In this document: piece after piece, positions 1-64,000 of the stretch
Numbering within the stretch: the stretch's first letter is position 1
Layout: each line of letters opens with the position of its first letter
Assembly: GCF_019884725.1 (NCBI RefSeq)
Contig: NZ_CP082322.1
Location: 1,860,001-1,924,000, forward strand
DNA length: 64,000 nucleotides
Direction of reading: 5' to 3'
Source of the DNA: Leucobacter tenebrionis
GTDB lineage: Bacteria; Actinomycetota; Actinomycetes; Actinomycetales; Microbacteriaceae
The notes under the pieces: generated by a model
The model's database searches: none
Told to the model about the DNA's origin: nothing
The model's input: the letters and a program-made list of their open reading frames with translations, nothing else
Position numbers and translations under genes: made by a program

Positions 1-1923
1 AGCGCCGTGCACGTACTCCTCGCGGATGCGCGAGACCAGGAAGACCTCGTAGTCCATCGCCAGGCCGAAGAGCACGCCCATGAGGATGATCGGCATGAAG
101 CTCAGCACGGGGCCGGTGGAGCTCACGTGCAGCAGATCCGCGAACCACCCCCACTGGAACACCGCGACCACCGCGCCGAACGCCGCCCCCACCGAGAGCA
201 GATAACCGAGCGTGGCCTTGATGGGCACCCAGACCGAGCGGAAGACCATGGCGAGCAGGATCAGCGAGAGCCCGACCACGAGCACGCCGAACGGCAGCAG
301 CGCGTGCATCAGCATCTCGGAGACGTCGATGCCGACCGCGGTGAACCCGGTGACGGAGAGGCTGACGCCGTACTCGTGCAGCCACTCGTCGTGGTGCTCG
401 CGCAGGGTGTGCACCAGATCGGCGGTGCTCTCGGAGTGCGGCCCCGCCTCGGGCACCACCTGGATGATGGCGGTGTCGGCCCCTTGATTCGGGGTCGCGA
501 GCGGCACATCGGCTACGCCCGGCACTCGCTCGACCTCGCGCTTGAGGTCGTCCATGAGGCCGAGCGGATCCTCGCTCGTGATGATCGAACCCGTCAGCAG
601 CAGCGGGCCGTTGTGGCCCTCGCCGAAGTGCTCCCCCGTCAGCTCGTAGGTGACGCGGGCGGGATCGTCGGCGGGCAGCGAGGTCGCGTTGGGCAGGGCC
701 AGCCGCAGGTCGAGCGCGGGCACGGCCGCGAGGCCGAGCGCGGCGAGCACCGCGACGATCGTGAGGATCGGCCGCCGCGTCACCGCGCGCACCCAGCCGG
801 CGAAGAACCGGTCGGCGCGGGAGGGGGTGTGGGAGATCGCGTCATCCTGCGCGAGCTCGCGGGCCTGCTCGGCAGCGGAGGCGAGCGCGCGCCGTTGCTT
901 CTTCGGCAGGATCCGCATGCCCGCCATCGCCATGATCGCGGGCGTCAGCGTCACCGAGATGAGCACCGCCACCGCGACCGCCGCGGCCGCGGCGACGCCG
1001 AGGGCGGTGAGGAACGGGATCCCCGCGACCGCGAGGCCCACGAGGGCGATGATGACGGTGAGGCCGGCGAACACCACGGCCGATCCGCTGGTCGCGGTGG
1101 CGCGGGCGATCGACTCCTCGACCTCGGCGCCGGCCCGCAGCTGCTCCTGGTGCCGGCTCACGATGAAGAGCGTGTAGTCGATGCCCACGGCGAGGCCGAG
1201 CATGAGGGCGAGCATCGGGGTGGTCGAGGTGAGGTCGGCGAACGCGGTGACCAGGAAGAGGCCCGCAATCGAGACCCCGACGCCGATGATCGCGATGAGC
1301 AGCGGCATACCGGCAGCGATGAGCGAGCCGAGGGTGAGGATCAGCACCACGAACGCGATCACCACGCCGACGGCCTCGGTCGGGCTGATGCCCGGCACGG
1401 CCGCGGAGAACATCTCGCCGCCGTAGGAGGTCTCAGCGCCGGAGGGCAGACGATCCCGAAGTTCGTCGGTGGCCCGCTCGATCCCCTCCACGGTCGCGTC
1501 GGGCACGGTGGACATATCTCCCTCGACCTGCACCGTGATCAGCGCGGCGCTGCCGTCGTCCGCGAGGCCGCCGCTCGCCTGGTCGCTGAAGGGCGTCTGC
1601 ACGGCGGTCACGCTCGGCACGTCCTCGAGTGCCGAGGCGGCGTCGTCGATGATGCGCTCGTAGACCGAATCGTCGACCCGCTCCCCGTCTGCCGCGACCA
1701 CGATGATCGTGGCGCTCGTGCCGCTCACCTCGGGGAAGGTGCGGCCGAGTTCGTCGAGCGCCTGCTGCGACTCCGTGCCGGGGATCGTGATCGGTGCGTT
1801 CGCGCCCTGGCCGAAGAGCGCGGCGCCCGTGCCGAGCAACGCGAGCAGGGCGATCCAGAGCACGAGCACGAGCATTCGGGCACGGGCCGCCCAGCGTCCG
1901 AGGGCGTAGAGCAGTGTGGACAT
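1..1923 (-). CDS. MMPL-family RND transporter, partial (C-terminus outside window)
   Basis: Large membrane transporter of the MMPL/RND superfamily, which exports lipids or drugs using the proton gradient. The visible 641 residues hold a TM segment at residues 12-35, a periplasmic domain (about 40-190), a block of five or six TM helices (about 195-345), a cytoplasmic loop, another TM and a second periplasmic domain, and the beginning of the second TM block (about 560-641). The motif GLAVGIDYTLFIVSRHQEQ in the first block, echoed by GLAMDYEVFLVSRIREE near the window edge, is the family signature with the proton-relay Asp. The ATG at 1923 follows a GGAAGG ribosome site. It is divergent from a TetR gene across three operators, so repression by that TetR is likely. 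Substrate unknown; roughly the last 80-150 residues are missing. Confidence 0.93.
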   Translation of the reverse strand, partial: MSTLLYALGRWAARARMLVLVLWIALLALLGTGAALFGQGANAPITIPGTESQQALDELGRTFPEVSGTSATIIVVAADGERVDDSVYERIIDDAASALEDVPSVTAVQTPFSDQASGGLADDGSAALITVQVEGDMSTVPDATVEGIERATDELRDRLPSGAETSYGGEMFSAAVPGISPTEAVGVVIAFVVLILTLGSLIAAGMPLLIAIIGVGVSIAGLFLVTAFADLTSTTPMLALMLGLAVGIDYTLFIVSRHQEQLRAGAEVEESIARATATSGSAVVFAGLTVIIALVGLAVAGIPFLTALGVAAAAAVAVAVLISVTLTPAIMAMAGMRILPKKQRRALASAAEQARELAQDDAISHTPSRADRFFAGWVRAVTRRPILTIVAVLAALGLAAVPALDLRLALPNATSLPADDPARVTYELTGEHFGEGHNGPLLLTGSIITSEDPLGLMDDLKREVERVPGVADVPLATPNQGADTAIIQVVPEAGPHSESTADLVHTLREHHDEWLHEYGVSLSVTGFTAVGIDVSEMLMHALLPFGVLVVGLSLILLAMVFRSVWVPIKATLGYLLSVGAAFGAVVAVFQWGWFADLLHVSSTGPVLSFMPIILMGVLFGLAMDYEVFLVSRIREEYVHGA

Positions 1924-1961
1924 GCGGGCCTTCCGGTGGCGCGAGCGAGCTGACGCGTTTC

Positions 1962-2020
1962 GATGCACGGATGCATCGAATCGATACACCAGTGTATCCG
2001 ACTGGATACACGGATGTATC
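1962..2020. promoter_or_regulatory. three tandem dyad operators, 21-22 bp apart
   Basis: Three 16-bp sites lie in the MMPL-TetR divergent region: GATGCACGGATGCATC (1962-1977), GATACACCAGTGTATC (1983-1998) and GATACACGGATGTATC (2005-2020). Each has 6-7 bp inverted arms. Their start-to-start distances are 21 and 22 bp, two helical turns, so dimers would bind on one face of the DNA. They are probably bound by the adjacent TetR protein. Confidence 0.8.
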
Positions 2021-2053
2021 GGTGCGTTCTCAGCTTCGGCTTCGCGTGAGACA

Positions 2054-2749
2054 ATGACAGGCATGTTCTCCGCCGCTCCCGAACCCGCAGCGCCCGGATC
2101 CGGGTCGGATCCGGCTCCGAGCGCTCGCCGCCGGGAGACCCGCAATCGGCTCCTCGATGCCGCCGCCGAGGTCTTCACCGAAGCCGGCCTGCAGGGCGCC
2201 ACCGTCGAGCAGGTCTGCAGCCGCGCCGGATTCAGCCGCGGCGCGTTCTACTCGAACTTCTCGAGCAAGGAGGAGCTGTTCCTCGCCGCACTGCAGCACC
2301 AGTACGAGCTGCGCGCGGCGCAGCTCACCCGGCGGGCCGAGCAACTCATCCCGCACCTGCAGGAGTGCAACGAGCCCCTGCAGCCCGCCGAGGTCGCCGA
2401 GTACGTGCAGGAGTTCCTCGCGCCGGTCGACGCCGAATCGGCGTGGTTCGCACTCGAGACGGAGTTCATGCTGCTCGCCATGCGGGATCCCGAGATCGCC
2501 CCTCCGGGGTTCGCGGGCTTCCTCGACGCGCTCAAGAGCGAGCTCGCCGAGGTCGTCGAGAAACTCGTCGACGCCGCGGGCCGCCGCTTCATCCTGCCCG
2601 TCGAGCGGGCCCTCGCCGTCTTCGACGGGCTTTACGACCGCGCGGCTCGACTCGCCGCGCTCTCGGGCGGCGCCGTCTCGGAGGGGTCGGAGGAGCTCGG
2701 GGGCCGGATCACCGAACTGCTCTTCGTGATCACCGAAGAGGTGGAGTGA
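2054..2749 (+). CDS. TetR/AcrR family transcriptional regulator
   Basis: DNA-binding repressor of 231 residues. The N-terminal helix-turn-helix spans about residues 26-72, with the typical TetR sequence RGAFYSNFSSKEELF at the end of the recognition helix; the rest is a helical ligand-binding domain. Two in-frame ATGs (2054 and 2063) are possible; neither has a strong ribosome site, and I took the first. In-frame codons continue upstream to 1916, but they run through the operator array. Divergence from an MMPL transporter across three palindromes is the usual arrangement of a local repressor of an efflux gene. The inducer is unknown. Confidence 0.9.
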   Translation: MTGMFSAAPEPAAPGSGSDPAPSARRRETRNRLLDAAAEVFTEAGLQGATVEQVCSRAGFSRGAFYSNFSSKEELFLAALQHQYELRAAQLTRRAEQLIPHLQECNEPLQPAEVAEYVQEFLAPVDAESAWFALETEFMLLAMRDPEIAPPGFAGFLDALKSELAEVVEKLVDAAGRRFILPVERALAVFDGLYDRAARLAALSGGAVSEGSEELGGRITELLFVITEEVE

Positions 2750-3014
2750 GGCGCGCGCCACGCCGCCGCCCGCTCCACCCGTCGCCCCCGCACGCAACCC
2801 ACCGCACCCCCCGCACGCACCCCGCACTCCCGCACGCAACTGCACCGATCTGCCGTAGAACACACGATTTCGGCCGATTTCGGTGCTTCAGGGCAGATCG
2901 GTGCGGTTACGACGGGGCACACCCGCAGCACATCACCATGTCGGTCGGGCTGCCCGCCGACGCGCGCTGCGCGATCGAGTTCGTCGCAGCGAAGTCCTAG
3001 AGGCGCCTCCGAGC
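2750..3014. other. intergenic region, no convincing gene
   Basis: Non-coding stretch between the convergent TetR and nucleotidase genes. It begins with C-rich sequence containing repeated CGCACGCA-like words, then a long inverted repeat (listed separately). A 20-codon open frame starting at ATG 2941 and ending at 3000 just before a hairpin could be the remnant 3' end of a lost gene, but there is nothing else to support it. Confidence 0.5.
2842..2904. repeat. long inverted repeat, REP-like hairpin
   Basis: A perfect 13-bp inverted repeat (GCACCGATCTGCC at 2842-2854 and its complement at 2892-2904) encloses a 37-nt loop. The loop holds two near-direct copies of CGATTTCGG. It sits 90 bp beyond the TetR stop, has no T-run, and is separate from the clearer terminator at 3015. 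It may be a dispersed repetitive element. Confidence 0.6.
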
Positions 3015-3056
3015 TGCCGAGTCCCCGCGCGGTGGCCCGCCCGCGGGGACTCGGCA
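3015..3056. terminator. bidirectional hairpin terminator
   Basis: Perfect 15-bp stem (TGCCGAGTCCCCGCG, 3015-3029, pairing with 3042-3056) with a 12-nt loop, followed on the plus strand by TTGT. It lies between the convergent TetR gene and the nucleotidase gene, whose stop is 39 bp away. Confidence 0.75.
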
Positions 3057-3094
3057 TTGTCATGCCCGCGCGGACGGACCGCCCCGCGCCCGGT

Positions 3095-6000
3095 TCAGGC
3101 GCCTCGTCGAGCGCGCAGCACGAGCACGCCCGCGCCGAGCACGAGCAGCGCGCCCGCGGCGACGCTCATCAGGAGCGGCGCATCGCCTCCGGTGCTCGCC
3201 AGGTCGCTGCCCGGTTGCTCGGCGATGCGCCCGTCCGATCCCGCACCATCGGCGCCCGCGCCATCGCCGCCGCTACCGGCACCGTCACTATCGGCACCGG
3301 ATCCCGCGGCGTCACCCTCGCTGTCGGTCCCATCGCCGTCGGCACCGCTCCCGCTATCCGCGTTGCCGTCGTTGTCGACGTCACCCTCGGGATCGCCGCC
3401 GCCCGGCCCGTCGCTCAGCACCGCCCGGCCGAGCGGAGCCGGGTCGACGACCTCGTGCGCCTCGAAGTAGGCGATCGAGGCCGCCAGGTCCGCCTGGCCG
3501 GTATCGGTGCGATCCGTCCCCTCCGCGAAGGTGAGGAAGTTGTCGCCTCCGCCTGCCAGGAACGAGTTGGTCGCGACCGTGTACGTCGCCGCCGGGTCGA
3601 TCGCCTCTCCGTGCAGCGCCATGGAGACGATGCGCTCCCCGCGAGCCGCATCGGGGTCGTACTCGTAGCTGAAGCCCTCCGAGACTCCGAGGTGCAGCTT
3701 CGGCCGCGACGCCCCGTCGGGCTGCCACTGCTCCTCGAGCACCGCCTTCAGCTGCGCCCCGGTCAGCGAGACCGTCACGATCGTATTCGCGAACGGCTGC
3801 ACGTTCGCGACATCGCGGTAGGTCACCGTGCCGTCGTCGCCGAAGCGCAGATCGTCTCGGAGCCCGCCGGGATTCATGAGGCCGATCGAGGCGGGTGCTC
3901 CCGCGTACCCCTCGTTCGAGGTCGACCACAGGTACATGTCGGCGACGAGGTTGCCGATCGACGACTCCACTCCGCGGTCGCTCCCCGACGGCTCGCCGCC
4001 GCGCACGATGTCGGCGCTGATGCGGCCGACGGGCACGGATCCCCGCTCCTCGGCATTCTCCACGGCTGCGTTCACGATACCTTCGACCTCCGGATCCGGC
4101 TCGAACGCCGCGGCGCCGTCGACGACGAGCGGCACGAGCCCGCCCTCGATCGAGACGAGCTGCTTGCTCGCCCGGTCCACGCGGATGTCGAGCTTGCCGA
4201 CAGTCGTGCCGTACTGGTGCGCCTGGATGACCGGGCGCCCGTCGATCACGCAGTCGTACTTCTGATGGGTATGCGCCGAGACGATCGCGTCGACCGCGTC
4301 ATCTGCGCCGCGGACGAGCTCGCCGAACTTCGTGGTGTCGGCCTCGACGGCCGCGCAGTCGCTCGTCTCGGATCCCTCGTGCGTGAGCAGCACCGTCACG
4401 TCCGCGAGGTCCCCCGCCTCGATCTCTGCCGAGACCCGGTTGACGGCCTCGAGCTGGTCTCCGAACTCGATGTCGGCGATGCCGGTCGGGCTGACCATCG
4501 CGGCGGTCTGCTCGGTCACCGTGCCGATGAATGCGACGCGCACCCCGTCGACCTCCTGCACGACGTACTCGCGCAGCGCGGGCGTCTTCGTGCCCTTCCG
4601 GTACACATTCGCTCCGAGCGCGAACTGATCGCCCCCGAAGCCGGGGATCACACGCTCCACGAGGTCGGCGAAACCGCGATCGAACTCGTGGTTGCCCACG
4701 ACGCTCACGTCGAGCCCCGCCTGCGCGAGTGACTCGATGGTCGGCGAGTCGTCGTCGATGAACGAGGTGAAGGTCGACGCGCCGATGTTGTCGCCCGCGG
4801 AGGCGAACAGGGTGTTCGGATTCTCGGCCCGATAGCTCTGCACCGCGCCGGCGAGCACGGCCGCACCAGCCTCCCCGCTCTCGACGTTCGCCTCGATCCG
4901 GCCGTGGAAGTCGTTGATCGTGAGCACCTGCACGTCGACGGGGGCCAGCAGATCCTCGATCGAGAACACGGTCGTCGTGCCCGAGACCTCGTTGCCCGCG
5001 ACGAGCAGAGGAGTGCCGGTGGGCGAATCCCCCGCGTCGACGAAGGCGAGGCCCTCGGGACCGAGATCACCGGCGGCGGCGAGGTCGCCGCCCTCCTCGA
5101 CCGACTGGGAGAAGTCGCGGTTGTTGACGTAGGTCACGAACGAGGGCGAGCCCGGGTTCGTGATGTCGTAGGCCGCGATGCCGCCCACGCGCTCGAAGCC
5201 GACGAACGCGTAGCTGCGGTCGCCGACCTGCCCGACGACGACCGACTCCGGTTCGGGACCCTTGTCGTCGCTGCGTCCCTCGAGGTTCGATTCGCCGTGG
5301 TTCGAATTGAAGTACTCGGGGTTCGCGGCGAGGGTGACCTCCTCGAACGATGATCCCGAATCCCAGACCAGCTCGCCCGCGGTGCTCCAGATCGAGAACG
5401 ACCGTCCACCGAAGGCGTACAGCTCGGAGTAGCAGCTGCGGGCCTCGTCGAAGCCGAGCTCCTTCGTGACGTTCAGGCGCCCCAGCTCGTCGTCGCCGAG
5501 CTTGTCCGCGAGCGCGCTGTCCGCGCAGACCGGGCCGTACCCGTCTCCGGGCGCCCCGCTCTCGTCGGCCAGGTCCTTCACCCGCGACGGCTCTGCGTAG
5601 TCGCCCCACTCGCGGGCATCGCCCTCGTTCGCCGTGACGAGGTAGCTCGCGCCGTCGCCGGCGGTGTACGCGTCGATCGCGTCGGGCATGTACACGCCCT
5701 TGAGCCCCTCGTAGCTGCGCAGCTCGGCCCTGCCGTCCTTGTCGCTCGGATCGAGCGCGTTCTGCGCGAGCCCGTGATCCTTGAACCCGAGCGGTCTGAT
5801 CGCGCTGACCGTCGCCGAGGCCAGGTCGACCTCTGCGACGGCGTTCGCCTCCTGCAGGGCCACGTATGCGGCGCCGCCGTCGACCGCGACGTACTCGGGT
5901 TCGAGGTTGCGGCTGACGGGCAGATCGTCGCCGTGCGGGGTCGGACCGAACACGCGCACGCCCTCCGGCAGCGCGTCGCCCTCGAACGCGTGGAAGTCCG

Positions 6001-6637
6001 CGATGCGCACCGCGTCCTGCGCGGGGGCGGCGAGCTCTCCGGGCAGCGCGACCACGGCGATCGACCCCTCCGGGTCCACCGAGAAGTCGTCGGCGGGTTC
6101 ACCCTCGTTCGCGACGACGGCGTATGCGCCGTCTCCTGAGATCGTGACCATGTCGGGCAGCGCTCCCACGGTGACGGTGCCGAGAACCGCGGATGCCGCG
6201 TCGCTCGCGTTCGCGTCGAAGAACAGCAGGTGGCCGGGATCGGTCTTCACGCTCGCCTCGAAGGCGACGACCCCGAGCCCGTCGGGCCGGATCGCCACCG
6301 AGTTCGCCACACCCTCGGAGCCGATGGCGAACAGCTCGGTCATCGCGGCCGGATTCGAGTAGTCGAGCACGCTCACGGATCCCGCCTGCGCGTTCACCAC
6401 GAACAGGCGATCGCCGTGCGCCTGCACGATCTCGGCGGCCGACTCGTCGAACACGCCGGTCTCGAACGAGCCGATCGGGGTCAGCGCGAGCGTGGCGTCA
6501 CTCGCCGAGTAGGCGATCGGCGCGTCGACGACGGCGGCGGTCGCCGTCGTCGAGGCCAGCGGCGCGGCGACGAGCGCGCAACTCACGACGGCGGCCGCGG
6601 CGCTCTTCAGCCACAGCCTCGATTTCGGGGCCTTCAT
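3095..6637 (-). CDS. surface-anchored choice-of-anchor-I / 5'-nucleotidase fusion
   Basis: Secreted protein of 1180 residues with four parts. A signal peptide (cleavage near residue 35) is followed by a beta-propeller-like choice-of-anchor-I region (about 45-560). A metallophosphoesterase domain follows (about 568-850), with the metal motifs NDFHGR near 572, GNHEFDRG near 646 and a later HTH segment; then a 5'-nucleotidase C-terminal domain (about 870-1080) with NPGGLRDDL near 920. A long Asp/Gly/Ser-rich linker leads to LASTG near residue 1146, a hydrophobic helix and an Arg-rich tail: a sortase signal of the LAxTG type. The family hydrolyses nucleotides or other phosphate esters outside the cell, so phosphate or nucleoside scavenging at the wall is likely. 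A strong GGAGGA site precedes the ATG. No sortase gene is in the window. Confidence 0.9.
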   Translation of the reverse strand: MKAPKSRLWLKSAAAAVVSCALVAAPLASTTATAAVVDAPIAYSASDATLALTPIGSFETGVFDESAAEIVQAHGDRLFVVNAQAGSVSVLDYSNPAAMTELFAIGSEGVANSVAIRPDGLGVVAFEASVKTDPGHLLFFDANASDAASAVLGTVTVGALPDMVTISGDGAYAVVANEGEPADDFSVDPEGSIAVVALPGELAAPAQDAVRIADFHAFEGDALPEGVRVFGPTPHGDDLPVSRNLEPEYVAVDGGAAYVALQEANAVAEVDLASATVSAIRPLGFKDHGLAQNALDPSDKDGRAELRSYEGLKGVYMPDAIDAYTAGDGASYLVTANEGDAREWGDYAEPSRVKDLADESGAPGDGYGPVCADSALADKLGDDELGRLNVTKELGFDEARSCYSELYAFGGRSFSIWSTAGELVWDSGSSFEEVTLAANPEYFNSNHGESNLEGRSDDKGPEPESVVVGQVGDRSYAFVGFERVGGIAAYDITNPGSPSFVTYVNNRDFSQSVEEGGDLAAAGDLGPEGLAFVDAGDSPTGTPLLVAGNEVSGTTTVFSIEDLLAPVDVQVLTINDFHGRIEANVESGEAGAAVLAGAVQSYRAENPNTLFASAGDNIGASTFTSFIDDDSPTIESLAQAGLDVSVVGNHEFDRGFADLVERVIPGFGGDQFALGANVYRKGTKTPALREYVVQEVDGVRVAFIGTVTEQTAAMVSPTGIADIEFGDQLEAVNRVSAEIEAGDLADVTVLLTHEGSETSDCAAVEADTTKFGELVRGADDAVDAIVSAHTHQKYDCVIDGRPVIQAHQYGTTVGKLDIRVDRASKQLVSIEGGLVPLVVDGAAAFEPDPEVEGIVNAAVENAEERGSVPVGRISADIVRGGEPSGSDRGVESSIGNLVADMYLWSTSNEGYAGAPASIGLMNPGGLRDDLRFGDDGTVTYRDVANVQPFANTIVTVSLTGAQLKAVLEEQWQPDGASRPKLHLGVSEGFSYEYDPDAARGERIVSMALHGEAIDPAATYTVATNSFLAGGGDNFLTFAEGTDRTDTGQADLAASIAYFEAHEVVDPAPLGRAVLSDGPGGGDPEGDVDNDGNADSGSGADGDGTDSEGDAAGSGADSDGAGSGGDGAGADGAGSDGRIAEQPGSDLASTGGDAPLLMSVAAGALLVLGAGVLVLRARRGA

Positions 6638-6784
6638 AGTTCTCCTCCTGGTAGGTGCTCATGCACCTCATCCAGGTTTCAGCACCCGGTCGACCGGCAG
6701 ATGAACCGCTGCATAACGGCAGGCGAACTCGCGGCGCTGTTTCGCGCGGCAGGCCCCTGCGACTCGACACCGGCCGCAAGGCGC
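6638..6784. other. intergenic region upstream of the nucleotidase gene
   Basis: Holds the ribosome site and presumably the promoter of the leftward nucleotidase gene. I see no gene, and no clear operator or terminator. Confidence 0.5.
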
Positions 6785-6976
6785 CTACAGCACCTCGAGC
6801 TCCAGGAAGTCGGTGAGTCACCGGCGGACCTCGACGAGTGCCGACGGAGGCACCGAACCAGCGATTCCGGTGATCCGGTCGCGGCTCACGGTCCGGATCT
6901 GCTCGTTGGCCACGAGCGCGGGCCGATGGCCACTCTGCTCCCGGCCCCGGGCAGGCCGTGGAGCGCCGCCGCCAGT
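6785..6976 (-). pseudogene. remnant of a mazF/pemK-type toxin gene
   Basis: On the minus strand, one frame reads the MazF N-terminal motif GREQSGHRPALV (roughly 6898-6940) directly followed by the MazF C-terminal motif NEQIRTVSRDRI and then GSVPPSALVEVRR (to about 6821). The frame has a stop (TGA, 6820-6818) where families usually have Trp, then continues LTDFLELEVL to TAG at 6785. MazF proteins are about 105-115 residues; here the beta-strand core between the two motifs, about 45-50 residues, is missing and no start codon remains. MazF is an mRNA endonuclease toxin. No antitoxin gene is next to it. The 74 bases between this remnant and the E2 stop hold only weak hairpins. Confidence 0.75.
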
Positions 6977-7050
6977 CCGCTCAGCGGGCGCGCAAGGACG
7001 CCCCTCCCGCGGAGGAATCGAGACGGAGCAGTACGGGCACCGTCAGAACC

Positions 7051-8490
7051 TCAGATCAGCAGACTCATCGGCTGCTCGATGCGCTTCTTGAACGCGGCGA
7101 GCCACTCGGCGGCGAGCGCACCGTCGAGCACGCGATGGTCGGCGGAGAGCGTGACCGTCATGAGCGTCGCCACGCCCAGCGTGCCGTCCGGTTCGACCAC
7201 GGGCCGCTGCTCGGCGGCGCCGACGGCCAGGATGCCGGCCTGCGGCGGGTTCAGGATCGCCGAGAACTCGCTCGTACCGTACATGCCGAGGTTGGAGACC
7301 GAGAAGGATCCGCCCTCGAGCTCGTGCTGCCTGAGCCGGCCCTCGCGCGAGCGCTCGGCGTAGTCGCGGATCTCGCGGCTGAGCGCCCCGAGCGAGAGCT
7401 TCTCGACACCGCGCACCACGGGCGTCAACAAGCCGTCGGGCACGGAGACCGCGACCGAGATATCGACGCTGTCGAAGCGGCGAGTGGCCTCGTCGGTCCA
7501 GATCGCGTTGGCTCCCGGCACGTCCTGCAGGGCGGCCGCGACGGCCTTCACCACGAAGTCGTTGACCGAGATGCGCGTCCCCTCGAACTCGTTGATCTGC
7601 TTGCGCAGTGCGAGCAGCGCGTCCACGCGGCAGTCGGCGACGAGGTAGAAGTGCGGCACCGTGCTCTTGCTCTCGGTGAGTCGTCGCGCGATCGCCCGGC
7701 GCATGCCGGTGTGCGGCACATCGGTGTACGCCCCGTCAGCAGACGGAGCGGCCGCGGGGGCAGGAGGCGTCGCCTGCGGCTCAGGCGACGCGGTGGTCGC
7801 CCGCTGCTCCGCGGGGACTTCCTGGGCCGGTGCGGCTTCCAGCCGCTCGATATCCCGTCGGACGATGCGCCCGCCCGGGCCCGTGCCGCGCACGCCGCTG
7901 AGCTGGAGGCCGCGCTCCCGGGCGAGCTTGCGCACGAGCGGGCTCGCGAAGAGGCGCTCGTGCGGGATCGCGGGATCGGCCGCGGCCGCGGGTTCGGAGG
8001 CCGAGGCGGGTCCAGAGGACGGAACGGGCTCAGGGGCGCTGTCGGGGTCAGGGGATCGGACGAGTTCGGCAGCCGGTGATCCGGCATCCTCCTCGGAGGT
8101 TGCCGCTGCGAGGGCCGCCTCGGACGGCTCCTCGACGGACTCGGGGACCGGAGCAGGCTCTGGGGCCGGAGCAGGCTCGGAGGCCGGGTCCGATCCCGAA
8201 CCCGATGCACCCGAGACCCCGGCCTCCGCGAGCGCCTCCTCCGCCGACTGGCCGCCGGTCGCGAGCACCGCGATCGGCGTGCCGACCTCGACGGTGGCGC
8301 CGGCCTCGGCCAGCATCCCGGCGAGCACGCCCGCGGCCTCGGCCTCGTACTCGACGGTGGCCTTCTCGGTCTCGATCTCAACGAGCGCCTGACCCTCCGA
8401 CACCTCGTCGCCCTCGGCGACGAGCCAGCCGGCGATCGCCGCCTCGGCCGAACCGGTGACGAGCTCGGGCATGCGCACGATCGCAGCCAT
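7051..8490 (-). CDS. 2-oxo-acid dehydrogenase E2 (dihydrolipoamide acyltransferase)
   Basis: Acyltransferase core of a 2-oxo-acid dehydrogenase complex, 479 residues. A lipoyl domain (about 1-77) carries the lipoylated Lys in the EIETEKATVEYE context. A long Pro/Ala/Glu/Ser linker follows, then a peripheral-subunit-binding domain (about 195-235, ASPLVRKLARERG) and the catalytic domain (about 265-479) with the active-site motif DHRVLDGA near residue 450. The ATG overlaps the stop of the upstream E1 gene by one base (TGATG), so the two are translated together. No E3 (dihydrolipoamide dehydrogenase) gene is present nearby; E3 must come from elsewhere. The substrate (pyruvate, branched-chain, acetoin or other) cannot be told from sequence alone. 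Confidence 0.93.
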   Translation of the reverse strand: MAAIVRMPELVTGSAEAAIAGWLVAEGDEVSEGQALVEIETEKATVEYEAEAAGVLAGMLAEAGATVEVGTPIAVLATGGQSAEEALAEAGVSGASGSGSDPASEPAPAPEPAPVPESVEEPSEAALAAATSEEDAGSPAAELVRSPDPDSAPEPVPSSGPASASEPAAAADPAIPHERLFASPLVRKLARERGLQLSGVRGTGPGGRIVRRDIERLEAAPAQEVPAEQRATTASPEPQATPPAPAAAPSADGAYTDVPHTGMRRAIARRLTESKSTVPHFYLVADCRVDALLALRKQINEFEGTRISVNDFVVKAVAAALQDVPGANAIWTDEATRRFDSVDISVAVSVPDGLLTPVVRGVEKLSLGALSREIRDYAERSREGRLRQHELEGGSFSVSNLGMYGTSEFSAILNPPQAGILAVGAAEQRPVVEPDGTLGVATLMTVTLSADHRVLDGALAAEWLAAFKKRIEQPMSLLI

Positions 8491-10682
8491 CAGTTCTCGC
8501 CTCCCATCGCGGCGCGCACCCGTTCGAGGCCGGCGACCACTTCCTCGGTGCGTGCGATCGCCGCGCGCTCGAGCACTTTCGAGATGCTGGGGCTCGCCTC
8601 GCCGCCGGTGACGCGCTCGACGGGCTGATCGAGCCAGTCGAAGTAGCGGCGCTGGATCTCGTCGGCGAGCCAGCCGCCGTACGACGGCCCGCTCGCGCCC
8701 TGCTCCACGATCAGCACGGCGTTGGTCTTCTTGATGCTCTCGCCGATGGTGTCCCAGTCGAGCGAGGCGCGGTCGAGCCAGCGCAGGTCGATCAGCTCGG
8801 CGTCGACGCCGGTCTGCTCGATCGCCTCGAGCGAGTGATCGACCATCGTCAGGTAGCTGAGCACGGTGACGTCCGATCCCGCGCGCCGCACCGCGGCGGA
8901 TCCCGGCGGGATGATGTAATCGAGGTCGCCCTCGGGGAGCCGGTCGGCCTTGCCGTAGAGATCGACGTGCTCGATCACGAGCACCGGATCCTCGAGCGCG
9001 AGCGCCGCGTTCATGAGGCCGACGTAGTCGGCAGCGTTCGACGCCGCGACGATCCGCCATCCCGCCTGCGTCGCGAAGATGCCCGCGGGGTCCATGAGGT
9101 GCTGCGATCCGTAGCCGACGCCCATCGCGACCTTGGTGCGCAGCACCAGGGGGAGGTCGTTGTTGTCGCCGAACATGTGGCGCGCCTTGCCCGCCTGGTT
9201 GAAGACCTGGTCGGCGGCCACCCACATGAAGTCGGGGTACATGAACTCGACGATGGGGCGGATGCGCCCGTCGAGCGCGGCGCCGGTCGCGAAGCCGAAG
9301 AAGGCGTTCTCACTGATCGGCGTGCCGACGACGCGCTCGGGGCCGTACTTCTTGGCGAGGCCCTTCGTAGCGCCGTTCGTGCCGCCGCCGAGCCGGTGCA
9401 CATCCTCGCCGAGCACGACGATGCGATCGTCGACCTCCATACGGCGATCCATGGTCTGCGCGACCGCATCGACGTACTTGACGTCGCGCCACTCGCCGCC
9501 GATCTCCGAGGGCTCCTTCGCCTCGAGCGGTTCGAGCTCGCTCGCGTCGCTGCGGATCCCGGTGTCGACGACCGCGGGATCCGGCCACAGCTCGGGCTTG
9601 ATCCGCCGCTTGCCCTCCCGCTCCGGGTCGTCCTCGATGAGCTGCCCGACGGCGTCGGTCATGGCCTGCTTGGCCTGATCCCGAACCGCGGCCACCTCGG
9701 CCTCGGTCGCGTACCCCAGCTCCTGCATCTGCGCCGCCACGCGCGTCAGCGGGTCGCGCGCCCGCCACTCCTTCTCCTCGTCCTTCGTGCGGTAGCCGAA
9801 GGCGCTGCCGGGGAAGGGGCCGTTCTGGTGGAAGAAGCGGTAGACCTCGGCCTCGATGATCGCGGGGCCCTCCCCGGATCGCATGCGCTCGAGCGCCTCC
9901 TGGGTGGCGAGGTGCACGGCGAGCGGGTCCATGCCGTCGACGCGCCAGGACGGGATCGAGAAGCCCTGCCCCCGCACCGAGAAGCGGGTGTCGGCACTGG
10001 CCTCGCTCGCGTGGGTCGAGACGGCGTAGAGATTGTTCTCGATGAAGAACATGACCGGGGTCTTCCAGGTCGCGGCGAGGTTCATCGATTCGAGCACCGA
10101 GCCGATCTGACTCGACCCGTCGCCGAAGTAGTTGATCGAGACGTCGTCGGTGCCCGCGAACTTCTGCGCCCACGCGTTGCCGCCCGCGAGGGGCGCTCCG
10201 CCGCCCACGATCGCGTTGGTGCCGAGCGCGCCGGCCTCGAGCCACTGCAGGTGCATCGACCCGCCGCGCCCGCCCGAGAAGCCCTGGGCCAGCCCGAGGA
10301 TCTCGGCCAGGGTGCGCTGCAGCATCGCCTGCATGTCGGCGTCGACCAGGGAGCCGAGATCGAGCCTGCCGCCCGAGACATGGGTGATCGCCTTCGCGAG
10401 GAACTGGTGGTGCCCGCGGTGCGAACCGTTGACCGCATCGGTCGAGCGGAGGGTGAGGATCGAGCCCACCGCGCCGCCCTCCTGGCCGATGCTCGAGTGC
10501 GCGGGGCCGTGCACGAGGCCGGCGCCCGCGAGCTCGAGTACCGTCTCCTCGAAGGAGCGGATGAGCTGGATCTGACCGAGCATCGTCGCGAGCAGTTCGG
10601 GATCCGCCTTCTTCCAGTCGGCGGCGGTGGTCGAGAGTTCGACCCAGGGCACCCCGGTATCGAGTTTGCGGCGTCTCGGCAT
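8490..10682 (-). CDS. 2-oxo-acid dehydrogenase E1, fused alpha and beta subunits
   Basis: Thiamine-diphosphate-dependent decarboxylase of the complex, about 730 residues, with E1 alpha and E1 beta in one chain. The alpha half (about 20-350) has the ThDP/Mg motif starting GDGSSQIGSVLESMN and ending in NN, and a GGRGGSMH segment. After a linker the beta half (about 385-730) has VLGEDVHRLGG, PISENAFFGFATGAA and EFMYPDFM. I chose the ATG at 10682 (GGAG six bases upstream); another in-frame ATG at 10694 (AGGA upstream) would add four residues. It is the first gene of an E1-E2 operon and divergent from a VOC gene, with a GntR-type palindrome between them. Confidence 0.93.
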   Translation of the reverse strand: MPRRRKLDTGVPWVELSTTAADWKKADPELLATMLGQIQLIRSFEETVLELAGAGLVHGPAHSSIGQEGGAVGSILTLRSTDAVNGSHRGHHQFLAKAITHVSGGRLDLGSLVDADMQAMLQRTLAEILGLAQGFSGGRGGSMHLQWLEAGALGTNAIVGGGAPLAGGNAWAQKFAGTDDVSINYFGDGSSQIGSVLESMNLAATWKTPVMFFIENNLYAVSTHASEASADTRFSVRGQGFSIPSWRVDGMDPLAVHLATQEALERMRSGEGPAIIEAEVYRFFHQNGPFPGSAFGYRTKDEEKEWRARDPLTRVAAQMQELGYATEAEVAAVRDQAKQAMTDAVGQLIEDDPEREGKRRIKPELWPDPAVVDTGIRSDASELEPLEAKEPSEIGGEWRDVKYVDAVAQTMDRRMEVDDRIVVLGEDVHRLGGGTNGATKGLAKKYGPERVVGTPISENAFFGFATGAALDGRIRPIVEFMYPDFMWVAADQVFNQAGKARHMFGDNNDLPLVLRTKVAMGVGYGSQHLMDPAGIFATQAGWRIVAASNAADYVGLMNAALALEDPVLVIEHVDLYGKADRLPEGDLDYIIPPGSAAVRRAGSDVTVLSYLTMVDHSLEAIEQTGVDAELIDLRWLDRASLDWDTIGESIKKTNAVLIVEQGASGPSYGGWLADEIQRRYFDWLDQPVERVTGGEASPSISKVLERAAIARTEEVVAGLERVRAAMGGEN

Positions 10683-10693
10683 GTACGTCTCCA

Positions 10694-10746
10694 TTGATTC
10701 CTGCGGCCAAGTGTTTAGAATGACTGTACGCACAATTGGATCCAAT
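10694..10746 (+). promoter_or_regulatory. promoter with GntR-type operator for the VOC gene
   Basis: Plus-strand hexamers TTGATT (10694-10699) and TAGAAT (10716-10721) are 16 bp apart. Just downstream lies the perfect 12-bp palindrome ATTGGATCCAAT (10735-10746), where transcription would start. FCD-type GntR proteins often bind short palindromes like this; the regulator at 11387 is the obvious candidate and could control both divergent units. Confidence 0.65.
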
Positions 10747-10830
10747 CGCAATGTTTTCGCGATAATCAGCCCTCGAGACCCAGCTCACATACTGGGCATT
10801 GCCCACAATGAACGATCAGAAGGAGCCAAC

Positions 10831-11358
10831 ATGCCACTACCGGGACTGCGCGGAACGGACCACATCGGCTTCACCGTTCCCGACCTCGACCAGGCCGATG
10901 ACTTCTTCGTGCGCGTCATCGGCTGCGAACGGATCTACTCGCTCGGGCCGTTCCTGCGTGGCGAGGACGACTGGATGGCGGATCAGCTCGGCGTGCACCC
11001 CCGCACCGTGATGCGTCGGCTCAACTTCTACCGCTGCGGCTTCGGCACGAACTTCGAGGTGTTCGAGTACGAGGCGGCCGACGAGCAGCGCCCCCAGCCC
11101 CGCAACAGCGACCTCGGCGGGCACCACCTCGCGTTCTACGTCGACGACTTCGACGCCGCGCTCGAGTACCTGCACGCGGAGGGCGTCGAGATCATGGGCG
11201 AGCCCGTGCACAGCTCGAACGCGAGCGAGGGCCAGCGCTGGGTCTATTTCCGCTCGCCGTGGGGCATGCAGTTCGAGCTCGTGAGCTACCCCGACGGCAA
11301 GGCGTACGAGAAGGACGCCCGAACTCTTCTCTGGCACCCCGCCCATCCGCAAGACTGA
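10831..11358 (+). CDS. VOC-superfamily protein (glyoxalase/dioxygenase fold)
   Basis: Metal-dependent enzyme of the vicinal-oxygen-chelate fold, 175 residues, two beta-alpha-beta-beta-beta modules. The first begins DHIGFTVPDLDQADDFF with the likely metal His at residue 11; the second begins GGHHLAFYVDDFDAALEYL, and FRSPWGMQFELVSY supplies a C-terminal Glu ligand. Members include extradiol dioxygenases, glyoxalases, epimerases and antibiotic-binding proteins, so the reaction is undefined. AAGGAG lies eight bases before the ATG. It is followed after 28 bp by a GntR gene and is divergent from the E1-E2 operon, so a role in the same catabolic route is plausible. Confidence 0.85.
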   Translation: MPLPGLRGTDHIGFTVPDLDQADDFFVRVIGCERIYSLGPFLRGEDDWMADQLGVHPRTVMRRLNFYRCGFGTNFEVFEYEAADEQRPQPRNSDLGGHHLAFYVDDFDAALEYLHAEGVEIMGEPVHSSNASEGQRWVYFRSPWGMQFELVSYPDGKAYEKDARTLLWHPAHPQD

Positions 11359-11386
11359 GAGGGCAGGCGTTCAGAGAGGCTTTCCC

Positions 11387-12097
11387 ATGACCCATCCAGT
11401 GCTTTCCGATCCAGCGTTTTCCGATTCGGCCCCAAGCAGACCCCGCGAGGGCGATGCCGGGGAGCGGATCGCGGGGCGCCTACGCCACGAGATCCTCTCC
11501 GGCGCACTCGGCCCGGGCGCGCGGATCCGCCAGGAGGACCTCGCCGAGCGCTTCGGCGCGAGCCGCGCGCCCGTGCGCGAGGCGCTGCGGATCCTCGTTC
11601 ACGAGGGACTGGTCACCACGGTCGCGAATTCGGGATCCTGGGTCTCCCGCCTCACCCTCGCCGAGTGCGAGGAGATCTACCAGATGCGCGAGCGGCTGGA
11701 ACCGCTGCTGCTGCGGTACAGCGCGCCGTCACTCACCGAGGAGGACTACGTCGAGCTCGAACGGCTCGCCGCCGAAATCGACGACATCGCGCACGCCGGC
11801 GACATCGACCGCTTCCTGCAGCTCGACCGCGCGTTCCACCTGGCGAGCTATTCCCGGGCCGAGACGCAGCAGCTCAGCGACCTCATCTCGAAGCTGTGGA
11901 ACAGCACGGCGCCGTACCGCAGGGCGTACGTCGCCACCTGGTCGGCGGAGCAGCGCCGCATCGCGAACGACGAGCACAACATCCTCATCGCCGCCCTGCG
12001 GGACGGCAACGTTGCCGAAGCGGAGCGCGTACTCACTGGCCACATCCGCCGCACGCGCCGCCAGCTCACGAAGCATCCAGAGATCTTCAGCGCGTGA
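11387..12097 (+). CDS. GntR-family regulator, FCD subfamily
   Basis: Transcription regulator of 236 residues. A winged helix-turn-helix (about 25-90) has the motif EDLAERFGASRAPVREALRIL; the FCD ligand-binding domain (about 95-225) has the metal/acid-binding residues in LDRAFHLASY and the late DEHNILIAAL and GHIRRTRR helices. FCD proteins usually sense organic acids that are substrates of the neighbouring genes. Downstream of the VOC gene by 28 bp with GAGAGG as ribosome site, and convergent with the hydrolase gene (16 bp between stops). The palindrome at 10735 is its likely site. Confidence 0.9.
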   Translation: MTHPVLSDPAFSDSAPSRPREGDAGERIAGRLRHEILSGALGPGARIRQEDLAERFGASRAPVREALRILVHEGLVTTVANSGSWVSRLTLAECEEIYQMRERLEPLLLRYSAPSLTEEDYVELERLAAEIDDIAHAGDIDRFLQLDRAFHLASYSRAETQQLSDLISKLWNSTAPYRRAYVATWSAEQRRIANDEHNILIAALRDGNVAEAERVLTGHIRRTRRQLTKHPEIFSA

Positions 12098-12113
12098 GCC
12101 GGCGGCAGCCTGG

Positions 12114-13001
12114 TCAGCTGTGGCCACCCTGCTCGAGCAGAGCCATCAGCCTTTCGACCAGTTCGCTTCCCGGCTCTCCGAAAGCCTCCAGCTCGTCGAA
12201 GTGGTTCAGCCCCTCGCGCGCCCAGAGCTCCGCTTCGAGTCCGGCGCCTCTCCACGCCGCGTAGAAGTCCTCGGACTGCCTCGCGAACTCCGACGGCTGA
12301 TCCACCCCGTATGTGATGAGCAGGGGCGGTGCCGAGCGGGGAAGGCCGAGCTGCGGGCTGTTCCGCAGGATCTCCTCGCCGGTGAAGCGGAAATCCTGCT
12401 GCATGGAGGTGAACGCGAGCGGCCGCAGATCGTACAGGCCGCTGATCGCGCACCCGGCGGTAATGCAGTCCGGAGCCATGCCGTACTCGGCTTCCCAATC
12501 GGTGTCGAGCAGCATGGCCGTCAGATGGCCACCCGCCGAATGCCCCGAGACCAGAAGGCGTTTCGGGTCGCCTCCGTACTCGGCGATGTGGTCATGCACC
12601 CAGGCGACCGCCGCCCGCATCTGACGCACGATCTCGTCGATCGTCACGCTCGGCAGGAGAGCGTAGTTCGGAATGACCACAGTCGCACCGCGAGAGACAA
12701 GGCCAGGGGCCACAAGGCTGAACTCCTTACTCGTCAGTGTTCTCCAGTACCCGCCGTGAATGAAGATGACGACCGGCCCGCCGGGTTCTCCGGGAAAGAT
12801 GTCGAGCGTCTCCGCGCGAGTGGGCCCGTAGGAGATGTCGAGTTCGCAGCGTAGGTCTCGCCTCGCCCGTTCGCTGGTGTTCACGAAGAAGTCGACGTAC
12901 ACGCCGAAGTCCTCCACAGCGCCTTCGACGTCGTACGCCGCGTCGAGCTCCAGTCTGTCCGCGAAGACAGCTCCGTTCGATGCTCGATAGAACTCACTCA
13001 T
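12114..13001 (-). CDS. alpha/beta hydrolase, kynurenine-formamidase-like
   Basis: Serine hydrolase of 295 residues. The oxyanion-hole motif HGGYW (near residue 90) and the nucleophile elbow GHSAGGH (near 148) are those of the arylformamidase/HSL group; a late NHFDE segment holds the catalytic His. Known relatives cut N-formyl-kynurenine or small esters. Its ATG overlaps the stop of the upstream membrane-protein gene by four bases (ATGA), so it is the last gene of the leftward cluster starting near 16.97 kb. It probably removes an acyl or formyl group from a pathway intermediate. G+C is visibly lower than in the E1-E2 genes. Confidence 0.85.
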   Translation of the reverse strand: MSEFYRASNGAVFADRLELDAAYDVEGAVEDFGVYVDFFVNTSERARRDLRCELDISYGPTRAETLDIFPGEPGGPVVIFIHGGYWRTLTSKEFSLVAPGLVSRGATVVIPNYALLPSVTIDEIVRQMRAAVAWVHDHIAEYGGDPKRLLVSGHSAGGHLTAMLLDTDWEAEYGMAPDCITAGCAISGLYDLRPLAFTSMQQDFRFTGEEILRNSPQLGLPRSAPPLLITYGVDQPSEFARQSEDFYAAWRGAGLEAELWAREGLNHFDELEAFGEPGSELVERLMALLEQGGHS

Positions 13002-14128
13002 GATCCGACCTCCGATGATTCTCGTGTTGCGCGGTGCTCATCACCGGCCGTCTCAGGCTCCGAGCCCGCGAGAGGCCACCGATCGAACACTGCGACATGC
13101 ACGATCGAGAAGGCGGCGATGAGATTGAGGCACACTCCTGCGACCCATAGCTCGATCGGAGGCACTCCGGCACCCGCCGCCGGATAACCGATGGACCCCA
13201 AGCCGACCAGCATCGCGTAGAGGACGGCTGCGATCGTCAGCGCGAGCGCTACCCGCCCGATCTGGGCGGGTGCACCGGTGCCACCGGTGAATGGCCAACC
13301 CGAGAAGAGAATCTCGATGAGGATCACCGCCGCAATCACGGCGGCTGCCACGGCGGAGATGATGTTGCCGTTCAACCCGAGGAGTTGCAGCCCCCAGTGC
13401 AGCAGCAACCCGCCGGCGATGCTGAAAACGTTCACCACAATGAAACGGAGCCATGCGCTGCGAATCCTGACGAAAGGATCGCCTTTGAGAAGCACAAAGA
13501 ACACCATTTGAATCACGCAGATGCTGAGCAGAATCGCGGGCCAGTCCAGCGCGTACACCGGCCCATACCCCGAGAGAGGGGGAGCGGGCGGTCGACCCGG
13601 GCCGTCGTCCCAATTGAGCAGGAAGAAGTATTGGGCAAGACCCAGTATCCACGCTGTCGCGATGGCTGCCCACCCGGCGGCAACCGGCCGGAGATTCGTG
13701 AAAGGCATCCGACCGGTAACGAAGGTCAGTTGCAGCGCGGCGACGAACACGCCGGCACCGAGCACAAACGCATAGGGGAAGATCCCATAGGATCCCGCGA
13801 CGCCGAAGATACCGGCCACATCGAGAGCTCCCGTGGCGAGCTGACCCACCGCGGTCAATACCAAAGTGGAGATGACCAGGAATGCAAATCGAGCCCACCC
13901 TCCGGCACTGCGGCCGAGGGCGGTGAACGGCCAACCGTTCCACCAGAGCGTCGCAATGATGAGCACGGGCAGGCCGAAGGTGATGGCGGTGATGGTCGTC
14001 GTCAGCGCGGCCACTCGGCCAGGGACGAGCCCGAGCGCGAGAACCGTGATGACAACGAACACGAGTCCTGCGATTCCGAGAAGAGGCTGTCGGGTGCTGC
14101 GAGTCCGTGGGGCATGATCTGATGACAT
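12998..14128 (-). CDS. membrane protein of unknown function with five internal repeats
   Basis: I do not recognise this family. The 376-residue protein has about ten TM helices in pairs. Four pairs end in a short loop of the form G-x-PF-T/V (GWPFT at 65-69, GRMPFT at 139-144, GDPFV at 216-220, GWPFT at 277-281), and a degenerate RWPLA stands at 350-354, giving repeats of about 75 residues. I took the ATG at 14128, preceded by AGGTGG; an in-frame GTG lies three codons upstream. The stop overlaps the following hydrolase ATG by four bases, and the lactonase-like gene ends 16 bp upstream. Its position suggests a transporter or a membrane component of the same pathway. Confidence 0.75.
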   Translation of the reverse strand: MSSDHAPRTRSTRQPLLGIAGLVFVVITVLALGLVPGRVAALTTTITAITFGLPVLIIATLWWNGWPFTALGRSAGGWARFAFLVISTLVLTAVGQLATGALDVAGIFGVAGSYGIFPYAFVLGAGVFVAALQLTFVTGRMPFTNLRPVAAGWAAIATAWILGLAQYFFLLNWDDGPGRPPAPPLSGYGPVYALDWPAILLSICVIQMVFFVLLKGDPFVRIRSAWLRFIVVNVFSIAGGLLLHWGLQLLGLNGNIISAVAAAVIAAVILIEILFSGWPFTGGTGAPAQIGRVALALTIAAVLYAMLVGLGSIGYPAAGAGVPPIELWVAGVCLNLIAAFSIVHVAVFDRWPLAGSEPETAGDEHRATRESSEVGS

Positions 14129-14144
14129 GTTTTCCACCTAGCGA

Positions 14145-15062
14145 TCAGGCCAGGAGGCGAGGCGCGTTGGCGGGCATCCGAGAGCTTTCACTCTCTCGAA
14201 GGTTGACCTCGGTGATCGAGTTGCCACTCTCGGAGACCCATGAGCGATATCGCTGGGAGATCTCAGGATCGTGACCGGGGATGATCCTGGTGGTTTCGCG
14301 TTTGAGTTCGCTCTGCAGCGTGCGGTACAGATTGATGAGATTGAACGAATTGCCCTGGCCGTATCCGGGCGCCCACATCTTTTCGATGTTGGAGTACCAG
14401 TAGACAGTATCGCCGGCAACGACATACGGACCATTCTGCGTCTCCACCTTGAACCACTGAGAGCCGAAGGTGTGCGAATCCCTGGCAAGACGCGCAGTCA
14501 CACCGGGGAGCAGCTCATCGTCTCCGTGCACGAAACGGATTCTCCCGTCGGCGATACCCTGCGCCGCGCGTGCCAGGTCCTGCGGGTCGAAGGACGAGAA
14601 GATCCACGCCTTCTCCTCTTCGGAGTTCATCTGATTCGCCGCGTCTACGGCATTCGACCAGCCCGCATACTCTTCGAACTGCACGTAAAGCTGAGCGTTC
14701 GGGAAGGCTTCGAAGTTCCCCATGTGGTCGAAGTGCATGTGGGAGACGAGGATCACGTCCACGTCTTCCGGAGTGAAGCCCAGGTTTCCCAGCACCTGGG
14801 CCGGGCTCTCCCAGTTCGAGAACGCATACCGGTCGAGCCAGTAGTCGTTCCTGAAACCGCAGTCTACGAGCGCGACATGCTGCTTCCCTCCGACCTCGCC
14901 GCCGACGATCAACGTGTAGAGCATGGGAATGCGGATGATCCCCTGATTGCTGAAGAGACCCGATCCTCCGAAGAAGTCATGCGGCATATCCGCATGACAG
15001 AATTCGAGCGAATAGATCGTCCAGTCAGTTGTCCGGGAAGCGGATGCAGTCATATGTGACAT
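14145..15062 (-). CDS. metallo-beta-lactamase-fold hydrolase, AHL-lactonase-like
   Basis: Zinc hydrolase of 305 residues. The dinuclear metal motif SHMHFDHMGN (HxHxDH) sits near residue 118, followed by a His in the DSHTFGSQWF segment, an Asp in VAGDTVYW and a His in IIPGHDPE. This layout matches the AttM/AiiA-type N-acyl-homoserine lactonase group of the fold, whose members also open other lactones. The ATG at 15062 has AAAGGTG eight bases upstream; in-frame codons further upstream have no ribosome site. It lies behind a strong hairpin in the monooxygenase cluster, so it may hydrolyse a lactone or ester made by the monooxygenase. Confidence 0.85.
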   Translation of the reverse strand: MSHMTASASRTTDWTIYSLEFCHADMPHDFFGGSGLFSNQGIIRIPMLYTLIVGGEVGGKQHVALVDCGFRNDYWLDRYAFSNWESPAQVLGNLGFTPEDVDVILVSHMHFDHMGNFEAFPNAQLYVQFEEYAGWSNAVDAANQMNSEEEKAWIFSSFDPQDLARAAQGIADGRIRFVHGDDELLPGVTARLARDSHTFGSQWFKVETQNGPYVVAGDTVYWYSNIEKMWAPGYGQGNSFNLINLYRTLQSELKRETTRIIPGHDPEISQRYRSWVSESGNSITEVNLRESESSRMPANAPRLLA

Positions 15063-15102
15063 GTTGGCGACACCTTTGTCTGAGTTGAAGTGGGGAGTTG
15101 GG

Positions 15103-15146
15103 CCGGGTGCCCGCTGTTCGATCGGATTCAAACAGCGGGCATCCGG
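15103..15146. terminator. intercistronic hairpin between flavin reductase and MBL genes
   Basis: A 16-bp stem (15103-15118 with 15131-15146, one G-T pair) and a 12-nt loop lie between two leftward genes. There is no T-run after it. It may end or attenuate transcription, or protect the 3' end of the upstream message. Confidence 0.55.
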
Positions 15147-15176
15147 ATGCGGCACAACGCCGAGAAGCACAGCGGC

Positions 15177-15707
15177 TCAGGGAAGCTGCGTGTGGTCTCC
15201 GATCGAATGCCAGGTCCGGTTGTGATAGACGAGAGGACTCTCGTCCGTGTCCTCGCGTCCCTCTCGCGGCTTCGCCTCAAGCGCCTCTACGATCACGAGC
15301 ACCGACCCGTTGATCTCGAACAACCGCGCCACGCGCCCCCGCAACCACTCGGTGGCGTTGGGATAGTAGGGCTCGCCCGTGGGCAGCCGACCCCACTCCA
15401 CGTCGTCGCCGAAGCGGTCCGCGCCCGACCGCGCACCGAGGCGTGCGAGATCGACCTGATCCGATGCGATCAGGTGCACGACGACCGTCTCCGCCTCACG
15501 GATGGTCGGCGTCGCCGACGACAGCGGTGAGGCGGAGAACACCAGCGTCGGTGGGTCGATGGCGACCGACGACATCGAACTGACCGTCATCGCCACGGGT
15601 CCGTTGCCCGCGTCGGCCGTCACCACGGCGACGCCAGCGGGGTGGTGACGGAAGGCGAACTTGAAATCGTCCGCGGTTACTCTGCTCTTCTGAGCGGTTG
15701 CAGTCAT
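15177..15707 (-). CDS. flavin reductase-like protein (partner of monooxygenase)
   Basis: FMN/FAD reductase of the HpaC/HsaB fold, 176 residues. The typical core FRHHPAGVAVVTADAGNG, with AMTVSSMSSVAIDPPTLVFSA cut into shorter visible pieces (T-SS near residue 40, PP near 50), is the flavin-binding region. Such enzymes give free reduced flavin to a separate monooxygenase, and the next gene upstream is exactly that. The ATG at 15707 follows AAGGAACAGCTC. The gene lies 56 bp after the monooxygenase stop. Confidence 0.88.
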   Translation of the reverse strand: MTATAQKSRVTADDFKFAFRHHPAGVAVVTADAGNGPVAMTVSSMSSVAIDPPTLVFSASPLSSATPTIREAETVVVHLIASDQVDLARLGARSGADRFGDDVEWGRLPTGEPYYPNATEWLRGRVARLFEINGSVLVIVEALEAKPREGREDTDESPLVYHNRTWHSIGDHTQLP

Positions 15708-15763
15708 GAGCTGTTCCTTGATCTTCTTATGCTTGTGCGCGCATCCGGGTTCGTGGCCGACCG

Positions 15764-16966
15764 TCAGACGACGGGCAGCACCTTCGACGCCTCTTCCTGG
15801 CGGCCGAAGACGATCTTCCCGAATGCTTCGTAGCCGCTCGCGCTGAGGGTGTGGCCATGACGGCTTGCCGTCGCCTGGTCGCGCCAGATCCGCTGCAGCG
15901 GAGAGGACTCCGCAAACCCCGCCGAACCGTGAGCGGTGACGAGGGAGTCGATGACGTTCGTGATCGTCTCCACGATCCACCCCGCCTTCGCCCGCATCTC
16001 GATTCGCTCCGAATACGGGGCGTAATAGTCGCGGGCCGCGCCGTCGTAAATCTCGTCGGCGATATCCGCGGCCAGGAGTTCCGCCGCATCCAGGGCGATG
16101 CTGGCCTTGGCCACCGCGAGCTGGAACGACACGGCGTCGGCCTGCTTCTCATATCCGGTGTAGGCGATCGCCTTCGTCTCAGCCTTCGCGATCACGAAGT
16201 CGAGCGCCGCGCGGCCCATGCCGAGGTGCGGCCCGATGAGCTTCATGAACAGCGAAGGCACGAAGACCGTGTTATAGCTCTGCTCGGGGTTGTCACCGAG
16301 GTAACCGCCCTCGACCGCCGCGGTCAACGGCATCACCCGGTGCTCTGGCACGAAGACGCCGTCCGCGATCTGCATGACGCTCCCGCTGCCCCTCATACCG
16401 GCCACATACCAGTTATCCTCCATCGACAGGTCGGCTGTCGGGATGAGGGCTAGCCCGGCGTCGGTCACCGCCCCGCTCTCGTCCGTCAGCGGGATCCCGA
16501 GCAGGGACCAGGTCGCGTGCTGACTGCCGGTACCATATCCCCACTTGCCCGAGACTCGGTACCCGCCTTCTACGTGCTCGGCCGTGGACGAGGTTGCGAG
16601 CACGATGGAGATGAAGGCTTCGGTGCCGTTCGGACCCTCCCAGACATCGCGCTGAGCCTGCTCCTGCATCAGGCTCACAACCCACGCGCCGGAGTCCAGG
16701 ATTCCGTGGATCCAAGCCGCGCTCCCGTCGCCTCGGCCGATCGCACGCGCGACCGCGTGCGCCTCGCGGGTGTTCGCGGCAAAACCGCCGAACTTCGTCG
16801 GAACGGAGATGTTGAAGGCCCCCGTGGCGGCGATCGCATCGAACGTTTCATCGCTGAGCCGTCGCAGCTGATCGCTCTCGCGGCCGCCCGCAACGAGCTG
16901 AGGGCGGATTGCGTCGATCCTGTCGACGATCGCCGCGATCTCTGGGCGGATTCCGAGTTCTGACAT
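15764..16966 (-). CDS. flavin-dependent monooxygenase, acyl-CoA-dehydrogenase fold
   Basis: Group-D two-component monooxygenase-like protein, 400 residues. The chain has the acyl-CoA dehydrogenase layout: N-terminal helical domain (about 10-115), beta domain (about 120-225, with SGKWGYGTGS), and C-terminal helical domain (about 235-390). The early sequence VPTKFGGFAANTREA and the late WRDQATASRHG segment match the HsaA/HpaB-like and DszC-like oxygenases more than true acyl-CoA dehydrogenases, and a flavin reductase follows. The reaction is likely hydroxylation or N/S-oxidation of an organic substrate. The ATG at 16966 has GGAG seven bases upstream. It is the first gene of the leftward cluster and faces an XRE-cupin regulator. 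Confidence 0.87.
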   Translation of the reverse strand: MSELGIRPEIAAIVDRIDAIRPQLVAGGRESDQLRRLSDETFDAIAATGAFNISVPTKFGGFAANTREAHAVARAIGRGDGSAAWIHGILDSGAWVVSLMQEQAQRDVWEGPNGTEAFISIVLATSSTAEHVEGGYRVSGKWGYGTGSQHATWSLLGIPLTDESGAVTDAGLALIPTADLSMEDNWYVAGMRGSGSVMQIADGVFVPEHRVMPLTAAVEGGYLGDNPEQSYNTVFVPSLFMKLIGPHLGMGRAALDFVIAKAETKAIAYTGYEKQADAVSFQLAVAKASIALDAAELLAADIADEIYDGAARDYYAPYSERIEMRAKAGWIVETITNVIDSLVTAHGSAGFAESSPLQRIWRDQATASRHGHTLSASGYEAFGKIVFGRQEEASKVLPVV

Positions 16967-17001
16967 TTTCACTCCAGACTGTCTGTTCGACCTTGAATGA
17001 C

Positions 17002-17049
17002 ACACCGCGGTGTTTAGTACAGATTCACATAACCGTCGACCGGTGTCAA
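17002..17049 (-). promoter_or_regulatory. divergent control region with palindrome and TGTTTAG motif
   Basis: ACACCGCGGTGT (17002-17013) is a perfect 12-bp palindrome, overlapping TGTTTAGT (17011-17018). On the minus strand TTGACA (17049-17044) and GAATCT (17026-17021), 17 bp apart, could drive the monooxygenase gene. TTCGACCTT occurs twice in the region (16987-16995 and 17077-17085). The XRE-cupin protein next door is the likely binder. Confidence 0.45.
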
Positions 17050-17128
17050 TAATAGATGAACATTTTTCGACCTTCGGTAGGGTGGGCTTAACATCGAAAC
17101 CCGTCGGAGTTCTGGAGTGAGGTCAGAT

Positions 17129-17779
17129 ATGCACGATGAGCTGGGCAAGGGGCTGCGCCGCCAGCGCGAGGCGCGAGGCCTGAGCCTGCGCTCGGTAGCG
17201 ACCGCCGTCGGCGTCTCGGCGAGCATGCTCTCGCAGGTCGAGACCGGCAAGCTCCATCCGTCGGTCCCGAAGCTCTTCGAGATCGCCGCCTACCTCGAGA
17301 TCTCCGTCGATTCCCTGCTCGGCCTCCCCTCGGGCGAAGAAGCGGGGCCGTCCCGGCTCGCGGTCGAACGAGCCGTCCAGCGCCGAGAGGCGGCGCCTCG
17401 CATCGACATCCAGAACGGGGTCACCTGGGAACGCCTCGCCTCGGCCGCGGACGAGAACGTCGAAGCCCTGCTCGTGACCTACGACCCCGGCTCCTCGAGC
17501 TCGATGGACGGTAAGCTCATGCGGCACGCTGGACGGGAGTTCGGTTACGTCCTCGAGGGCGAGCTGACGTTCCGCCTCGGCTTCGAGACGATGGTGCTGC
17601 GGAAGGGCGACTCGTTCTCCTTCGACGCCCAGCGGCCCCACGTCTTCACGAACGAGAGCGGGGCCGCCGCTCAGGGGATCTGGTACGTCCTTCCGGAGCA
17701 GACCTCACCCTCGCCGACCTCTGAGGCAGGCGCAGGTCAGGTCACACAGGCCCTTCGTGCACTCCAATCGGGGATGTGA
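17129..17779 (+). CDS. XRE-family regulator with cupin domain (first copy)
   Basis: Regulator of 216 residues: N-terminal helix-turn-helix (about 5-60, with SLRSVATAVGVSASMLSQVE) and C-terminal cupin (about 110-195, with HAGREFGYVLEGELTFRL and FDAQRPHVF holding the metal-site His residues). This architecture senses small metabolites and controls catabolic genes. The ATG at 17129 has GAGG seven bases upstream; an in-frame GTG at 17117 is possible. It is divergent from the monooxygenase cluster. The gene at 22008 is a clear paralogue with the same layout and the shared phrases NGV-WERLA and GIWY near the cupin. Confidence 0.9.
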   Translation: MHDELGKGLRRQREARGLSLRSVATAVGVSASMLSQVETGKLHPSVPKLFEIAAYLEISVDSLLGLPSGEEAGPSRLAVERAVQRREAAPRIDIQNGVTWERLASAADENVEALLVTYDPGSSSSMDGKLMRHAGREFGYVLEGELTFRLGFETMVLRKGDSFSFDAQRPHVFTNESGAAAQGIWYVLPEQTSPSPTSEAGAGQVTQALRALQSGM

Positions 17780-18095
17780 TCCTTGCACCGCGTTAATGCG
17801 GAATGAACACCGGCCTATCCAGTTCAGTTCAGTTCAGACGTCGCGTCCCGTCATCGTCGCGAACACCGGCGAACGCAGCGAGTTGCGCGATCAGTTCGTG
17901 CGGGAGGCGATCGAACTCCTCATCGCCACTCGACCGCCGTGGATGAGGACCACGACGATCGAGCAGGCGGCGCTCCATTCCCCGACCAGACATTCACAGT
18001 GAGGGCGTCCTCGCCCTGCGGATCGGCACGGTCACCGCTGTCGGCTCACTCGTCAAGAGAGCGACCCGTCTTAATCTTCTGTCAGTCGCCCGACC
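17780..18095. other. intergenic region with possible decayed coding sequence
   Basis: No intact gene. AGTTC is repeated three times in tandem at 17821-17837. From about 17870 to 18000 one plus-strand frame reads a protein-like segment with REAIELLIATRPP and TTIEQAALHS, recalling the start of a TetR-type helix-turn-helix; the following stretch reads better in another frame, as in a decaying gene. The evidence is weak. Confidence 0.35.
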
Positions 18096-19070
18096 TCACC
18101 GTGCGCACACAGGATTGGACGACTCAGCGGAGTCAAGAGACTCATCTAGGTACTCGAATACAGCAGTGGCGATAGGGGTCCATGCTTCGGTGCACGGGTC
18201 GACGACATCGAAGTGGTTCGCCCCATCCAACACAATGAGGTCGAGAACATCGCCCTCGGTCTCTCCTCTTGTCTTGTAACGTTCCTGGCTTTCGAGCCGC
18301 CATGGGCTGTCATCACTTCCAATAACAAGCGTCTGCGGTATCCCTCTCGGGAACAATTCAATAGGAGAAACCTCAGTGGCCAGCCTGCCCAGCTCTTCTC
18401 CATTTCCAACGCCGACCACCTCCAGAATGTCAGTGCGCCCAGCACTATAGGCATACTCGAGATCCAGCACTCCAGCCAAGTCCACGATTCCCCTCACTGG
18501 CAACGGATCGGAATCCAAGAGTTCACTGTCTTGCGGTAGGTTCTGACGACCTGCCGCCCAAGCGGCTAGATGCCCTCCGGAGGAATGCCCCAGCAGGACG
18601 ATACGTTCGGCGTCAATTGGATAGTTCTGTGCGAGCTGCCGGGCAAAATCGATTCCGTTCGAGACATCATGAAACATGCCTGGATAACCGCCGCCGGGGT
18701 TGTTCAATCTTCGGAACTCGATGTTCCAGGTAGCAACACCGGCCTCGGTGAGCGCTTCGGCCAGAGGCTCCATATAGTCGAGTGTGAAGCTCGACTCCCA
18801 CTGCCCGCCGTGGATCAGAATCACCAACGGTGAATCTTTCCCTGTCGCACCATCAGGGAGTCGAAGATTTCCGAAAGTGAGCGGATGCTCGTCATAGCGC
18901 ACTCTGGCATCTGGCGCTCGTGTCGGAACCATTTCAACGATGTCCAACTCGCTCAAGTGGGAGAACGGCTTCGATTCGATGACGGCTTCCTTATCCGGCG
19001 GCTGCTGACAGCCCATCAGCGTGACCGTGCCCAAGAGACTCAGTACGATCCGGGCTATTCCGCGCTTCAT
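18096..19070 (-). CDS. secreted lipoprotein alpha/beta hydrolase (esterase-like)
   Basis: Lipoprotein of 324 residues. A signal peptide ends in the lipobox LMGC (lipid Cys at 21). The hydrolase domain has HGG in the oxyanion region (near residue 88), GHSSGGH as nucleophile elbow (near 162), and a late DGANHFDV segment for the catalytic His. It acts outside the membrane on an ester or amide. It starts seven bases after the stop of the Rid-family gene, with AGGA as ribosome site, so it is the last gene of the M24-Rid-hydrolase unit. Its G+C is the lowest I see in the window, clearly below that of its neighbours, which suggests recent arrival. Confidence 0.85.
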   Translation of the reverse strand: MKRGIARIVLSLLGTVTLMGCQQPPDKEAVIESKPFSHLSELDIVEMVPTRAPDARVRYDEHPLTFGNLRLPDGATGKDSPLVILIHGGQWESSFTLDYMEPLAEALTEAGVATWNIEFRRLNNPGGGYPGMFHDVSNGIDFARQLAQNYPIDAERIVLLGHSSGGHLAAWAAGRQNLPQDSELLDSDPLPVRGIVDLAGVLDLEYAYSAGRTDILEVVGVGNGEELGRLATEVSPIELFPRGIPQTLVIGSDDSPWRLESQERYKTRGETEGDVLDLIVLDGANHFDVVDPCTEAWTPIATAVFEYLDESLDSAESSNPVCAR

Positions 19071-19076
19071 GGATCC

Positions 19077-19463
19077 TCAGACCGCGGCGACCGCATCGAT
19101 CTCGATGGTGGCGCCGTTGTACAGCGAGTACACGCCGATCACGGTGCTCGCGGAGGGCTCCGGAGCGTCGACGATGCGGTCGCGGGTCGAGCGCCAGATC
19201 GCCAACTTCTCCTGGTCGAGGTGGGTGATGTAGACGTTGACGCGCACCAGATCCTCGTACCCGACGTTCTGCGCGTCGAGCGCACGCTTCAGTTCGGCGT
19301 AGGTCAGTTCGATTGCGCGCTCGAAGCTCTCAGGCACCGAGCCGTCCGCTTCGAAACCGACCTGGCCGGAGATGAAGACGAGGTCTCCCGAGGAGACCCT
19401 GACGCTGTCCGAGATGCCCGGGACGACGGGTGCGGGCTGACGCTGGATTCGATCGTTGTTCAT
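19077..19463 (-). CDS. Rid (YjgF/YER057c/UK114) family protein
   Basis: Small trimeric-type Rid protein, 128 residues. It has the family pattern GDLVFISGQVGF, RVNVYITHLDQ and a C-terminal GATIEIDAVA. RidA proper hydrolyses 2-aminoacrylate-type enamines and needs an Arg in the R-x-x-V-x-V-x-x-LP region. Here that region reads SASTVIGVYSLYNG, with no Arg, so this is more likely one of the other Rid subgroups acting on a pathway imine or as a stability factor. The ATG at 19463 is preceded by AGGAG. It lies between the M24 gene (52 bp) and the lipoprotein hydrolase (6 bp). Confidence 0.88.
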   Translation of the reverse strand: MNNDRIQRQPAPVVPGISDSVRVSSGDLVFISGQVGFEADGSVPESFERAIELTYAELKRALDAQNVGYEDLVRVNVYITHLDQEKLAIWRSTRDRIVDAPEPSASTVIGVYSLYNGATIEIDAVAAV

Positions 19464-19515
19464 CGATTGCTCCTGACTCGATTGGATGTATTGAATGTAC
19501 GCGCGAGGGTGAAGG

Positions 19516-20895
19516 TCAGCCCTCGCCGCGCCCCCACGGGGTATTGAGGTGCGACTGCGAGTCTCGCATCGTAGGCAGTTCGAAGCCGACCGCGTGGTAC
19601 CTCGGGCCGGCGACGAGCAGCTCCTCCGCCGGGAACTTGGTGATGACCTCGCACCCGTCTGCCGTGACCACGACTTCCTCCTCGATGCGCGCCGCGCCGA
19701 TGCCGTCAGCCGAGGGCCAGTAGGTCTCCAGCGCGAAGACCATTCCCTCCTCGAGCACCTCGGGGTGGTCGAACGAGACGAGCCGCGAGAAGATCGGCTT
19801 CTCCCAGATCGACAGCCCGACACCGTGGCCGTACTGCAGAGCGAACGCGGCCTCCTCGTTCGGGAAACCGAACTCCTCGGCCTTCGGCCAGACCGCCACG
19901 ATGTCGGCCGTGGTCGCCCCCGGCTTCACGAGAGCGATCGCGCGATCCATGTACTCGCGCGCCCGCTTGTAAGCGTCGACCTGCGCCGGCGAGGCCGAGC
20001 CGACCGCGAACGTGCGGTAGTAGCAGGTGCGGTAGCCCTGATGAGAGTGAAGGATATCGAAGAACGCGGGATCGCCGGGTCGGATCAGGCGGTCCGAGAA
20101 CACGTGCGGGTGCGGGGAGCAGCGCTCGCCCGAGATCGCGTTGACGCCCTCGACGTACTCCGACCCGAGGTCGTAAAGCACCTTCGACACGAGGCCAACA
20201 GTCTCGTTTTCGCGCACGCCGGGCTTGAGGAAGCGGTAGAGCTCATCGTAGGCGGCGTCAACCATTGAGGCTGCCTGGGTGAGGAGCTGAATCTCCTCCT
20301 TCATCTTGACCGCACGGGCGTTCAAGAAGACCTGCTGACCATCGACGACGGAAATGCCGGCCTTCTGCAGAGCGATGAGGATCGGCATCTCCACGATGTC
20401 GACGCCGAGCGGCTCGTGCAGCAGACCGAACTTCTCGAGTTCGCGCCTGACCTTGCGCGCCACCTCGTCTGCGATACCCGCATCGGGGTGGAAGGCGCCG
20501 CGGAGGGTCGAGATGCCGGCCCGGGCGCCGGACTCCAGGCGCGGCTTCACCGCGCCGTGGTGAGGTTGGTGCGGATCGGCGTCCATCTCCGTGGTCGTGG
20601 TGTGCAGCCACGGGTTGTAGAGATCGTGGTGCTTCGCGGCCGATCCAAAGTCCCAGACGATCGGGTCGCTGTTGCGGGTGACCAGCGAGAATCTGATGGC
20701 CTTGTCCATCGCCCAGGTGCCGATGTGCGTCGCCGACATGTAGCGGATGTTCGAGAAGTCGAAGGCGAGCAGCGCGCCGAGGTCCGAGCGATCGAGTTCC
20801 GCGCGGAGCCGCGACACCCGCCCGTCGCGGAGCGCATCCCGATCGATGCGCGTCTCCCAGTCCACGTCGTTCATACCGAAAGTCGGAATCGCCAT
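19516..20895 (-). CDS. M24-family (pita-bread fold) protein, aminopeptidase P/creatinase-like
   Basis: About 459 residues with an N-terminal creatinase-like domain (about 20-165) and a C-terminal pita-bread domain (about 195-430). Of the five usual metal ligands, the first Asp (FFDILHS), the His (YGHGVGLS), and both Glu (VFALETYW and ARIEEEVVV) are in place. The second Asp, expected 11 residues after the first, falls on Cys in GYRTCYYRTF. Creatinase shows that this fold can hydrolyse C-N bonds without metal, so the missing ligand does not exclude activity. The start at 20895 is my choice; an ATG at 20913 is also in frame. It is the first gene of its unit. Confidence 0.82.
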   Translation of the reverse strand: MAIPTFGMNDVDWETRIDRDALRDGRVSRLRAELDRSDLGALLAFDFSNIRYMSATHIGTWAMDKAIRFSLVTRNSDPIVWDFGSAAKHHDLYNPWLHTTTTEMDADPHQPHHGAVKPRLESGARAGISTLRGAFHPDAGIADEVARKVRRELEKFGLLHEPLGVDIVEMPILIALQKAGISVVDGQQVFLNARAVKMKEEIQLLTQAASMVDAAYDELYRFLKPGVRENETVGLVSKVLYDLGSEYVEGVNAISGERCSPHPHVFSDRLIRPGDPAFFDILHSHQGYRTCYYRTFAVGSASPAQVDAYKRAREYMDRAIALVKPGATTADIVAVWPKAEEFGFPNEEAAFALQYGHGVGLSIWEKPIFSRLVSFDHPEVLEEGMVFALETYWPSADGIGAARIEEEVVVTADGCEVITKFPAEELLVAGPRYHAVGFELPTMRDSQSHLNTPWGRGEG

Positions 20896-20956
20896 CAGGT
20901 ACCACACCCTCATCGTTGCTCATGGGACGGAGATCGAACTGCACTACTGCACATCC

Positions 20957-20974
20957 TGTTTAGTTAGACTAAAC
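20957..20974. promoter_or_regulatory. operator-like palindrome GTTTAGT-TAG-ACTAAAC
   Basis: A perfect 7-bp inverted repeat with a 3-bp centre (20958-20974) lies between the divergent M24 and dehydrogenase genes, 40 bp before the latter's ATG. The half TGTTTAG also occurs at 17011 and 10712. A site for one of the XRE-cupin regulators is likely. Confidence 0.6.
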
Positions 20975-21013
20975 TGTCTGGAACGGTATTCGCAAGCGTG
21001 AAAGCGGGGAATC

Positions 21014-21886
21014 ATGGGAATCGCAGTCGGCTTCATCGGTCTGGGCACGATGGGATCCGCGATGGCACTCCGGATCGCCCAATCCGACCACAAGTTGCTC
21101 GTCTGGAATCGGACCGCCGGGAAGGCCGACGAGCTCGTCTCGGCTGGCGCGCGCGAGACGAGCACCCCCACCGAGGTCTTCGAACGCTCTGACATCGTGC
21201 TCTCCATGCTCGCGAACGACGCAGCCGCCGATGCCGCGTTCTCCGAGGACGCGCTGCAGCGGGGTTCAGGCACGCTGCACGTGAACATGGCCACGATCAG
21301 CCTCGCCATGTGCCGAGAGCTCGCTGAACGCCACCGCGAGCACGGCGTCGGCTACATCGCCGCGCCTGTCCTCGGGCGGCCGGACGTCGCGGCGGCCGGG
21401 CAGCTGAACATCGTGGCCGCGGGCGAGGAAGCGCTCGTGGATCGCGCGGAGCCGATCCTCTCCCTCCTCGGCAAGCAGGTCTGGCGGGTCGGCGACGACC
21501 CCGCGCAAGCGAGCCTCGTGAAGATCGGCGTGAACTACAACCTGATCCACGCTCTGCAGGCGCTCGGGGAGTCGCTCTCCCTCGTCGAGCACGGCGGTGT
21601 CGATTCCCGGACCTTCGTGGACATTCTGACCGACACGGCGTTCACGGGTTCGGCCTACCGGGGATACGGCGGCATCATCGCGCAGCGCTCCTACCACCCG
21701 GCCGGATTCCCGGTCGCGCTCGGGCTGAAGGATCTTCGCCTCGCCACTGCGGCCGCGGCCGAACTCGGCGCGGCCCTCCCGACCGCGCCGGTCATGAACG
21801 AGGTCTTCGACGCCGCCCTCGCAGATCCGGATCTCCGAGATGCCGACTGGTCCGCGATCGCCGAGATCATCCGGCGCGCCGAGTAG
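21014..21886 (+). CDS. beta-hydroxyacid dehydrogenase family (3-hydroxyisobutyrate DH-like)
   Basis: NAD(P)-dependent oxidoreductase of 290 residues. The N-terminal Rossmann domain starts GFIGLGTMGSAMA (GxGxxG, residues 8-13) and the substrate-binding loop is partly changed: the usual DAPVSGG reads AAPVLGRPD. The C-terminal helical domain carries the catalytic Lys in VKIGVNYN (near residue 173). Relatives reduce or oxidise 3-hydroxyisobutyrate, tartronate semialdehyde, imines or glyoxylate. It is divergent from the M24-Rid-hydrolase unit and followed by an XRE-cupin gene, so it belongs to the same pathway. Confidence 0.9.
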   Translation: MGIAVGFIGLGTMGSAMALRIAQSDHKLLVWNRTAGKADELVSAGARETSTPTEVFERSDIVLSMLANDAAADAAFSEDALQRGSGTLHVNMATISLAMCRELAERHREHGVGYIAAPVLGRPDVAAAGQLNIVAAGEEALVDRAEPILSLLGKQVWRVGDDPAQASLVKIGVNYNLIHALQALGESLSLVEHGGVDSRTFVDILTDTAFTGSAYRGYGGIIAQRSYHPAGFPVALGLKDLRLATAAAAELGAALPTAPVMNEVFDAALADPDLRDADWSAIAEIIRRAE

Positions 21887-22007
21887 CGGAGGCTCCTACC
21901 CTCCGCGGGCAGCCCCGATCCGAGCGAACGGCATCCGCTCTGGCTACACTGAACACAGCGCGTCGCCGACCGCGGTTCCGCGATCTGATTCAGGAGGCTC
22001 CTCGACC

Positions 22008-22721
22008 ATGTCCGATTCCATCGGCGCCCGTCTCAGGGAGGCGCGCGAGGCGCGGGGCATGAGCCTACGGGCACTCGCGTCCTCCATCGGCGTCTCTCCG
22101 AGCCTGCTCTCTCAGATCGAGACGGGCAAGACCAAGCCGTCGGTCAGCACGCTCTACTCGCTGGTCTCGGAGCTCGACATCTCCACCGACGCCCTACTCG
22201 GCCGCGACGACCGGCCCCCGTCCGTGGAGGCGGCGGCGCCCGCACCCGCCCCGGTCGCGCCGCAGCTCGCGACGACCTTCGCTCACCAGCGGTCCGAAGA
22301 GAACCCGACGCTCGAGATGGACAACGGCGTCAGATGGGAGCGCCTCGCTGTGCTCGACGACGCCGATGTCGAGGCGCTCCGCGTGACCTATCAACCCGGA
22401 GCATCGAGTTCGATCGAGGGTCATCTCATGCGCCACTTCGGCGTGGAACACCTCTACCTCCTCAGCGGCGAACTCACCCTCCAGCTCGAATTCGACACGC
22501 ACCTGATCCACGCCGGCGACTCGATGGTGTTCGATTCGCAGCGCCCGCACCTCTTCGTCAACCGCGGTTCCGCCCCCGCGGTCGGCATCTGGTACATGGT
22601 GGGACGGGCCGCCGCGGCGCACTCCGCCTCCGCGGGATCGGAGGAGGTGCTGCGGGACCACCACTCCGCGGGCGCTCCGCTGAACTCCGCAGTCGACGTT
22701 CTCCGCGCCTTCCGGGACTGA
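22008..22721 (+). CDS. XRE-family regulator with cupin domain (second copy)
   Basis: Regulator of 237 residues, paralogue of the gene at 17129. Helix-turn-helix at about 5-65 (SLRALASSIGVSPSLLSQIE), an Ala/Pro linker, then a cupin (about 120-215) with HFGVEHLYLLSGELTLQL and FDSQRPHLFV. AGGAGG stands 13 bases before the ATG. It follows the dehydrogenase by 121 bp; TACACT at about 21948 may be its own -10. It probably controls the M24/dehydrogenase genes. Confidence 0.9.
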   Translation: MSDSIGARLREAREARGMSLRALASSIGVSPSLLSQIETGKTKPSVSTLYSLVSELDISTDALLGRDDRPPSVEAAAPAPAPVAPQLATTFAHQRSEENPTLEMDNGVRWERLAVLDDADVEALRVTYQPGASSSIEGHLMRHFGVEHLYLLSGELTLQLEFDTHLIHAGDSMVFDSQRPHLFVNRGSAPAVGIWYMVGRAAAAHSASAGSEEVLRDHHSAGAPLNSAVDVLRAFRD

Positions 22722-22748
22722 CCACCGCTCTCCCCTAGAATCGTTCCC

Positions 22749-23354
22749 GTGCTGCTCTCCGATCACGACATCAACGCCGAACTCGAGTCCGGGCGCATCG
22801 GTCTGACGCCGACCGATTCCGAGATGGTGCAGCCGTCGAGCGTCGATGTACGCCTCGACCGCTACTTCCGACTCTTCGACAATCACAAGTACGCGGTCAT
22901 CGACCCGGCGGAAGAGCAGCCGGAGCTGACCCGCCTCATCGAGGTCGATCCCGCCGAGGGGTTCATCCTGCACCCGGGCGAGTTCGTGCTCGGCTCGACC
23001 TTCGAACGGGTGAGCCTGCCCGACGACATCGCCGCGCGTCTCGAGGGCAAGAGCTCGCTCGGCCGCCTCGGGCTGCTCACCCACTCGACCGCGGGCTTCA
23101 TCGACCCGGGCTTCGAGGGACACGTCACGCTCGAGCTGTCCAACGTGGCCACGCTGCCGATCCGTCTGTGGCCCGGCATGAAGATCGGGCAGCTCTGCTT
23201 CTTCAAGCTCTCGTCGCCCGCCGACCGCCCCTACGGCGCCGGCGCCACCTTCTCGCGCTACCTCGGACAGCGCGGCCCCACTGCCTCGCGCTCGCACCTC
23301 AACTTCCATCGCGCCGATGTCACCCTGACCGAGGAGGGCGCCCCGGGCGAGTAG
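22749..23354 (+). CDS. dcd: dCTP deaminase (dUMP-forming or dUTP-forming)
   Basis: Nucleotide enzyme of 201 residues making dUTP or directly dUMP for thymidylate synthesis. The trimeric dUTPase-like fold shows in [10 protein letters not shown] near residue 27, the catalytic region [20 protein letters not shown] near 98-117 with Ser/Arg and the later Glu of HVTLELSN, and a C-terminal GQRGPTASR tail. Many actinobacterial enzymes of this length are bifunctional dCTP deaminase/dUTPase; sequence by eye does not settle it. GTG start. A housekeeping gene that marks the end of the catabolic block. Confidence 0.93.
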
Positions 23355-23385
23355 CCCGAGGCGCCCGTAGCCGGAACCTCAGACA

Positions 23386-24027
23386 ATGACGTTCGAGCAA
23401 GCCATCCTGGGCTTCTCCGTCGTGGCCGCGCTGCTCACGGTCGTGCCCGGCGTCGATACGGCCCTGGTGCTCAGGAGTTCGATCTCCCACTCCCGCGGCT
23501 ACTCCTGGGCCACCGCGCTGGGCGTGCTGGCCGGGGTGGTCGCCTGGGGGATCGCCGCGGCCGTCGGAGCGAGCGCGCTCCTCGCCGCCTCAGAGACGGC
23601 CTACCGGATTCTCAGCGTCGCCGGGGCCGTCTACCTCGCCTGGATGGGACTGAGATTCATCGTCTCGAGCTTCCGCGGTGCCGCGACGCACGGCCAGGAC
23701 CTCCCCGAGCTGCGGGGCAGCGCGTGGCGCGGTTTCACGACCGGGCTCGTCACCAACCTGCTCAACCCCAAGGTGGGAGTGTTCTACCTCGCAGCGATCC
23801 CGCAGTTCGTGCCGGAGGGCGTGTCGCCGATCCTCATGGGCACCGTGCTCGCGCTCGTGCACAACGCTTTCGGCCTCATCTGGTTCGCGGTGATCATCGT
23901 CGCCGGCGGGGCGCTCGGCGCGCGCCTCCGGTCACCCCGATTCATGCGCTGGCTCGATCGCGTCACCGGCGGCGTACTGCTGCTGTTCGGGATCCGCTTG
24001 GCGCTCGACCTCCGAACCGGGCCCTGA
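23386..24027 (+). CDS. LysE/RhtB-family amino-acid exporter
   Basis: Membrane protein of 213 residues with six predicted TM helices. The family motif TVVPGVDTALVLRSSISHSRG (here with its first 13 residues in TM1-loop 1) and GLVTNLLNPKVGVFYLAAIPQF in the middle are characteristic. LysE-type proteins export basic or other amino acids and related small molecules. It starts 31 bp after dcd, so it may share its transcript. The exported compound is unknown. Confidence 0.92.
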   Translation: MTFEQAILGFSVVAALLTVVPGVDTALVLRSSISHSRGYSWATALGVLAGVVAWGIAAAVGASALLAASETAYRILSVAGAVYLAWMGLRFIVSSFRGAATHGQDLPELRGSAWRGFTTGLVTNLLNPKVGVFYLAAIPQFVPEGVSPILMGTVLALVHNAFGLIWFAVIIVAGGALGARLRSPRFMRWLDRVTGGVLLLFGIRLALDLRTGP

Positions 24028-24058
24028 CGCGATGGCGGCCACGGAGCCGCGAGTGCCG

Positions 24059-24075
24059 ATACCCCCTCGGGGTAT
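24059..24075. promoter_or_regulatory. CsoR-type copper operator
   Basis: ATACCCC-CTC-GGGGTAT is a perfect inverted repeat of the GC-rich form bound by the copper sensor CsoR. It lies 65 bp before the small membrane protein at 24141; TATTAA overlapping its right end (24073-24078) could be the -10. A close relative is at 29423. Confidence 0.8.
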
Positions 24076-24140
24076 TAACAGCTGATGCCCACCGGCCTCC
24101 CAGACGTCGGCCCCGGCTCCATCAATAAACTCGGGGTGAC

Positions 24141-24638
24141 ATGCGCATCAACCGTTCACCGCTGCACGGATCGGGCCTCGCGGCCCCATCCCGCACCGCG
24201 CTGCTCGTCGCACTGATCACCCTCGCCGTCATCGTCGGGCTCGCAGCCATGCACACGCTGAGCCTCCACTGCGCCTCGAGCGACTCGCAGAACGCCGCGG
24301 GCTATAGCGTGGCCCCGGGGTCCGGATCCCACGCGCAGCCCCATGCCGAGCTGACCGTGGCGCACCTGGATCCGCCGCCCGCCGTCGAGCCCGTGAACGT
24401 CCCCGCAACCCCCGCGTTCTCGCTCGGCGGTCCGCCAGACGACGGCGGACTCGATCCGCACGCCCCGGGGCTCGCGCTACTGTGCGTGCTCGTGCTATTC
24501 ATCTCGCTCCTGCTGCCCGAGCGGCGCGGAGCACCCTGGCTCGCGGCGATCCCACCCTCCACGCGTCCACGAGCCGTCGCGCACCTCCCACCGATGCGGC
24601 CGCCCTCCCTCGACGCTCTCGGTATCAGCCGCACCTGA
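24141..24638 (+). CDS. small membrane protein, DUF6153-like
   Basis: Hypothetical protein of 165 residues with one TM helix near the start (about 18-38, ending AAMHTLSLHC) and a second at about 108-126. A His-containing Pro-rich loop lies between. The size and the early AMHTL phrase recall DUF6153, found in actinobacterial copper clusters; the match is from memory. It follows a CsoR-type operator and precedes a DUF305 gene, so a copper-related envelope role is likely. Confidence 0.65.
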   Translation: MRINRSPLHGSGLAAPSRTALLVALITLAVIVGLAAMHTLSLHCASSDSQNAAGYSVAPGSGSHAQPHAELTVAHLDPPPAVEPVNVPATPAFSLGGPPDDGGLDPHAPGLALLCVLVLFISLLLPERRGAPWLAAIPPSTRPRAVAHLPPMRPPSLDALGISRT

Positions 24639-24792
24639 TCGATCGGTGCCCCGCAGCGAGCAGACGGCAACCGCCACGCTCGCGCTGCGCCCAGGCACCC
24701 CACCGCGCTCGTCCACGCGGCGGCGCGGTTCGACAGAGCGCCCGCGGGCGCTCCCATCGCATCAGCACGAAACCGATCTCAGGAGAACCATC

Positions 24793-25401
24793 ATGCGTAC
24801 TCGCACCACTGCCACCGCGCTCGCCGCTATCGCCATTACCGCAGGCTTCACGCTCTCGGCCTGCAGCAGCGCTCCCGACGCGGCAGAACCGACCGCGACC
24901 GAGGTGCAGACCACCGAATCACCGGCCCTTCCCGCCGACGTGAACGAGGCCGACGTCACCTTCACCTCGGGCATGATCGCCCACCACGAGCAGGCGATCG
25001 AGATGTCCGACATCGTGCTCGCGAAGACCGGCGTCGACGAGCGCGTCGTCGCGCTGGCCGAGGAGATCAAGGCCGCGCAGGGTCCCGAGATCGAGCAGCT
25101 CAGGGACTGGCTCGCCGAGTGGGGTGTCGAGGAGGCCGCGGCCGCCGGCGAGCACGGCAGCCACGGATCCGGCGGCATGATCAGCGAAGAGGGCATCTCC
25201 GCGCTGCAAGCCGCTGACGGTGCTGCGGCGTCGAAGCTCTTCCTCGAGCAGATGATCGAGCACCACGAGGGCGCACTCGTCATGGCCGAACCCGCCGTCG
25301 AGGGCGGCGAGAACGCCGACGTCGTCGCACTCGCGCAGTCCGTGATCGACGCGCAGACCGCGGAGATCGATCACATGCGCGAGCTGCTCGCCACGATGTA
25401 G
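24793..25401 (+). CDS. DUF305 lipoprotein, copper-associated
   Basis: Lipoprotein of 202 residues: signal peptide with lipobox LSAC (Cys 24), then a ferritin-like helical DUF305 domain with two HH repeats, MIAHHEQAIEMSD (near 62) and MIEHHEGALVMAE (near 156), plus a His-rich GEHGSHGSGG loop. DUF305 proteins are common next to copper resistance genes and are thought to bind metal in the envelope; function is not settled. AGGAG lies just before the ATG. The hairpin GAGCGCCCGCGGGCGCTC (24736-24753) stands between it and the upstream gene. Confidence 0.88.
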   Translation: MRTRTTATALAAIAITAGFTLSACSSAPDAAEPTATEVQTTESPALPADVNEADVTFTSGMIAHHEQAIEMSDIVLAKTGVDERVVALAEEIKAAQGPEIEQLRDWLAEWGVEEAAAAGEHGSHGSGGMISEEGISALQAADGAAASKLFLEQMIEHHEGALVMAEPAVEGGENADVVALAQSVIDAQTAEIDHMRELLATM

Positions 25402-25414
25402 CCGCCCCGCTCCC

Positions 25415-25484
25415 AGGGAGGAGATCCGCGCCCGCGCGGGCGGGATAGTCGACAGCTTCCCGCCCGGGCGACGATCTCCTCCCT
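25415..25484. terminator. bidirectional hairpin terminator
   Basis: A 12-bp outer stem (AGGGAGGAGATC at 25415-25426 with 25473-25484) encloses further G+C-rich pairing. It lies between the convergent DUF305 and CopD-CtaG genes. Confidence 0.7.
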
Positions 25485-25520
25485 GAACGCGACGCCCTCC
25501 GCCCCCGACCTCGACCCCGT

Positions 25521-27575
25521 TCAGCGGTGCGCGGCGCGCTCGTCGCGCGCCGCGGTCTTCGCCAGCATCGCGTTGTAGGCCTCGAGCTCGGCGTCCCCCG
25601 AGCGATCCGCGGCCCGATCCTTGCGCTTCTGCTCCTTCGCGTCGCTGCGCGACCACTGCACCGCGACCACGAGCGCGAGCGCGAGCGTCGGCAGCTCGCC
25701 GATCCCCCACGCGATCCCGCCTCCCGTGTTCTGGTCCTCGAGCGGTGTCGCACCCCAGGTGCGGCCCATCGCGCCGTACCAGTCCGCGAGCAGCAGCCCG
25801 TCACCAGTCATGAGCGTCACGCCGAAGAACGCGTGCGACGCCATCGTCGCGAACAGGGTCACCAGTCGCAGCGGGTACGGGAAGCGGTACGGCACCGGAT
25901 CGACGCCGATCATCGACAGGCTGAACAGGTAACCCGAGATGAGGAAGTGGATGATCATCCACTGGTGGCCGAGGTGCTCCTCGGCGGCCCAACGTGCGAT
26001 CGGCGTGAAGTAGAAGACCCACAGGGACCCCGAGAACACGACCGCGGCCACGGCCGGGTGCGTGATGATCTTCGAGTAGGGCGTCGCGATCGCCCACATG
26101 ATCCACTCGCGACCGCCCCACGAGCCGTCGGTGCGGCGCTCCACGGCCCGCAGCGCGAGCGTGATCGGCGCGCCGAGCACGAGCACGAGGGGAATGAGCA
26201 TGGTCAGCATCATGTGCCCCAGCATGTGCACGCTGAACAGGTACTGCTCGTACGCGTTGAGCGCGCCGTTGGTCGTGTAGAAGAGCAGCAGCAGGCCGAG
26301 AATCCAGGCGACGGTGCGGCCGATGGGCCACCGGTCGCCGCGGCGGGCGAGGCGCAGCACTCCCGCCAGGTACAGCGCGACGCCGAAGACGCACACGAGC
26401 ACCCACGCGAGGTCGAATTTCCACTCGGTGAGGTAGCTCCCGGCGGTCAGCTCGGGCGGCAGCGGATCGCCGGTGAGCCACTCGGCCGGGCTGATCCTGC
26501 CGCCCTGATCGCGAGCCGGCTCGAGCGCGACCGGCGTCGCGGTGCGCCCGAGCGCTCCCGCCACACCGCTCGCGATGCCCATGACGGCGAGCTCCGCGAC
26601 GACGAACCAGGCGAAAGCCCGGGTCGCACCGCTCGCGATACGCGGGATCAGGCGCGAGCGCTGCACCGCGCCGAACACGCCGAGGGCGAGAAGCGCCGCG
26701 GTCTTCAGCACCACGAGCTGCCCGTAACCGGTGCCGAACAGCGCGTCGACGGAGCCGATGCGCATCCAGGCGCTCACCACCCCCGAGGCGAGAACGCCGA
26801 TGAACGCGAAGAGCGCCAGCGTGGAGTAGCGCGCGGTGAGCACCGCCAGCCGCTGCCGGTCGACGACCCTCGCCACGAAGACCAGGGTGAGCAGACCCCC
26901 CAGCCACACCGCCGCGCCGATGAGGTGCACCAGCAGCGCGTTGACGGCCAGCCCGTGCCCCGACGCACCCGCGGCGTGTCCCTGCTGCGCGAGGGGCAGC
27001 GTGGAGACCAGGGCGGCGAGCAGCACCAGCAGGGTGAGGCGGCGCCCCCGGATCGCGAAGGCCATCACCGTGGTAACCGCGGCGAGCAGCAACTCGAGCA
27101 GCCACAGCCGGCCCAGCTCGATCTCCGTGACGAACTGGGCGAGCCCCGCGCCGAACTGCGCATCGGGCGAGAACGCGAGGCCGGATACGTCGACGTAAGT
27201 GAAGAGGATCGTCGCCGCGCTCGCGACGGTGAGCACGGCGGCCGACGCCGCGGCGAGATCCATTGCGGTCCGCGTCTCTGCGGGCGGCTCGCCTCCCCCG
27301 CGGGATGCGGGCGCGTGCGTGCGGGTCCCGCTTGCGTGCGAGGCCGGGTTGAGGCCCGCGAGCGCCCAGACGGCCATCACCACGGAGCCGATGAGCCCCG
27401 CCATCGACACGTTCACGAGCGTGCGCGAGACGGGAAGGCCGAAGCGCACGATCGCGCCGGGATCGGCCAGTGCGCGCTCATCGGCGGCGCCCCCGATCGA
27501 GAGCCCGATGATCAAGGCTACGAGGGTCGCCGCGAGCAGGGTGGCGGGCGCGAGCACGCGCAGGTATCGGGGCAC
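25521..27575 (-). CDS. CopD-CtaG fusion membrane protein
   Basis: Polytopic protein of 684 residues joining two copper families. The N-terminal half (about 1-330) has the CopD copper-import fold with eight or so TM helices; the C-terminal half (about 370-640) is a caa3-type CtaG domain with YLFSVHMLGHMMLTMLIP and the later GHQWMIIHFLISGY segment. CopD carries copper inward; CtaG proteins help copper insertion into cytochrome oxidase. A Lys/Arg/Asp-rich tail ends the protein. GTG start at 27575. Convergent with the DUF305 gene. Confidence 0.92.
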   Translation of the reverse strand: MPRYLRVLAPATLLAATLVALIIGLSIGGAADERALADPGAIVRFGLPVSRTLVNVSMAGLIGSVVMAVWALAGLNPASHASGTRTHAPASRGGGEPPAETRTAMDLAAASAAVLTVASAATILFTYVDVSGLAFSPDAQFGAGLAQFVTEIELGRLWLLELLLAAVTTVMAFAIRGRRLTLLVLLAALVSTLPLAQQGHAAGASGHGLAVNALLVHLIGAAVWLGGLLTLVFVARVVDRQRLAVLTARYSTLALFAFIGVLASGVVSAWMRIGSVDALFGTGYGQLVVLKTAALLALGVFGAVQRSRLIPRIASGATRAFAWFVVAELAVMGIASGVAGALGRTATPVALEPARDQGGRISPAEWLTGDPLPPELTAGSYLTEWKFDLAWVLVCVFGVALYLAGVLRLARRGDRWPIGRTVAWILGLLLLFYTTNGALNAYEQYLFSVHMLGHMMLTMLIPLVLVLGAPITLALRAVERRTDGSWGGREWIMWAIATPYSKIITHPAVAAVVFSGSLWVFYFTPIARWAAEEHLGHQWMIIHFLISGYLFSLSMIGVDPVPYRFPYPLRLVTLFATMASHAFFGVTLMTGDGLLLADWYGAMGRTWGATPLEDQNTGGGIAWGIGELPTLALALVVAVQWSRSDAKEQKRKDRAADRSGDAELEAYNAMLAKTAARDERAAHR

Positions 27576-27643
27576 CGAACCAGCCTAACCCGGCCGCCCG
27601 GGCGTCTCCTCTACACCGACACCGCGGCGCCCGCCCCTGAACG

Positions 27644-27685
27644 CAGAGAGCCCCGGCGGCGCCGAGGCGCGACCGGGGCTCTCTG
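27644..27685. terminator. hairpin terminator after the HU gene
   Basis: Perfect 13-bp stem (CAGAGAGCCCCGG, 27644-27656, with 27673-27685), 16-nt loop, 13 bp beyond the HU stop on the minus strand. Confidence 0.75.
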
Positions 27686-27697
27686 AGGGTGAAGAAG

Positions 27698-27976
27698 TTA
27701 CTTCACGGCAGCCTTGAGCTTCGAGCCGACCGAGACCTTCACGCGCTTGCCGGCGGGGATCTCGATGGTCTCACCGGTGCGGGGGTTGCGGCCGGTGCGG
27801 GCAGCGGTGGTCGCGGTCTCGAAGGAGATCCAGCCCGGGATCGACACCTTGTCGCCACCGGCGACGGTCTCGGAAACCGCGGCGAAGAGGCCGTCGATAA
27901 CGCTCGAAACGGCGGCCTGGCTCTGGCCGGTCTCGGCCGCGATCTTAGCGACGAGCTCAGTCTTGTTGAGTGCCAT
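27698..27976 (-). CDS. hup: HU-family nucleoid-associated protein
   Basis: Histone-like DNA-bending protein of 92 residues. It has the helical N-terminus ending in VIDGLFAAV, the conserved GWISFETATTAARTGRNPRTG beta arm (residues about 45-65) with the DNA-intercalating Pro, and a C-terminal GSKLKAAVK. It is the short single-domain form without the Lys/Ala tail of the mycobacterial protein. AAGGA lies seven bases upstream of the ATG. A housekeeping gene between two parts of the copper region. On the minus strand TAGATT near 28078-28073 may be its -10. Confidence 0.96.
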   Translation of the reverse strand: MALNKTELVAKIAAETGQSQAAVSSVIDGLFAAVSETVAGGDKVSIPGWISFETATTAARTGRNPRTGETIEIPAGKRVKVSVGSKLKAAVK

Positions 27977-28206
27977 GTTGTGTCCTTCCAGGGCGAGACG
28001 CGCGGCGCCGGCCCCTGATCTTGTTCAGGTGTCCCCCACCCGTTGGGAGGGTCCGATCGGTTGATCGCGTACGAATCTACCCCAATTCGGCGGAATCTCG
28101 CGGATTCTCCGCAGTATTTCAGGGTTCGCGTGTCGGAACCGCCTGCCGGTGACCGGTTCCGGGGTCGGCACCGCGCCCTCGGTCGCCACTCGGGAGGCGG
28201 TCTCGA
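27977..28206. other. upstream region of the HU gene
   Basis: Holds the HU promoter and a hairpin-prone GAATCTCGCGGATTC sequence (28092-28106). No gene is seen. Confidence 0.4.
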
Positions 28207-29388
28207 TCAGGCGGTGGCGGCGAGGTCGGGATCCGCGACGATCCGAGCCGCCTCCGCGGCGACGCGCGCGCCGGCGTTCCAGCCGGCGACCCCGGTCACA
28301 CGTCCGTCGGCGCCGATGAAGCGGGTCAGCAGGCCGCCCCCGTCAAGGGCGACCTCCTCCTCGGCCGCGCCCTCTGCGCGCACGCCGCGGGCCGCGATGG
28401 CCGCGCCGTGCGCCATGAGAGTGAAGCCGCTCACGGGCAAGTAGGGACCCGGGTCCTCGCCCGCACCGAGGTCGTGCAGCAGGGCGCGGGCGGCGTGGGC
28501 GCCCTGAGCCGCCGCCGCGTCCCAGTGATCGACGCGCAGGATTCCGGCGGCGGTCCGGGGCGCCGCGGCTCCGCCGGCGGCGTACACGCCGTCCCACCCG
28601 GCGACCCGCAGCCGATCATCGGTGGGGATGCCGCCGGGAAAGCCCGCCCACGCGGCGGCGGGAACGGATCCGACGGCGACGATGACGGCGTCGGCCCCCA
28701 CCGCCTCGGCCGTCTCGAGCTCCACCCGCGCGCCCCGCGCACCGCCGGATGCGCTGCGGATCGCGCGCACGCCGCGCCCCCAGCGGAAGTCCGTGCGCTC
28801 GGCGTGCCTCCGCGCGAGCCGCTCGGCGATACCGCTGCCGAGAGCGCGTTCGAGCGGGCGGGATGACCTCCCGATGAGCGTGACCACGGCACCCGCATCG
28901 GCGTAGAAGCTCGCGACCTCGGCGCCGATGAACCCTGCCCCGAGCACGACCACGCGGGCGGCGGAGGGATCCGGCACAGCCCGCCGCAGACGCTCGGCGT
29001 CGGCGATACCGTGGAGCGGGTGCAGCGGCGCCCCTGCCTCGACCGCAATCCCCCGGTCGAGCGCACGCGGAGTTCTGCCGGAGGCGATCACGAGCCGCTC
29101 GCCCCTCAGCCGCCGCCCGTCGTCGAGCACGACCGTGCGACCGTCGCCCTCGAGCCCGACGACGCGGCCCCGCACCGCCTCGACCTCCGGCAGGGTCGGC
29201 AGCGCGATCTGCTCGGCGGTCAGCAGCCCCGGCAGCAGTCCGGTGTCGACGAGCGTGCGATTGATGCCGGCGCCCTCCGCGTCGACCACGAGAACGCCAC
29301 CCGTGAATCCGCTCTGGCGCAGGGTCCGGGCGCAGCTGTGGCCCGCCGCTCCCGAGCCCACGATCACCACTGCATCTGCGTACTTCAT
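28207..29388 (-). CDS. FAD-dependent NAD(P)H oxidoreductase (ferredoxin-reductase fold)
   Basis: Flavoprotein of 393 residues. The N-terminal FAD motif is VVIVGSGAAGHSCARTLR (residues 7-24) and the NAD(P) motif is VVVLGAGFIGAEVAS (near 150). The late GVYAAGGAA segment is the second FAD contact. The layout is that of rubredoxin/ferredoxin reductases and coenzyme A disulfide-reductase-like enzymes. A leftward gene, divergent from copZ across a CsoR-type operator, so it is probably copper-induced and may handle thiol or copper redox stress. The ATG at 29388 follows GAGGTGG. Confidence 0.85.
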   Translation of the reverse strand: MKYADAVVIVGSGAAGHSCARTLRQSGFTGGVLVVDAEGAGINRTLVDTGLLPGLLTAEQIALPTLPEVEAVRGRVVGLEGDGRTVVLDDGRRLRGERLVIASGRTPRALDRGIAVEAGAPLHPLHGIADAERLRRAVPDPSAARVVVLGAGFIGAEVASFYADAGAVVTLIGRSSRPLERALGSGIAERLARRHAERTDFRWGRGVRAIRSASGGARGARVELETAEAVGADAVIVAVGSVPAAAWAGFPGGIPTDDRLRVAGWDGVYAAGGAAAPRTAAGILRVDHWDAAAAQGAHAARALLHDLGAGEDPGPYLPVSGFTLMAHGAAIAARGVRAEGAAEEEVALDGGGLLTRFIGADGRVTGVAGWNAGARVAAEAARIVADPDLAATA

Positions 29389-29414
29389 CGCTGAATCCAC
29401 CTCTCCGGAACACC

Positions 29415-29442
29415 TTGCGGGAATACCCCCCCTGGGTATAGT
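29415..29442 (+). promoter_or_regulatory. copZ promoter with CsoR-type operator in the spacer
   Basis: TTGCGG (29415-29420) and TATAGT (29437-29442) are 16 bp apart, and ATACCC-CCCCT-GGGTAT (29423-29439) fills the spacer. A CsoR tetramer bound there would block RNA polymerase directly. Confidence 0.8.
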
Positions 29443-29500
29443 GTTCTCACTGTAGCAGCGCCGGGCACGGGGCCGGGCACACCATTCAGAGGAGACACAC

Positions 29501-29713
29501 ATGGCAACCACGAAGTACCAGGTCAGCGGGATGAGCTGCGGCCACTGCGAGGTCGCGATCCGCGGCGAGGTGGAGCAGATCCCGGGCGTCACCGGCATCG
29601 AGGTCAGCTCAGCCACAGGCAACCTCGCGGTGACCACCGACGGCGCTCCCGTCGACGACGCCGCGGTGCTCGCGGCCGTCGAGGAGGCCGGGTACGAGGC
29701 GAGCGTCGCCTAG
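29501..29713 (+). CDS. copZ: copper chaperone, HMA domain
   Basis: Cytosolic Cu(I) chaperone of 70 residues with the MSCGHC metal motif at residues 11-16 and the usual beta-alpha-beta-beta-alpha-beta length. It delivers Cu(I) to the P-type ATPase. AGAGGAG lies upstream of the ATG. First gene of the copZ-membrane protein-copA-YHS operon behind the CsoR-type operator. Confidence 0.95.
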   Translation: MATTKYQVSGMSCGHCEVAIRGEVEQIPGVTGIEVSSATGNLAVTTDGAPVDDAAVLAAVEEAGYEASVA

Positions 29714-29781
29714 CGGCGACAGCACGGCCTCGGCACCGACGACCGCCGCTCCCACCCGCTCGATCCAGTGAGAAGGACCCG

Positions 29782-30723
29782 ATGAACACTCCCGCCAAGC
29801 TCGGCCTCTACGGCGTCGGCCTCGTCGCCGCCTTCGGCGCAGCATTCCTCGTCGCCGGAGCGGTCGTGCCCGAATCCGCGGTCGAGGCCCGCGCCGAGGC
29901 GACCACCGGGGGTCACGGCGGCCACGGCGAAGCCCCCGCCGAGACCGAGGCGGCCACCGCCTCGCTGCCGGGCCTGTCGCTCGCCGAGGGCGGTTACCAG
30001 CTCGGTCCCGTCTCAGCCCCGCACGAGCTCGGCGAGGAGGGGGAGCTCAGCTTCTCGATCCTCGACGAGCACGGGGAGGCCGTGACCGAGTTCACCGAGG
30101 AGCACGAGAAGGACCTCCATCTCATCGTCGTCAGGAACGACGGCGCCGAGTTCCGCCACGTGCACCCGACGCTCGACGCCGAGGGCACCTGGTCGCTGCC
30201 CTGGTCCTGGTCGGAGGCGGGCACCTACCGCGTCTTCGCCGACTTCATCCCGGCCGAGAGCGGCGAGAAGCTCACTCTCACGCGCAGCCTGAACATCGGC
30301 GGCGACTTCGAGCCGGCGCACGGCCACGACGACGTGCGCACCGCGAAGGCGGGCGAGTTCGATGTCGAGCTGCAGGGCGACCTCTTTGTGGGCGGCGGAT
30401 CCACCCTCACCCTCGAGGTGACCCGTGACGGCGAGCAGGTCACCGAACTGCAGCCCTACCTCGGCGCGTTCGGGCACCTGGTCGCGCTGCGCGAGGGCGA
30501 CCTCGCCTACCTGCACGTGCACCCCGAGGGGGAGGAGCCGAAGCCCGGCGACCTCTCGGGGCCCACGGTCGACTTCGCGACGGAGGCCCCGACCGCGGGC
30601 CGCTACCTCCTCTACTTCGACTTCCAGGTCGGCGACGAGGTCTACTCCGCTCCGTTCGCACTCACCACCGCGGAGGGCGATGCCCCCGCAGGCGGCCACG
30701 ACGACGGCGAAGACTCCCACTGA
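29782..30723 (+). CDS. membrane-tethered His-rich protein of the copper operon
   Basis: Protein of 313 residues with one N-terminal TM helix (about 8-30), then an extracytoplasmic part. His clusters are at the start (GGHGGHG, near 43) and end ([10 protein letters not shown]). Two similar Ig-like beta modules follow one another: [23 protein letters not shown] near 110 and [20 protein letters not shown] near 235, each with an HLH/HVHP metal-binding pattern. Such proteins sit between copZ and copA in many actinobacteria and probably bind copper outside the membrane. There is no formal name that I am sure of. Confidence 0.78.
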
Positions 30724-30758
30724 CCCGGCGCGCGGCGCCCCACCAGAAGGACAGCGAC

Positions 30759-33083
30759 ATGTCAGCACCCGAAATGACCAGCGATGCCCCGGTCGACAGC
30801 TACGAGCTCGCGATCGGGGGCATGACCTGCTCGTCGTGCGCGATGCGCATCGAGAAGAAGCTCAACCGACTCGACGGCGTCGAGGCCTCGGTCAACTACG
30901 CGACCGAGAAGGCCAGGGTCACCGCCCCGCGCGGCCTCGACCCCCAGGCGCTCATCGCGGAGGTGGAGAAGACCGGCTACACCGCCGAGCTGCCGAAGCC
31001 GAAGACCCGGTCGGCCGACGCGGCCGCCGACGGCGACGAGGATCCCGCCGAAGATCGCGAGCTGACCGTGCTGCGCCAGCGCCTCATCGGCTCGATCGTG
31101 CTGTCGGTTCCGGTGATCCTCATGGCGATGATCCCCGCACTGCAGTTCACCTACTGGCAGTGGGCGTCGCTCGCCCTGGCCGCGCCCGTCATCGTATGGG
31201 CCGCCTGGCCCTTCCACCGTGCCGCCTGGATGAACCTGCGCCACGGCGCCGCGACGATGGACACGCTCGTTTCAGTCGGCACGACGGCGGCCTTCCTCTG
31301 GTCGCTCTTCGCGCTCTTCTTCGGCACCGCCGGCGAACCCGGCATGACCCACGCGTTCGAGCTGTCGATCGCACCGAGCGATGGCGCCGCGAACATCTAC
31401 CTCGAGGTCGCGGCCGGCGTGACGATGTTCATCCTCGCGGGCCGCTACTTCGAGAAGCGCTCCAAGCGCCAGGCGGGCGCCGCGCTGCGGGCGCTGCTCG
31501 AGCTCGGTGCGAAGGACGTCGCCATCGTGCGCGGTGGCGAGGAGGTCAGGATCCCGATCGAGGATCTCGCCGTGGGCGACGAGTTCGTCGTCCGCCCGGG
31601 CGAGAAGATCGCGACCGACGGTGTGATCGTCTCGGGCATGTCGGCGATCGACGCCTCGATGCTCACCGGCGAGTCGGTGCCCGTCGAGGCCGGGCCGGGC
31701 GACGCCGTCACGGGCGCGACGGTGAACGCGAGCGGGCGGCTCGTCGTGCGGGCGACCCGGGTCGGCTCCGATACGCAGCTCGCCCAGATGGCGAAACTCG
31801 TCGAGGACGCGCAGTCGGGCAAGGCCGAGGTGCAGCGCCTCGCGGATCGGGTCTCGGGCATCTTCGTGCCGATCGCGATCGCGATCGCCGTGGTCGCGCT
31901 CGGCGCGTGGCTCGGCGCCGGCTTCCCCGCGGCGAGCGCGTTCACGGCGGCCGTCGCCGTGCTCATCATCGCCTGCCCCTGCGCCCTGGGTCTCGCGACC
32001 CCCACCGCGCTGCTCGTGGGCACGGGACGCGGCGCCCAGCTCGGAATCCTGATCAAGGGCCCTGAGGTACTCGAATCGACCCGCCGCGTGAACACGATCG
32101 TGCTCGACAAGACGGGCACCGTCACCACGGGACGCATGACCCTCGTGGACGCGGTCACCGCGGGCGACACGGATCGCGCCGAGCTGCTGCGCCTCGCGGG
32201 TGCCATCGAGGACGCCTCCGAGCACCCCATCGCCCAGGCGATCGCGAAGGGTGCCGTCGAGGAGCTCGACGTCGTGCTGCCACCCGTCGAGGACTTCCGC
32301 AACGTCGAGGGACGGGGCGTCACCGGTGTGGTCGAGGGCCGTGCGCTGCTCGTGGGCCGGCAGTCACTGCTCGACGACTGGTCCATCGCCGAGGATCCCG
32401 AGATCCTCCGCCGCAAGCAGGCCGCCGAGGCGGAGGGCAAGACGGCCGTGCTCGTCGCCTGGGACGGCGCGCTGCGCGGGCTGCTCGTGGTGGCCGACAC
32501 GGTGAAGCCCACGAGCGGCGAGGCGATCGCCCAGTTCCGCGAGATCGGCCTGTCGCCGATCCTCCTCACCGGCGACAACGAGACCGTGGCGCGGCGCATC
32601 GCGGCCGAGGTCGGCATCACCGACGTCATCGCCGAGGTGCTGCCGGGAGACAAGGCCGACGTGATCTCGCGACTGCAGTCGGAGGGGCGCGTCGTCGCGA
32701 TGGTCGGCGACGGGGTCAACGACGCCGCGGCCCTCGCGCAGGCCGACCTCGGGCTCGCGATGGGCACGGGCACGGACGCCGCGATCGAGGCGTCCGACAT
32801 CACGCTCGTGCGCGGCGACCTGCGCAGCGCGGCCGACGCGATCCGGCTCGCCCGGCGCACCCTGGGCACGATCAAGGGCAACCTGTTCTGGGCCTTCGCG
32901 TATAACGTGCTCGCGATCCCGCTGGCCGCGTTCGGCCTGCTCAACCCCATGCTCGCCGGTGCGGCGATGGCGTTCTCGAGCGTCTTCGTCGTCGGCAACA
33001 GCCTCCGCCTGCGCTCCTTCAAGAGCCGCGCGGTGGACCCCCGGTCGTCTGCCGCCGCGCCCAGCCGCGGCGGCGATGCCTGA
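30759..33083 (+). CDS. copA: copper-exporting P1B-type ATPase
   Basis: Cu(I) efflux ATPase of 774 residues. One N-terminal HMA domain with MTCSSC (Cys 24 and 27), eight TM helices, the actuator motif LTGESVP, the membrane metal site CPC ([10 protein letters not shown], near 405), the phosphorylation motif DKTGT (near 449), the nucleotide-binding SEHPIA (near 488) and the hinge [11 protein letters not shown] (near 650). The CPC motif marks Cu(I)/Ag(I) specificity. The ATG has AGAAGGA upstream and follows the His-rich protein by 35 bp. Confidence 0.97.
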
Positions 33084-33113
33084 ATGCACCCACATCGAAA
33101 GGAACCCACCACC

Positions 33114-33323
33114 ATGTGCGAAGCCCACAACCACGGAGCCGCTGCGACGACCGAGGCCGAGACCGCGGAGTGCCCCGTCATGCGCGGCAACTTCGTGAAC
33201 AAGGCCGACGCCGAAGCGCAGGGCCTCGTGCGCGAGTACAACGGCGAGAAGTACTACCTCTGCTGCGCGGCCTGCGGCCCGCTGTTCGACGCCGATCCCG
33301 AGAAGTACGTCTCGGCGCTGTAA
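33114..33323 (+). CDS. YHS-domain metal-binding protein
   Basis: Small protein of 69 residues. An N-terminal CEAHNHGA segment is followed by CPVMRGNFVNKADAEA and a YYLCCAACGPLFDADPEKY end, which is the YHS pattern with three close Cys. YHS domains bind heavy metal, often as part of copper ATPases. AAAGGAA lies 14 bases upstream. Last gene of the copper operon. Confidence 0.88.
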   Translation: MCEAHNHGAAATTEAETAECPVMRGNFVNKADAEAQGLVREYNGEKYYLCCAACGPLFDADPEKYVSAL

Positions 33324-33359
33324 GCGCTCGCGCGACGTGCGACGCTGCCGTCGCGCAAG

Positions 33360-33395
33360 AAGAGGCGCCGTTCCCGATCGGGAACGGCGCCTCTT
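33360..33395. terminator. bidirectional terminator, 36-bp perfect palindrome
   Basis: A 16-bp stem with GATC loop, centred at 33377.5, with T-runs at both ends (TCTTTCC on the plus strand; TTCTTGC on the minus). It separates the convergent YHS and cupin genes. Confidence 0.9.
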
Positions 33396-33417
33396 TCCAT
33401 TGGGGGAGGCCGGTCTC

Positions 33418-33801
33418 TCACGCCTCGCCGCGCACGGGCGCGGCGAGCGCGGCGAAGGGGATCACGACCCAGACCTTTCGGAGGGTCTCGTGGACGGTCC
33501 AGCGCCCCGTCCAGCCCTCGGGAGTGATGAAGAGGGATCCGGGCCCCACCTCGAAGGCCGTTCCGTCGGCCTCCTCGATCGTGGCGCGGCCCGAGACGAT
33601 CTGGCACATCTCATGGTACTCGGGGCGGGTGCTGCTGAACGAGCCGGGCGTCACCTCCCAGACGCCTGAGCGGATGCCCTCGGCGGACTCCCACACGGTG
33701 CGCGAGGACTCGGTCTGCCCGGGCTGCTCGGCGGTGGCTTTGTCGCGGTGCTCGCCCGCATCGGTCGTGACGACGTCGGTGATGACGATGGCCTGGGTCA
33801 T
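33418..33801 (-). CDS. cupin protein, DUF861/EutQ-like
   Basis: Single small cupin of 127 residues. The core runs about 40-115 with SGVWEVTPGSFSS, YHEMCQIVSGRATI and PEGWTGRWTVHE; the last segment is typical of the cupin_3 group that includes ureidoglycine aminohydrolase-like and EutQ-like proteins. Function is not known. It is divergent from the CDF gene, sharing the GntR-type site at 33882. Confidence 0.8.
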   Translation of the reverse strand: MTQAIVITDVVTTDAGEHRDKATAEQPGQTESSRTVWESAEGIRSGVWEVTPGSFSSTRPEYHEMCQIVSGRATIEEADGTAFEVGPGSLFITPEGWTGRWTVHETLRKVWVVIPFAALAAPVRGEA

Positions 33802-33881
33802 GTGCTCAGCACGCTCCTCGATGAGATGGTTGGCGCGGATCGGACGATCCGCGCGCCTCCAGTATCGAAGCCATCTTTCTA

Positions 33882-33911
33882 ATTGTCAACAATTTACAAT
33901 CCTGCTATCGT
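33882..33911 (+). promoter_or_regulatory. GntR-type operator over the CDF promoter
   Basis: ATTGT-CA-ACAAT (33882-33893) overlaps a -35 TTGTCA (33883-33888); TATCGT (33906-33911) is 17 bp on. An extra ACAAT half-site follows at 33896-33900. Transcription would begin near 33918, the ATG itself. Confidence 0.6.
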
Positions 33912-33917
33912 GAGAGC

Positions 33918-34976
33918 ATGAGTTCTTCGCAGCGACACGCTCACGGGCACGATCACGGCGACCACGGGCACGGCCACGAGCCCCACGACCACGGGCACGC
34001 CTTCAGCACCGGACACCCGGCACGGCCCGCCGCGAACGAGACCGGCAGCCACGGGCACAACCACGATCACGGCCTGGAGGGGCACGCGACCGCGGGCGGC
34101 AAGCACCGCAAGAAGCTGATCCTCGTGCTCAGCATCACCGCGACGATCTTCCTGGTGCAGGTCGTCGGCGCGCTGATCTCGGGATCGCTCGCGCTGCTCG
34201 CAGACGCGGGGCACATGCTCACGGACGCCACCGGCGTGCTCATCGCGCTCATCGCGACGTTCATCGCGGCTCTGCCTGCCACCTCGAAGCGCACCTACGG
34301 GCTCATGCGCGTGGAGGTGCTGTCGGCGATGATCAACGGCATCGTGCTCAGCGTGATCTGCATCGTCATCGTGTACAGCGCGATCCAGCGCATCGGCAGC
34401 GAGGTCGAGATCGAGACCGGGCCGATGCTCATCGCGGCGATCATCGGCGCCGTCGCCAACCTCGTCTCCCTGCTCATCCTGCAATCGGGGCAGAAGGAGA
34501 GCATCAACGTGCGCGGCGCCTACCTCGAGGTGCTCGGCGACCTCATCGGCTCCGGCGCAGTCATCATCGCGGGCTTCATCATCATGTTCACCGGCTGGAA
34601 CTGGGTGGACCAGGTCGCGGCCTTCGCGATCGCGCTGCTGATCGCCCCGCGGGCCTACAGCCTGCTGAAGGACGTCGTGAGGATCCTGCTCGAGAGCACG
34701 CCGAAGGACGTCGACCTCGATCAGACGCGCGAGCACATGCTGTCGGTGCCGGGCGTGGAGCAGGTGCACGACCTGCACGCGTGGACCATCACCTCGGGGG
34801 TGAACGCGATGTCCGCCCACGTGGTCGTCGACGAGGAGACGCTGGACTGGGAGCGGTACGACCGCATCCTCGACGAGCTGCACGCCTGCCTCGGGGAGCA
34901 CTTCGACACCGAGCACTGCACGATCCAGCTCGAGCCCTCGCACCACGCGAGCCACGAGAGCGACACACACGACTGA
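33918..34976 (+). CDS. cation diffusion facilitator (CDF) metal exporter
   Basis: Six-TM divalent-metal/proton antiporter of 352 residues. The N-terminus (about 7-57) is very His-rich. The first transport-site pair is normal (H99 and D103 in AGHMLTD). The second, usually His-x-x-x-Asp in TM5, reads E204 and D208 (YLEVLGD), which may alter metal choice. A C-terminal ferredoxin-like domain (about 265-335) and a short His tail follow. Zinc-type CDFs (CzcD/ZitB) are the closest group. The promoter carries a GntR-type site rather than a metal-sensor site. Confidence 0.92.
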   Translation: MSSSQRHAHGHDHGDHGHGHEPHDHGHAFSTGHPARPAANETGSHGHNHDHGLEGHATAGGKHRKKLILVLSITATIFLVQVVGALISGSLALLADAGHMLTDATGVLIALIATFIAALPATSKRTYGLMRVEVLSAMINGIVLSVICIVIVYSAIQRIGSEVEIETGPMLIAAIIGAVANLVSLLILQSGQKESINVRGAYLEVLGDLIGSGAVIIAGFIIMFTGWNWVDQVAAFAIALLIAPRAYSLLKDVVRILLESTPKDVDLDQTREHMLSVPGVEQVHDLHAWTITSGVNAMSAHVVVDEETLDWERYDRILDELHACLGEHFDTEHCTIQLEPSHHASHESDTHD

Positions 34977-35018
34977 GTCGCTGGCTGCTCGGCCGACGTT
35001 CGTCGCACGTGCCGTAAG

Positions 35019-35030
35019 ATTGTCCACAAT
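35019..35030. promoter_or_regulatory. GntR-type operator before the GntR gene
   Basis: ATTGT-CC-ACAAT, 33 bp upstream of the GntR ATG, right after a possible -10 TAAGAT (35015-35020). Likely autoregulation. Confidence 0.65.
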
Positions 35031-35063
35031 TGAAACAGCTGTGAGCCAGATGAGGGAGTTCCC

Positions 35064-35783
35064 ATGAACGGCGTACAGGCGCTCTCCGCGATCAACAACC
35101 GCCCCACCGCGGTCGTCATCGCGGATCAGCTGCGCGAGGGCATCATCAACGGTTCGTTCTCGCCGGGCGACCAGATCAACGAGGCCCAGGTCGCCGGTCA
35201 GCTGAACGTCTCCCGCGGGCCCGTGCGCGAGGCGCTGCACCGTCTCGTGCAGGAGGGGCTGCTCCTCTCGCGCCCCAATCGGGGCGTATTCGTGCAGGAA
35301 CTCACGGTGCGCGACGTCGCCGAGGTCTTCGAAGCCCGCGAGGTCATCGAGTGCGCGGCGGCCGAGATCATCACGAAGAAACCCGCCGAGCAGCGTGCGC
35401 AGATCGCCGAGCAGCTCCTGCCGATCGTGGATCGCATGCACGGGGCGCTCATCGACGGCGACTGGACCCAGCTCGGCCGCGTCGACATGGAGTTCCACAC
35501 GACGATCGTGGCGAACGCCGACAACACGCGGCTCGCCCGCGCCTACGCCACCCTCGCCACCGAGGCGCTCATCTGCCTCGCCCACTTCCCCGGCGCGTAT
35601 CCGAAGCCCGAGCGGGTGATCGTGGGGCACACCGAGATCGCGGAGCTGCTGCGAGAGGGGGAGATGGAGGCGCTGCACCTCGCGCTCCACCGCCACCTCT
35701 CGCTCAGCGAGTACGAGATCCACACGCACGACGACGAGGGCGCGCTGCGGCACGGCCGCAACGAGGAGGACGCGGCGCTCTGA
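35064..35783 (+). CDS. GntR-family regulator, FCD subfamily
   Basis: Regulator of 239 residues. Winged helix at about 15-80 (VAGQLNVSRGPVREALHRL), FCD domain at about 85-220 with DMEFHTTIV and later HTEIAELL and HRHLSLSEYE carrying the Asp/His metal residues. FCD proteins respond to organic acids or amines. A 12-bp dyad precedes its own gene and recurs upstream of the CDF gene, the ABC operon and the dehydrogenase at 51.46 kb, so it probably governs the catabolic cluster. GAGGGAG is the ribosome site. Confidence 0.9.
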   Translation: MNGVQALSAINNRPTAVVIADQLREGIINGSFSPGDQINEAQVAGQLNVSRGPVREALHRLVQEGLLLSRPNRGVFVQELTVRDVAEVFEAREVIECAAAEIITKKPAEQRAQIAEQLLPIVDRMHGALIDGDWTQLGRVDMEFHTTIVANADNTRLARAYATLATEALICLAHFPGAYPKPERVIVGHTEIAELLREGEMEALHLALHRHLSLSEYEIHTHDDEGALRHGRNEEDAAL

Positions 35784-35848
35784 CGGCGGCGCTCTGAAAG
35801 ATCGCCGCATCGGGCATGCGAGGCCGGGCCGGGGTACGCTTCATCACG

Positions 35849-37021
35849 ATGTCACAACCGCTGTCGCACCCCGACCTCCGCCGCAGGAACCTCTCGCTGC
35901 TGCTCGGCACGGTCCTGCGCCACCAGGATGCTACCCGCAAGGAGATCGAGCTGGAATCCGGCCTCAGCAAGGCGACGGTATCCCGGCTGGCGGATGAGCT
36001 GCTCCAGGCCGGCGCGCTGGTCTCGCGGCCCGTCGCTCCCGCGGATCCCTCCGCTCGGGGACGGCGAGCGGAGACGTTGAGCCCCGCCGCATCGCTCGGT
36101 CTCGTCGCGGGGCTGAGTCTCGGCGTGCGCATGACCAGCATTTTCGTCACCGATCTCTCGGGACGGGAGCTTGCCTGGCAGCAGATCCCCACCCCGAAGT
36201 GGACGGGCTTCGAGGATGCCGTCGACTGGTCGGTCGAGGTCGTCTCGCAGGCGGTGCGAGGCTTTCCCGGTCCCCTCAGGCGGGTCGTCGTGGCGATACC
36301 CGGACGGGCGATCGACGGGGCCATCATCACGCGCCCGCCGCTGTTCATGGCGGCGATCGAGGGCGACGCGTTCGCGCGGGTGCTCGCCGAACGCCTCGCG
36401 TGCCCGATCCGCATCGAGCTCGATGCCACGATGGTGCTCGTCGGCCTCGAGAGCCTGGGCTTCATCGACGCGAGCACCGCTCCCGTACTGCTGAACGCGA
36501 GCTCGATCCTGACGATGTCCCTGCGCAGGCGGGACGGCACCATCGCCCGAGGCCTGACCGCCTCGTTCGGCGACTTCGAGCTCATCCCCGTCGAGGCAGA
36601 GACGGGCCCATCGACCCTCGGCGCTTTGCTCGGGGCCCACGGCCTCTTCGAGCTCTCTCGCCGCCTCGGCCACCCCCTCGACTCGATGGAGGATCTTTGG
36701 GAGTCCGAGGGGGAGGATCTCGAGCGGCTGCGGGAGGTCTTCTGCTCCGCCCTCGTGCAGGCGATTCGGATCATCGCGGTGATGACGGATCCGGCCCTCG
36801 TCATCTTCACTGGCACCCTCTCGCCGCTCGTGCGACTGACGCTGCCTCGAGTCGAAGCGGTCCTACGCCGCGAACTGACACGGCCTCCTGAACTTCGAGT
36901 GATCGGTCACGTCGAGAACGGGTATCCGGCCGCGCTGGGAGGCGCCCGCGAGGCTCGAGCTGAGGCGGCCTCCGAGCTTCTCGACCGCGTCTCGGGCGAG
37001 GGTCTCTCCGCGCTCAGTTGA
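35849..37021 (+). CDS. ROK-family transcriptional regulator (NagC/XylR-like)
   Basis: Regulator of 390 residues. A MarR-like winged helix (about 10-75, RKEIELESGLSKATVSRLADEL) precedes a ROK domain (about 88-370). The ATP-binding GIDIGGT-like motif is degraded to AGLSLGVRM and the CxCGxxGC zinc motif is absent, so it is not a kinase. NagC-type proteins sense sugars; here, sitting next to a HAD gene and an amine-degradation cluster, the ligand is open. The ATG at 35849 has no strong ribosome site; an in-frame start at 35816 would add 11 residues. Confidence 0.82.
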   Translation: MSQPLSHPDLRRRNLSLLLGTVLRHQDATRKEIELESGLSKATVSRLADELLQAGALVSRPVAPADPSARGRRAETLSPAASLGLVAGLSLGVRMTSIFVTDLSGRELAWQQIPTPKWTGFEDAVDWSVEVVSQAVRGFPGPLRRVVVAIPGRAIDGAIITRPPLFMAAIEGDAFARVLAERLACPIRIELDATMVLVGLESLGFIDASTAPVLLNASSILTMSLRRRDGTIARGLTASFGDFELIPVEAETGPSTLGALLGAHGLFELSRRLGHPLDSMEDLWESEGEDLERLREVFCSALVQAIRIIAVMTDPALVIFTGTLSPLVRLTLPRVEAVLRRELTRPPELRVIGHVENGYPAALGGAREARAEAASELLDRVSGEGLSALS

Positions 37022-37146
37022 GTATTCCGATCCGCCCGGGGCGATTCGACAACACTCCTCCCACCCCTGGCTTTTTGTTTCACATTAAGCCAAAATTGGA
37101 TCAGGACGGGTTCACGTCCGCACGCACCGACTCCGAAAGGCCTGCC

Positions 37147-37824
37147 ATGCCCCTCGAACTGCCCAGCCCGAAGTACATCTCCTTCGACGTCATCGGCACG
37201 CTCATCTACTTCGAGATGCGCAAGACAGTGGAGCCCTTCGTGAAGGACCAGCTCGACGCGGAGCAGCTCGAGCAGTTCTTCAAGGACTTCAGCTTCATCC
37301 GCTACGACGAGATCCTCGAGTACCGCCCCTACGGCGAGGTGCTCGAGCGCTCCTACCGTCGCATCTGCGAGCGCTACGGTCTCGAGGCGAAGCCCGAGCA
37401 CATCGCCGCGATCCAGCGCGACATCTTCGAGTGGGGCCCGCACCCCGACGTGGTCGAGCCGCTCAAGAAGATGGCCGAGCACTTCCCGCTCGTCGCCCTC
37501 TCCAACGCCGACGACGAGTACCTCAACACCTTCATCCCCCGCCTCGAGGCGCCCTTCCACGCGGTCTACACGGCCGAGGGCGCCAAGGCCTACAAGCCGC
37601 GCGTGCAGGCTTTCGACTACATGCTCGATCAGCTGGACGCCAGCCCCGAGGACTTCCTCCACATCTCATCGCACCAGTTCTACGACCACTTCCCGATGTA
37701 CCACCTGGGGTTCCGCAACCTCGCCTTCCTCGACCGCGGCTACGACCTCGTACACGTGCCCGAGTACGGCTCGGTACGGTTCACCTCGCTCGACGAGATC
37801 AACACGGCGCTCGGCATCGACTGA
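37147..37824 (+). CDS. HAD-superfamily protein, haloacid dehalogenase type II-like (copy 1)
   Basis: HAD hydrolase of 225 residues with cap domain. Motif 1 is SFDVIGTLIYF (nucleophile Asp near 14), motif 2 is ALSNADDE (Ser near 118), motif 3 is the Lys of KAYKPRVQAF and motif 4 is ISSHQFYDHF. True L-2-haloacid dehalogenases have FDxYGTL and SSNxxD; here the Tyr is absent and the Asn is His, so dehalogenation is doubtful. The gene at 39139 is a paralogue with the same changes. It follows the ROK gene by 125 bp. Confidence 0.82.
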   Translation: MPLELPSPKYISFDVIGTLIYFEMRKTVEPFVKDQLDAEQLEQFFKDFSFIRYDEILEYRPYGEVLERSYRRICERYGLEAKPEHIAAIQRDIFEWGPHPDVVEPLKKMAEHFPLVALSNADDEYLNTFIPRLEAPFHAVYTAEGAKAYKPRVQAFDYMLDQLDASPEDFLHISSHQFYDHFPMYHLGFRNLAFLDRGYDLVHVPEYGSVRFTSLDEINTALGID

Positions 37825-37839
37825 GCCGCGCGGCGCAGC

Positions 37840-37883
37840 GGAAGGGGCGGCGGAGGTTCTCGGAAACCTCCGCCGCCCCTTCC
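37840..37883. terminator. bidirectional hairpin terminator
   Basis: Perfect 19-bp stem (37840-37858 with 37865-37883) and 6-nt loop, between the convergent HAD gene and the leftward oxidase gene. Confidence 0.88.
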
Positions 37884-37891
37884 GTCCCGCT

Positions 37892-39079
37892 TCAGCTCAG
37901 CGGCAGCGACGTGAACCGCGCCTCGGGCGCGAGGAACCTGGCCGGGTTCATGAATCCGACCTCGGTGACCGTGGCCCCGTCCACCGCCAGATCGGCGACG
38001 ATCGCTCCCATCCCGGAGGCCATCTTGAAGCCGTGGCCCGAGAGCCCCACCGCCGTGATGACCCCCTCCATGCCCGGAACCGCGCCCAGCAGGGCGGTCT
38101 CGTCAGGCAGGTAGCCGTCGGCGCAGGTCGCTACGCGCACCGGCTCCGGGATCAGATCCGGCATGAACTCCCGCACCCACGACCGGATGGGGTCGATGTG
38201 CTCGGGCTCCCACACGAGAGGTCGCTCCATCGACTCGACCTCGTCCATGTAGACGCTGCCGGAGACCTTGATCGTCCAGCCGTCGGCGCTCGGGAAACCG
38301 TAGAGGCGGGCGCCGCCGTCAGATCGCTCGCCATCCTCCGCGCGCCGCAGAAAGACCGGCATGCCCTCGCGGCGGAACTCCGCCGGGTTGCGCATGGGGA
38401 ACCAGGTCAGGACCTGGGGCAGCACCGCGAGGTGGGTGCCGAGCGCCTCGCAGACCGCACCGGCGCCGTTGCCCTGCGAGATGACCACCCGGGAGGCGAT
38501 GATCTCCTCCTGGTCTGTGCGGACGAGGTAACGGTCGCCGTGGGTCTCGACGCTGTGCGCCTTCCGGTTGCCCAGGAACTCGGCGCCGAGCCGTTCGGCC
38601 TCCGTGAGCGCCGCGATGACGGCCTTCTCGGAACTCAGGTACCCGCCCTCGGGATCGAAGAGCGTCACGTCGCCGTCCCGGATCACATGCTGGGGGTACC
38701 GGTGCCTCGCCTCGTCGCCCCTGAGCAGCTCATGCTCGAGCCCGTTGTCCGCACTCGCGGCCAGGAGCGTCGCCAGGCGAGGGTTGTGCTCATCGTAGAT
38801 CGTCAGTGCGCCGACGGTGTGGAGCAGGGCGGCGCCGCTGATCCGCTCCAGCTCGCGCCAGAGATCCTGCGAGCGCTGCAGGATGGGTGTGTAGTGCCCG
38901 CCCTCCGAGTACACCTTGCGGTAGATGCGGGACTCCCCGGCGTAGGAGGAGAAGGGTCCCGGAATGGAGAATCGGTCGACCCCGATGACCCGCAGCCCCC
39001 GGGAGGCGAGCTGCCATGCAGCCATGCTACCCACCGACCCGACTCCTACGATGACGACGTCCGCTTCGCGCGCACTCAT
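37892..39079 (-). CDS. FAD-dependent amine oxidase, MSOX/MTOX-type
   Basis: Flavoprotein oxidase of 395 residues like monomeric sarcosine oxidase or N-methyltryptophan oxidase. The N-terminal ADP-binding motif is VVIVGVGSVGSMAAWQLASRG; a VDRF segment binds the ribose. The late TCADGYLPDE keeps the Cys that holds FAD covalently in this family, and GLSGHGFKMASGMG is the C-terminal FAD contact. It oxidises an N-methyl or secondary amine, releasing H2O2. Last gene of the eleven-gene leftward cluster, 59 bp after the HAD gene. Confidence 0.88.
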   Translation of the reverse strand: MSAREADVVIVGVGSVGSMAAWQLASRGLRVIGVDRFSIPGPFSSYAGESRIYRKVYSEGGHYTPILQRSQDLWRELERISGAALLHTVGALTIYDEHNPRLATLLAASADNGLEHELLRGDEARHRYPQHVIRDGDVTLFDPEGGYLSSEKAVIAALTEAERLGAEFLGNRKAHSVETHGDRYLVRTDQEEIIASRVVISQGNGAGAVCEALGTHLAVLPQVLTWFPMRNPAEFRREGMPVFLRRAEDGERSDGGARLYGFPSADGWTIKVSGSVYMDEVESMERPLVWEPEHIDPIRSWVREFMPDLIPEPVRVATCADGYLPDETALLGAVPGMEGVITAVGLSGHGFKMASGMGAIVADLAVDGATVTEVGFMNPARFLAPEARFTSLPLS

Positions 39080-39138
39080 GTTTCCACCTTACTTTCGTTG
39101 TCGTATCCCACGATCGCGCGGGCTCACGGAACTCGGGG

Positions 39139-39816
39139 TCAGGCCCCGACGCGGTCGGCCACACCCGCCAGGGTGTCGATCCACGCGTTCACACCCCTGA
39201 TATCTGGGTCGAAGCCGCGGTCGATGTAGGCCTGGTTCTTCATGCCGAGCTGCTGGCCGGGCAGCCAGTCGAACCACAGGTGGGCCGAGACGTGCAGCAG
39301 ATCCATCGGCTGCGCGTCGAGCTGGTCGAACATGTAGTGGAACGCGGCGTAGTTGGGTTTGTACGCCCGACCCTGCTCGGCCGTGAACACCCGGTGGAAG
39401 TCGACGCCGAGCTTCTCGACGTTGCGCATCACGAGGGCGTCGCAGTGGTTCGTGTAGATCACGAGCGGGTATTCAGCCGCGAGGCGCTGCAGCGGCTCGA
39501 CCACGTCGGGGTGCGGCCCCCACGTGCCGAGGGCGTCGATGAGCGCGTCGACGTCGCTCTGCTTGAACTGGATCCTCCACTTGTTGCAGGTGCGCTGCCA
39601 GGAGTCGCGGATCACGCGTGTGTAGACCTTGTACGCGCCGATCACCTCGGCGTCGCGGAAGATGCTGAAGTCGCGCGCGAACCTCGGGGCGGCCTCCTCG
39701 CCGACGACATCGCGGACGAGCTCCGCAGCCGTCTCGCGCCACTCGAGCTTGATGAGCGTGCCGAGCATGTCGAAGCTGATGAACTTCGGGCTCAGCGGGG
39801 CAGGGGATTCAGACAT
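39139..39816 (-). CDS. HAD-superfamily protein, haloacid dehalogenase type II-like (copy 2)
   Basis: HAD hydrolase of 225 residues, paralogue of the gene at 37147 on the other side of one oxidase gene. Motifs are SFDMLGTLIKL, YTNHCDALV, RAYKPNYAAF and VSAHLWFDW. As in copy 1 the expected Tyr of motif 1 and Asn of motif 4 are replaced (Leu and His); in addition the motif 2 Ser is Thr. It lies 48 bp after the SDR stop, with GAGAGGA upstream. Hydrolase, probably of a phosphate ester or related intermediate, not proven. Confidence 0.82.
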   Translation of the reverse strand: MSESPAPLSPKFISFDMLGTLIKLEWRETAAELVRDVVGEEAAPRFARDFSIFRDAEVIGAYKVYTRVIRDSWQRTCNKWRIQFKQSDVDALIDALGTWGPHPDVVEPLQRLAAEYPLVIYTNHCDALVMRNVEKLGVDFHRVFTAEQGRAYKPNYAAFHYMFDQLDAQPMDLLHVSAHLWFDWLPGQQLGMKNQAYIDRGFDPDIRGVNAWIDTLAGVADRVGA

Positions 39817-39864
39817 GGGCGGTCCTCTCGGTGGGTGTGCGGTGGGTGATGGATGCGCACGGGC

Positions 39865-40617
39865 TCACGCCGCCGTGTATCCGCCGTCGACGGGCAGCAC
39901 GGCGCCGGTGATGTAGGAGGCGGCCGGTGAGGCCAGGAAGTAGATGGGATCGGCGACCTCGCGGGGCGAGGCGAGGCGGCCGAGCGGGATTGTCGAGGCA
40001 CGCTGCGCGGTGTAGCCTTCGGGATCTGGGCGCTGCCCGAACGACTCGGCGATCTTCGGCGTGAGCGTGAGGCCCGGCGCGACCGCGTTGACGCGGATGC
40101 CCTGCGGCGCGAGCTCGACGGCGGCGGCCCGAGCGAACATGATGAGCCCGCCCTTCGCGGCCGAGTAGAGCACCTGACCGGCGATCCCGACCATGCCGAG
40201 CCGCGAACTCACGCACACGATCGAACCGCGCTCGCGGCTCATGAGCGGCGTCGCGTGCTTGACGACCGTGAAGACGCTCAGCAGGTTGGCGTCGAGCACC
40301 TGCGCGGCGGCGTCGACCGGCATCTCCGTCAGCTCGGCATCCTTCTGCAGTCCGTGGCAGAGCACAAGCGCGTCGATCTCCCCGAACTCGCTCGCGGCAT
40401 CCGCGGCGAGCTCGCGCACGAACGCCTCATCGCCGAGGTCGCCCGACAGGTAGCGCTCCCCCTCCCGAAGGGACGCGGGCGGCTCGGCGCGGCGTCCGGT
40501 GAGGAGCACGCGGTCGCCTGCCTCGCGGAAGCGCTCGGCGACCGCCTCGCCGATGCCGCTGGAGGCGCCGGTGATCAGCACCCGCAGGGGCTCGCGATCG
40601 ACCGCGGACGAACTCAC
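39865..40617 (-). CDS. short-chain dehydrogenase/reductase
   Basis: Classical SDR of 250 residues. It has the cofactor motif TGASSGIGEAV (residues 16-26), the active-site Ser of SIVCVSSRLG, and YSAAKGG with the catalytic Tyr-x-x-x-Lys, then the end sequence ITGAVLPVDGGYTA. The GGRR following strand 2 (TGRRAEPP) favours NADP. It starts with GTG overlapping the RidA stop (GTGA). It probably reduces or oxidises a keto/hydroxy intermediate of the cluster. Confidence 0.93.
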   Translation of the reverse strand: MSSSAVDREPLRVLITGASSGIGEAVAERFREAGDRVLLTGRRAEPPASLREGERYLSGDLGDEAFVRELAADAASEFGEIDALVLCHGLQKDAELTEMPVDAAAQVLDANLLSVFTVVKHATPLMSRERGSIVCVSSRLGMVGIAGQVLYSAAKGGLIMFARAAAVELAPQGIRVNAVAPGLTLTPKIAESFGQRPDPEGYTAQRASTIPLGRLASPREVADPIYFLASPAASYITGAVLPVDGGYTAA

Positions 40618-41078
40618 GTCAGCGCCTCGACGATCATCTGCACCTCGACCGGGCTGGTGCGCGGCAGGGCGGCGACGCCGATCGCGGTGCGCGCGTGACG
40701 GCCGTGCTCTCCGAGCACCTCCACCAGCAGCTCGCTGCCGGCGTCGGCCACGTTCGACTGACCGCCGAAGTCGGGGGCGCTCGCCACGAAGACGAGCATT
40801 TGCACGATCCGCAGCTTGTCGAGGCCGCCGACGGCGTGCGCGCCGACGGCGAGCGCGTTGATCGTCGCGATGCGCATCGATTGGCGGGCGGTCTCGACGT
40901 CGATGTCGGCGCCCACCGTACCGACGGCCGGCAGCTCCCCGTTCACGTAGGGCATCTGGCCCGAGATGTGGATCTGGCCTGAGCCGGACTCGCGATAGTT
41001 GATATAGAACGGATCGAGCTTCACCTCGGGCAGCTCGACGCCGAGTTCGGCGAGCGCTTCTGCTGGTGTCCGGGTCAC
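40614..41078 (-). CDS. RidA-family enamine/imine deaminase
   Basis: Rid protein of 154 residues, longer than RidA by an N-terminal extension of about 20. The core has GQIHISGQMPYVNG, and RTAIGVAALPRTSPVEVQ retains the active Arg that orients the enamine carboxylate. RidA hydrolyses 2-aminoacrylate made by PLP dehydratases; the next gene upstream is such an enzyme, which makes the partnership persuasive. GTG start with AAGGA upstream. Confidence 0.9.
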   Translation of the reverse strand: MTRTPAEALAELGVELPEVKLDPFYINYRESGSGQIHISGQMPYVNGELPAVGTVGADIDVETARQSMRIATINALAVGAHAVGGLDKLRIVQMLVFVASAPDFGGQSNVADAGSELLVEVLGEHGRHARTAIGVAALPRTSPVEVQMIVEALT

Positions 41079-41125
41079 TGTGGGGTCCTTTCGTGTGGGT
41101 CGGCCTCGCGGCGGAGGGCGGATGG

Positions 41126-42229
41126 TCAGTTGAGTTGGCCACGGGCGTCGATGCGCCAGGTACCCAGGTAGCGCCCTTGGCGATCGCTGAGGATCACCTC
41201 GTCGAAGCTGTTCATCACCGGGCAGACATGATGCGGCACAATCGGCAGCACGCGGCCCGGCGCGGGCCGCTCCCCGCCCTCGGGCAGGGTGAGGAAGCCG
41301 TGGTACTCGTTGAGCACGCTCAGCACGCCGCCCACCTCGGGCACCTGGCCGTAGCCGCGGTCGTAGTTGCCCTCGCGCGCGAGCGCCTTGGTGCCCGCAT
41401 CGACGATGACGTGCGCGAACCCCTGGTCGCTGACGACCGTCGTGGCGACGAAGAAACCGATGTCCTCGGCCTCGCAGTTGCCGAGCGCGTAGTTGTCATG
41501 ATCGTTGAGCACGTACTCCCCCGGCCGCACCTCGGTGATCACGTCGTGGGTGCTGAAGGCGACGGTGGGGCTCGATCCCGCGCTCACGACCTCGGCGCGC
41601 ACGCCCGCCGCCGCGAGCGCGTCGACGGCGCCGCGCAGCGCGCGGGCCTGATCCTCGGCCGCAGCCTCCCGGTTGCCGGGCTTGCCGCCGTGGCCCGGGT
41701 AGGTGAAGACGCCGTCGACGCGCAACCCTCGTGCACCGGCGTATCGCGCGAGGTCCCCGGCCTCCTCGGGAGCCACTCCCGACCGGCCAGCGCCGCTGTC
41801 GACCTCGATGACGAGCCCGATGAGGTCGGGATCGTCCGAGAAGGCCCGCGCGACGGCGTCGATCGCGACCGTGTTCTCGATGCCGAGCCGCAGCTTCGTC
41901 GTGCCGGCGACGGCCCGCAGGCGCCGCCCCTTCTCTCCCACGGCGATGAGGGGGTAGGCGAGGAAGATGTCGCCGAAACCGGCCGCCGCGAAGATCTCGA
42001 CCTCGCCGAGCGTGCCGGCCGTGATCCCCGCCGCCCCGGCGGCGAGCTGCCTCCGCGCGATCTCGATGCTCTTGTGGGTCTTGACGTGCGGGCGCAGCGC
42101 CTTGCCGTGGCGGTCGGCGAAGGCCTGCATGCGCATGATGTTCTCCTCCATCACGTCGAGGAGCACGACCGGAGCGGGGGTGCTCAGCCGGTCGCCGAGC
42201 CGGTCCACGATCGTCTGGAACTGCTGCAC
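41126..42229 (-). CDS. PLP-dependent D-serine dehydratase/D-threonine aldolase-family enzyme
   Basis: Fold-type III PLP enzyme of 367 residues. The alanine-racemase-like barrel carries the Schiff-base Lys in RPHVKTHKS (near residue 46). The C-terminal domain has PHHVCPVMNSFDEV, where His-x-Cys is the zinc pair of D-serine dehydratases (D-threonine aldolases have His-x-Asp). It should act on a D-amino acid with a beta-hydroxyl group, giving an enamine that RidA, encoded next, would hydrolyse. GTG start with GGAGAG five bases upstream; 11 bp after the aldehyde dehydrogenase stop. Confidence 0.88.
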   Translation of the reverse strand: MQQFQTIVDRLGDRLSTPAPVVLLDVMEENIMRMQAFADRHGKALRPHVKTHKSIEIARRQLAAGAAGITAGTLGEVEIFAAAGFGDIFLAYPLIAVGEKGRRLRAVAGTTKLRLGIENTVAIDAVARAFSDDPDLIGLVIEVDSGAGRSGVAPEEAGDLARYAGARGLRVDGVFTYPGHGGKPGNREAAAEDQARALRGAVDALAAAGVRAEVVSAGSSPTVAFSTHDVITEVRPGEYVLNDHDNYALGNCEAEDIGFFVATTVVSDQGFAHVIVDAGTKALAREGNYDRGYGQVPEVGGVLSVLNEYHGFLTLPEGGERPAPGRVLPIVPHHVCPVMNSFDEVILSDRQGRYLGTWRIDARGQLN

Positions 42230-42240
42230 GTTCTCTCTCC

Positions 42241-43752
42241 TCAGAATGTCCGGTTGAGGATCACGTTCTTCGGCTCGCTCATCTCGCGGACGGCCTCGGC
42301 CACACCCTCGCGGCCCACGCCCGAGCGCTTCGAGCCGCCGAACGGCATCGCGTCGATCCGGAAGTCGCTCGTGTCGTTGACGAGCACGCTGCCCATGTGC
42401 AGCCGGTCGACCGCGTGCATGGCCGTGCGGAGCGAGGCCGTGAAGACGCCCGCCTGCAGCCCGTAGTCGGTATCGTCGATCGCCTCGAGGGCGGCGTCGA
42501 CGTCGGTGAACGGCTCGATGAGCACGACCGGTCCGAACACCTCCTCGCGATAGATGCGGGCACCGCCCGGCACGTCGACGAGCACCGTGGGCCAGTAGAA
42601 CGCGCCCTCGCGGCGGCGGCCGCTCACCGCTCGGGCACCGCCCGCGACGGCCTCCTCGACCCACTCCTCGACGCGGCGGGCCTCGCGCTCGCCGATGAGC
42701 GGCCCCACGTCCGTCGTCGCGTCGCGCTTCGAACCGACCGTGAGCCGCTCGGCACCCGCCGTGACGAGCGAGACGAGTCGCTCGTAGTGCGAGGCGTGAA
42801 CGAAGACCCGCTGCACCGAGAGGCAGTTCTGCCCGGCCACGCCGAAGGCGCCGTCGACGATGCCCGCGGCCGCGGTCTCCACGTCGCCGTCCTCGCAGAC
42901 GAGCACGGCGTTGTTACCGCCGAGCTCCATGAGCATCTTGCGGGCGCCGGCGATCCGGGCGATCGTGTCGCCCGTCGCGGGGCCGCCCGTGAAGCTGACC
43001 GCGGCGATACGGGGATCGCCCACGAGCGCCGAGCCGACCTCGCGGTCGGACGCGAGCACGGCCATGCGCCCCGCGGGCATGCCGGCGCGCAGCAGGATGT
43101 CGTGCAGCGCGAGCGCCGACAGCGGCGTGACGGCGGCGGGCTTGAGCACGATGGCGTTGCCCGCGAGCAGACCGGGGCCGACCTTGTGAGCGACGAGGTT
43201 CATGGGATCGTTGAACGGCGTGATGGCGGCGACGATGCCGAGGGGCACGCGCCGGTAGTAGCCGAACTTGCCCGAGCCGCGGGCCGTGTCCTCGAACGGC
43301 AGGGTCTCGCCCTCCAGCAGGGCGGCCGAGTGCGCCGAGATCTTCAGGGTCTCGGCGGTGCGGGCCACCTCGCGGGTGGCCTCGGTGATCGTCTTGCTGC
43401 CCTCCGAGGAGATGATGCGGGCGAGGCGGTCGCCCTCCTCGCGCACGAGGTCGGCGGCGCGCTCGAGCACCTCGCGGCGCTCCCACAGTTCCCAGCGATC
43501 CTCGCGCAGGCTGCGCTGGACGCCGGCGACGGCCCGGTCGACGTCATCAACCGTTCCCTCGTAGACGCGCGCTACGAGGGCGCCGTCCTCGGGGTCCGTC
43601 ACCTCCAGGGTGAGGGGTCCCTGCACCCACTCCCCGTCGACGTACCCGCCTCCGGGGATCCCGAGGTCGCGGAGGAGCGCGTCCTCCGCGACGGCCGGGA
43701 CGGACTGCGGCTCGCACAGGCACTCGGTCGCGCAATCGGTCATCGTCGACAT
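42241..43752 (-). CDS. aldehyde dehydrogenase
   Basis: NAD(P)-dependent ALDH of 503 residues. It has the general base Glu in MLMELGGNN (near 283), the nucleophile Cys in GQNCLSVQRV (near 317), FTGGPATGD, and the EVFGPVV and PFGGSKRSG end motifs. The cysteine-rich N-terminus (TDCATECLCE) is unusual for this family and might bind metal. Its substrate would be the aldehyde released by the amine oxidase encoded just upstream. Confidence 0.93.
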   Translation of the reverse strand: MSTMTDCATECLCEPQSVPAVAEDALLRDLGIPGGGYVDGEWVQGPLTLEVTDPEDGALVARVYEGTVDDVDRAVAGVQRSLREDRWELWERREVLERAADLVREEGDRLARIISSEGSKTITEATREVARTAETLKISAHSAALLEGETLPFEDTARGSGKFGYYRRVPLGIVAAITPFNDPMNLVAHKVGPGLLAGNAIVLKPAAVTPLSALALHDILLRAGMPAGRMAVLASDREVGSALVGDPRIAAVSFTGGPATGDTIARIAGARKMLMELGGNNAVLVCEDGDVETAAAGIVDGAFGVAGQNCLSVQRVFVHASHYERLVSLVTAGAERLTVGSKRDATTDVGPLIGEREARRVEEWVEEAVAGGARAVSGRRREGAFYWPTVLVDVPGGARIYREEVFGPVVLIEPFTDVDAALEAIDDTDYGLQAGVFTASLRTAMHAVDRLHMGSVLVNDTSDFRIDAMPFGGSKRSGVGREGVAEAVREMSEPKNVILNRTF

Positions 43753-43777
43753 CTTTCCTCCCTCTCGTTCGTCGTGT

Positions 43778-45061
43778 TCAGCTCAGCTTGTCCTGCAGCG
43801 CGAAGAAAGCGCCGCCGGCGCGGAGATGCGCCCAGGGGTTGCCGAAGTAGCCGGGGATCCACGGGTTCTTCAGGTCGCGCCAGATGTTGGCCTCGGGGTT
43901 GCCCTTGACCGCCTCAACCATGACCTTGCCCATGTAATTGGCCATCTGCACGCCATGGCCGTTGTAGCTGTGGCTGTAGAACATGCCCTCGTGCTGGCCG
44001 GCGTGCGTCATCATGTCCATCGAGATATCGACAAGGCCGCCCCACATGTAGTCGATGCGGGCGTCGCGCAGCTGGGGGAAAACCTCGCGCATCGCCTTGG
44101 TCAGGATCTCGCCGCTCTCGCGGTCCTGCGACGGGTCGCTGAGCGCGAAGCGCGCGCGACCGCCGAAGAGCAGGCGGTTATCCGGCGTGATCCGGAAGTA
44201 GTGCGTGAAGTTGACCATCGTCGAGGTCATCCGGCGGTTCGGCAGGAGCTCGTCGACGATCTCCTGCGGCAGCGGCTCCGTCACGACGATGAAGCTGCCG
44301 ACCGGGATGATGCGGCGCTGATTCCACCCGAAGGGCTTGCCCGTGTAGCCGCTCGTGCCGAGGATCACGGCGCCGGCTTTGACGTTGCCGCGGGTGGTCT
44401 TGAGGATGTGCATCGCCCCGCTGCCGATGCGCTCGGTGGCGAGCACCTCGGCGCGCTCGTGGATCGTCGCGCCGGCCTCGACCGCGAGCCTGGCGAGCTC
44501 GTGACCGAACTTGCCCACGTGCATGCCGGCGCCGAGGGGGTCGACGATGGCACCGTAGTAGGAGTCGGAGCCGACCTCGCTGCGGATGTTCGCGCGGTCG
44601 ACGAGGCTCACGGGCTGCCCGACGAGGTTCTGCAGCAGCTCCGCGCTCTGCTTCATCCCCTCGAAGTGGCCCGGCTTGACGGCGAGGTTCATCTTGCCGG
44701 TGCGGGCGTAGTCGACGTCGAGGTTGTGCTCGCGCACGAGGTCCTCGATAAGATCGATGGCCTTGTTGTACTCCTTGAAGTAGGCGATGGCGCGCTGCTC
44801 GCCGTAGCGCTTCACGGCGCTGCCGAAGCCGATGGCGAGACCGGTGGTGGCCATGCCGCCGTTGCGCCCCGAGGCGCCCCAGTTGACCGTGTGCGCCTCG
44901 AGCACCGCGACCGAGAGCCCCTGTTTGGCTGCGTGGTAGGCGGCCGAGAGCCCGGTGAAGCCGCCGCCGACCACGGCGACATCGACCTCCCTGGGGATCT
45001 CGGTTCGACTGTAGTCGCCGCTCGGGGTGGCGGTATCGAGCCAGTAGGAGTGCATCTTCAC
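43778..45061 (-). CDS. FAD-dependent amine oxidoreductase, PuuB/DadA-like
   Basis: Flavoprotein of 427 residues. The FAD motif VAVVGGGFTGLSAAYHAAK (near 30) is followed by NWGASGRNGGM, a signature of gamma-glutamylputrescine oxidase-type proteins, and ends with YNGHGVQMANYMGK. It oxidises an amine to an aldehyde or imine. I chose GTG at 45061 (GGAG upstream); an ATG two codons later is possible. It lies 92 bp after the ABC binding-protein stop, with a hairpin between, and 25 bp before the aldehyde dehydrogenase. Confidence 0.88.
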   Translation of the reverse strand: MKMHSYWLDTATPSGDYSRTEIPREVDVAVVGGGFTGLSAAYHAAKQGLSVAVLEAHTVNWGASGRNGGMATTGLAIGFGSAVKRYGEQRAIAYFKEYNKAIDLIEDLVREHNLDVDYARTGKMNLAVKPGHFEGMKQSAELLQNLVGQPVSLVDRANIRSEVGSDSYYGAIVDPLGAGMHVGKFGHELARLAVEAGATIHERAEVLATERIGSGAMHILKTTRGNVKAGAVILGTSGYTGKPFGWNQRRIIPVGSFIVVTEPLPQEIVDELLPNRRMTSTMVNFTHYFRITPDNRLLFGGRARFALSDPSQDRESGEILTKAMREVFPQLRDARIDYMWGGLVDISMDMMTHAGQHEGMFYSHSYNGHGVQMANYMGKVMVEAVKGNPEANIWRDLKNPWIPGYFGNPWAHLRAGGAFFALQDKLS

Positions 45062-45110
45062 GTTCGGGTGCTCCGGGGTTTCTCTCGTCGGGATGGATCG
45101 GGTGGTTCGC

Positions 45111-45142
45111 GGTGGGCGGCGCAGGCGGGGGCGCCGCCCACC
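45111..45142. terminator. hairpin between binding-protein and oxidase genes
   Basis: Perfect 12-bp stem (45111-45122 with 45131-45142) and 8-nt loop just after the binding-protein stop. It probably lowers read-through from the transporter genes or stabilises their message. Confidence 0.6.
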
Positions 45143-45153
45143 GCGGCGGCGCC

Positions 45154-46665
45154 CTACTCGGCGGGCTTGGTGAGTTCGGTGATGAGGCGTCGCTCGAGCG
45201 GGTCGCGCACGACATCGGCGAAGGTGCCGGCCTCGCCCTGCACCACGCGGTCGTGCACGAGCGGGATCGCGGCGTCGAGCTGCAGCACGGCGGCCTCGGC
45301 CTCCATCGTCGCCTTCTGGCGCTCCTCGCCGAGCGGTACCTGCTGGCCGGCGGTGATGAGGCTGTCCACGGTGTCGTCGCAGAGCTGCGCGACGTTCGAG
45401 CCGCCGCCGCACATGAAGTCCTGTGCGAGGAAGGACAGCGGGTCGCCCGTGTCGAGCAGCGTGTTGCGGGAGTAGATGACCGCGTCGAAGCCGCCGCCGA
45501 GCATCTCCTTCTCCATGTTCACGTACTCGCGCACGTCCTGAGTGACGACGAAGCCGGCGTCTTCCAGCTGCTTCTCGAGCTGCACCGCGATCTCAGGAAG
45601 TTCGGCACGGTCGGTGTAGGTAGCGAGCGTGATCTCGACGCCCGAGGCGTCACCCGGCTCGGCGGCCGATTCCACGTCGTCGCGCAGCTCGGCGGCCCAG
45701 GGGATGGCGGGGCCGAGCAGGCCGACCGAGGGGTCGGCGTGGCCCTCGTAGACGCCGTCGACGATGCCCGAGGGGTCGATCGCCGCGCGGGCCGCCGCAC
45801 GCACGGCGGGGTCGGCGAAGGGACCCGTCTTCGTGTTCAGCGCGAGGTAGGTGGTGCGAGTCTGCTGCACCTCGTGCGCCGTGCCCTCCTCGAGGAGGTC
45901 GATCTGCGACACGGGGATGCTCTCCGCGACGTCGGTCTCACCGGAGCGGAGGGATCCCGCGCGCGCCGCACCGTCGGGCACGAAGGAGGCGTCGATACCG
46001 GAGATCGCCGCCGGTTCGCCCCAGTAGTCGTCGAAGCGGTCGAGGGTGGCGGTCGTGCTGCCGTTGACGTCGACCAGTTCGAACGGGCCGGTGCCGGTAC
46101 CGATCGGGGTGACGGTGCCGTCGTCGTTGTAGGCGGCGGCTGAGAGGATCGACATCTGCGGGCTCGCGAGGCGGTTCGGCAGCAGCGGATCCGGCGCATC
46201 GGTCGTCACCGTGACCTCGAACTCGCCTGTCGCCTCGGTCGTGATCGCGACGCCGTTCAGCGCACGGGGCGGCGGCGACGCGGCCATCGCCTTGTCGAGG
46301 GTGTTCTTGACCGCCTCGGCGTTGAAGGGGGTGCCGTCGTGGAAGGTCACATCGTCGCGCAGCGCGAACTTCCAAGTGAGGTCGTCGACCTGCTCCCACT
46401 CGGTGGCGAGCATCGGCTCGATCTCGATGTCGTCGTTGAGGCGCACGAGCGTCTCGCCGGTGCTCCAACGCGACAGCTTGAACGCGTCATCGCTGAAGGG
46501 GTTGAGGTTGGACTTGGGCGGCTGCATGAAGGCGACCTGGATCCGGTCGTCGCCGTCGCCTCCGCCGTTGCCGCCTCCTCCGCTAAAGCAGCCGCTGAGG
46601 AGCAGCGCGGCGGAGCCGGTGAGAGCGAGGGCGGCCGCGACTCTGCGGCCCGTGTGCTTGCTCAT
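45154..46665 (-). CDS. ABC transporter substrate-binding lipoprotein, SBP family 5
   Basis: Periplasmic-type binding protein of 503 residues, attached by the lipobox LLSGC (Cys 25). A Gly-rich linker is followed by the DppA/OppA/NikA fold: LVRLNDDIEIEPMLA, WKFALRDDVTFHDGTPFNA (visible as the cluster signature near 100-118), and GTGPFELV. Family 5 proteins bind peptides, opines, nickel chelates or glycosides; the cluster around it suggests an amino-acid conjugate or opine. The ATG at 46665 is 37 bp after the permease stop. Confidence 0.93.
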   Translation of the reverse strand: MSKHTGRRVAAALALTGSAALLLSGCFSGGGGNGGGDGDDRIQVAFMQPPKSNLNPFSDDAFKLSRWSTGETLVRLNDDIEIEPMLATEWEQVDDLTWKFALRDDVTFHDGTPFNAEAVKNTLDKAMAASPPPRALNGVAITTEATGEFEVTVTTDAPDPLLPNRLASPQMSILSAAAYNDDGTVTPIGTGTGPFELVDVNGSTTATLDRFDDYWGEPAAISGIDASFVPDGAARAGSLRSGETDVAESIPVSQIDLLEEGTAHEVQQTRTTYLALNTKTGPFADPAVRAAARAAIDPSGIVDGVYEGHADPSVGLLGPAIPWAAELRDDVESAAEPGDASGVEITLATYTDRAELPEIAVQLEKQLEDAGFVVTQDVREYVNMEKEMLGGGFDAVIYSRNTLLDTGDPLSFLAQDFMCGGGSNVAQLCDDTVDSLITAGQQVPLGEERQKATMEAEAAVLQLDAAIPLVHDRVVQGEAGTFADVVRDPLERRLITELTKPAE

Positions 46666-46702
46666 GGTGATGGGTACCTTTCGTTGGGTGGGGCTGACGG
46701 GG

Positions 46703-48604
46703 TCAGGAGGGGTCGCGGACGGTGGACATGTCGACAACGCCGGTCGGGGTGAGTCCCGTCGAGGGCGATTGCGCACTGCGCCGGGAACGCCGGCGTCGGC
46801 TCGGGCGGGCACGGCCCCCGCGGAAGTCGATGCTGAGGCTCGAGAGGGAGACCGCGAAGATCGAGAGGAGCACGAGCGCTCCGGCCGGCACGAGCACCAC
46901 GAGCGGGGCGCGCTCCACGTAGGGCATACCCTCGGCGAGCACGAGGCCCCAGTCCGACTGCGGCGGCTGCGGGCCGAGGCCCAGGAAGCCGAGCGCCGCG
47001 AGCGCGAGGCAGATGCCGGGGAGGCGGAGGCACGCGTGGCGGAACACCGGCCCGACGACGCTCGGCAGCACGTAGCGCAGCATGAGGCGCGTATTGCCCA
47101 CGCCGAGCACGGGGGCGATCTTGATGTGGGGCTGCGCCTTCACCTCGGCGACGAGCGCGGCGGTGTGCGCGGCGAGCGGGGCCCAGCTCACGAGCGTGAC
47201 CGCGATTGCGGCGCCGAAGGAGGAGGGGCCGAGCACGGCGGCGACGATGAGGCCGGCGAGGATCGGGGGCGCCGCGTTGGTGACCTCGATCGGTCCTGCG
47301 CCGAGGTTGGGGAACATGCCGACGACGAGGCCGATCAGCAGGCAGATCGCTGCGACGATCGCGCCGACCCCGATCGTCGACAGCGCGCCGTGCGAGATAC
47401 GGGCGAGCACGTCGCGACCGCTGGCGTCGGCGCCGAGCGGCAGTTCCCAGTTCGGCGGCTGCAAGCGGGTGTAGTCGAGGGCGTAGGGGTCGCGGGGCAG
47501 ACCGGCGACGACGATCACGACGAGCACGAGGAGCATGGCCGCGGGGAGCACGAGCGCCCACTTCGAGCTCGGGGTCTTCGGCACGGCCGCGGGGAGCGAG
47601 TTCGACCGCAGGGCCGGGCCGAGCAGGATCCGGCGCAGCAGCGTCGCGCCGATGCCGAACGCGACGGCGAGCAGCATCAGCAGGATCACGCCGCCCTGCA
47701 GCGTCGGCAGGTCCTGCGACTGCGCGGCGGCGAGCGTCGCACGGCCGATGCCGGGGATGGCGTACACCTCCTCGACCACGACGGCCCCCGCCGTGATGCC
47801 GACGAGGATGAGCGACATCGGCGCGGTGACGCCGGGCAGGGTGCGGCGGATCGCGGCGAGCACGATGCGCGTCTTCGAGTAGCCCGCGACCTGCCAGGTG
47901 GCGACCCAGCGCTCGCTGAACGTGCTGGCGAGCGCATCCGAGAGCAGTCGGCCGAGGAAGCCGCCGGCCGGCAGGCCCATTGAGAGCGCGGGCAGCACCA
48001 GGTAGTCGAGGCCGCGCCACCCGAAGGGAGGGAACCAGCCGAGCCAGACGGCGAAGACGACGAGCAACACTGAGGCGAGGAGGAACTCGGGGAGCGCTGT
48101 GAACGCGGCTGCGAGGCCGCCGCCCGTTCGATCCGAGCGGCCGGCGAGCCCGCGGCGGAAGGTCGGGATGGTGAGCAGGCCGCCGAGCACGATCGCGATG
48201 ACGAGGGCGGCCAGCATGAGCGTCAGGGACGCGCCGAGCGCGTCGAGCATCTCGGGGAGCACGGGCTTGCGCGTGGTCCAGGAGACGCCGAAGTCGCCTC
48301 GAACGGCATTGCCCGCCCAGGCGAGGAAGGCGCCGAAGACGCCGTTCTCGAGCCCGAGCTCCTGCCGGATCGCCTCGAGCGCCTGCGGATCCATCTCGCC
48401 CTCGGCGTAGCGCGAGCGGTAGACCGACTCTGCGATGTCACGGCCGGAGAGGAGCGGCAGGATGCCGAGGAGGAAGATCACCACGAGGATCGTGACGACC
48501 CGCGAGAGGGCCGAGACGATCGCGGCCTTCGAGCCGCTGGAGAACGACGAGGTGCGGCGCTGCGCGCGCCGGAGGGCGGGGACCGCCTGAGTTGAGATCG
48601 CCAT
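46703..48604 (-). CDS. ABC transporter permease, fused DppB- and DppC-type domains
   Basis: One chain of 633 residues joins both permeases of a peptide-type importer. The DppB half (about 25-325) has GNAVRGDFGVSWTTRKPV and the loop GYSKTRIVLAAIRRTLPG (EAA-like). The DppC half (about 340-610) has LGADASGRDVLARISHGA, the hallmark of that family, and a second EAA-like loop LGVGNTRLMLRYVLPSV. A basic Ser/Arg-rich tail ends it. Usually these are two genes. It starts 19 bp after the ATPase stop. Confidence 0.93.
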   Translation of the reverse strand: MAISTQAVPALRRAQRRTSSFSSGSKAAIVSALSRVVTILVVIFLLGILPLLSGRDIAESVYRSRYAEGEMDPQALEAIRQELGLENGVFGAFLAWAGNAVRGDFGVSWTTRKPVLPEMLDALGASLTLMLAALVIAIVLGGLLTIPTFRRGLAGRSDRTGGGLAAAFTALPEFLLASVLLVVFAVWLGWFPPFGWRGLDYLVLPALSMGLPAGGFLGRLLSDALASTFSERWVATWQVAGYSKTRIVLAAIRRTLPGVTAPMSLILVGITAGAVVVEEVYAIPGIGRATLAAAQSQDLPTLQGGVILLMLLAVAFGIGATLLRRILLGPALRSNSLPAAVPKTPSSKWALVLPAAMLLVLVVIVVAGLPRDPYALDYTRLQPPNWELPLGADASGRDVLARISHGALSTIGVGAIVAAICLLIGLVVGMFPNLGAGPIEVTNAAPPILAGLIVAAVLGPSSFGAAIAVTLVSWAPLAAHTAALVAEVKAQPHIKIAPVLGVGNTRLMLRYVLPSVVGPVFRHACLRLPGICLALAALGFLGLGPQPPQSDWGLVLAEGMPYVERAPLVVLVPAGALVLLSIFAVSLSSLSIDFRGGRARPSRRRRSRRSAQSPSTGLTPTGVVDMSTVRDPS

Positions 48605-48623
48605 TGGGTGTTCCTTCCCGGTC

Positions 48624-50276
48624 TCAGATCGCCGGTTCGAGGGCGTCGGGCATGACGTGGAGCACGGGAATCGCGTCGAGCAGCTCCTTGGTGCGCTCGT
48701 GCCGCGGATCCGCGAGGAGCTGCCGGGTGGATCGATCCTCGACCACCTCGCCGGCGTGCATCACGACCGTGCGCTCGCAGAGGTTCGCGACCATCGAGAG
48801 GTCGTGCGAGACGACCACGATCCCGGTCCCCCGCTCCTCGGAGATGCGTCGGAGCAGGGCGACGATCGACTCGCGCATGGGCAGGTCGAGTCCGCTCACC
48901 GGCTCGTCGGCGAGCAGGAAGTCCGGCCGCGTGGCGATCGCGCGGGCGATCGCGAGTCGCTGCGCCTGACCGCCGGAGAGCTCGTTCGCGCGGCGGTGCA
49001 GGAACTTCTCGTCGAGGCCGACCGAGTCGAGCGCCTCGCGCACCATCGTGTCGTGGTCGCCCGGCACGCCGAGCCGCACGAGCGGCTCGCGCACGAGCTT
49101 GCGCACCGTCATGAGCGGGTCGAGGGTGCTCGCGGGATCCTGCGGCACATACTGGACCTTGCGGCGGTACCACTTGAGCTTCTTCACGTCGGCCGGGTAG
49201 ACCTCCCGGCCCGAGCAGGTGACCGCGCCGGTGTCGGTCGTGTCGAGGGCGAGCATGAGGCGCAGTAGCGTCGTCTTACCCGAGCCGGAGACACCGACGA
49301 TGCCGACGCGCTCGCCCTCGCGGATCACGAGGTCGGTGGGGAAGAGCGCCGTCTTCATCTCGCGCTTGCCGAAGAGTCCCTTGCGGGGCATCGGGTACTC
49401 GCGGCTCACGTCGCCGATGTCGTAGAAGACCTTGGCCTTCGGCTGCTCCGCGGCGTCCTCGGCGCGGAGCTCGGCGAGCTCCCGGCGGAACTGCTGCACG
49501 TACGGATCGACCGTGGCGGCGCGGGCGGCGCGGATCAGCTCCCGGGTGTATGGGTTCTCCGGTGCGGCGAAGATGGAGTGGATCTGCCCCTGCTCGACGA
49601 CGTCGCCGTCCTTCATCACCACGGAGTCGCTGCACAGCTCGGAGGCCACCGCGAAGTCGTGCGTGATGAACAGCAGCGCCGGGGTGTGCTGACCGGCCGT
49701 GTACTTCTTCAGCACATCGAGCACGCGCTTCTGAGTGACGACGTCGAGTGCGGTGGTCGGTTCGTCGGCCACCATCAGGCGGGTGTTGCAGGCGAGCGCC
49801 AGCGCGATGCAGACGCGCTGCCGCTGACCGCCGGAGAGCTCGGCTGAGAAGCGGTCGATGATGCCCGCGGGATCGGGGAGCCCCACGGACTCCGCGAGCT
49901 CCACGGCCGCCTGAGCTGCGTCGGCTCGCGAGAGCCCGCGGTGCCGCCGCAGCGGCTCGACGAGCTGCTCGCGAATGCGTACGAGGGGGTTGAGAGCCAC
50001 GGCCGAGTCCTGGAAGACCATCGCCACGCGGGCCTCCTCGGGCCGCTTGGAGGCCGGCACGCCGAGCACCTCGACGCCATTGACCCTGATGCTGCCCTCG
50101 GTCACGGCGTTGGCCGGGAGACGGCCGAGCACCGCGCTCGCCGTGAGCGACTTGCCCGATCCCGACTCTCCGAGCAGGCAGACGCGCTGGCCCTTGCCCA
50201 CCGAGAACGTGGTGCCGTTCACGATGGTGCGACCGCCGATGGCGATCCGCAGGTCGGTCACTTCGAGACTGTTCAT
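48624..50276 (-). CDS. ABC transporter ATPase, fused DppD- and DppF-type domains
   Basis: Two nucleotide-binding domains in 550 residues. Domain 1 (about 3-255): Walker A GESGSGKS, signature LSGGQRQRVCIA, Walker B LMVADEPTTALD. Domain 2 (about 285-540): Walker A GVSGSGKTT, signature LSGGQAQRLAIA, Walker B FLLADEPVSGLD. It powers the importer with the fused permease and the lipoprotein. GGAGGATC precedes the ATG. First gene after the dyad operator and promoter at 50.33 kb. Confidence 0.95.
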   Translation of the reverse strand: MNSLEVTDLRIAIGGRTIVNGTTFSVGKGQRVCLLGESGSGKSLTASAVLGRLPANAVTEGSIRVNGVEVLGVPASKRPEEARVAMVFQDSAVALNPLVRIREQLVEPLRRHRGLSRADAAQAAVELAESVGLPDPAGIIDRFSAELSGGQRQRVCIALALACNTRLMVADEPTTALDVVTQKRVLDVLKKYTAGQHTPALLFITHDFAVASELCSDSVVMKDGDVVEQGQIHSIFAAPENPYTRELIRAARAATVDPYVQQFRRELAELRAEDAAEQPKAKVFYDIGDVSREYPMPRKGLFGKREMKTALFPTDLVIREGERVGIVGVSGSGKTTLLRLMLALDTTDTGAVTCSGREVYPADVKKLKWYRRKVQYVPQDPASTLDPLMTVRKLVREPLVRLGVPGDHDTMVREALDSVGLDEKFLHRRANELSGGQAQRLAIARAIATRPDFLLADEPVSGLDLPMRESIVALLRRISEERGTGIVVVSHDLSMVANLCERTVVMHAGEVVEDRSTRQLLADPRHERTKELLDAIPVLHVMPDALEPAI

Positions 50277-50325
50277 GATCCTCCGCGAGTGGTCTCGGGG
50301 CCGGCTCCGGTGCCGACCTTCGGCG

Positions 50326-50359
50326 AGCCTAACCTTTGTCTCGATAGATTGTCAACAAT
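50326..50359 (-). promoter_or_regulatory. GntR-type operator and promoter of the ABC operon
   Basis: ATTGT-CA-ACAAT (50348-50359) overlaps the minus-strand -35 TTGACA (50355-50350); TAGGCT (50331-50326) follows after 18 bp. The ATPase gene starts 50 bp downstream. Confidence 0.72.
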
Positions 50360-50391
50360 CCAACGATTACGAAACGATGTCGCAATACGCG

Positions 50392-51456
50392 TCACACATC
50401 GGCGTCATCGGAGAGCTCCTCGACGACCGCCGCCCCGACCTCCGCGGTCGTGAGCGAGCCGCCGAGGTCCGGGGTCACCTCGCCCCGCTCGATGACGGCC
50501 GTGAACGCCCGCTCCACTGCCTCCGCGCGATCCGCGTGGCCCAGGTGGCGCAGCATCATCGCCCCCGCCCAGATCTGCCCGATGGGGTTCGCGATCCCGC
50601 GCCCCGCGATGTCGGGCGCCGAACCGTGCACGGGCTCGAACATCGAGGGGTGCCTGCCCTCCGGGTTCAGGTTCGCGCTCGGGGCGATGCCGATCGAGCC
50701 GACCGCGCCCGCAACGAGGTCGGAGAGGATGTCGCCGAACAGGTTCGAGGCCACCACCACATCGAGGCTCCGCGGATCCCGGACGGCCCGCGCCGCAAGG
50801 GCATCGATCAGCACCGACTCGAGTTCGATTCCGCCGGCATCTTCGACGACCTCGGCCACGACCTCGTCCCAGAACGGCATCGTGTGGATGATGCCGTTCG
50901 ACTTCGTCGCCGACACGAGGCGACCGGAACGCCCCCTCGCGACTTCGACGGCGTACCGGGCGATACGCTCAATGCCGTGACGCGTGAAGATCGCCTGCTG
51001 GTGCGCGGCCTCGAACGGCGTTCCGGGGTAGCTGCGCCCGCCGACCGAGGAGTACTCGCCCTCGACGTTCTCGCGCACGATCACAGTGTCGATCTCGGGA
51101 TCGCCCGCCAGCGAGGAGCGCACACCCGAGAACGAGCGCACCGGCCGGAGATTCACGTACTGATCGAATTCGCGCCGGATCGGAATGAGCATGCCCCACA
51201 GCGTCTCGACGTCCGAGACCTCCGGGTGCCCCACCGCCCCGAGGAACACGGCGTCGGTTGCAGCCATCGTCTCGATCGCATCGACGGGCATCATACGGCC
51301 GTGGGAGCGGAAGTAGTCGCTGCCCCACGGCTGCTCCCGCCACTCGAGCCGGATCCCGCGGTCGCGGGTGGCGGCGTCGAGCACCTCCATGGCCACCGGC
51401 ATCACCTCGGGCCCGATACCGTCACCGGCCAGCACCGAGATCGTGTGCGCGTTCAT
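50392..51456 (-). CDS. tartrate/D-malate/isopropylmalate dehydrogenase family enzyme
   Basis: NAD-dependent beta-decarboxylating dehydrogenase of 354 residues. GDGIGPEVM starts the chain; WGSDYFRSHGRMMP near 45 is closer to tartrate/D-malate dehydrogenases than to LeuB. ENVEGEYSSVGGR has the catalytic Tyr, SATKSNG the Lys, and DVVVASNLFGDILSD the metal Asps. It would turn a 2-hydroxy-dicarboxylate into a 2-oxo acid plus CO2. The ATG at 51456 has AAGGAG nine bases upstream. First gene of the leftward block; its upstream region carries a dyad like the other GntR sites. Confidence 0.9.
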   Translation of the reverse strand: MNAHTISVLAGDGIGPEVMPVAMEVLDAATRDRGIRLEWREQPWGSDYFRSHGRMMPVDAIETMAATDAVFLGAVGHPEVSDVETLWGMLIPIRREFDQYVNLRPVRSFSGVRSSLAGDPEIDTVIVRENVEGEYSSVGGRSYPGTPFEAAHQQAIFTRHGIERIARYAVEVARGRSGRLVSATKSNGIIHTMPFWDEVVAEVVEDAGGIELESVLIDALAARAVRDPRSLDVVVASNLFGDILSDLVAGAVGSIGIAPSANLNPEGRHPSMFEPVHGSAPDIAGRGIANPIGQIWAGAMMLRHLGHADRAEAVERAFTAVIERGEVTPDLGGSLTTAEVGAAVVEELSDDADV

Positions 51457-51485
51457 CACTTCCAGCTCCTTACGATAGCGTGCAA

Positions 51486-51504
51486 ACTGTCAACAATCTA
51501 CAAT
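51486..51504. promoter_or_regulatory. GntR-type operator with extra half-site
   Basis: ACTGT-CA-ACAAT (51486-51497), followed by CTACAAT (51498-51504), the same extra half-site arrangement as at 33882-33900. It lies between the divergent dehydrogenase and aminotransferase genes. A weaker ATTG-ACAAT pattern is at 51555-51567. Confidence 0.6.
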
Positions 51505-51618
51505 AGGGCGATAAGTCGCGATAGACCTGGACGCAGAGTCATCTAGATCGTAGTATTGCCCTACAATTCATAGCCACCCCGGCGCGGTGGCGACGAGAAC
51601 AAAGGAGATCTCACCATC

Positions 51619-52908
51619 GTGACCCCACCCCTGCACACCGGCCCCGCCCTCTGGAGCGCCCAGGCCCATATGCCCTCCGTGCTCGGACGGCAGATCGTCG
51701 TCGAGCGAGGCGAGGGCAACTACGTCTTCACGAGCGATGGACGGCGCCTCTTCGACGGCACCGCCGGACTGTGGCACGCGAACATCGGCCACGGCCGCGC
51801 CGAGATGGCCGAGACCGCGGCGTCCCAGATGCGACGGCTCGAGACCTACCACGTGTTCGGACGCTACCTGAACGACCGGGCCGTCGAGCTCGCCGAGAAG
51901 ATCGCCTCGATCGCGCCGATCACCGACCCGAAGATCATCCTCAACAGTGGCGGATCCGACTCGATCGACGTCGCGCTCAAGCTCGCGCGCCGCTACTGGC
52001 AGTTGCGCGGCCGCACCGAGAAGACGATGGTGCTCAGCCGCGACCTCGCCTATCACGGCCTTCACGCCTACGGCACGAGCGTGGCGGGCCTCGACTTCAA
52101 CCGCGAGGGCTACGGCACCGAGTCGCTCGTGCCCGAGACTGCGCGCTTCGACACCTACGACATCGAGCAGGTGCGCAAGACCGTCGCCGAGATCGGCCCG
52201 CACCGGATCGCCGCGATCATCGCCGAACCCGTCCAGGGCACCGGCGGCGTGATCCCTCCCGCCCCCGGCTACCTCGAAGGGCTGCAGCAGCTCGCCGACG
52301 AGCACGACATCCTGCTGATCCTCGACGAGGTCATCACCGGCTTCGGGCGCACCGGGCACTGGTTCGCCGCGCAGCGATACGGGCTGCGCCCACACATCGT
52401 CACGATGGCCAAGGGCATCTCCTCGGGCTACTCCGCCGTCGGCGGCATCATCGTGGCCCCCGAAGTCTGGGCACCCTTCTACGAGACCGGGGCGCCCATG
52501 TATCGGCACGGCACCACCTACTCCGGCCACGCAACCTCGGCCGCACTCGCGTTGAAGAACCTCGAGATCATCGAGCGCGAGGGCTTGCTCGAGCGCGTGC
52601 GGCGCCTCGAGGGCGTGCTCGCGACGGAGCTCGAGGGCCTCGCGGGCGACGATCGGATCGAGGAGACCCGCTTCGCCGGATTCCTCGGCGGCATCCAGCT
52701 GCGGCCCGAGTTCTCGGCCGAGGAGGTCACCGACGCGATGGTGGAGCAGGGCTGGATCGCACGACCGCTGCGCGGCAACGTGATCCAGATCAGCCCGCCG
52801 TTCACCACGACGGACGAGGAGGTCCGCGGGATCGTCGCCGCCGCGGTCTCCGCACTCGACACGATCGGCGCGACCACCTCGACCCCGGAAATGGCGACAG
52901 CACGATGA
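51619..52908 (+). CDS. class III (omega) aminotransferase
   Basis: PLP aminotransferase of 429 residues. GGSDSIDVALKLAR near 113 is the cofactor phosphate region, LILDEVITGFGRTG near 235 holds the Asp that binds the pyridine, MAKGISSGY near 265 has the Schiff-base Lys, and HGTTYSGH follows. It moves the amino group of an omega-amino acid or diamine to pyruvate or 2-oxoglutarate. GTG start with AAAGGAG upstream. It overlaps the next gene by four bases. Confidence 0.93.
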   Translation: MTPPLHTGPALWSAQAHMPSVLGRQIVVERGEGNYVFTSDGRRLFDGTAGLWHANIGHGRAEMAETAASQMRRLETYHVFGRYLNDRAVELAEKIASIAPITDPKIILNSGGSDSIDVALKLARRYWQLRGRTEKTMVLSRDLAYHGLHAYGTSVAGLDFNREGYGTESLVPETARFDTYDIEQVRKTVAEIGPHRIAAIIAEPVQGTGGVIPPAPGYLEGLQQLADEHDILLILDEVITGFGRTGHWFAAQRYGLRPHIVTMAKGISSGYSAVGGIIVAPEVWAPFYETGAPMYRHGTTYSGHATSAALALKNLEIIEREGLLERVRRLEGVLATELEGLAGDDRIEETRFAGFLGGIQLRPEFSAEEVTDAMVEQGWIARPLRGNVIQISPPFTTTDEEVRGIVAAAVSALDTIGATTSTPEMATAR

Positions 52909-54383
52909 CCCTTCGCACCGTAGACCAGCAGCTGATCGAAAGCGCCGACGCCGCACTCGCGAGCGTCGTGCTCGACCGCCTCGACCTCGGCACGACCGCG
53001 ACGTTCGAGGTGCGCGACCCCGCGACCGAGCGGGTCATCGCGACCCCGCCCGATCATTCGATCGAGGACGCGCTCGTCGCGCTCGGACGCGCCGACGCCG
53101 CCGGGAAGACCTGGGCCCGCACGACCGCCCGCCACCGCTCCGACGTGCTCCACCGGGCCTACGACCTGCTCATCGAGCAGAAGGACCGCCTCGCCCGTGT
53201 CATCACGCGCGAGATGGGCAAGCCCCTCGCGGAAGCCTACGGCGAGGTGCAGTACGCGGCGGACTACGTGCGGTGGTACGCCGAGGAGGCACTGCGCCCC
53301 GCGGGCAACTTCCGGGAGAACCCGGTAGGCGGGTCCACGATCCTCACCACTCGCGCCCCGATCGGCACCACGCTCCTCATCACCCCGTGGAACTTCCCCA
53401 TGGCGATGGCCACCCGCAAGATCGCGCCGGCGATCGCGGTGGGCTGCGGCGCCGTCGTGAAGCCGGCGGCGCTGACCCCGCTGACCACCCTCGTCGTCGC
53501 GGAGATCTTCGTGGAGGCGGGGGTGCCCGCCGACCTCGTGCAGGTCGTCACGACGAAGAACTCGGCGGGCTTCAGCTCTGCGCTCATGGCCGACGGTCGC
53601 GTGCGCAAGGTGTCGTTCACAGGGTCCACCGGCATCGGCAGCGTGCTGCTGGGCCAGGCTGCCGAGCACGTCATCAAGAGCTCCATGGAACTCGGCGGCA
53701 ACGCGCCGCTGCTCGTCTTCGACGACGCCGACCTCGAGCGCGCCGTCGAGGGCGCCGTCGTCGCGAAGCTGCGCAACGGCGGGCAGTCGTGCGTTGCGGC
53801 GAACCGGATCCTCGTGCAGGACGGGATCGCCGACGCCTTCGTGGAGGGCTTCACCGAGAAGATGCGCGAGGCGGTGCTCGGCAACGGCCTCGCCGAGGGG
53901 GTCACGCTCGGTCCGGTGATCGACGACCGCGCGGTGCGCGGTTTCGAGCGCCTCGTCGCCGACGCCGTCGAGCACGGCGCCGATCTGCGCCTCGGCGGCT
54001 CCGCACCCGAGGGAGACGGGCACTTCTTCGAGGCGACCGTGCTCGACCGGGTGCCCGAGACCGCCGAGATCGCGAACACCGAGATCTTCGGCCCCGTCGC
54101 CTCCATCGCGCGCTTCGGCACCGAGGAGGAGGCGATCGAGCGGGCCAACGGCACCCCGTTCGGCCTCGCGAGCTACGTCTTCTCCGAGAACATCGATCGC
54201 GCGTTCGACGTGGCCGACCGCCTCGACGCCGGCATGGTCGGGATCAACCAGGGCATCGTCTCTAACGTCGCGGCACCGTTCGGCGGGGTGAAGGCTTCGG
54301 GCCTCGGCCGCGAGGGCAGCGGCGAGGGCCTCGAGGAGTACCAGGAGATCCGCTTCTACAATCTGGCGAGGCGGGCCCGCTGA
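52905..54383 (+). CDS. succinate-semialdehyde dehydrogenase-like aldehyde dehydrogenase
   Basis: ALDH of 492 residues. TPWNFPMAMATRKIAPA near 165, FTGSTGIGSVL, SSMELGGNAPLLVFDDAD with the base Glu (near 264) and NGGQSCVAANR with the nucleophile Cys (near 298) are the GabD-type motifs. Its ATG overlaps the aminotransferase stop (ATGA), so the pair oxidises the aldehyde produced by transamination, as in GABA or beta-alanine breakdown. Confidence 0.93.
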   Translation: MTLRTVDQQLIESADAALASVVLDRLDLGTTATFEVRDPATERVIATPPDHSIEDALVALGRADAAGKTWARTTARHRSDVLHRAYDLLIEQKDRLARVITREMGKPLAEAYGEVQYAADYVRWYAEEALRPAGNFRENPVGGSTILTTRAPIGTTLLITPWNFPMAMATRKIAPAIAVGCGAVVKPAALTPLTTLVVAEIFVEAGVPADLVQVVTTKNSAGFSSALMADGRVRKVSFTGSTGIGSVLLGQAAEHVIKSSMELGGNAPLLVFDDADLERAVEGAVVAKLRNGGQSCVAANRILVQDGIADAFVEGFTEKMREAVLGNGLAEGVTLGPVIDDRAVRGFERLVADAVEHGADLRLGGSAPEGDGHFFEATVLDRVPETAEIANTEIFGPVASIARFGTEEEAIERANGTPFGLASYVFSENIDRAFDVADRLDAGMVGINQGIVSNVAAPFGGVKASGLGREGSGEGLEEYQEIRFYNLARRAR

Positions 54384-54391
54384 ACCGGGTC

Positions 54392-54427
54392 GATCCCGGT
54401 GCCGGCGGGCAGGCCGGCACCGGGATC
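54392..54427. terminator. bidirectional hairpin terminator
   Basis: Perfect 15-bp stem (GATCCCGGTGCCGGC, 54392-54406, with 54413-54427), 6-nt loop. It overlaps the stop codon of the convergent GntR gene. Confidence 0.85.
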
Positions 54428-55157
54428 ACCGCGCATCCGCCGTGTCGCCTCCGGCGAGGATCTGGCGGATCCGCTCGTGATTGCTCCGCAGGTGCGCCGT
54501 CAGCGCGCGCCGCGCTTCGCCCGCATCTCCCGAGCGCACAGCCTCGAGCAGCAGGCGGTGGTCATCGAGCACGGCCTCGTCGATCCGGCCGATCTCGTCA
54601 TCGGCGTGCGAGAGGATGAGCAGGTAGTACCCCGTCTCCGTCATCACGGTCTCGAAGAACGAGTCGATGCGGGCGCTGCCGAGCCGCGCCACGAGGGTCG
54701 AGTGGAAGGCGAGATCGGCCGCGACGACCGCGCGGGCGCTCCCCGTGTCCGCCGCGTCGACGAGGTGCTCGAAGGCCCGCTCGAGCGCGGCCGTGTGAGC
54801 CGGCGTCGCCTCGACACCCACCCCCAGAGACTCGAGGTGCAGCCGCGTACGGTAGAGGTCGTCAAGCTCCTCGATCGAGGGGGTGACCACGACCGCGCCC
54901 CGGTGCATCTCGTACTTCACGAGGCGCCCGCGCTCGAGCAGGCGGATGCCCTCGCGCACCGAGTTCCTGGAGATGTCGAGCGTCTGCGCGAGGGTGCTCT
55001 CGCGCAGACGCTCCCCGGGGCCGATCGTCCCCTCGAGGATCAGGGCGGTGAGCCGGTCGGCCACCTGCTCGGCCGCGCTCGCGCGCTGCAGCACGAGGGC
55101 CGGGGGGCCGGACCCATCGGCCCCCCGGGTCCCGGTCGCGTCGGCTGCTCTCGTCAT
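54426..55157 (-). CDS. GntR-family regulator, FCD subfamily
   Basis: Regulator of 243 residues. Winged helix at about 30-95 (TLAQTLDISRNSVREGIRLL), FCD domain at about 100-225 with ADLAFHSTLV and DDHRLLLEAV. In contrast to the other two GntR proteins its recognition helix reads SRNSVREG. I chose ATG 55157; upstream in-frame codons run into the MFS promoter region. It ends at the terminator of the aminotransferase operon, which is its likely target. Confidence 0.87.
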   Translation of the reverse strand: MTRAADATGTRGADGSGPPALVLQRASAAEQVADRLTALILEGTIGPGERLRESTLAQTLDISRNSVREGIRLLERGRLVKYEMHRGAVVVTPSIEELDDLYRTRLHLESLGVGVEATPAHTAALERAFEHLVDAADTGSARAVVAADLAFHSTLVARLGSARIDSFFETVMTETGYYLLILSHADDEIGRIDEAVLDDHRLLLEAVRSGDAGEARRALTAHLRSNHERIRQILAGGDTADAR

Positions 55158-55321
55158 CGGCTGAAGAGTATCACCCGCGCCTCCTCGGAGCACGCGCCCG
55201 TGTGATCGCTCCCCAGCCCAGCCGTCACCCTGCGACTCCCCGCCATGCTGCGCGAGCGGAGCGAACCGCAGTATCCAGAATGACGGCATGGTCCGAGCGG
55301 AGCAGCGGCCACTCGAAATCA

Positions 55322-55361
55322 ATACTTGACTACTTGCGCAATTGCGCAAATAATCAAGTAT
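55322..55361 (+). promoter_or_regulatory. 40-bp dyad operator covering a leaderless promoter
   Basis: TTGCGCAATTGCGCAA (55334-55349) is a perfect palindrome, and ATACTTGA (55322-55329) with TCAAGTAT (55354-55361) adds matching outer arms around the same centre (55341.5). TTGACT (55326-55331) and AATAAT (55349-55354), 17 bp apart, form a promoter whose start would fall on the MFS ATG at 55360. Likely site of the ArsR protein encoded at 56609. Confidence 0.82.
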
Positions 55362-56577
55362 GTTCATCGCACTCCGTCACCGCATCTTCCGCCGCCTCTT
55401 CGCCGCGCACGTGGTGGCGCTGCTCGGCACCGGGCTCTCGACGATCGCCATCGGCTTCCTCGTATTCGACATATCGGGCAACGGGGCGGCCGCGGTGCTG
55501 GGCACACTCCTCGCGATCAAGATGCTGACGTTCCTGCTGATCGGCCCGCTCGCACCCGCCATCGCCCACCGCGTGGGCGAGAAGCGCCTCCTGGTGCTCA
55601 CCGACCTGTCGCGAGCGGCGATCGCGATCGCGCTCCCCTTCGTCGACAACGTCGCGGTCGCCTACGTGCTCATCTTCCTCCTGCAGTCGGCGTCGGCGCT
55701 CTTCACGCCGACATTCCAGGCGACCATCCCTCGCGTCGTGACCGACGAGCGCCAGTACACGGGGGCACTCGCGCTCAGCCGTCTCGCCTACGACGCCGAG
55801 GCGCTCATCTCACCGACCATCGCCGGAGCGGTGCTCGTATTCGCCCCCTCGGCGGCGCTCTTCCTCGGCACGAGCGCCGGCTTCCTCGGCTCGGCGGCGC
55901 TGATCCTCTCGGCCGCGCTACCGAAGAGCGTCGCCGGTGAAGAAGATACGGTGCGCCGCGAGATCACCCGCGGCACTCACCTCATGGCCACGGTGCCCGA
56001 GCTGCGCGGGGTGCTCGCCATCTACCTCGCCCACGCGTCGGTCGGCGCAATCACGATGGTGCTCACAGTTCCCCTCGTGCTCGGCGGGCTCGGCGGAGAC
56101 GAGGGCCAGGCAGCCGGCCTGCTTGCCGTCTACGGTGTGGGATCCATCACCTCTGCGGTGTTCATGCCCGCCATCGTGGCCCGCATCGGCCCGCGTTCCT
56201 ACATCTTCGCGGGCCTGCTCGTCATGAGCGCCGCCATGCTCTTCGTGTGGCCCATCCTCTCCTGGCATCCGGGCACGGAGGCGCTCCCCTGGCTCGGGGC
56301 CGTGTGGTTCTTCGCGGGGCTCGGCAACTCCGCGGTGCTCGCTCCGATGGGACGCGTGATCCGCGACTCGGTGCCCGATGAGGACCTGCCCCACGTCTTC
56401 GCCGCCCAGTTCTCGCTCGCTCACGGCTGGTGGCTCATCAGCTACCCCGTAGCCGGCTGGGGAGCGACCGCGCTCGGCTACGGCCCCATGACACTGCTCC
56501 TGGCAGCCTTCTCCCTCGCCGCCCTCGGGTTCTCGGCCAGACTGTGGCCCGCACCCGAGAAGCTCACGGTCGCATAG
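55360..56577 (+). CDS. MFS transporter, probable metal or toxicant exporter
   Basis: Major-facilitator protein of 405 residues with 12 predicted TM helices in two halves. No ribosome site precedes the ATG and the promoter places the transcript start on it, so the message is probably leaderless. It shares its operon with an ArsR-type metal sensor 31 bp downstream, pointing to export of a metal ion or metal chelate (nickel, cobalt or zinc). Substrate not shown. Confidence 0.88.
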   Translation: MFIALRHRIFRRLFAAHVVALLGTGLSTIAIGFLVFDISGNGAAAVLGTLLAIKMLTFLLIGPLAPAIAHRVGEKRLLVLTDLSRAAIAIALPFVDNVAVAYVLIFLLQSASALFTPTFQATIPRVVTDERQYTGALALSRLAYDAEALISPTIAGAVLVFAPSAALFLGTSAGFLGSAALILSAALPKSVAGEEDTVRREITRGTHLMATVPELRGVLAIYLAHASVGAITMVLTVPLVLGGLGGDEGQAAGLLAVYGVGSITSAVFMPAIVARIGPRSYIFAGLLVMSAAMLFVWPILSWHPGTEALPWLGAVWFFAGLGNSAVLAPMGRVIRDSVPDEDLPHVFAAQFSLAHGWWLISYPVAGWGATALGYGPMTLLLAAFSLAALGFSARLWPAPEKLTVA

Positions 56578-56608
56578 GGCAGGATGGAGACCAGAAGGGA
56601 GATTCGCC

Positions 56609-57016
56609 ATGGGTAAGCCAGCAGAGACCCCGCCCCCGCGGCAGCCCACCGCGGCCGAACTCGATCACGCCGCGGCGGTGCTCCAACTGCTCTCCGACCG
56701 CACGCGCCTGGGCATCATCGCGATCCTGCTGCCGGGCGACGAGCTCTCCGTCGGTGAGATCGCGCAGCGGCTCGAGCGGCCGGTACCCGCGGTCTCCCAG
56801 CACCTCGCCAAACTGAAGAGCGGACGGCTCGTGCTGAGCCGGCGCGAGGGCACCTCGATCAAGTACCGGCTATGCGGCGAACACGTGTCGCTGCTCGTCG
56901 AGAACCTCCTGCAGCACACCGAGCACGAGCTGTTCGCCGAGCCGCCGCACCACCGCTTCGCCGAAGCTGGCGAGACTGAGCAGGCCCGGAGCGCACCGGC
57001 GGCAGCCCGCGCGTAG
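56609..57016 (+). CDS. ArsR/SmtB-family metal-sensing repressor
   Basis: Winged-helix repressor of 135 residues. The helix-turn-helix is at about 48-72 (VGEIAQRLERPVPAVSQHLAKL). The last long helix has H92, H103 and H106 spaced His-x10-His-x2-His, the alpha-5 metal site of SmtB, CzrA and NmtR; the usual Asp two residues before H92 is Gly, next to C89. A further HH lies at 114-115. Metal binding would release DNA and open the MFS-ArsR operon. GGGAG is upstream of the ATG. Confidence 0.9.
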   Translation: MGKPAETPPPRQPTAAELDHAAAVLQLLSDRTRLGIIAILLPGDELSVGEIAQRLERPVPAVSQHLAKLKSGRLVLSRREGTSIKYRLCGEHVSLLVENLLQHTEHELFAEPPHHRFAEAGETEQARSAPAAARA

Positions 57017-57045
57017 CGACGCGATCGCACCTCCGGAAACGACGA

Positions 57046-57079
57046 AGCGGGCGCGGATCCCGGAGGATCCGCGCCCGCT
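57046..57079. terminator. bidirectional hairpin terminator
   Basis: Perfect 15-bp stem (AGCGGGCGCGGATCC, 57046-57060, with 57065-57079), CGGA loop, between the convergent ArsR and rpsN genes. Confidence 0.85.
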
Positions 57080-57107
57080 GGTCAGCCCGTGAAACGGGCC
57101 GGGAGAC

Positions 57108-57413
57108 TTACCAGCTCGACTTGGTGATGCCGGGCAGCTCGCCCCGGTGCGCCATGTCGCGGAAACGCACACGCGAGACGCCGTACTTCGACAGCACGCC
57201 GCGGGGGCGGCCGTCGATGACGTCGCGGCTGCGCACGCGCACCGGCGAAGCGTTGCGGGGCAGCTTCTGCAGGCCCACGCGAGCGGCCTCGCGGCTCTCG
57301 TCGGTGCCGTTGGGGTCAACGAGCGCCTTCTTCAGCTCGGCGCGCTTCTCCGCGTAGCGGTCGACGATCGCCTGGCGCTGCTTGTTCTTCGCAATCATGC
57401 TCTTCTTCGCCAT
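57108..57413 (-). CDS. rpsN: ribosomal protein uS14, zinc-free form
   Basis: Small-subunit protein of 101 residues with the C-terminal signature [22 protein letters not shown] shortened here to its core (near 50-72), and [17 protein letters not shown]. It has no Cys at all, so it is the long, zinc-independent (C-minus) form. It starts two bases after the rpmG stop. Last gene of the rpmB-rpmG-rpsN operon. Confidence 0.97.
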
Positions 57414-57415
57414 GA

Positions 57416-57583
57416 TTAACGCTCCTCTCGGAACTCGACGTGCTTGCGGATGACCGGGTCGTACTTCTTGAGCACGAGGCGATCGGGGGTGTTGCGACGG
57501 TTCTTCTTCGTCACGTAGGTGAACCCGGTGCCCGCGGTCGAGCGGAGCTTGATGATCGGACGTACGTCCTTGTCCTTCGCCAT
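57416..57583 (-). CDS. rpmG: ribosomal protein bL33, zinc-free form
   Basis: Large-subunit protein of 55 residues: begins [18 protein letters not shown] and has [20 protein letters not shown] near 23-42. The four Cys of the zinc-ribbon form are absent. Its ATG shares one base with the rpmB stop (TAATG). Confidence 0.97.
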
Positions 57584-57819
57584 TAGAACTTCACCCCACG
57601 CTTCTGCAGATCAGCCACGACGGCGTCGATGCCGCGGGCATCGATCACCTTGATGCCCTTGGCCGACAGGGTGAGGGTCACCTTGCGGCCGAGCGACGGC
57701 ACGTAGTAGGTCTTCTTCTGGATGTTCGGATCGAACCGACGCTTGGTGCGACGGTGCGAGTGCGAGATGTTGTGACCGAAGCCGGGAACGGCGCCGGTCA
57801 CCTGGCACACTGCTGCCAT
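57583..57819 (-). CDS. rpmB: ribosomal protein bL28
   Basis: Large-subunit protein of 78 residues, [20 protein letters not shown], then [13 protein letters not shown] and a beta-rich end. Only one Cys is present, not the two CxxC pairs of the zinc form. I chose the ATG at 57819 with GAAAC/GGAAACACC upstream; upstream in-frame codons to 57861 do not fit the family. Confidence 0.97.
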
Positions 57820-58057
57820 GGTGTTTCCTCTCATACCGTGAGACCGGACGGCCTCACCCAAGATTTCTTGTCTGCAGGAACCCCGGCCTGACGAATCATT
57901 CCGGTCTCGAGCCGAGCGGCTCCCGCGGTCTGCGCACTGGGACGGCGCACAGCCAAAGATCGAGCTTAGACGACGATCGCCGACCGCGCAACACTCGGGC
58001 GTGTCGCGGGGTGGATCCGGTCTGTAGTCACACGGGTTCGAGGGCGAGCGCGAGCGC
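57820..58057. other. upstream region of rpmB
   Basis: Should hold the promoter of the ribosomal operon and the 3' end region of the symporter gene. I looked for an AT-rich Zur-type dyad and did not find one. No gene. Confidence 0.5.
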
Positions 58058-59338
58058 TCAGGCCAGCGAGTGGCGCTGATCCGGATCCGGATCCAGTGTC
58101 TCGACGACCTCGTCGGCCTCCTCCTGGGCCTGCGGCCCGAGGCGGCCGCGGGAGAGACGGTTCACGATCATGGCGATCGCGCCGTCGCCGGTCACGTTGG
58201 TGGCCGTGCCGAAGCTGTCGAGCGCGATGTAGGCGGCGAACATGAGCCCGACCTCCATATCGCCGAAGCCGAGCATCTGCACGAGCAGGCCCGCCGCGGC
58301 GGCGATCGCGCCTCCAGGCACGCCGGGCGCCGCCACCATCATCACGCCGAGCATGAGGATGAAGGGGAAGTAGGCGCCGAACGACACATCACCGCCCGTG
58401 AGCAGCAGCACCGCGATCGAGAAGCAGGTGATCTTCACCATCGAGCCCGAGAGATGGATCGTGGCGCCCAGCGGCACCACGAAGCCCGCGACCGCGTCGG
58501 AGACGCCGTTCTTCTTGGTCGACGCGAGCGTGACGGGGATCGTGGCGGCCGACGACGAGGTGCCGAGAGCGGTGAAGTAGGCATCGCGCATGTTCCAGAG
58601 CGCGCGAAGCGGGTTGGCTCCGGCCATCGCGCCCGCCGCCGCGTACTGCAGCAGGAGCACGACGAAGGTCAGGGCGAACGAGACGATCACCACGAGCAGG
58701 AACTTCGTGACGACCTCGATCGCCGCACCGCTCGCCGAGAGATCCATGAAGATACCGAAGATGAAGAGCGGTAGGGCAGGCACGACGATGCGCCGGATCA
58801 GCGACTCGATGATCGTGCGGAACTCGACCGCGCCGCGGAAGATCACGCGACTGCGGAACGCGGTCAGGCCGATCCCGATGACGAACGCGAGCACGAGCGC
58901 GCTCATCACGTCGATCACGGGAGCGAGCACGATCTCGGTGGCGGAGTCGCCCGGCGCGGACACGACCGAGAAGTAAGGGGCGAACCCCGATCCGCTTCCC
59001 TCGTCCAGTGATTCCACGCCGCCGGCCGACATCGACGCGGTGAAGAGCCAGCGGCTCACGACGTAGGCGAGCAGGCCCGCCATGATCGTCGAACCGTACG
59101 CGATGACCGCGGTGATCCCGAGCCACTTGCCCGCGCCCTTGCCGAGCTCCGCGATCGCGGGGGTCACGAGACCGAAGATGATGAGCGGCACGGCGAAGCC
59201 GAGGAACCCCGAGAAGATCGAGTTGTAGGTGAGGAACACGCCTCCCAACCAGTCGGGCATGACCGGGCCGAGCAAAATGCCGAGCAGGATCGCGACGACG
59301 ATCCATCCGAGAAGAGGGACGGAGCGGAACAGTTTCAT
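58058..59338 (-). CDS. dicarboxylate/amino acid:cation symporter (DAACS family)
   Basis: Glutamate/dicarboxylate-type symporter of 426 residues. TM helices alternate with two re-entrant loops; [15 protein letters not shown] is the Ser-rich HP1 tip, and [13 protein letters not shown] and the later [17 protein letters not shown] carry the substrate- and Na-binding residues. It imports an acidic amino acid or C4-dicarboxylate with Na or H. The ATG at 59338 follows AAGGA. It is divergent from an Ldh2-type dehydrogenase, which may act on the imported compound. Confidence 0.92.
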
Positions 59339-59506
59339 GGGGATCCTTCGGGCCTGCGGCGGAGCGGCTCGCGCGGGCTCGGCGGCTCCGGCGAGGTCGC
59401 GCCCCGAACCGGGGCGCTCCCGACAGTGTATGCGGCGCGGGAAGCAGGCCCTCTCTTGTATCTTGCAATAGACAGTCCTGCTCTCCCACGCACCCAGGAG
59501 GCCACT
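59339..59506. promoter_or_regulatory. divergent promoter region, symporter and Ldh2 genes
   Basis: Shared upstream region. TTGTATCTTGCAA (59456-59468) has TTG/CAA ends typical of regulator sites but is not a clear dyad. CCCAGGAGG serves the Ldh2-type gene. Confidence 0.35.
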
Positions 59507-60541
59507 ATGCGGACGGGCTCTGCTCCACCCCACGAGAAGACCGGCGAACGCATCCCGTTCGAGCATCTCGTCGAAGCCATCGAGACGACGCTCTCCGCGG
59601 CCGGGGCCTCGCCCGAGGTCGCCGCGATCCTCGCCCGCAACCACGCGGGGTGCGAGCGCGACGGCGCCCTCAGCCACGGGGTCTTCCGAGTGCCGCAGCA
59701 CGTGGAGACCCTGCGCAGCGGCTATCTCGACGGCGCGGCCGAGCCGGGGGTCGAAGTCGTCAGCCCTGGCTACATCAGGGTGGATGCCGCCAACGGCATC
59801 GCACAGCTCGCGCTCGAGCGCGCACGCGGCGACATCATGCGGGCGGTCGAGGTTCAGGGCGTCGCGGTCGTCGCGATCCGCGATTCCCATCATCACAGCG
59901 CCCTGTGGCCCGATCTCGAGCCGTTCGCCGAGGCCGGCACCGTGGCACTCACCGCGGTGACCGGCGGAGAGCCGAACGTCGCACCCGCCGGGGTCCGCGA
60001 ACCGGTCTTCGGCACCAATCCGTTCGCCTTCGCGATCCCGGTCGACGGTGCTCGCCCGCTCATCGCGGACTTCGCGACCTCTTCGATGTCGTTCGGCGAC
60101 GTCACCCTGGCGGCAAGCGCGGGCGGTGAAGTGCCGCCCGGCACCGGGGTCGACTCGGCCGGCAACGCGACCACCGAGGCGCGCGCCATCGTCGAAGGCG
60201 GCTCGCTGCTGCCGTTCGGCGGGCACAAGGGCGCGATGCTCTCGATGCTGGTCGAACTGCTGGCGTCCGGCCTCACGGGCGGCGACTTCTCGTTCGAGAC
60301 CGGCGGCGAGAAGCCGGCCGACGCGCATTCCACGCGCACCGGCCAGTTCCTCCTCGTGCTCGATCCGGATCGCGGCGGCTCCGGTAGCGGCTTCGCAGCG
60401 CGCGCCGCGCAGCTGGTGCGAACGCTCCGAGAAGCGGGCATGGATCGCATGCCCGCCGATCACCGTTACCGGGCGCGAGCAGAAGCCGAGAGGCTCGGGA
60501 TCCCGGTCACCGCCGCGATCCGCGAGCTGCTGGAGCGCTGA
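59507..60541 (+). CDS. Ldh2-family NAD(P)-dependent oxidoreductase
   Basis: Malate/L-lactate dehydrogenase-2 type enzyme (also covers delta1-piperideine-2-carboxylate reductases), 344 residues. CERDGALSHGVFRVP near 50, DSHHHSALWPDLE near 127 (with the catalytic His region), GTNPFAFAIP near 168 and FGGHKGAMLSMLVELL near 240 are the family motifs. It reduces a 2-oxo acid or cyclic imine. Divergent from the symporter gene, so both may serve the same acidic substrate. Confidence 0.92.
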   Translation: MRTGSAPPHEKTGERIPFEHLVEAIETTLSAAGASPEVAAILARNHAGCERDGALSHGVFRVPQHVETLRSGYLDGAAEPGVEVVSPGYIRVDAANGIAQLALERARGDIMRAVEVQGVAVVAIRDSHHHSALWPDLEPFAEAGTVALTAVTGGEPNVAPAGVREPVFGTNPFAFAIPVDGARPLIADFATSSMSFGDVTLAASAGGEVPPGTGVDSAGNATTEARAIVEGGSLLPFGGHKGAMLSMLVELLASGLTGGDFSFETGGEKPADAHSTRTGQFLLVLDPDRGGSGSGFAARAAQLVRTLREAGMDRMPADHRYRARAEAERLGIPVTAAIRELLER

Positions 60542-60604
60542 GGCGGATCCGGATCCGGATCCGGACTGCGCCCCTTCGCAGCCCCTGATCCGGCTCACCC
60601 CGCT

Positions 60605-60660
60605 CGAGATACGGATTTCGCACCCCCGCTCGCGATCAGAGATGCGAAATCCGTATCTCG
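60605..60660. repeat. long inverted repeat, REP-like hairpin
   Basis: Perfect 18-bp inverted repeat (CGAGATACGGATTTCGCA, 60605-60622, with 60643-60660) and 20-nt loop, between two rightward genes. It follows GGATCC repeated three times (60545-60562). It may act as a terminator of the Ldh2 gene or be a dispersed element. Confidence 0.65.
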
Positions 60661-60726
60661 GCGGAGGCGGCCGAGGATCCAACGCCCCTCAGGGGCCTGC
60701 GCACCGCCACCCCGTAGGCTGGAGCG

Positions 60727-61569
60727 GTGAACGAGCAGACCGGAGGCGCGACGGGCGAGCGGGCCGCGACGGGCGAGCAGGGGGCGACGGGCGAGCGGGC
60801 CGCGATCCGCTACGTGGCGATCGGCGACAGTTTCACCGAGGGCGTGGGAGACGAGCAGCCCGACGGTTCGGTGCGCGGGTGGGCCGACCTCGTCGCGCAG
60901 GGCCTCGCCGACGCGACGGGCGCGCCGATCCAGTACGCCAACCTCGCGATCCGCGGCCGCCTGCTCGGTCCGATCATCGCCGAGCAGCTCGAGCCGGCGC
61001 TCGCCCTCGGGCCGACCCTCGTCACCTTCAACGGCGGCGGCAACGACATGCTGCGCCCCGGCACCGACCTCGCGTGGATCAGCACCGAGACCGAGCGCGC
61101 GCTGCGACGTATCCGCGAGGCGGGCGCGGAACCGCTGCTGCTCGCCGGCGCGAACCCCACCGGGGGGCTGCCCGGCGGCGCACGCGTGCGCGCGAAGGGC
61201 GACGAGCTGGTGCGGGAGGCGCGGGGCATCGCCGAGCGGCTCGGGATCCGCTTCGCCGACAACTGGAGCGACGCCGAACTCGCCGGACGGCAGTACTGGT
61301 CGCACGACCGCCTGCACCTCGCGCCCGTCGGCCACCGCCGCGTGGCCGCCAACGTGCTGCGCGCGCTCGGGCACCCGGCACCGAGCGACTGGGTGATCGA
61401 GGCGTCGCCGATCCCGAACCCCTCACGCCGCGAGCAGCTGCGCTACACCCGCGAGCACGTCGTGCCGTGGGTGAAGCGGCGCCTCACCGGTCGCTCGAGC
61501 GGCGACGGGCGCACCGCCAAGTACGGCGAGTGGGCCTGGATCGCGCCGCGCACCCGGCCCCGGGGCTGA
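60727..61569 (+). CDS. SGNH/GDSL-family hydrolase
   Basis: Lipase-type hydrolase of 280 residues, apparently cytosolic (no signal peptide). Block I GDSFTEGVGDEQ has the nucleophile Ser (near 36), block III is NGGGNDMLR, and block V is DRLHLAPVGHRR with the catalytic Asp and His. The first 27 residues are a small repeat, ATGERA-ATGEQG-ATGERA, in front of the domain. Substrate unknown, likely an ester. GTG start; GGAG three bases upstream. Confidence 0.9.
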   Translation: MNEQTGGATGERAATGEQGATGERAAIRYVAIGDSFTEGVGDEQPDGSVRGWADLVAQGLADATGAPIQYANLAIRGRLLGPIIAEQLEPALALGPTLVTFNGGGNDMLRPGTDLAWISTETERALRRIREAGAEPLLLAGANPTGGLPGGARVRAKGDELVREARGIAERLGIRFADNWSDAELAGRQYWSHDRLHLAPVGHRRVAANVLRALGHPAPSDWVIEASPIPNPSRREQLRYTREHVVPWVKRRLTGRSSGDGRTAKYGEWAWIAPRTRPRG

Positions 61570-61796
61570 GCGGTCCTCGCCGAGCCCCTCCGCAGCCCCG
61601 CCCGCGCGTTCGGGGTTTCCCGATTCATACTTCGGGATGAGCCGAAATAGTACCCCGGCACGATGCGCCGCTCCCCCGCGCCCGCCAAGCTGGAAGCATC
61701 GACCGAGCCGTGCGCCATGCAGCCGCGGCGATCCGCCCGCAGCAGGCCCCCGACCGCAGCCACCGGCTGCCCGGCCGGCTCACACCGAAAGAGCGC
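61570..61796. promoter_or_regulatory. upstream region of the RND transporter gene
   Basis: Contains the inverted repeat TTCGG-GATGAG-CCGAA (61631-61646), which could be an operator near a weak promoter (TTCATA at 61624-61629, TAGTAC at 61648-61653, 18 bp apart). No gene is seen. Confidence 0.35.
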
Positions 61797-64000
61797 ATGT
61801 CCTTTCTCACTCGCACCAGCCTCAAGAACCGCCTGATCGTCGGGCTCGCCACCATCGCGGTGGCCGTGCTCGGTCTCATCTCGATGGGCTCGCTCAAGCA
61901 GGAGCTCATGCCCTCCATGCAGGTGCCCGCCGCCTTCGTATCGGTGCAGTCCCAGGGCCTCGCCCCCGAGGAGATGGCGCGCACGGTCACCGAGCCGGCC
62001 GAGCAGGCGCTGCGCGCGGTGCCCGGGGTGACCCGGGTGACGTCGAGCACCTCGAGCGGCACCGCCGACATCACCGTCGAGTGGACGTTCGACGAGAGCG
62101 ACGAGGAGACGATCCGCACCATCCGCGCGGCCGCCGACGGCCTGAAGCCGACCTTCCCCAGCGGCACCGAGGTGCAGGTCTTCTCGGGAGGCGCCGACGA
62201 CATGCCCGCGATGATGCTCAGCGCCGGAACCTCGGGCGACGCGACGGCCTTCGCCGACGAGCTCGCCCGCGAGGTGGTGCCGGCCCTGCAGGGGCTGAAC
62301 GGCGTGCAGAAGGTCGAGCTGGCAGGCAGGGAGGAGCAGCGGATCCTCATCGCGCTCCGCCCCGCCGACGTCGATCGGTTGAAGATCGACCCCGCCCAGA
62401 TCGCGCCCGCCCTCGAGACGCGCGGAGCCTCGCTTCCCGCAGGGCAGGCGGAGTCCGAGCAGGGCCGGCTGGCAGTGACCGTCGGCTCCTCGCTCGGCTC
62501 GGTCGAGGAGATCGCCGCGCTGCCCTTCACCGCGACCGACGCCGACGGCAACGTCAGCCTCGTGCACCTCTCCGACTTCGCCGACGTGAGCACCGAGACG
62601 GTGCCCGCCGACAGCATCTCGCGCGTCAACGGCAAGCCTGCACTCACACTGCAGGTGTTCCCCGCGCAGGGCGCCAACGTGATCGACATCTCGCACGCGG
62701 TGACGGCCGAGCTCGACCGCCTGGCCCCCGAGCTCGGCGGGGAATTCGTCACGATCTTCGATCAGGCGCCCTTCATCGAGCAGTCGATCCACGATCTCTC
62801 GGTCGAAGGCGGCCTCGGCCTGCTGTTCGCGGTACTCGTGATCCTCGCCTTCCTCGGCTCGTGGCGCTCGACCGTCATCGCGGCCCTCTCGATCCCGCTG
62901 TCGCTGCTCATCACCCTCGTCGGACTGTGGTGGAGCGGCAACACCCTCAACATCCTCACCCTCGGCGCGCTCACCATCGCCATCGGTCGCGTGGTCGACG
63001 ACTCGATCGTGGTGATCGAGAACATCAGCCGACGCCGTGGATCCGGTCCGCTCACTGTCGCGGGGGTCGTCGCCTCCGTGCGCCAGGTGGCCGGCGCGAT
63101 CACGGCGTCGACGCTCACCACCGTCGCCGTCTTCCTGCCCATCGCATTCGTCTCCGGCATCGCCGGCCAGCTCTTCCGGCCGTTCGCCGTGACGGTGACC
63201 GTCGCGCTGCTCGCCTCGCTGCTCGTCGCGCTCACGATCGTGCCGGTGCTCGCGTACTGGTTCATGCGCGGGCGGACGCGGCGGTCCGTCGCCGCGGTTG
63301 CCTCGGCAGATCGGGTGGATCCGGCGGGTCCGGCGGTCGATCCGGCGGCGTCCGCAGAGGATCCGGATCCCGCACCGCCGCACCACGACGACGAGCTCGC
63401 CGAGACCCGATCCGCTCCCGACCGTCTGCAGCGGGCGCTCATGCCCGCCCTGGGGGCCACGCGACGCCACCCCGTCATCACACTCATCGCCTCGACACTC
63501 GTGCTCGCAGCGACGCTCGCGATGACCCCGTTCCTGCAGAGCGATTTCCTCGGGTCGTCGGGCAACGAGAGCCTGCAACTCACACAGACGCCCGAGCAGG
63601 CCGGCGATCGAGAGCAGCTCGTCGCGGCGGCGGAGCCCGTGGAGCGCGCCCTCGCCCGAGTGCCCGGCGTCCGCGATGTGATGACCTCGATCCCCGTCGG
63701 CGGCACCGCCGGCATGCCCACCGCGATCTCCTACGACGTGCAGCTCGAAGACGGGGCCGACGTCGAGACCGTCGGCGACGCCGTCGAACGCGCGCTCGAG
63801 AAGGTTCCCGACGCCGGCGATGTGCAGCTGCTCACCCAGGACGCCTTCGTGGGCGGCCCGGGCGGGGGCGGCATCGCCCTCCAGATCCGCGGCAACGATC
63901 CCGCAGCGCTGCGCGAAGCCAGCGACCTGCTGGAGAAGCAGCTCGCAGACTCGTCGAGCGTGCAGTCCGTGCGCAGCGAACTCACCGGGGAACAGCCCGT
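61797..64000 (+). CDS. RND efflux transporter permease, AcrB/HAE1-like, partial
   Basis: First 734 residues of a proton-driven RND pump. TM1 at about 12-32, a porter-like extracytoplasmic region (about 35-325), TM block 2-6 (about 340-490) with GRVVDDSIVVIENISRR, which is the TM4 relay motif (Asp-Asp) of AcrB-type pumps, then a cytoplasmic loop rich in Ala/Asp/Pro, TM7 at about 565 and part of the second porter region. No membrane-fusion protein gene lies upstream. Gram-positive RND pumps of this type are encoded alone and export drugs or lipids. The C-terminus is outside the window. Confidence 0.93.
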   Translation, partial: MSFLTRTSLKNRLIVGLATIAVAVLGLISMGSLKQELMPSMQVPAAFVSVQSQGLAPEEMARTVTEPAEQALRAVPGVTRVTSSTSSGTADITVEWTFDESDEETIRTIRAAADGLKPTFPSGTEVQVFSGGADDMPAMMLSAGTSGDATAFADELAREVVPALQGLNGVQKVELAGREEQRILIALRPADVDRLKIDPAQIAPALETRGASLPAGQAESEQGRLAVTVGSSLGSVEEIAALPFTATDADGNVSLVHLSDFADVSTETVPADSISRVNGKPALTLQVFPAQGANVIDISHAVTAELDRLAPELGGEFVTIFDQAPFIEQSIHDLSVEGGLGLLFAVLVILAFLGSWRSTVIAALSIPLSLLITLVGLWWSGNTLNILTLGALTIAIGRVVDDSIVVIENISRRRGSGPLTVAGVVASVRQVAGAITASTLTTVAVFLPIAFVSGIAGQLFRPFAVTVTVALLASLLVALTIVPVLAYWFMRGRTRRSVAAVASADRVDPAGPAVDPAASAEDPDPAPPHHDDELAETRSAPDRLQRALMPALGATRRHPVITLIASTLVLAATLAMTPFLQSDFLGSSGNESLQLTQTPEQAGDREQLVAAAEPVERALARVPGVRDVMTSIPVGGTAGMPTAISYDVQLEDGADVETVGDAVERALEKVPDAGDVQLLTQDAFVGGPGGGGIALQIRGNDPAALREASDLLEKQLADSSSVQSVRSELTGEQP

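Follow-up and report, generated by a model that had tools for sequence, protein, structure and literature searches.

The window, a 64,000-nucleotide stretch of the Leucobacter tenebrionis genome, contains eleven minus-strand genes that occupy positions 37892-51456 with intergenic gaps of -4 to 115 bp, and this leftward run is genuine. Several of the long open reading frames were over-extended; we chose starts at 46665 (binding protein), 45061 (PuuB-like oxidase), 42229 (PLP dehydratase) and 40617 (SDR). A previous, sequence-only reading had taken the eleven genes as the complete unit. The genes are real, but the unit is incomplete: the cluster reaches past both 37892 and 51456 to about 33.9-57.0 kb, because extra genes recur in relatives and share an operator. 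The added members comprise three enzymes (a second HAD hydrolase, HAD2; a class III aminotransferase; and a dehydrogenase of succinate-semialdehyde type), two transporters (a CDF protein for metal efflux and an MFS protein) and regulators. HAD2 and the aminotransferase are also present in the clusters of relatives, and the CDF and GntR genes are likewise found there again. The features are as follows (L numbers denote compared loci).

33882..33893, no strand: operator ATTGTCAACAAT, ahead of the CDF gene, as it also is in L034, L053 and L055
33918..34976, +: CDF-family metal cation efflux protein (PF01545; TIGR01297, 275 bits)
35019..35030, no strand: operator ATTGTCCACAAT, before gntR
35064..35783, +: GntR/FCD regulator, candidate operator reader (PF00392+PF07729; three relatives 63-75% identical)
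35816..37021, +: ROK/MarR-type regulator (54% in L064, 35% in L050)
37018..37824, +: HAD2, type II HAD hydrolase, proposed to open the azetidine ring (part of the operon in L032-L034)
37892..39079, -: MSOX/SolA-type FAD amine oxidase, N-methyltryptophan-oxidase-like, proposed second arm-removing oxidase (PF01266)
39139..39816, -: HAD, further type II HAD hydrolase (TIGR01428, 129.9 bits, cut-off 125.4)
39865..40617, -: SDR dehydrogenase/reductase (PF13561; 62-73% in relatives)
40614..41078, -: RidA-like protein (PF14588/PF01042)
41126..42229, -: DSD, D-serine-dehydratase-like PLP enzyme with alanine-racemase fold, proposed beta-hydroxy amino acid dehydratase (PF14031)
42241..43752, -: aldehyde dehydrogenase 1, ALDH (PF00171)
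43778..45061, -: PuuB-like DAO-family amine oxidase (PF01266; start GTG 45061)
45154..46665, -: NikA-type family-5 solute-binding lipoprotein, SBP (PF00496; best PDB match nickel-binding protein 3t66, 4.5e-38)
46703..48604, -: fused Opp/Nik-type permease (two PF00528 stretches)
48624..50276, -: fused NikD-NikE-type ATPase (TIGR02770, 368.5 bits, cut-off 318.7; TIGR02769, 349.2 bits, cut-off 332.55)
50348..50359, no strand: operator ATTGTCAACAAT, ahead of the importer operon, a position shared by L032, L033 and L034
50392..51456, -: TDH, tartrate/D-malate dehydrogenase family enzyme (isocitrate/isopropylmalate-type dehydrogenase family PF00180; best PDB match tartrate dehydrogenase/decarboxylase 3flk, 1.5e-103)
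51486..51497, no strand: operator ACTGTCAACAAT, one mismatch, divergent promoter
51619..52908, +: class III (omega-type) aminotransferase (PF00202; 80-82% in L032/L033)
52968..54383, +: aldehyde dehydrogenase 2, ALDH2, succinate-semialdehyde type, start uncertain (TIGR01780, 525.5 bits, cut-off 646.35)
54426..55367, -: second GntR/FCD regulator (56-57% in L054/L056)
55360..56577, +: MFS transporter, possible exporter (three relatives have it close to their clusters at 56-60%; R. opacus pROB01 42%)
56609..57016, +: ArsR-type regulator adjoining the MFS gene (PF12840/PF01022; R. opacus pROB01 39%)

The operator ATTGTNNACAAT has four exact sites in the 3.38-Mb genome, three inside this locus, one of them preceding the CDF gene; the common operator marks four promoters in the locus. 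A GntR regulator, which we infer to be the operator reader, would govern the importer, the efflux gene, its own gene and the TDH/aminotransferase promoter. Gene content, conservation and the shared sites are established directly.

Conservation was assessed by comparing the loci around 21 clade members of the PuuB-like oxidase with 20 paralogue loci over a 9.4 kb range. The clade comprises 19 further members at 43-81% identity, the next paralogues being at ≤33% except for one 103-aa fragment. A type II HAD lies within range in 20/21 clade loci and 1/20 paralogue loci (one-sided Fisher 1.6e-9), TDH in 11/21 and 0/20, a family-5 SBP in 8/21 and 0/20, and MSOX in 12/21 and 3/20. ALDH was weakly enriched (p 0.03), the aminotransferase showed no significant enrichment (13/21 vs 9/20, p 0.22), and CDF occurred at only 4/21 clade loci. 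Operator sites were found in 8/21 clade loci and in none of the f5 g91 genomes, a group whose large genomes lack a family-5 SBP or Opp-type permease at eight of nine clade loci. Among plasmids, oxidase and HAD are less than 400 bp apart in 22/25 compared records (17-381 bp), and TDH is present in five of 11 loci scanned. MSOX is absent from the examined stretches of L032-L034, and the L034 stretch is without TDH and aminotransferase. The core gene set is patchy yet conserved across phyla, far above chance, which bears out the co-occurrence that the sequence-only reading had put forward as a check. That reading gave the HAD no role, and the HAD proved to be the most constant specific neighbour; it also passed over the second HAD and the aminotransferase/ALDH pair, did not assign the dehydrogenase to the tartrate/D-malate type, and left out the metal-efflux gene under the common operator.

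The importer resembles Nik/Cnt-type nickel/opine-metallophore systems in that its ATPase clears the NikD and NikE equivalog cut-offs and its SBP is nearest to nickel-binding proteins; SBP matches include nickel-binding and opine-type binders. It differs in that the SBP falls far under the NikA equivalog cut-offs (222.5 vs 600 for NF045468; 120 vs 393 for TIGR02294) and in its association with enzymes predicted to destroy the ligand. CDF genes lie near the cluster in three relatives (84-91% identical). The L032 cluster contains a siderophore-type binding protein (PF01497) and exporter-fold ABC genes, the R. opacus region holds metalloregulator and CDF genes, and that of Variovorax holds fur.

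Among PDB sequences, L-azetidine-2-carboxylate hydrolase (A2CH) is the top match for both window HADs (HAD2: 3smv/8ywo/9v14, 5.8e-18; HAD: 2.3e-16), and it is their nearest solved enzyme, yet at only about 25% identity. HAD2 scores 110.8 in TIGR01428, under the cut-off of 125.4. We picked A2CH positions D12, T16, S/T121, N122, K152, H177 and D185 from the alignment, with catalytic roles that we assume from dehalogenases. All are kept in both window HADs (alignment rows L141 and L156); only H177 discriminates, being Y, M or L in seven of the eight most distant HAD-II rows (L129, L130, L132, L157, L158, L162 and L165; L163 has H). In a tree that we rooted on distant HAD-II rows, the window HADs fall outside the A2CH clade, in its sister group. 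In the clusters of S. meliloti, R. etli and Alloyangia, by contrast, the second HAD lies inside that clade (support 0.95) and shares 37-39% identity with A2CH across 223 aa. Several HADs that neighbour DSD or RidA form a separate clade (support 1.0), which does not contain the window HAD beside the SDR. Type II HADs also perform other chemistry. A functional fungal A2CH homologue at 44.5% is described in the accessible text of PMC8016842, where the A2CH product, 2-hydroxy-4-aminobutyrate, is transaminated and enters GABA-type metabolism.

The DSD best matches D-threo-3-hydroxyaspartate dehydratase (3wqc, 7.6e-45) and carries HHVCPVMN at residue 333. Its PF14031 domain and His+Cys metal ligands are dehydratase-like; the aldolase has His+Asp, as distinguished in the available part of PMC4401734. 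Against the model of the BhcC 3-hydroxy-D-aspartate aldolase it scores under the cut-off (NF045642, 126.9 bits vs 690). The nearest solved relative is also reported to accept L-erythro-3-hydroxyaspartate (accessible portion of PMC8071972), so that of the beta-hydroxy D-amino acid proposed earlier, the beta-hydroxy amino acid part stands and the D-configuration is not required. The MSOX-type oxidase passes the SolA model NF008425 (298.8 bits, cut-off 257), SolA substrate identity being a family prediction. TDH lies under the tartrate dehydrogenase (TTC) TIGR02089 cut-off (459.8 vs 470.4 bits), which is nevertheless its best-scoring family (next NF006048, 458 of 501). In R. etli, the TDH carries the annotation 'trifunctional D-malate dehydrogenase/tartrate dehydrogenase' and adjoins SSADH, ALDH, oxidase and HAD.

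Because of the HADs, the aminotransferase/ALDH pair, the tartrate/D-malate-type dehydrogenase and metal efflux under the shared operator, we favour a plant metallophore of the azetidine type (nicotianamine, a mugineic-acid phytosiderophore or both) as the compound that the locus probably imports and degrades (probability about 0.6). The conserved co-occurrence supports what the sequence-only reading envisaged, one unit that imports and breaks down a nitrogen compound containing secondary-amine links as well as a beta-hydroxy amino acid part; its generic N-methyl amino acid, opine or peptide substrate gives way to the metallophore. We infer the substrate, every reaction and the order of steps. 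Uptake of the metal-loaded ligand would fall to the NikA-type lipoprotein together with the fused Opp/Nik ABC proteins, with the CDF protein pumping out surplus metal. A HAD would then attack C2 of the strained azetidine ring and open it with inversion, leaving a chain that bears an (R)-2-hydroxy-4-aminobutyrate arm. Cleavage of this arm at the secondary amine by the PuuB-like oxidase would yield (R)-malate semialdehyde, which ALDH could convert to D-malate and TDH to pyruvate and CO2. The MSOX-like oxidase may remove the other arm. The remaining 2,4-diaminobutyrate core, or 3-hydroxy-diaminobutyrate/3-hydroxyaspartate in the case of mugineic acid, would be processed either by the aminotransferase with ALDH2 or by the PLP dehydratase with RidA and SDR.

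Nickel-binding and opine-type SBP matches, CDF under the common operator and FAD oxidases suited to any secondary amine would also fit another aminopolycarboxylate or opine-type metal chelator without azetidine (staphylopine-like, EDDS, aspergillomarasmine), with the HADs performing unrelated hydrolysis. We consider this unlikely, since it leaves unexplained the constancy of the type II HAD (20/21 vs 1/20), the A2CH-clade HADs in rhizobial clusters and the recurrence of TDH (11/21 vs 0/20). Still less probable is a substrate such as free azetidine-2-carboxylate or a small azetidine, the importer and oxidases serving something else in the same regulon: the aminotransferase and SSADH-like ALDH2 fit, and A2CH acts on the free acid with its product leading to GABA-type metabolism (text available from PMC8016842), but neither the PuuB-like-clade oxidase nor a family-5/Nik importer would be required, and the 17-381 bp oxidase-HAD spacing in 22/25 plasmid records is as expected of consecutive steps. 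The conjugate proposed earlier, an N-alkyl amine joined to a beta-hydroxy D-amino acid (opine or peptide) and not metal-related, agrees with the oxidase, PLP dehydratase and RidA chemistry and with a family-5 SBP, which suits peptides too; we regard it as improbable, because the HADs, TDH, CDF under the operator and the L032 siderophore-type ABC genes remain unaccounted for.

Two neighbouring pathways, one module made up of oxidase, HAD and TDH and another of HAD, DSD, RidA and SDR that would act on 3-hydroxyaspartate-like amino acids, are a tentative possibility, compatible with the azetidine reading of the first module. Control locus L125 has HAD, DSD, RidA, SDR and MSOX without the clade-I oxidase, L035-L037 carry the DSD-SDR pair without HAD or oxidase, and there is the DSD/RidA-linked HAD clade. 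However, the modules are interleaved in the window and in G384, in the window within one gene run with a 4-bp overlap, and the window HAD adjoining the SDR falls outside that clade. The Burkholderia, Variovorax and S. meliloti versions include threonine/serine dehydratase and ornithine-cyclodeaminase-like or M20/ArgE proteins, which we take to act on (hydroxy)diaminobutyrate derivatives in ectoine/hydroxyectoine catabolism (eut/doe). To our knowledge, that catabolism involves neither HADs nor a PuuB-like oxidase nor TDH, and no ectoine hydrolase is listed in these stretches, whose gene tables are incomplete. For the GNAT of the S. meliloti cluster no PDB match was found, and it therefore lends no support from an Mpr1-like acetyltransferase.

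The sequence-only reading knew of no such pathway, and searches of an open-access paper library likewise found none described with this gene set. Azetidine-2-carboxylate utilization by A2CH (Pseudomonas sp. A2C) and AzhA (Aspergillus nidulans) also has a type II HAD as key hydrolase. Unlike the proposed metallophore route, these systems act on the free amino acid, and the accessible accounts mention no Nik/Opp importer, amine oxidases, D-malate dehydrogenase or metal genes (PMC8016842). How bacteria consume mugineic and deoxymugineic acid was also the subject of work on Pseudomonas fluorescens SBW25, whose candidates in the available text (porin, transport-associated domain protein, monooxygenase) are absent from the window's gene set; in 2021 that source called the taxa and genes of phytosiderophore metabolism unknown (PMC7786132).

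There is an even chance that this is the first gene set for nicotianamine/mugineic-acid metallophore catabolism, a widespread, often plasmid-borne and plant-associated pathway in which a HAD attacks the azetidine ring with inversion. The window's version would also possess a dehydratase-RidA-SDR branch to deal with the additional hydroxyl group of mugineic acid. Within that reading, inversion would be the reason why an otherwise odd D-malate dehydrogenase recurs. Soil microbes break down mugineic acids readily (PMC7946895, accessible part), and this destruction of the iron chelators secreted by grasses limits their efficacy; a synthetic analogue replaces the azetidine with a five-membered ring, partly to resist biodegradation (available sections of PMC7946895 and PMC12723747). 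If correct, the gene set would account for the azetidine ring as the weak point. It supplies metagenome markers for chelator breakdown and makes the question directly testable, for example in S. meliloti 1021. Some cluster carriers originate from human samples, a point against the metallophore reading. S. meliloti, which carries the cluster on pSymA, is a symbiont of M. truncatula, and nicotianamine is required for nitrogen fixation in M. truncatula nodules, according to the accessible text of PMC10341464.

The stretch corresponds to positions 1860001-1924000 of a one-contig genome of 3.38 Mb, and the gene calls agree with the eleven minus-strand genes described by the sequence-only reading.

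37892-51456, minus strand: eleven genes encoding, in order of transcription, a tartrate/D-malate dehydrogenase family enzyme (TDH), a fused NikDE-type ATPase, a fused permease, a family-5 lipoprotein, a PuuB-like amine oxidase, an aldehyde dehydrogenase (ALDH), a D-serine-dehydratase-like PLP enzyme (DSD), a RidA-like protein, an SDR, a type II HAD and a SolA/MSOX-type oxidase
39139-39816, minus strand: the type II HAD of this unit
37018-37824, plus strand: a second type II HAD (HAD2)
33918-35783: genes for a CDF metal efflux protein and a GntR regulator (gntR, 35064-35783)
12001-20000: possibly an island, with G+C of 0.61-0.65 where most of the window has ~0.70

The locus is a catabolic operon with its own importer, and the pathway logic proposed for it is new. 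That the genes form one importer-linked catabolic unit, as had been proposed, was borne out. The limits first drawn hold for the core, but the unit extends further on both sides, where the clusters of relatives add genes. In two genomes of the same genus (L032 and L033) a class III aminotransferase gene is divergent to that for TDH, and a HAD 74% identical to HAD2 lies inside the operon, with permease and lipoprotein on either side. A second ALDH, of the succinate-semialdehyde type, is encoded 3' of the aminotransferase, and in L034, L053 and L055 the CDF and GntR genes again lie close to the cluster. The substrate, formerly read as a nitrogen compound containing an N-alkyl amine and a beta-hydroxy D-amino acid, can be refined to the class of azetidine metallophores, at a probability of about 0.6.

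The PuuB-like oxidase defines a sharp clade of 20 copies in 15 genomes (43-100% identity; next full-length paralogues ≤33%). Its distribution is patchy: 3/396 sampled genomes of the phylum, 7/396 of the order and 8/394 of the class, with the genome of the window counted in each; HAD2 was found in 5 of 60 relatives. The 20 clade copies and one from Amycolatopsis vastitatis, a single locus from a scan of genome contigs with the PLP enzyme, served as cases; the best 20 of 39 weaker rows from the same genomes were the controls. Neighbours were counted within 9.4 kb and compared by Fisher test. A HAD was near the oxidase in 20/21 cases and 1/20 controls, TDH in 11/21 and 0/20, a family-5 solute-binding protein in 8/21 and 0/20, MSOX in 12/21 and 3/20, CDF in 4/21 and 0/20, ALDH in 18/21 and 11/20, and an aminotransferase in 13/21 and 9/20. 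HAD and TDH are therefore informative neighbours, whereas ALDH and the aminotransferase are not. The DSD count (8/21 against 1/20) is biased upward, because four cases (G014, G291, G047 and Amycolatopsis) came through the PLP enzyme. The window was given, and the 16 cases from oxidase searches alone show HAD in 15 and TDH in 8. Two of the cases, both from G1351, share a single stretch at a distance of 5 kb, and the only case without a HAD (G922_C12) is on a contig that extends just 1.8 kb on one side. The single control with a HAD, L125, carries a standalone HAD-DSD-RidA-SDR-MSOX group and, since these other genes are there too, may represent a portion of this pathway that has become separated. 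Two controls may thus belong to the system, as L125 carries the DSD module and L117 an operator site. In another genome of the genus (G1419:C1:2085617-2090653) both HADs, 83% and 42% identical to HAD2, are encoded 4 kb apart, and because of this proximity it probably carries a further copy of the cluster.

L-azetidine-2-carboxylate hydrolase (A2CH; 3smv, 8ywo, 9v14) is the best PDB-sequence match of both window HADs. A FastTree tree was built from 62 HAD sequences, with its root placed on distant HAD-II rows. The window HADs group there with most other cluster HADs as sister to the A2CH clade (a large node printed without its support), and the second HAD of each of the clusters in S. meliloti, R. 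etli and Alloyangia falls inside that clade (supports 0.99 and 0.95; 37-39% identity to A2CH). In A. nidulans, use of azetidine-2-carboxylate is described as requiring AzhA, a protein with 44.5% identity to the Pseudomonas enzyme; the product of the latter is given as 2-hydroxy-4-aminobutyrate (PMC8016842). For these three clusters at least, an azetidine ring is thus the target with the best support. For the window HADs, with ~25% identity to A2CH, an azetidine target is suggested by their sister-group position, best match and shared residues. Elsewhere in G922 (C6:15029-15613; L179:9916-10671) an A2CH homologue (44.6%) lies beside GntR and aminotransferase-like genes, with the oxidase absent from the 19.9 kb read; it is possibly a plain azetidine-2-carboxylate hydrolase.

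Other roles for these genes were considered and rejected. The HADs are unlikely to be dehalogenases, as they keep H177 of A2CH, unlike seven of the eight most distant HAD-II rows, and sit in a setting of amine catabolism. Conversion of cis-epoxysuccinate to tartrate would unite a HAD hydrolase with TDH but leaves the oxidases and importer unexplained, and the match to that hydrolase is weak (4.3e-06 and 9.6e-08). Degradation of ephedrine or a simple N-methyl amino acid fits neither HAD nor TDH. An Mpr1-like acetyltransferase was considered as independent evidence for azetidine, and the one GNAT tested had no PDB match.

To our knowledge, nicotianamine (structure in PMC10341464) and the mugineic acids (PMC7786132 for how deoxymugineic and mugineic acid are made) are the natural compounds that bind metals and have both secondary amines and an azetidine-2-carboxylate ring. 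Opening the ring of deoxymugineic acid would leave 2,4-diaminobutyrate carrying two 3-carboxy-3-hydroxypropyl arms. To take this molecule apart, a cell would have to oxidise two amines and the resulting aldehydes and carry out one transamination, a set of steps that matches the window's gene content. Gram-negative versions of the cluster encode threonine/serine dehydratase, ornithine-cyclodeaminase-like and M20/ArgE proteins. Such proteins act in hydroxyectoine breakdown, a pathway that also passes through (hydroxy)diaminobutyrate derivatives. Aspartate ammonia-lyase is also encoded in the R. opacus and Variovorax clusters. Mugineic acids are reported to be readily broken down by soil microbes, and the analogue PDMA, in which a five-membered ring replaces azetidine, was aimed at lower strain, lower cost and resistance to biodegradation (PMC7946895; PMC12723747). 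According to PMC7786132, it is unknown which particular taxa and genes metabolise phytosiderophores; that paper puts forward other candidate genes for strain SBW25. No description of this gene set was found among the matches listed from the open-access literature, a body of text that mostly leaves subscription journals outside.

Type II HAD dehalogenases invert at C2. Attack at C2 of (S)-azetidine-2-carboxylate would yield an (R)-2-hydroxy-4-aminobutyrate unit. Once the amine carbon of that unit is oxidised, (R)-malate semialdehyde would result, ALDH would convert this to D-malate, and the TDH-family enzyme would decarboxylate D-malate to pyruvate. The window TDH scores 459.8 bits, just below the tartrate dehydrogenase cut-off of 470.4, and its best PDB match is a tartrate dehydrogenase/decarboxylase; the R. 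etli counterpart, 52% identical, is annotated as a trifunctional D-malate/tartrate dehydrogenase. We infer that the link from HAD inversion to a D-malate-type TDH explains the most unusual recurrent neighbour.

Going by the configuration of mugineic acid, a 3-hydroxyaspartate derived from it would have the L-erythro form. The best PDB match of the window DSD is D-threo-3-hydroxyaspartate dehydratase (156.5 bits), ahead of D-threonine aldolase (148) and D-serine dehydratase (99.1), and BHAC aldolase BhcC was rejected as its identity (126.9 against a cut-off of 690). It has His-x-Cys; the metal pair is His and Cys in the dehydratases versus His and Asp in the aldolase (PMC4401734). D-threo-3-hydroxyaspartate dehydratase is reported to accept L-erythro-3-hydroxyaspartate too (PMC8071972). 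The PLP branch could thus act on the mugineic acid core, which bears the 2'-hydroxyl, and RidA would hydrolyse the enamine from the PLP enzyme; this is the weakest part of the proposal. A DSD-SDR pair stands without the remaining genes in L035-L037.

Several cluster promoters have a palindrome in common (ATTGTCAACAAT / ATTGTNNACAAT), with GntR as its candidate reader. Exact ATTGTNNACAAT copies lie 5' of CDF (33882), gntR (35019) and the importer operon (50348), a copy with one mismatch lies in the TDH/aminotransferase promoter (51486), and a fifth match (≤1 mismatch) is elsewhere in the window (10798). These five matches at ≤1 mismatch compare with 0.18 expected, and 0/100 shuffles reach five. 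Genome-wide there are four exact sites, of which three belong to the cluster. The fourth, at genome 1652050 (L117:10751), separates the gene of a DAO-type oxidase, 29% identical to the PuuB-like one, from that of a divergent MFS symporter with an inferred start; beside them are polyamine-type ABC genes and two further amine oxidases, a neighbourhood that possibly belongs to the same regulon. Relatives carry the same operator before CDF, GntR and importer genes. In total, 21 sites occur in 8/21 case loci (621,448 bp), none being in case loci of f5 g91 genomes or Amycolatopsis, against one site in the 20 controls (393,130 bp), which is that at genome 1652050. The common operator thus ties the metal exporter to the importer and catabolic genes, at least in the window's order.

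The lipoprotein's closest matches are nickel-binding proteins. In L032 the cluster also encodes two ABC proteins of exporter fold and a siderophore-type binding protein (PF01497), an arrangement known from siderophore importers; they lie at the cluster end (L032:271-6183), flanked by two SDR copies, and L033 has the same ABC pair without the binding protein. CDF and ArsR/SmtB genes occur in the cluster of R. opacus pROB01, and fur in that of Variovorax. SMa1850, SMa1855, SMa1864 and SMa1869 are presumably genes of the S. meliloti cluster. A table in PMC12542648 places all four in one expression group with the siderophore-synthesis gene rhbB, and the papers found for such gene numbers name no substrate.

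In the plasmid collection the oxidase matched 316 records and HAD2 331, with leading genera nearly alike (oxidase/HAD2: Rhizobium 132/140, Sinorhizobium 73/73, Klebsiella 16/16, Paraburkholderia 13/13, Burkholderia 11/11). The two genes were <400 bp apart in 22 of the 25 records common to both sets of matches listed (of 316 and 331). Plasmid loci chosen by oxidase (L067-L072, L128, L186) had a HAD in view in 7/8, the exception being L069; those chosen by HAD2 (L077-L080, L185) had the oxidase in view in 3/5, and TDH was found in 5/11 plasmid loci scanned. L186, from the conjugative IncFII/IncR plasmid pHNYF2-1 of Klebsiella pneumoniae (retail vegetable), carries an oxidase-HAD-importer-SSADH-gabT version, with TDH not among the listed genes. 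A phosphotransferase (APH-type by Pfam in L050 and by annotation in L079 and L185) adjoining a class III aminotransferase-like protein recurs at L050:4999-7409, L079:16630-19681 and L185:9552-12675, and recalls hydroxylysine kinase and phospholyase. The substrate of this group could be a vicinal amino alcohol, for example ring-opened 3-hydroxyazetidine; a type II HAD adjoins the pair in L079 and L185.
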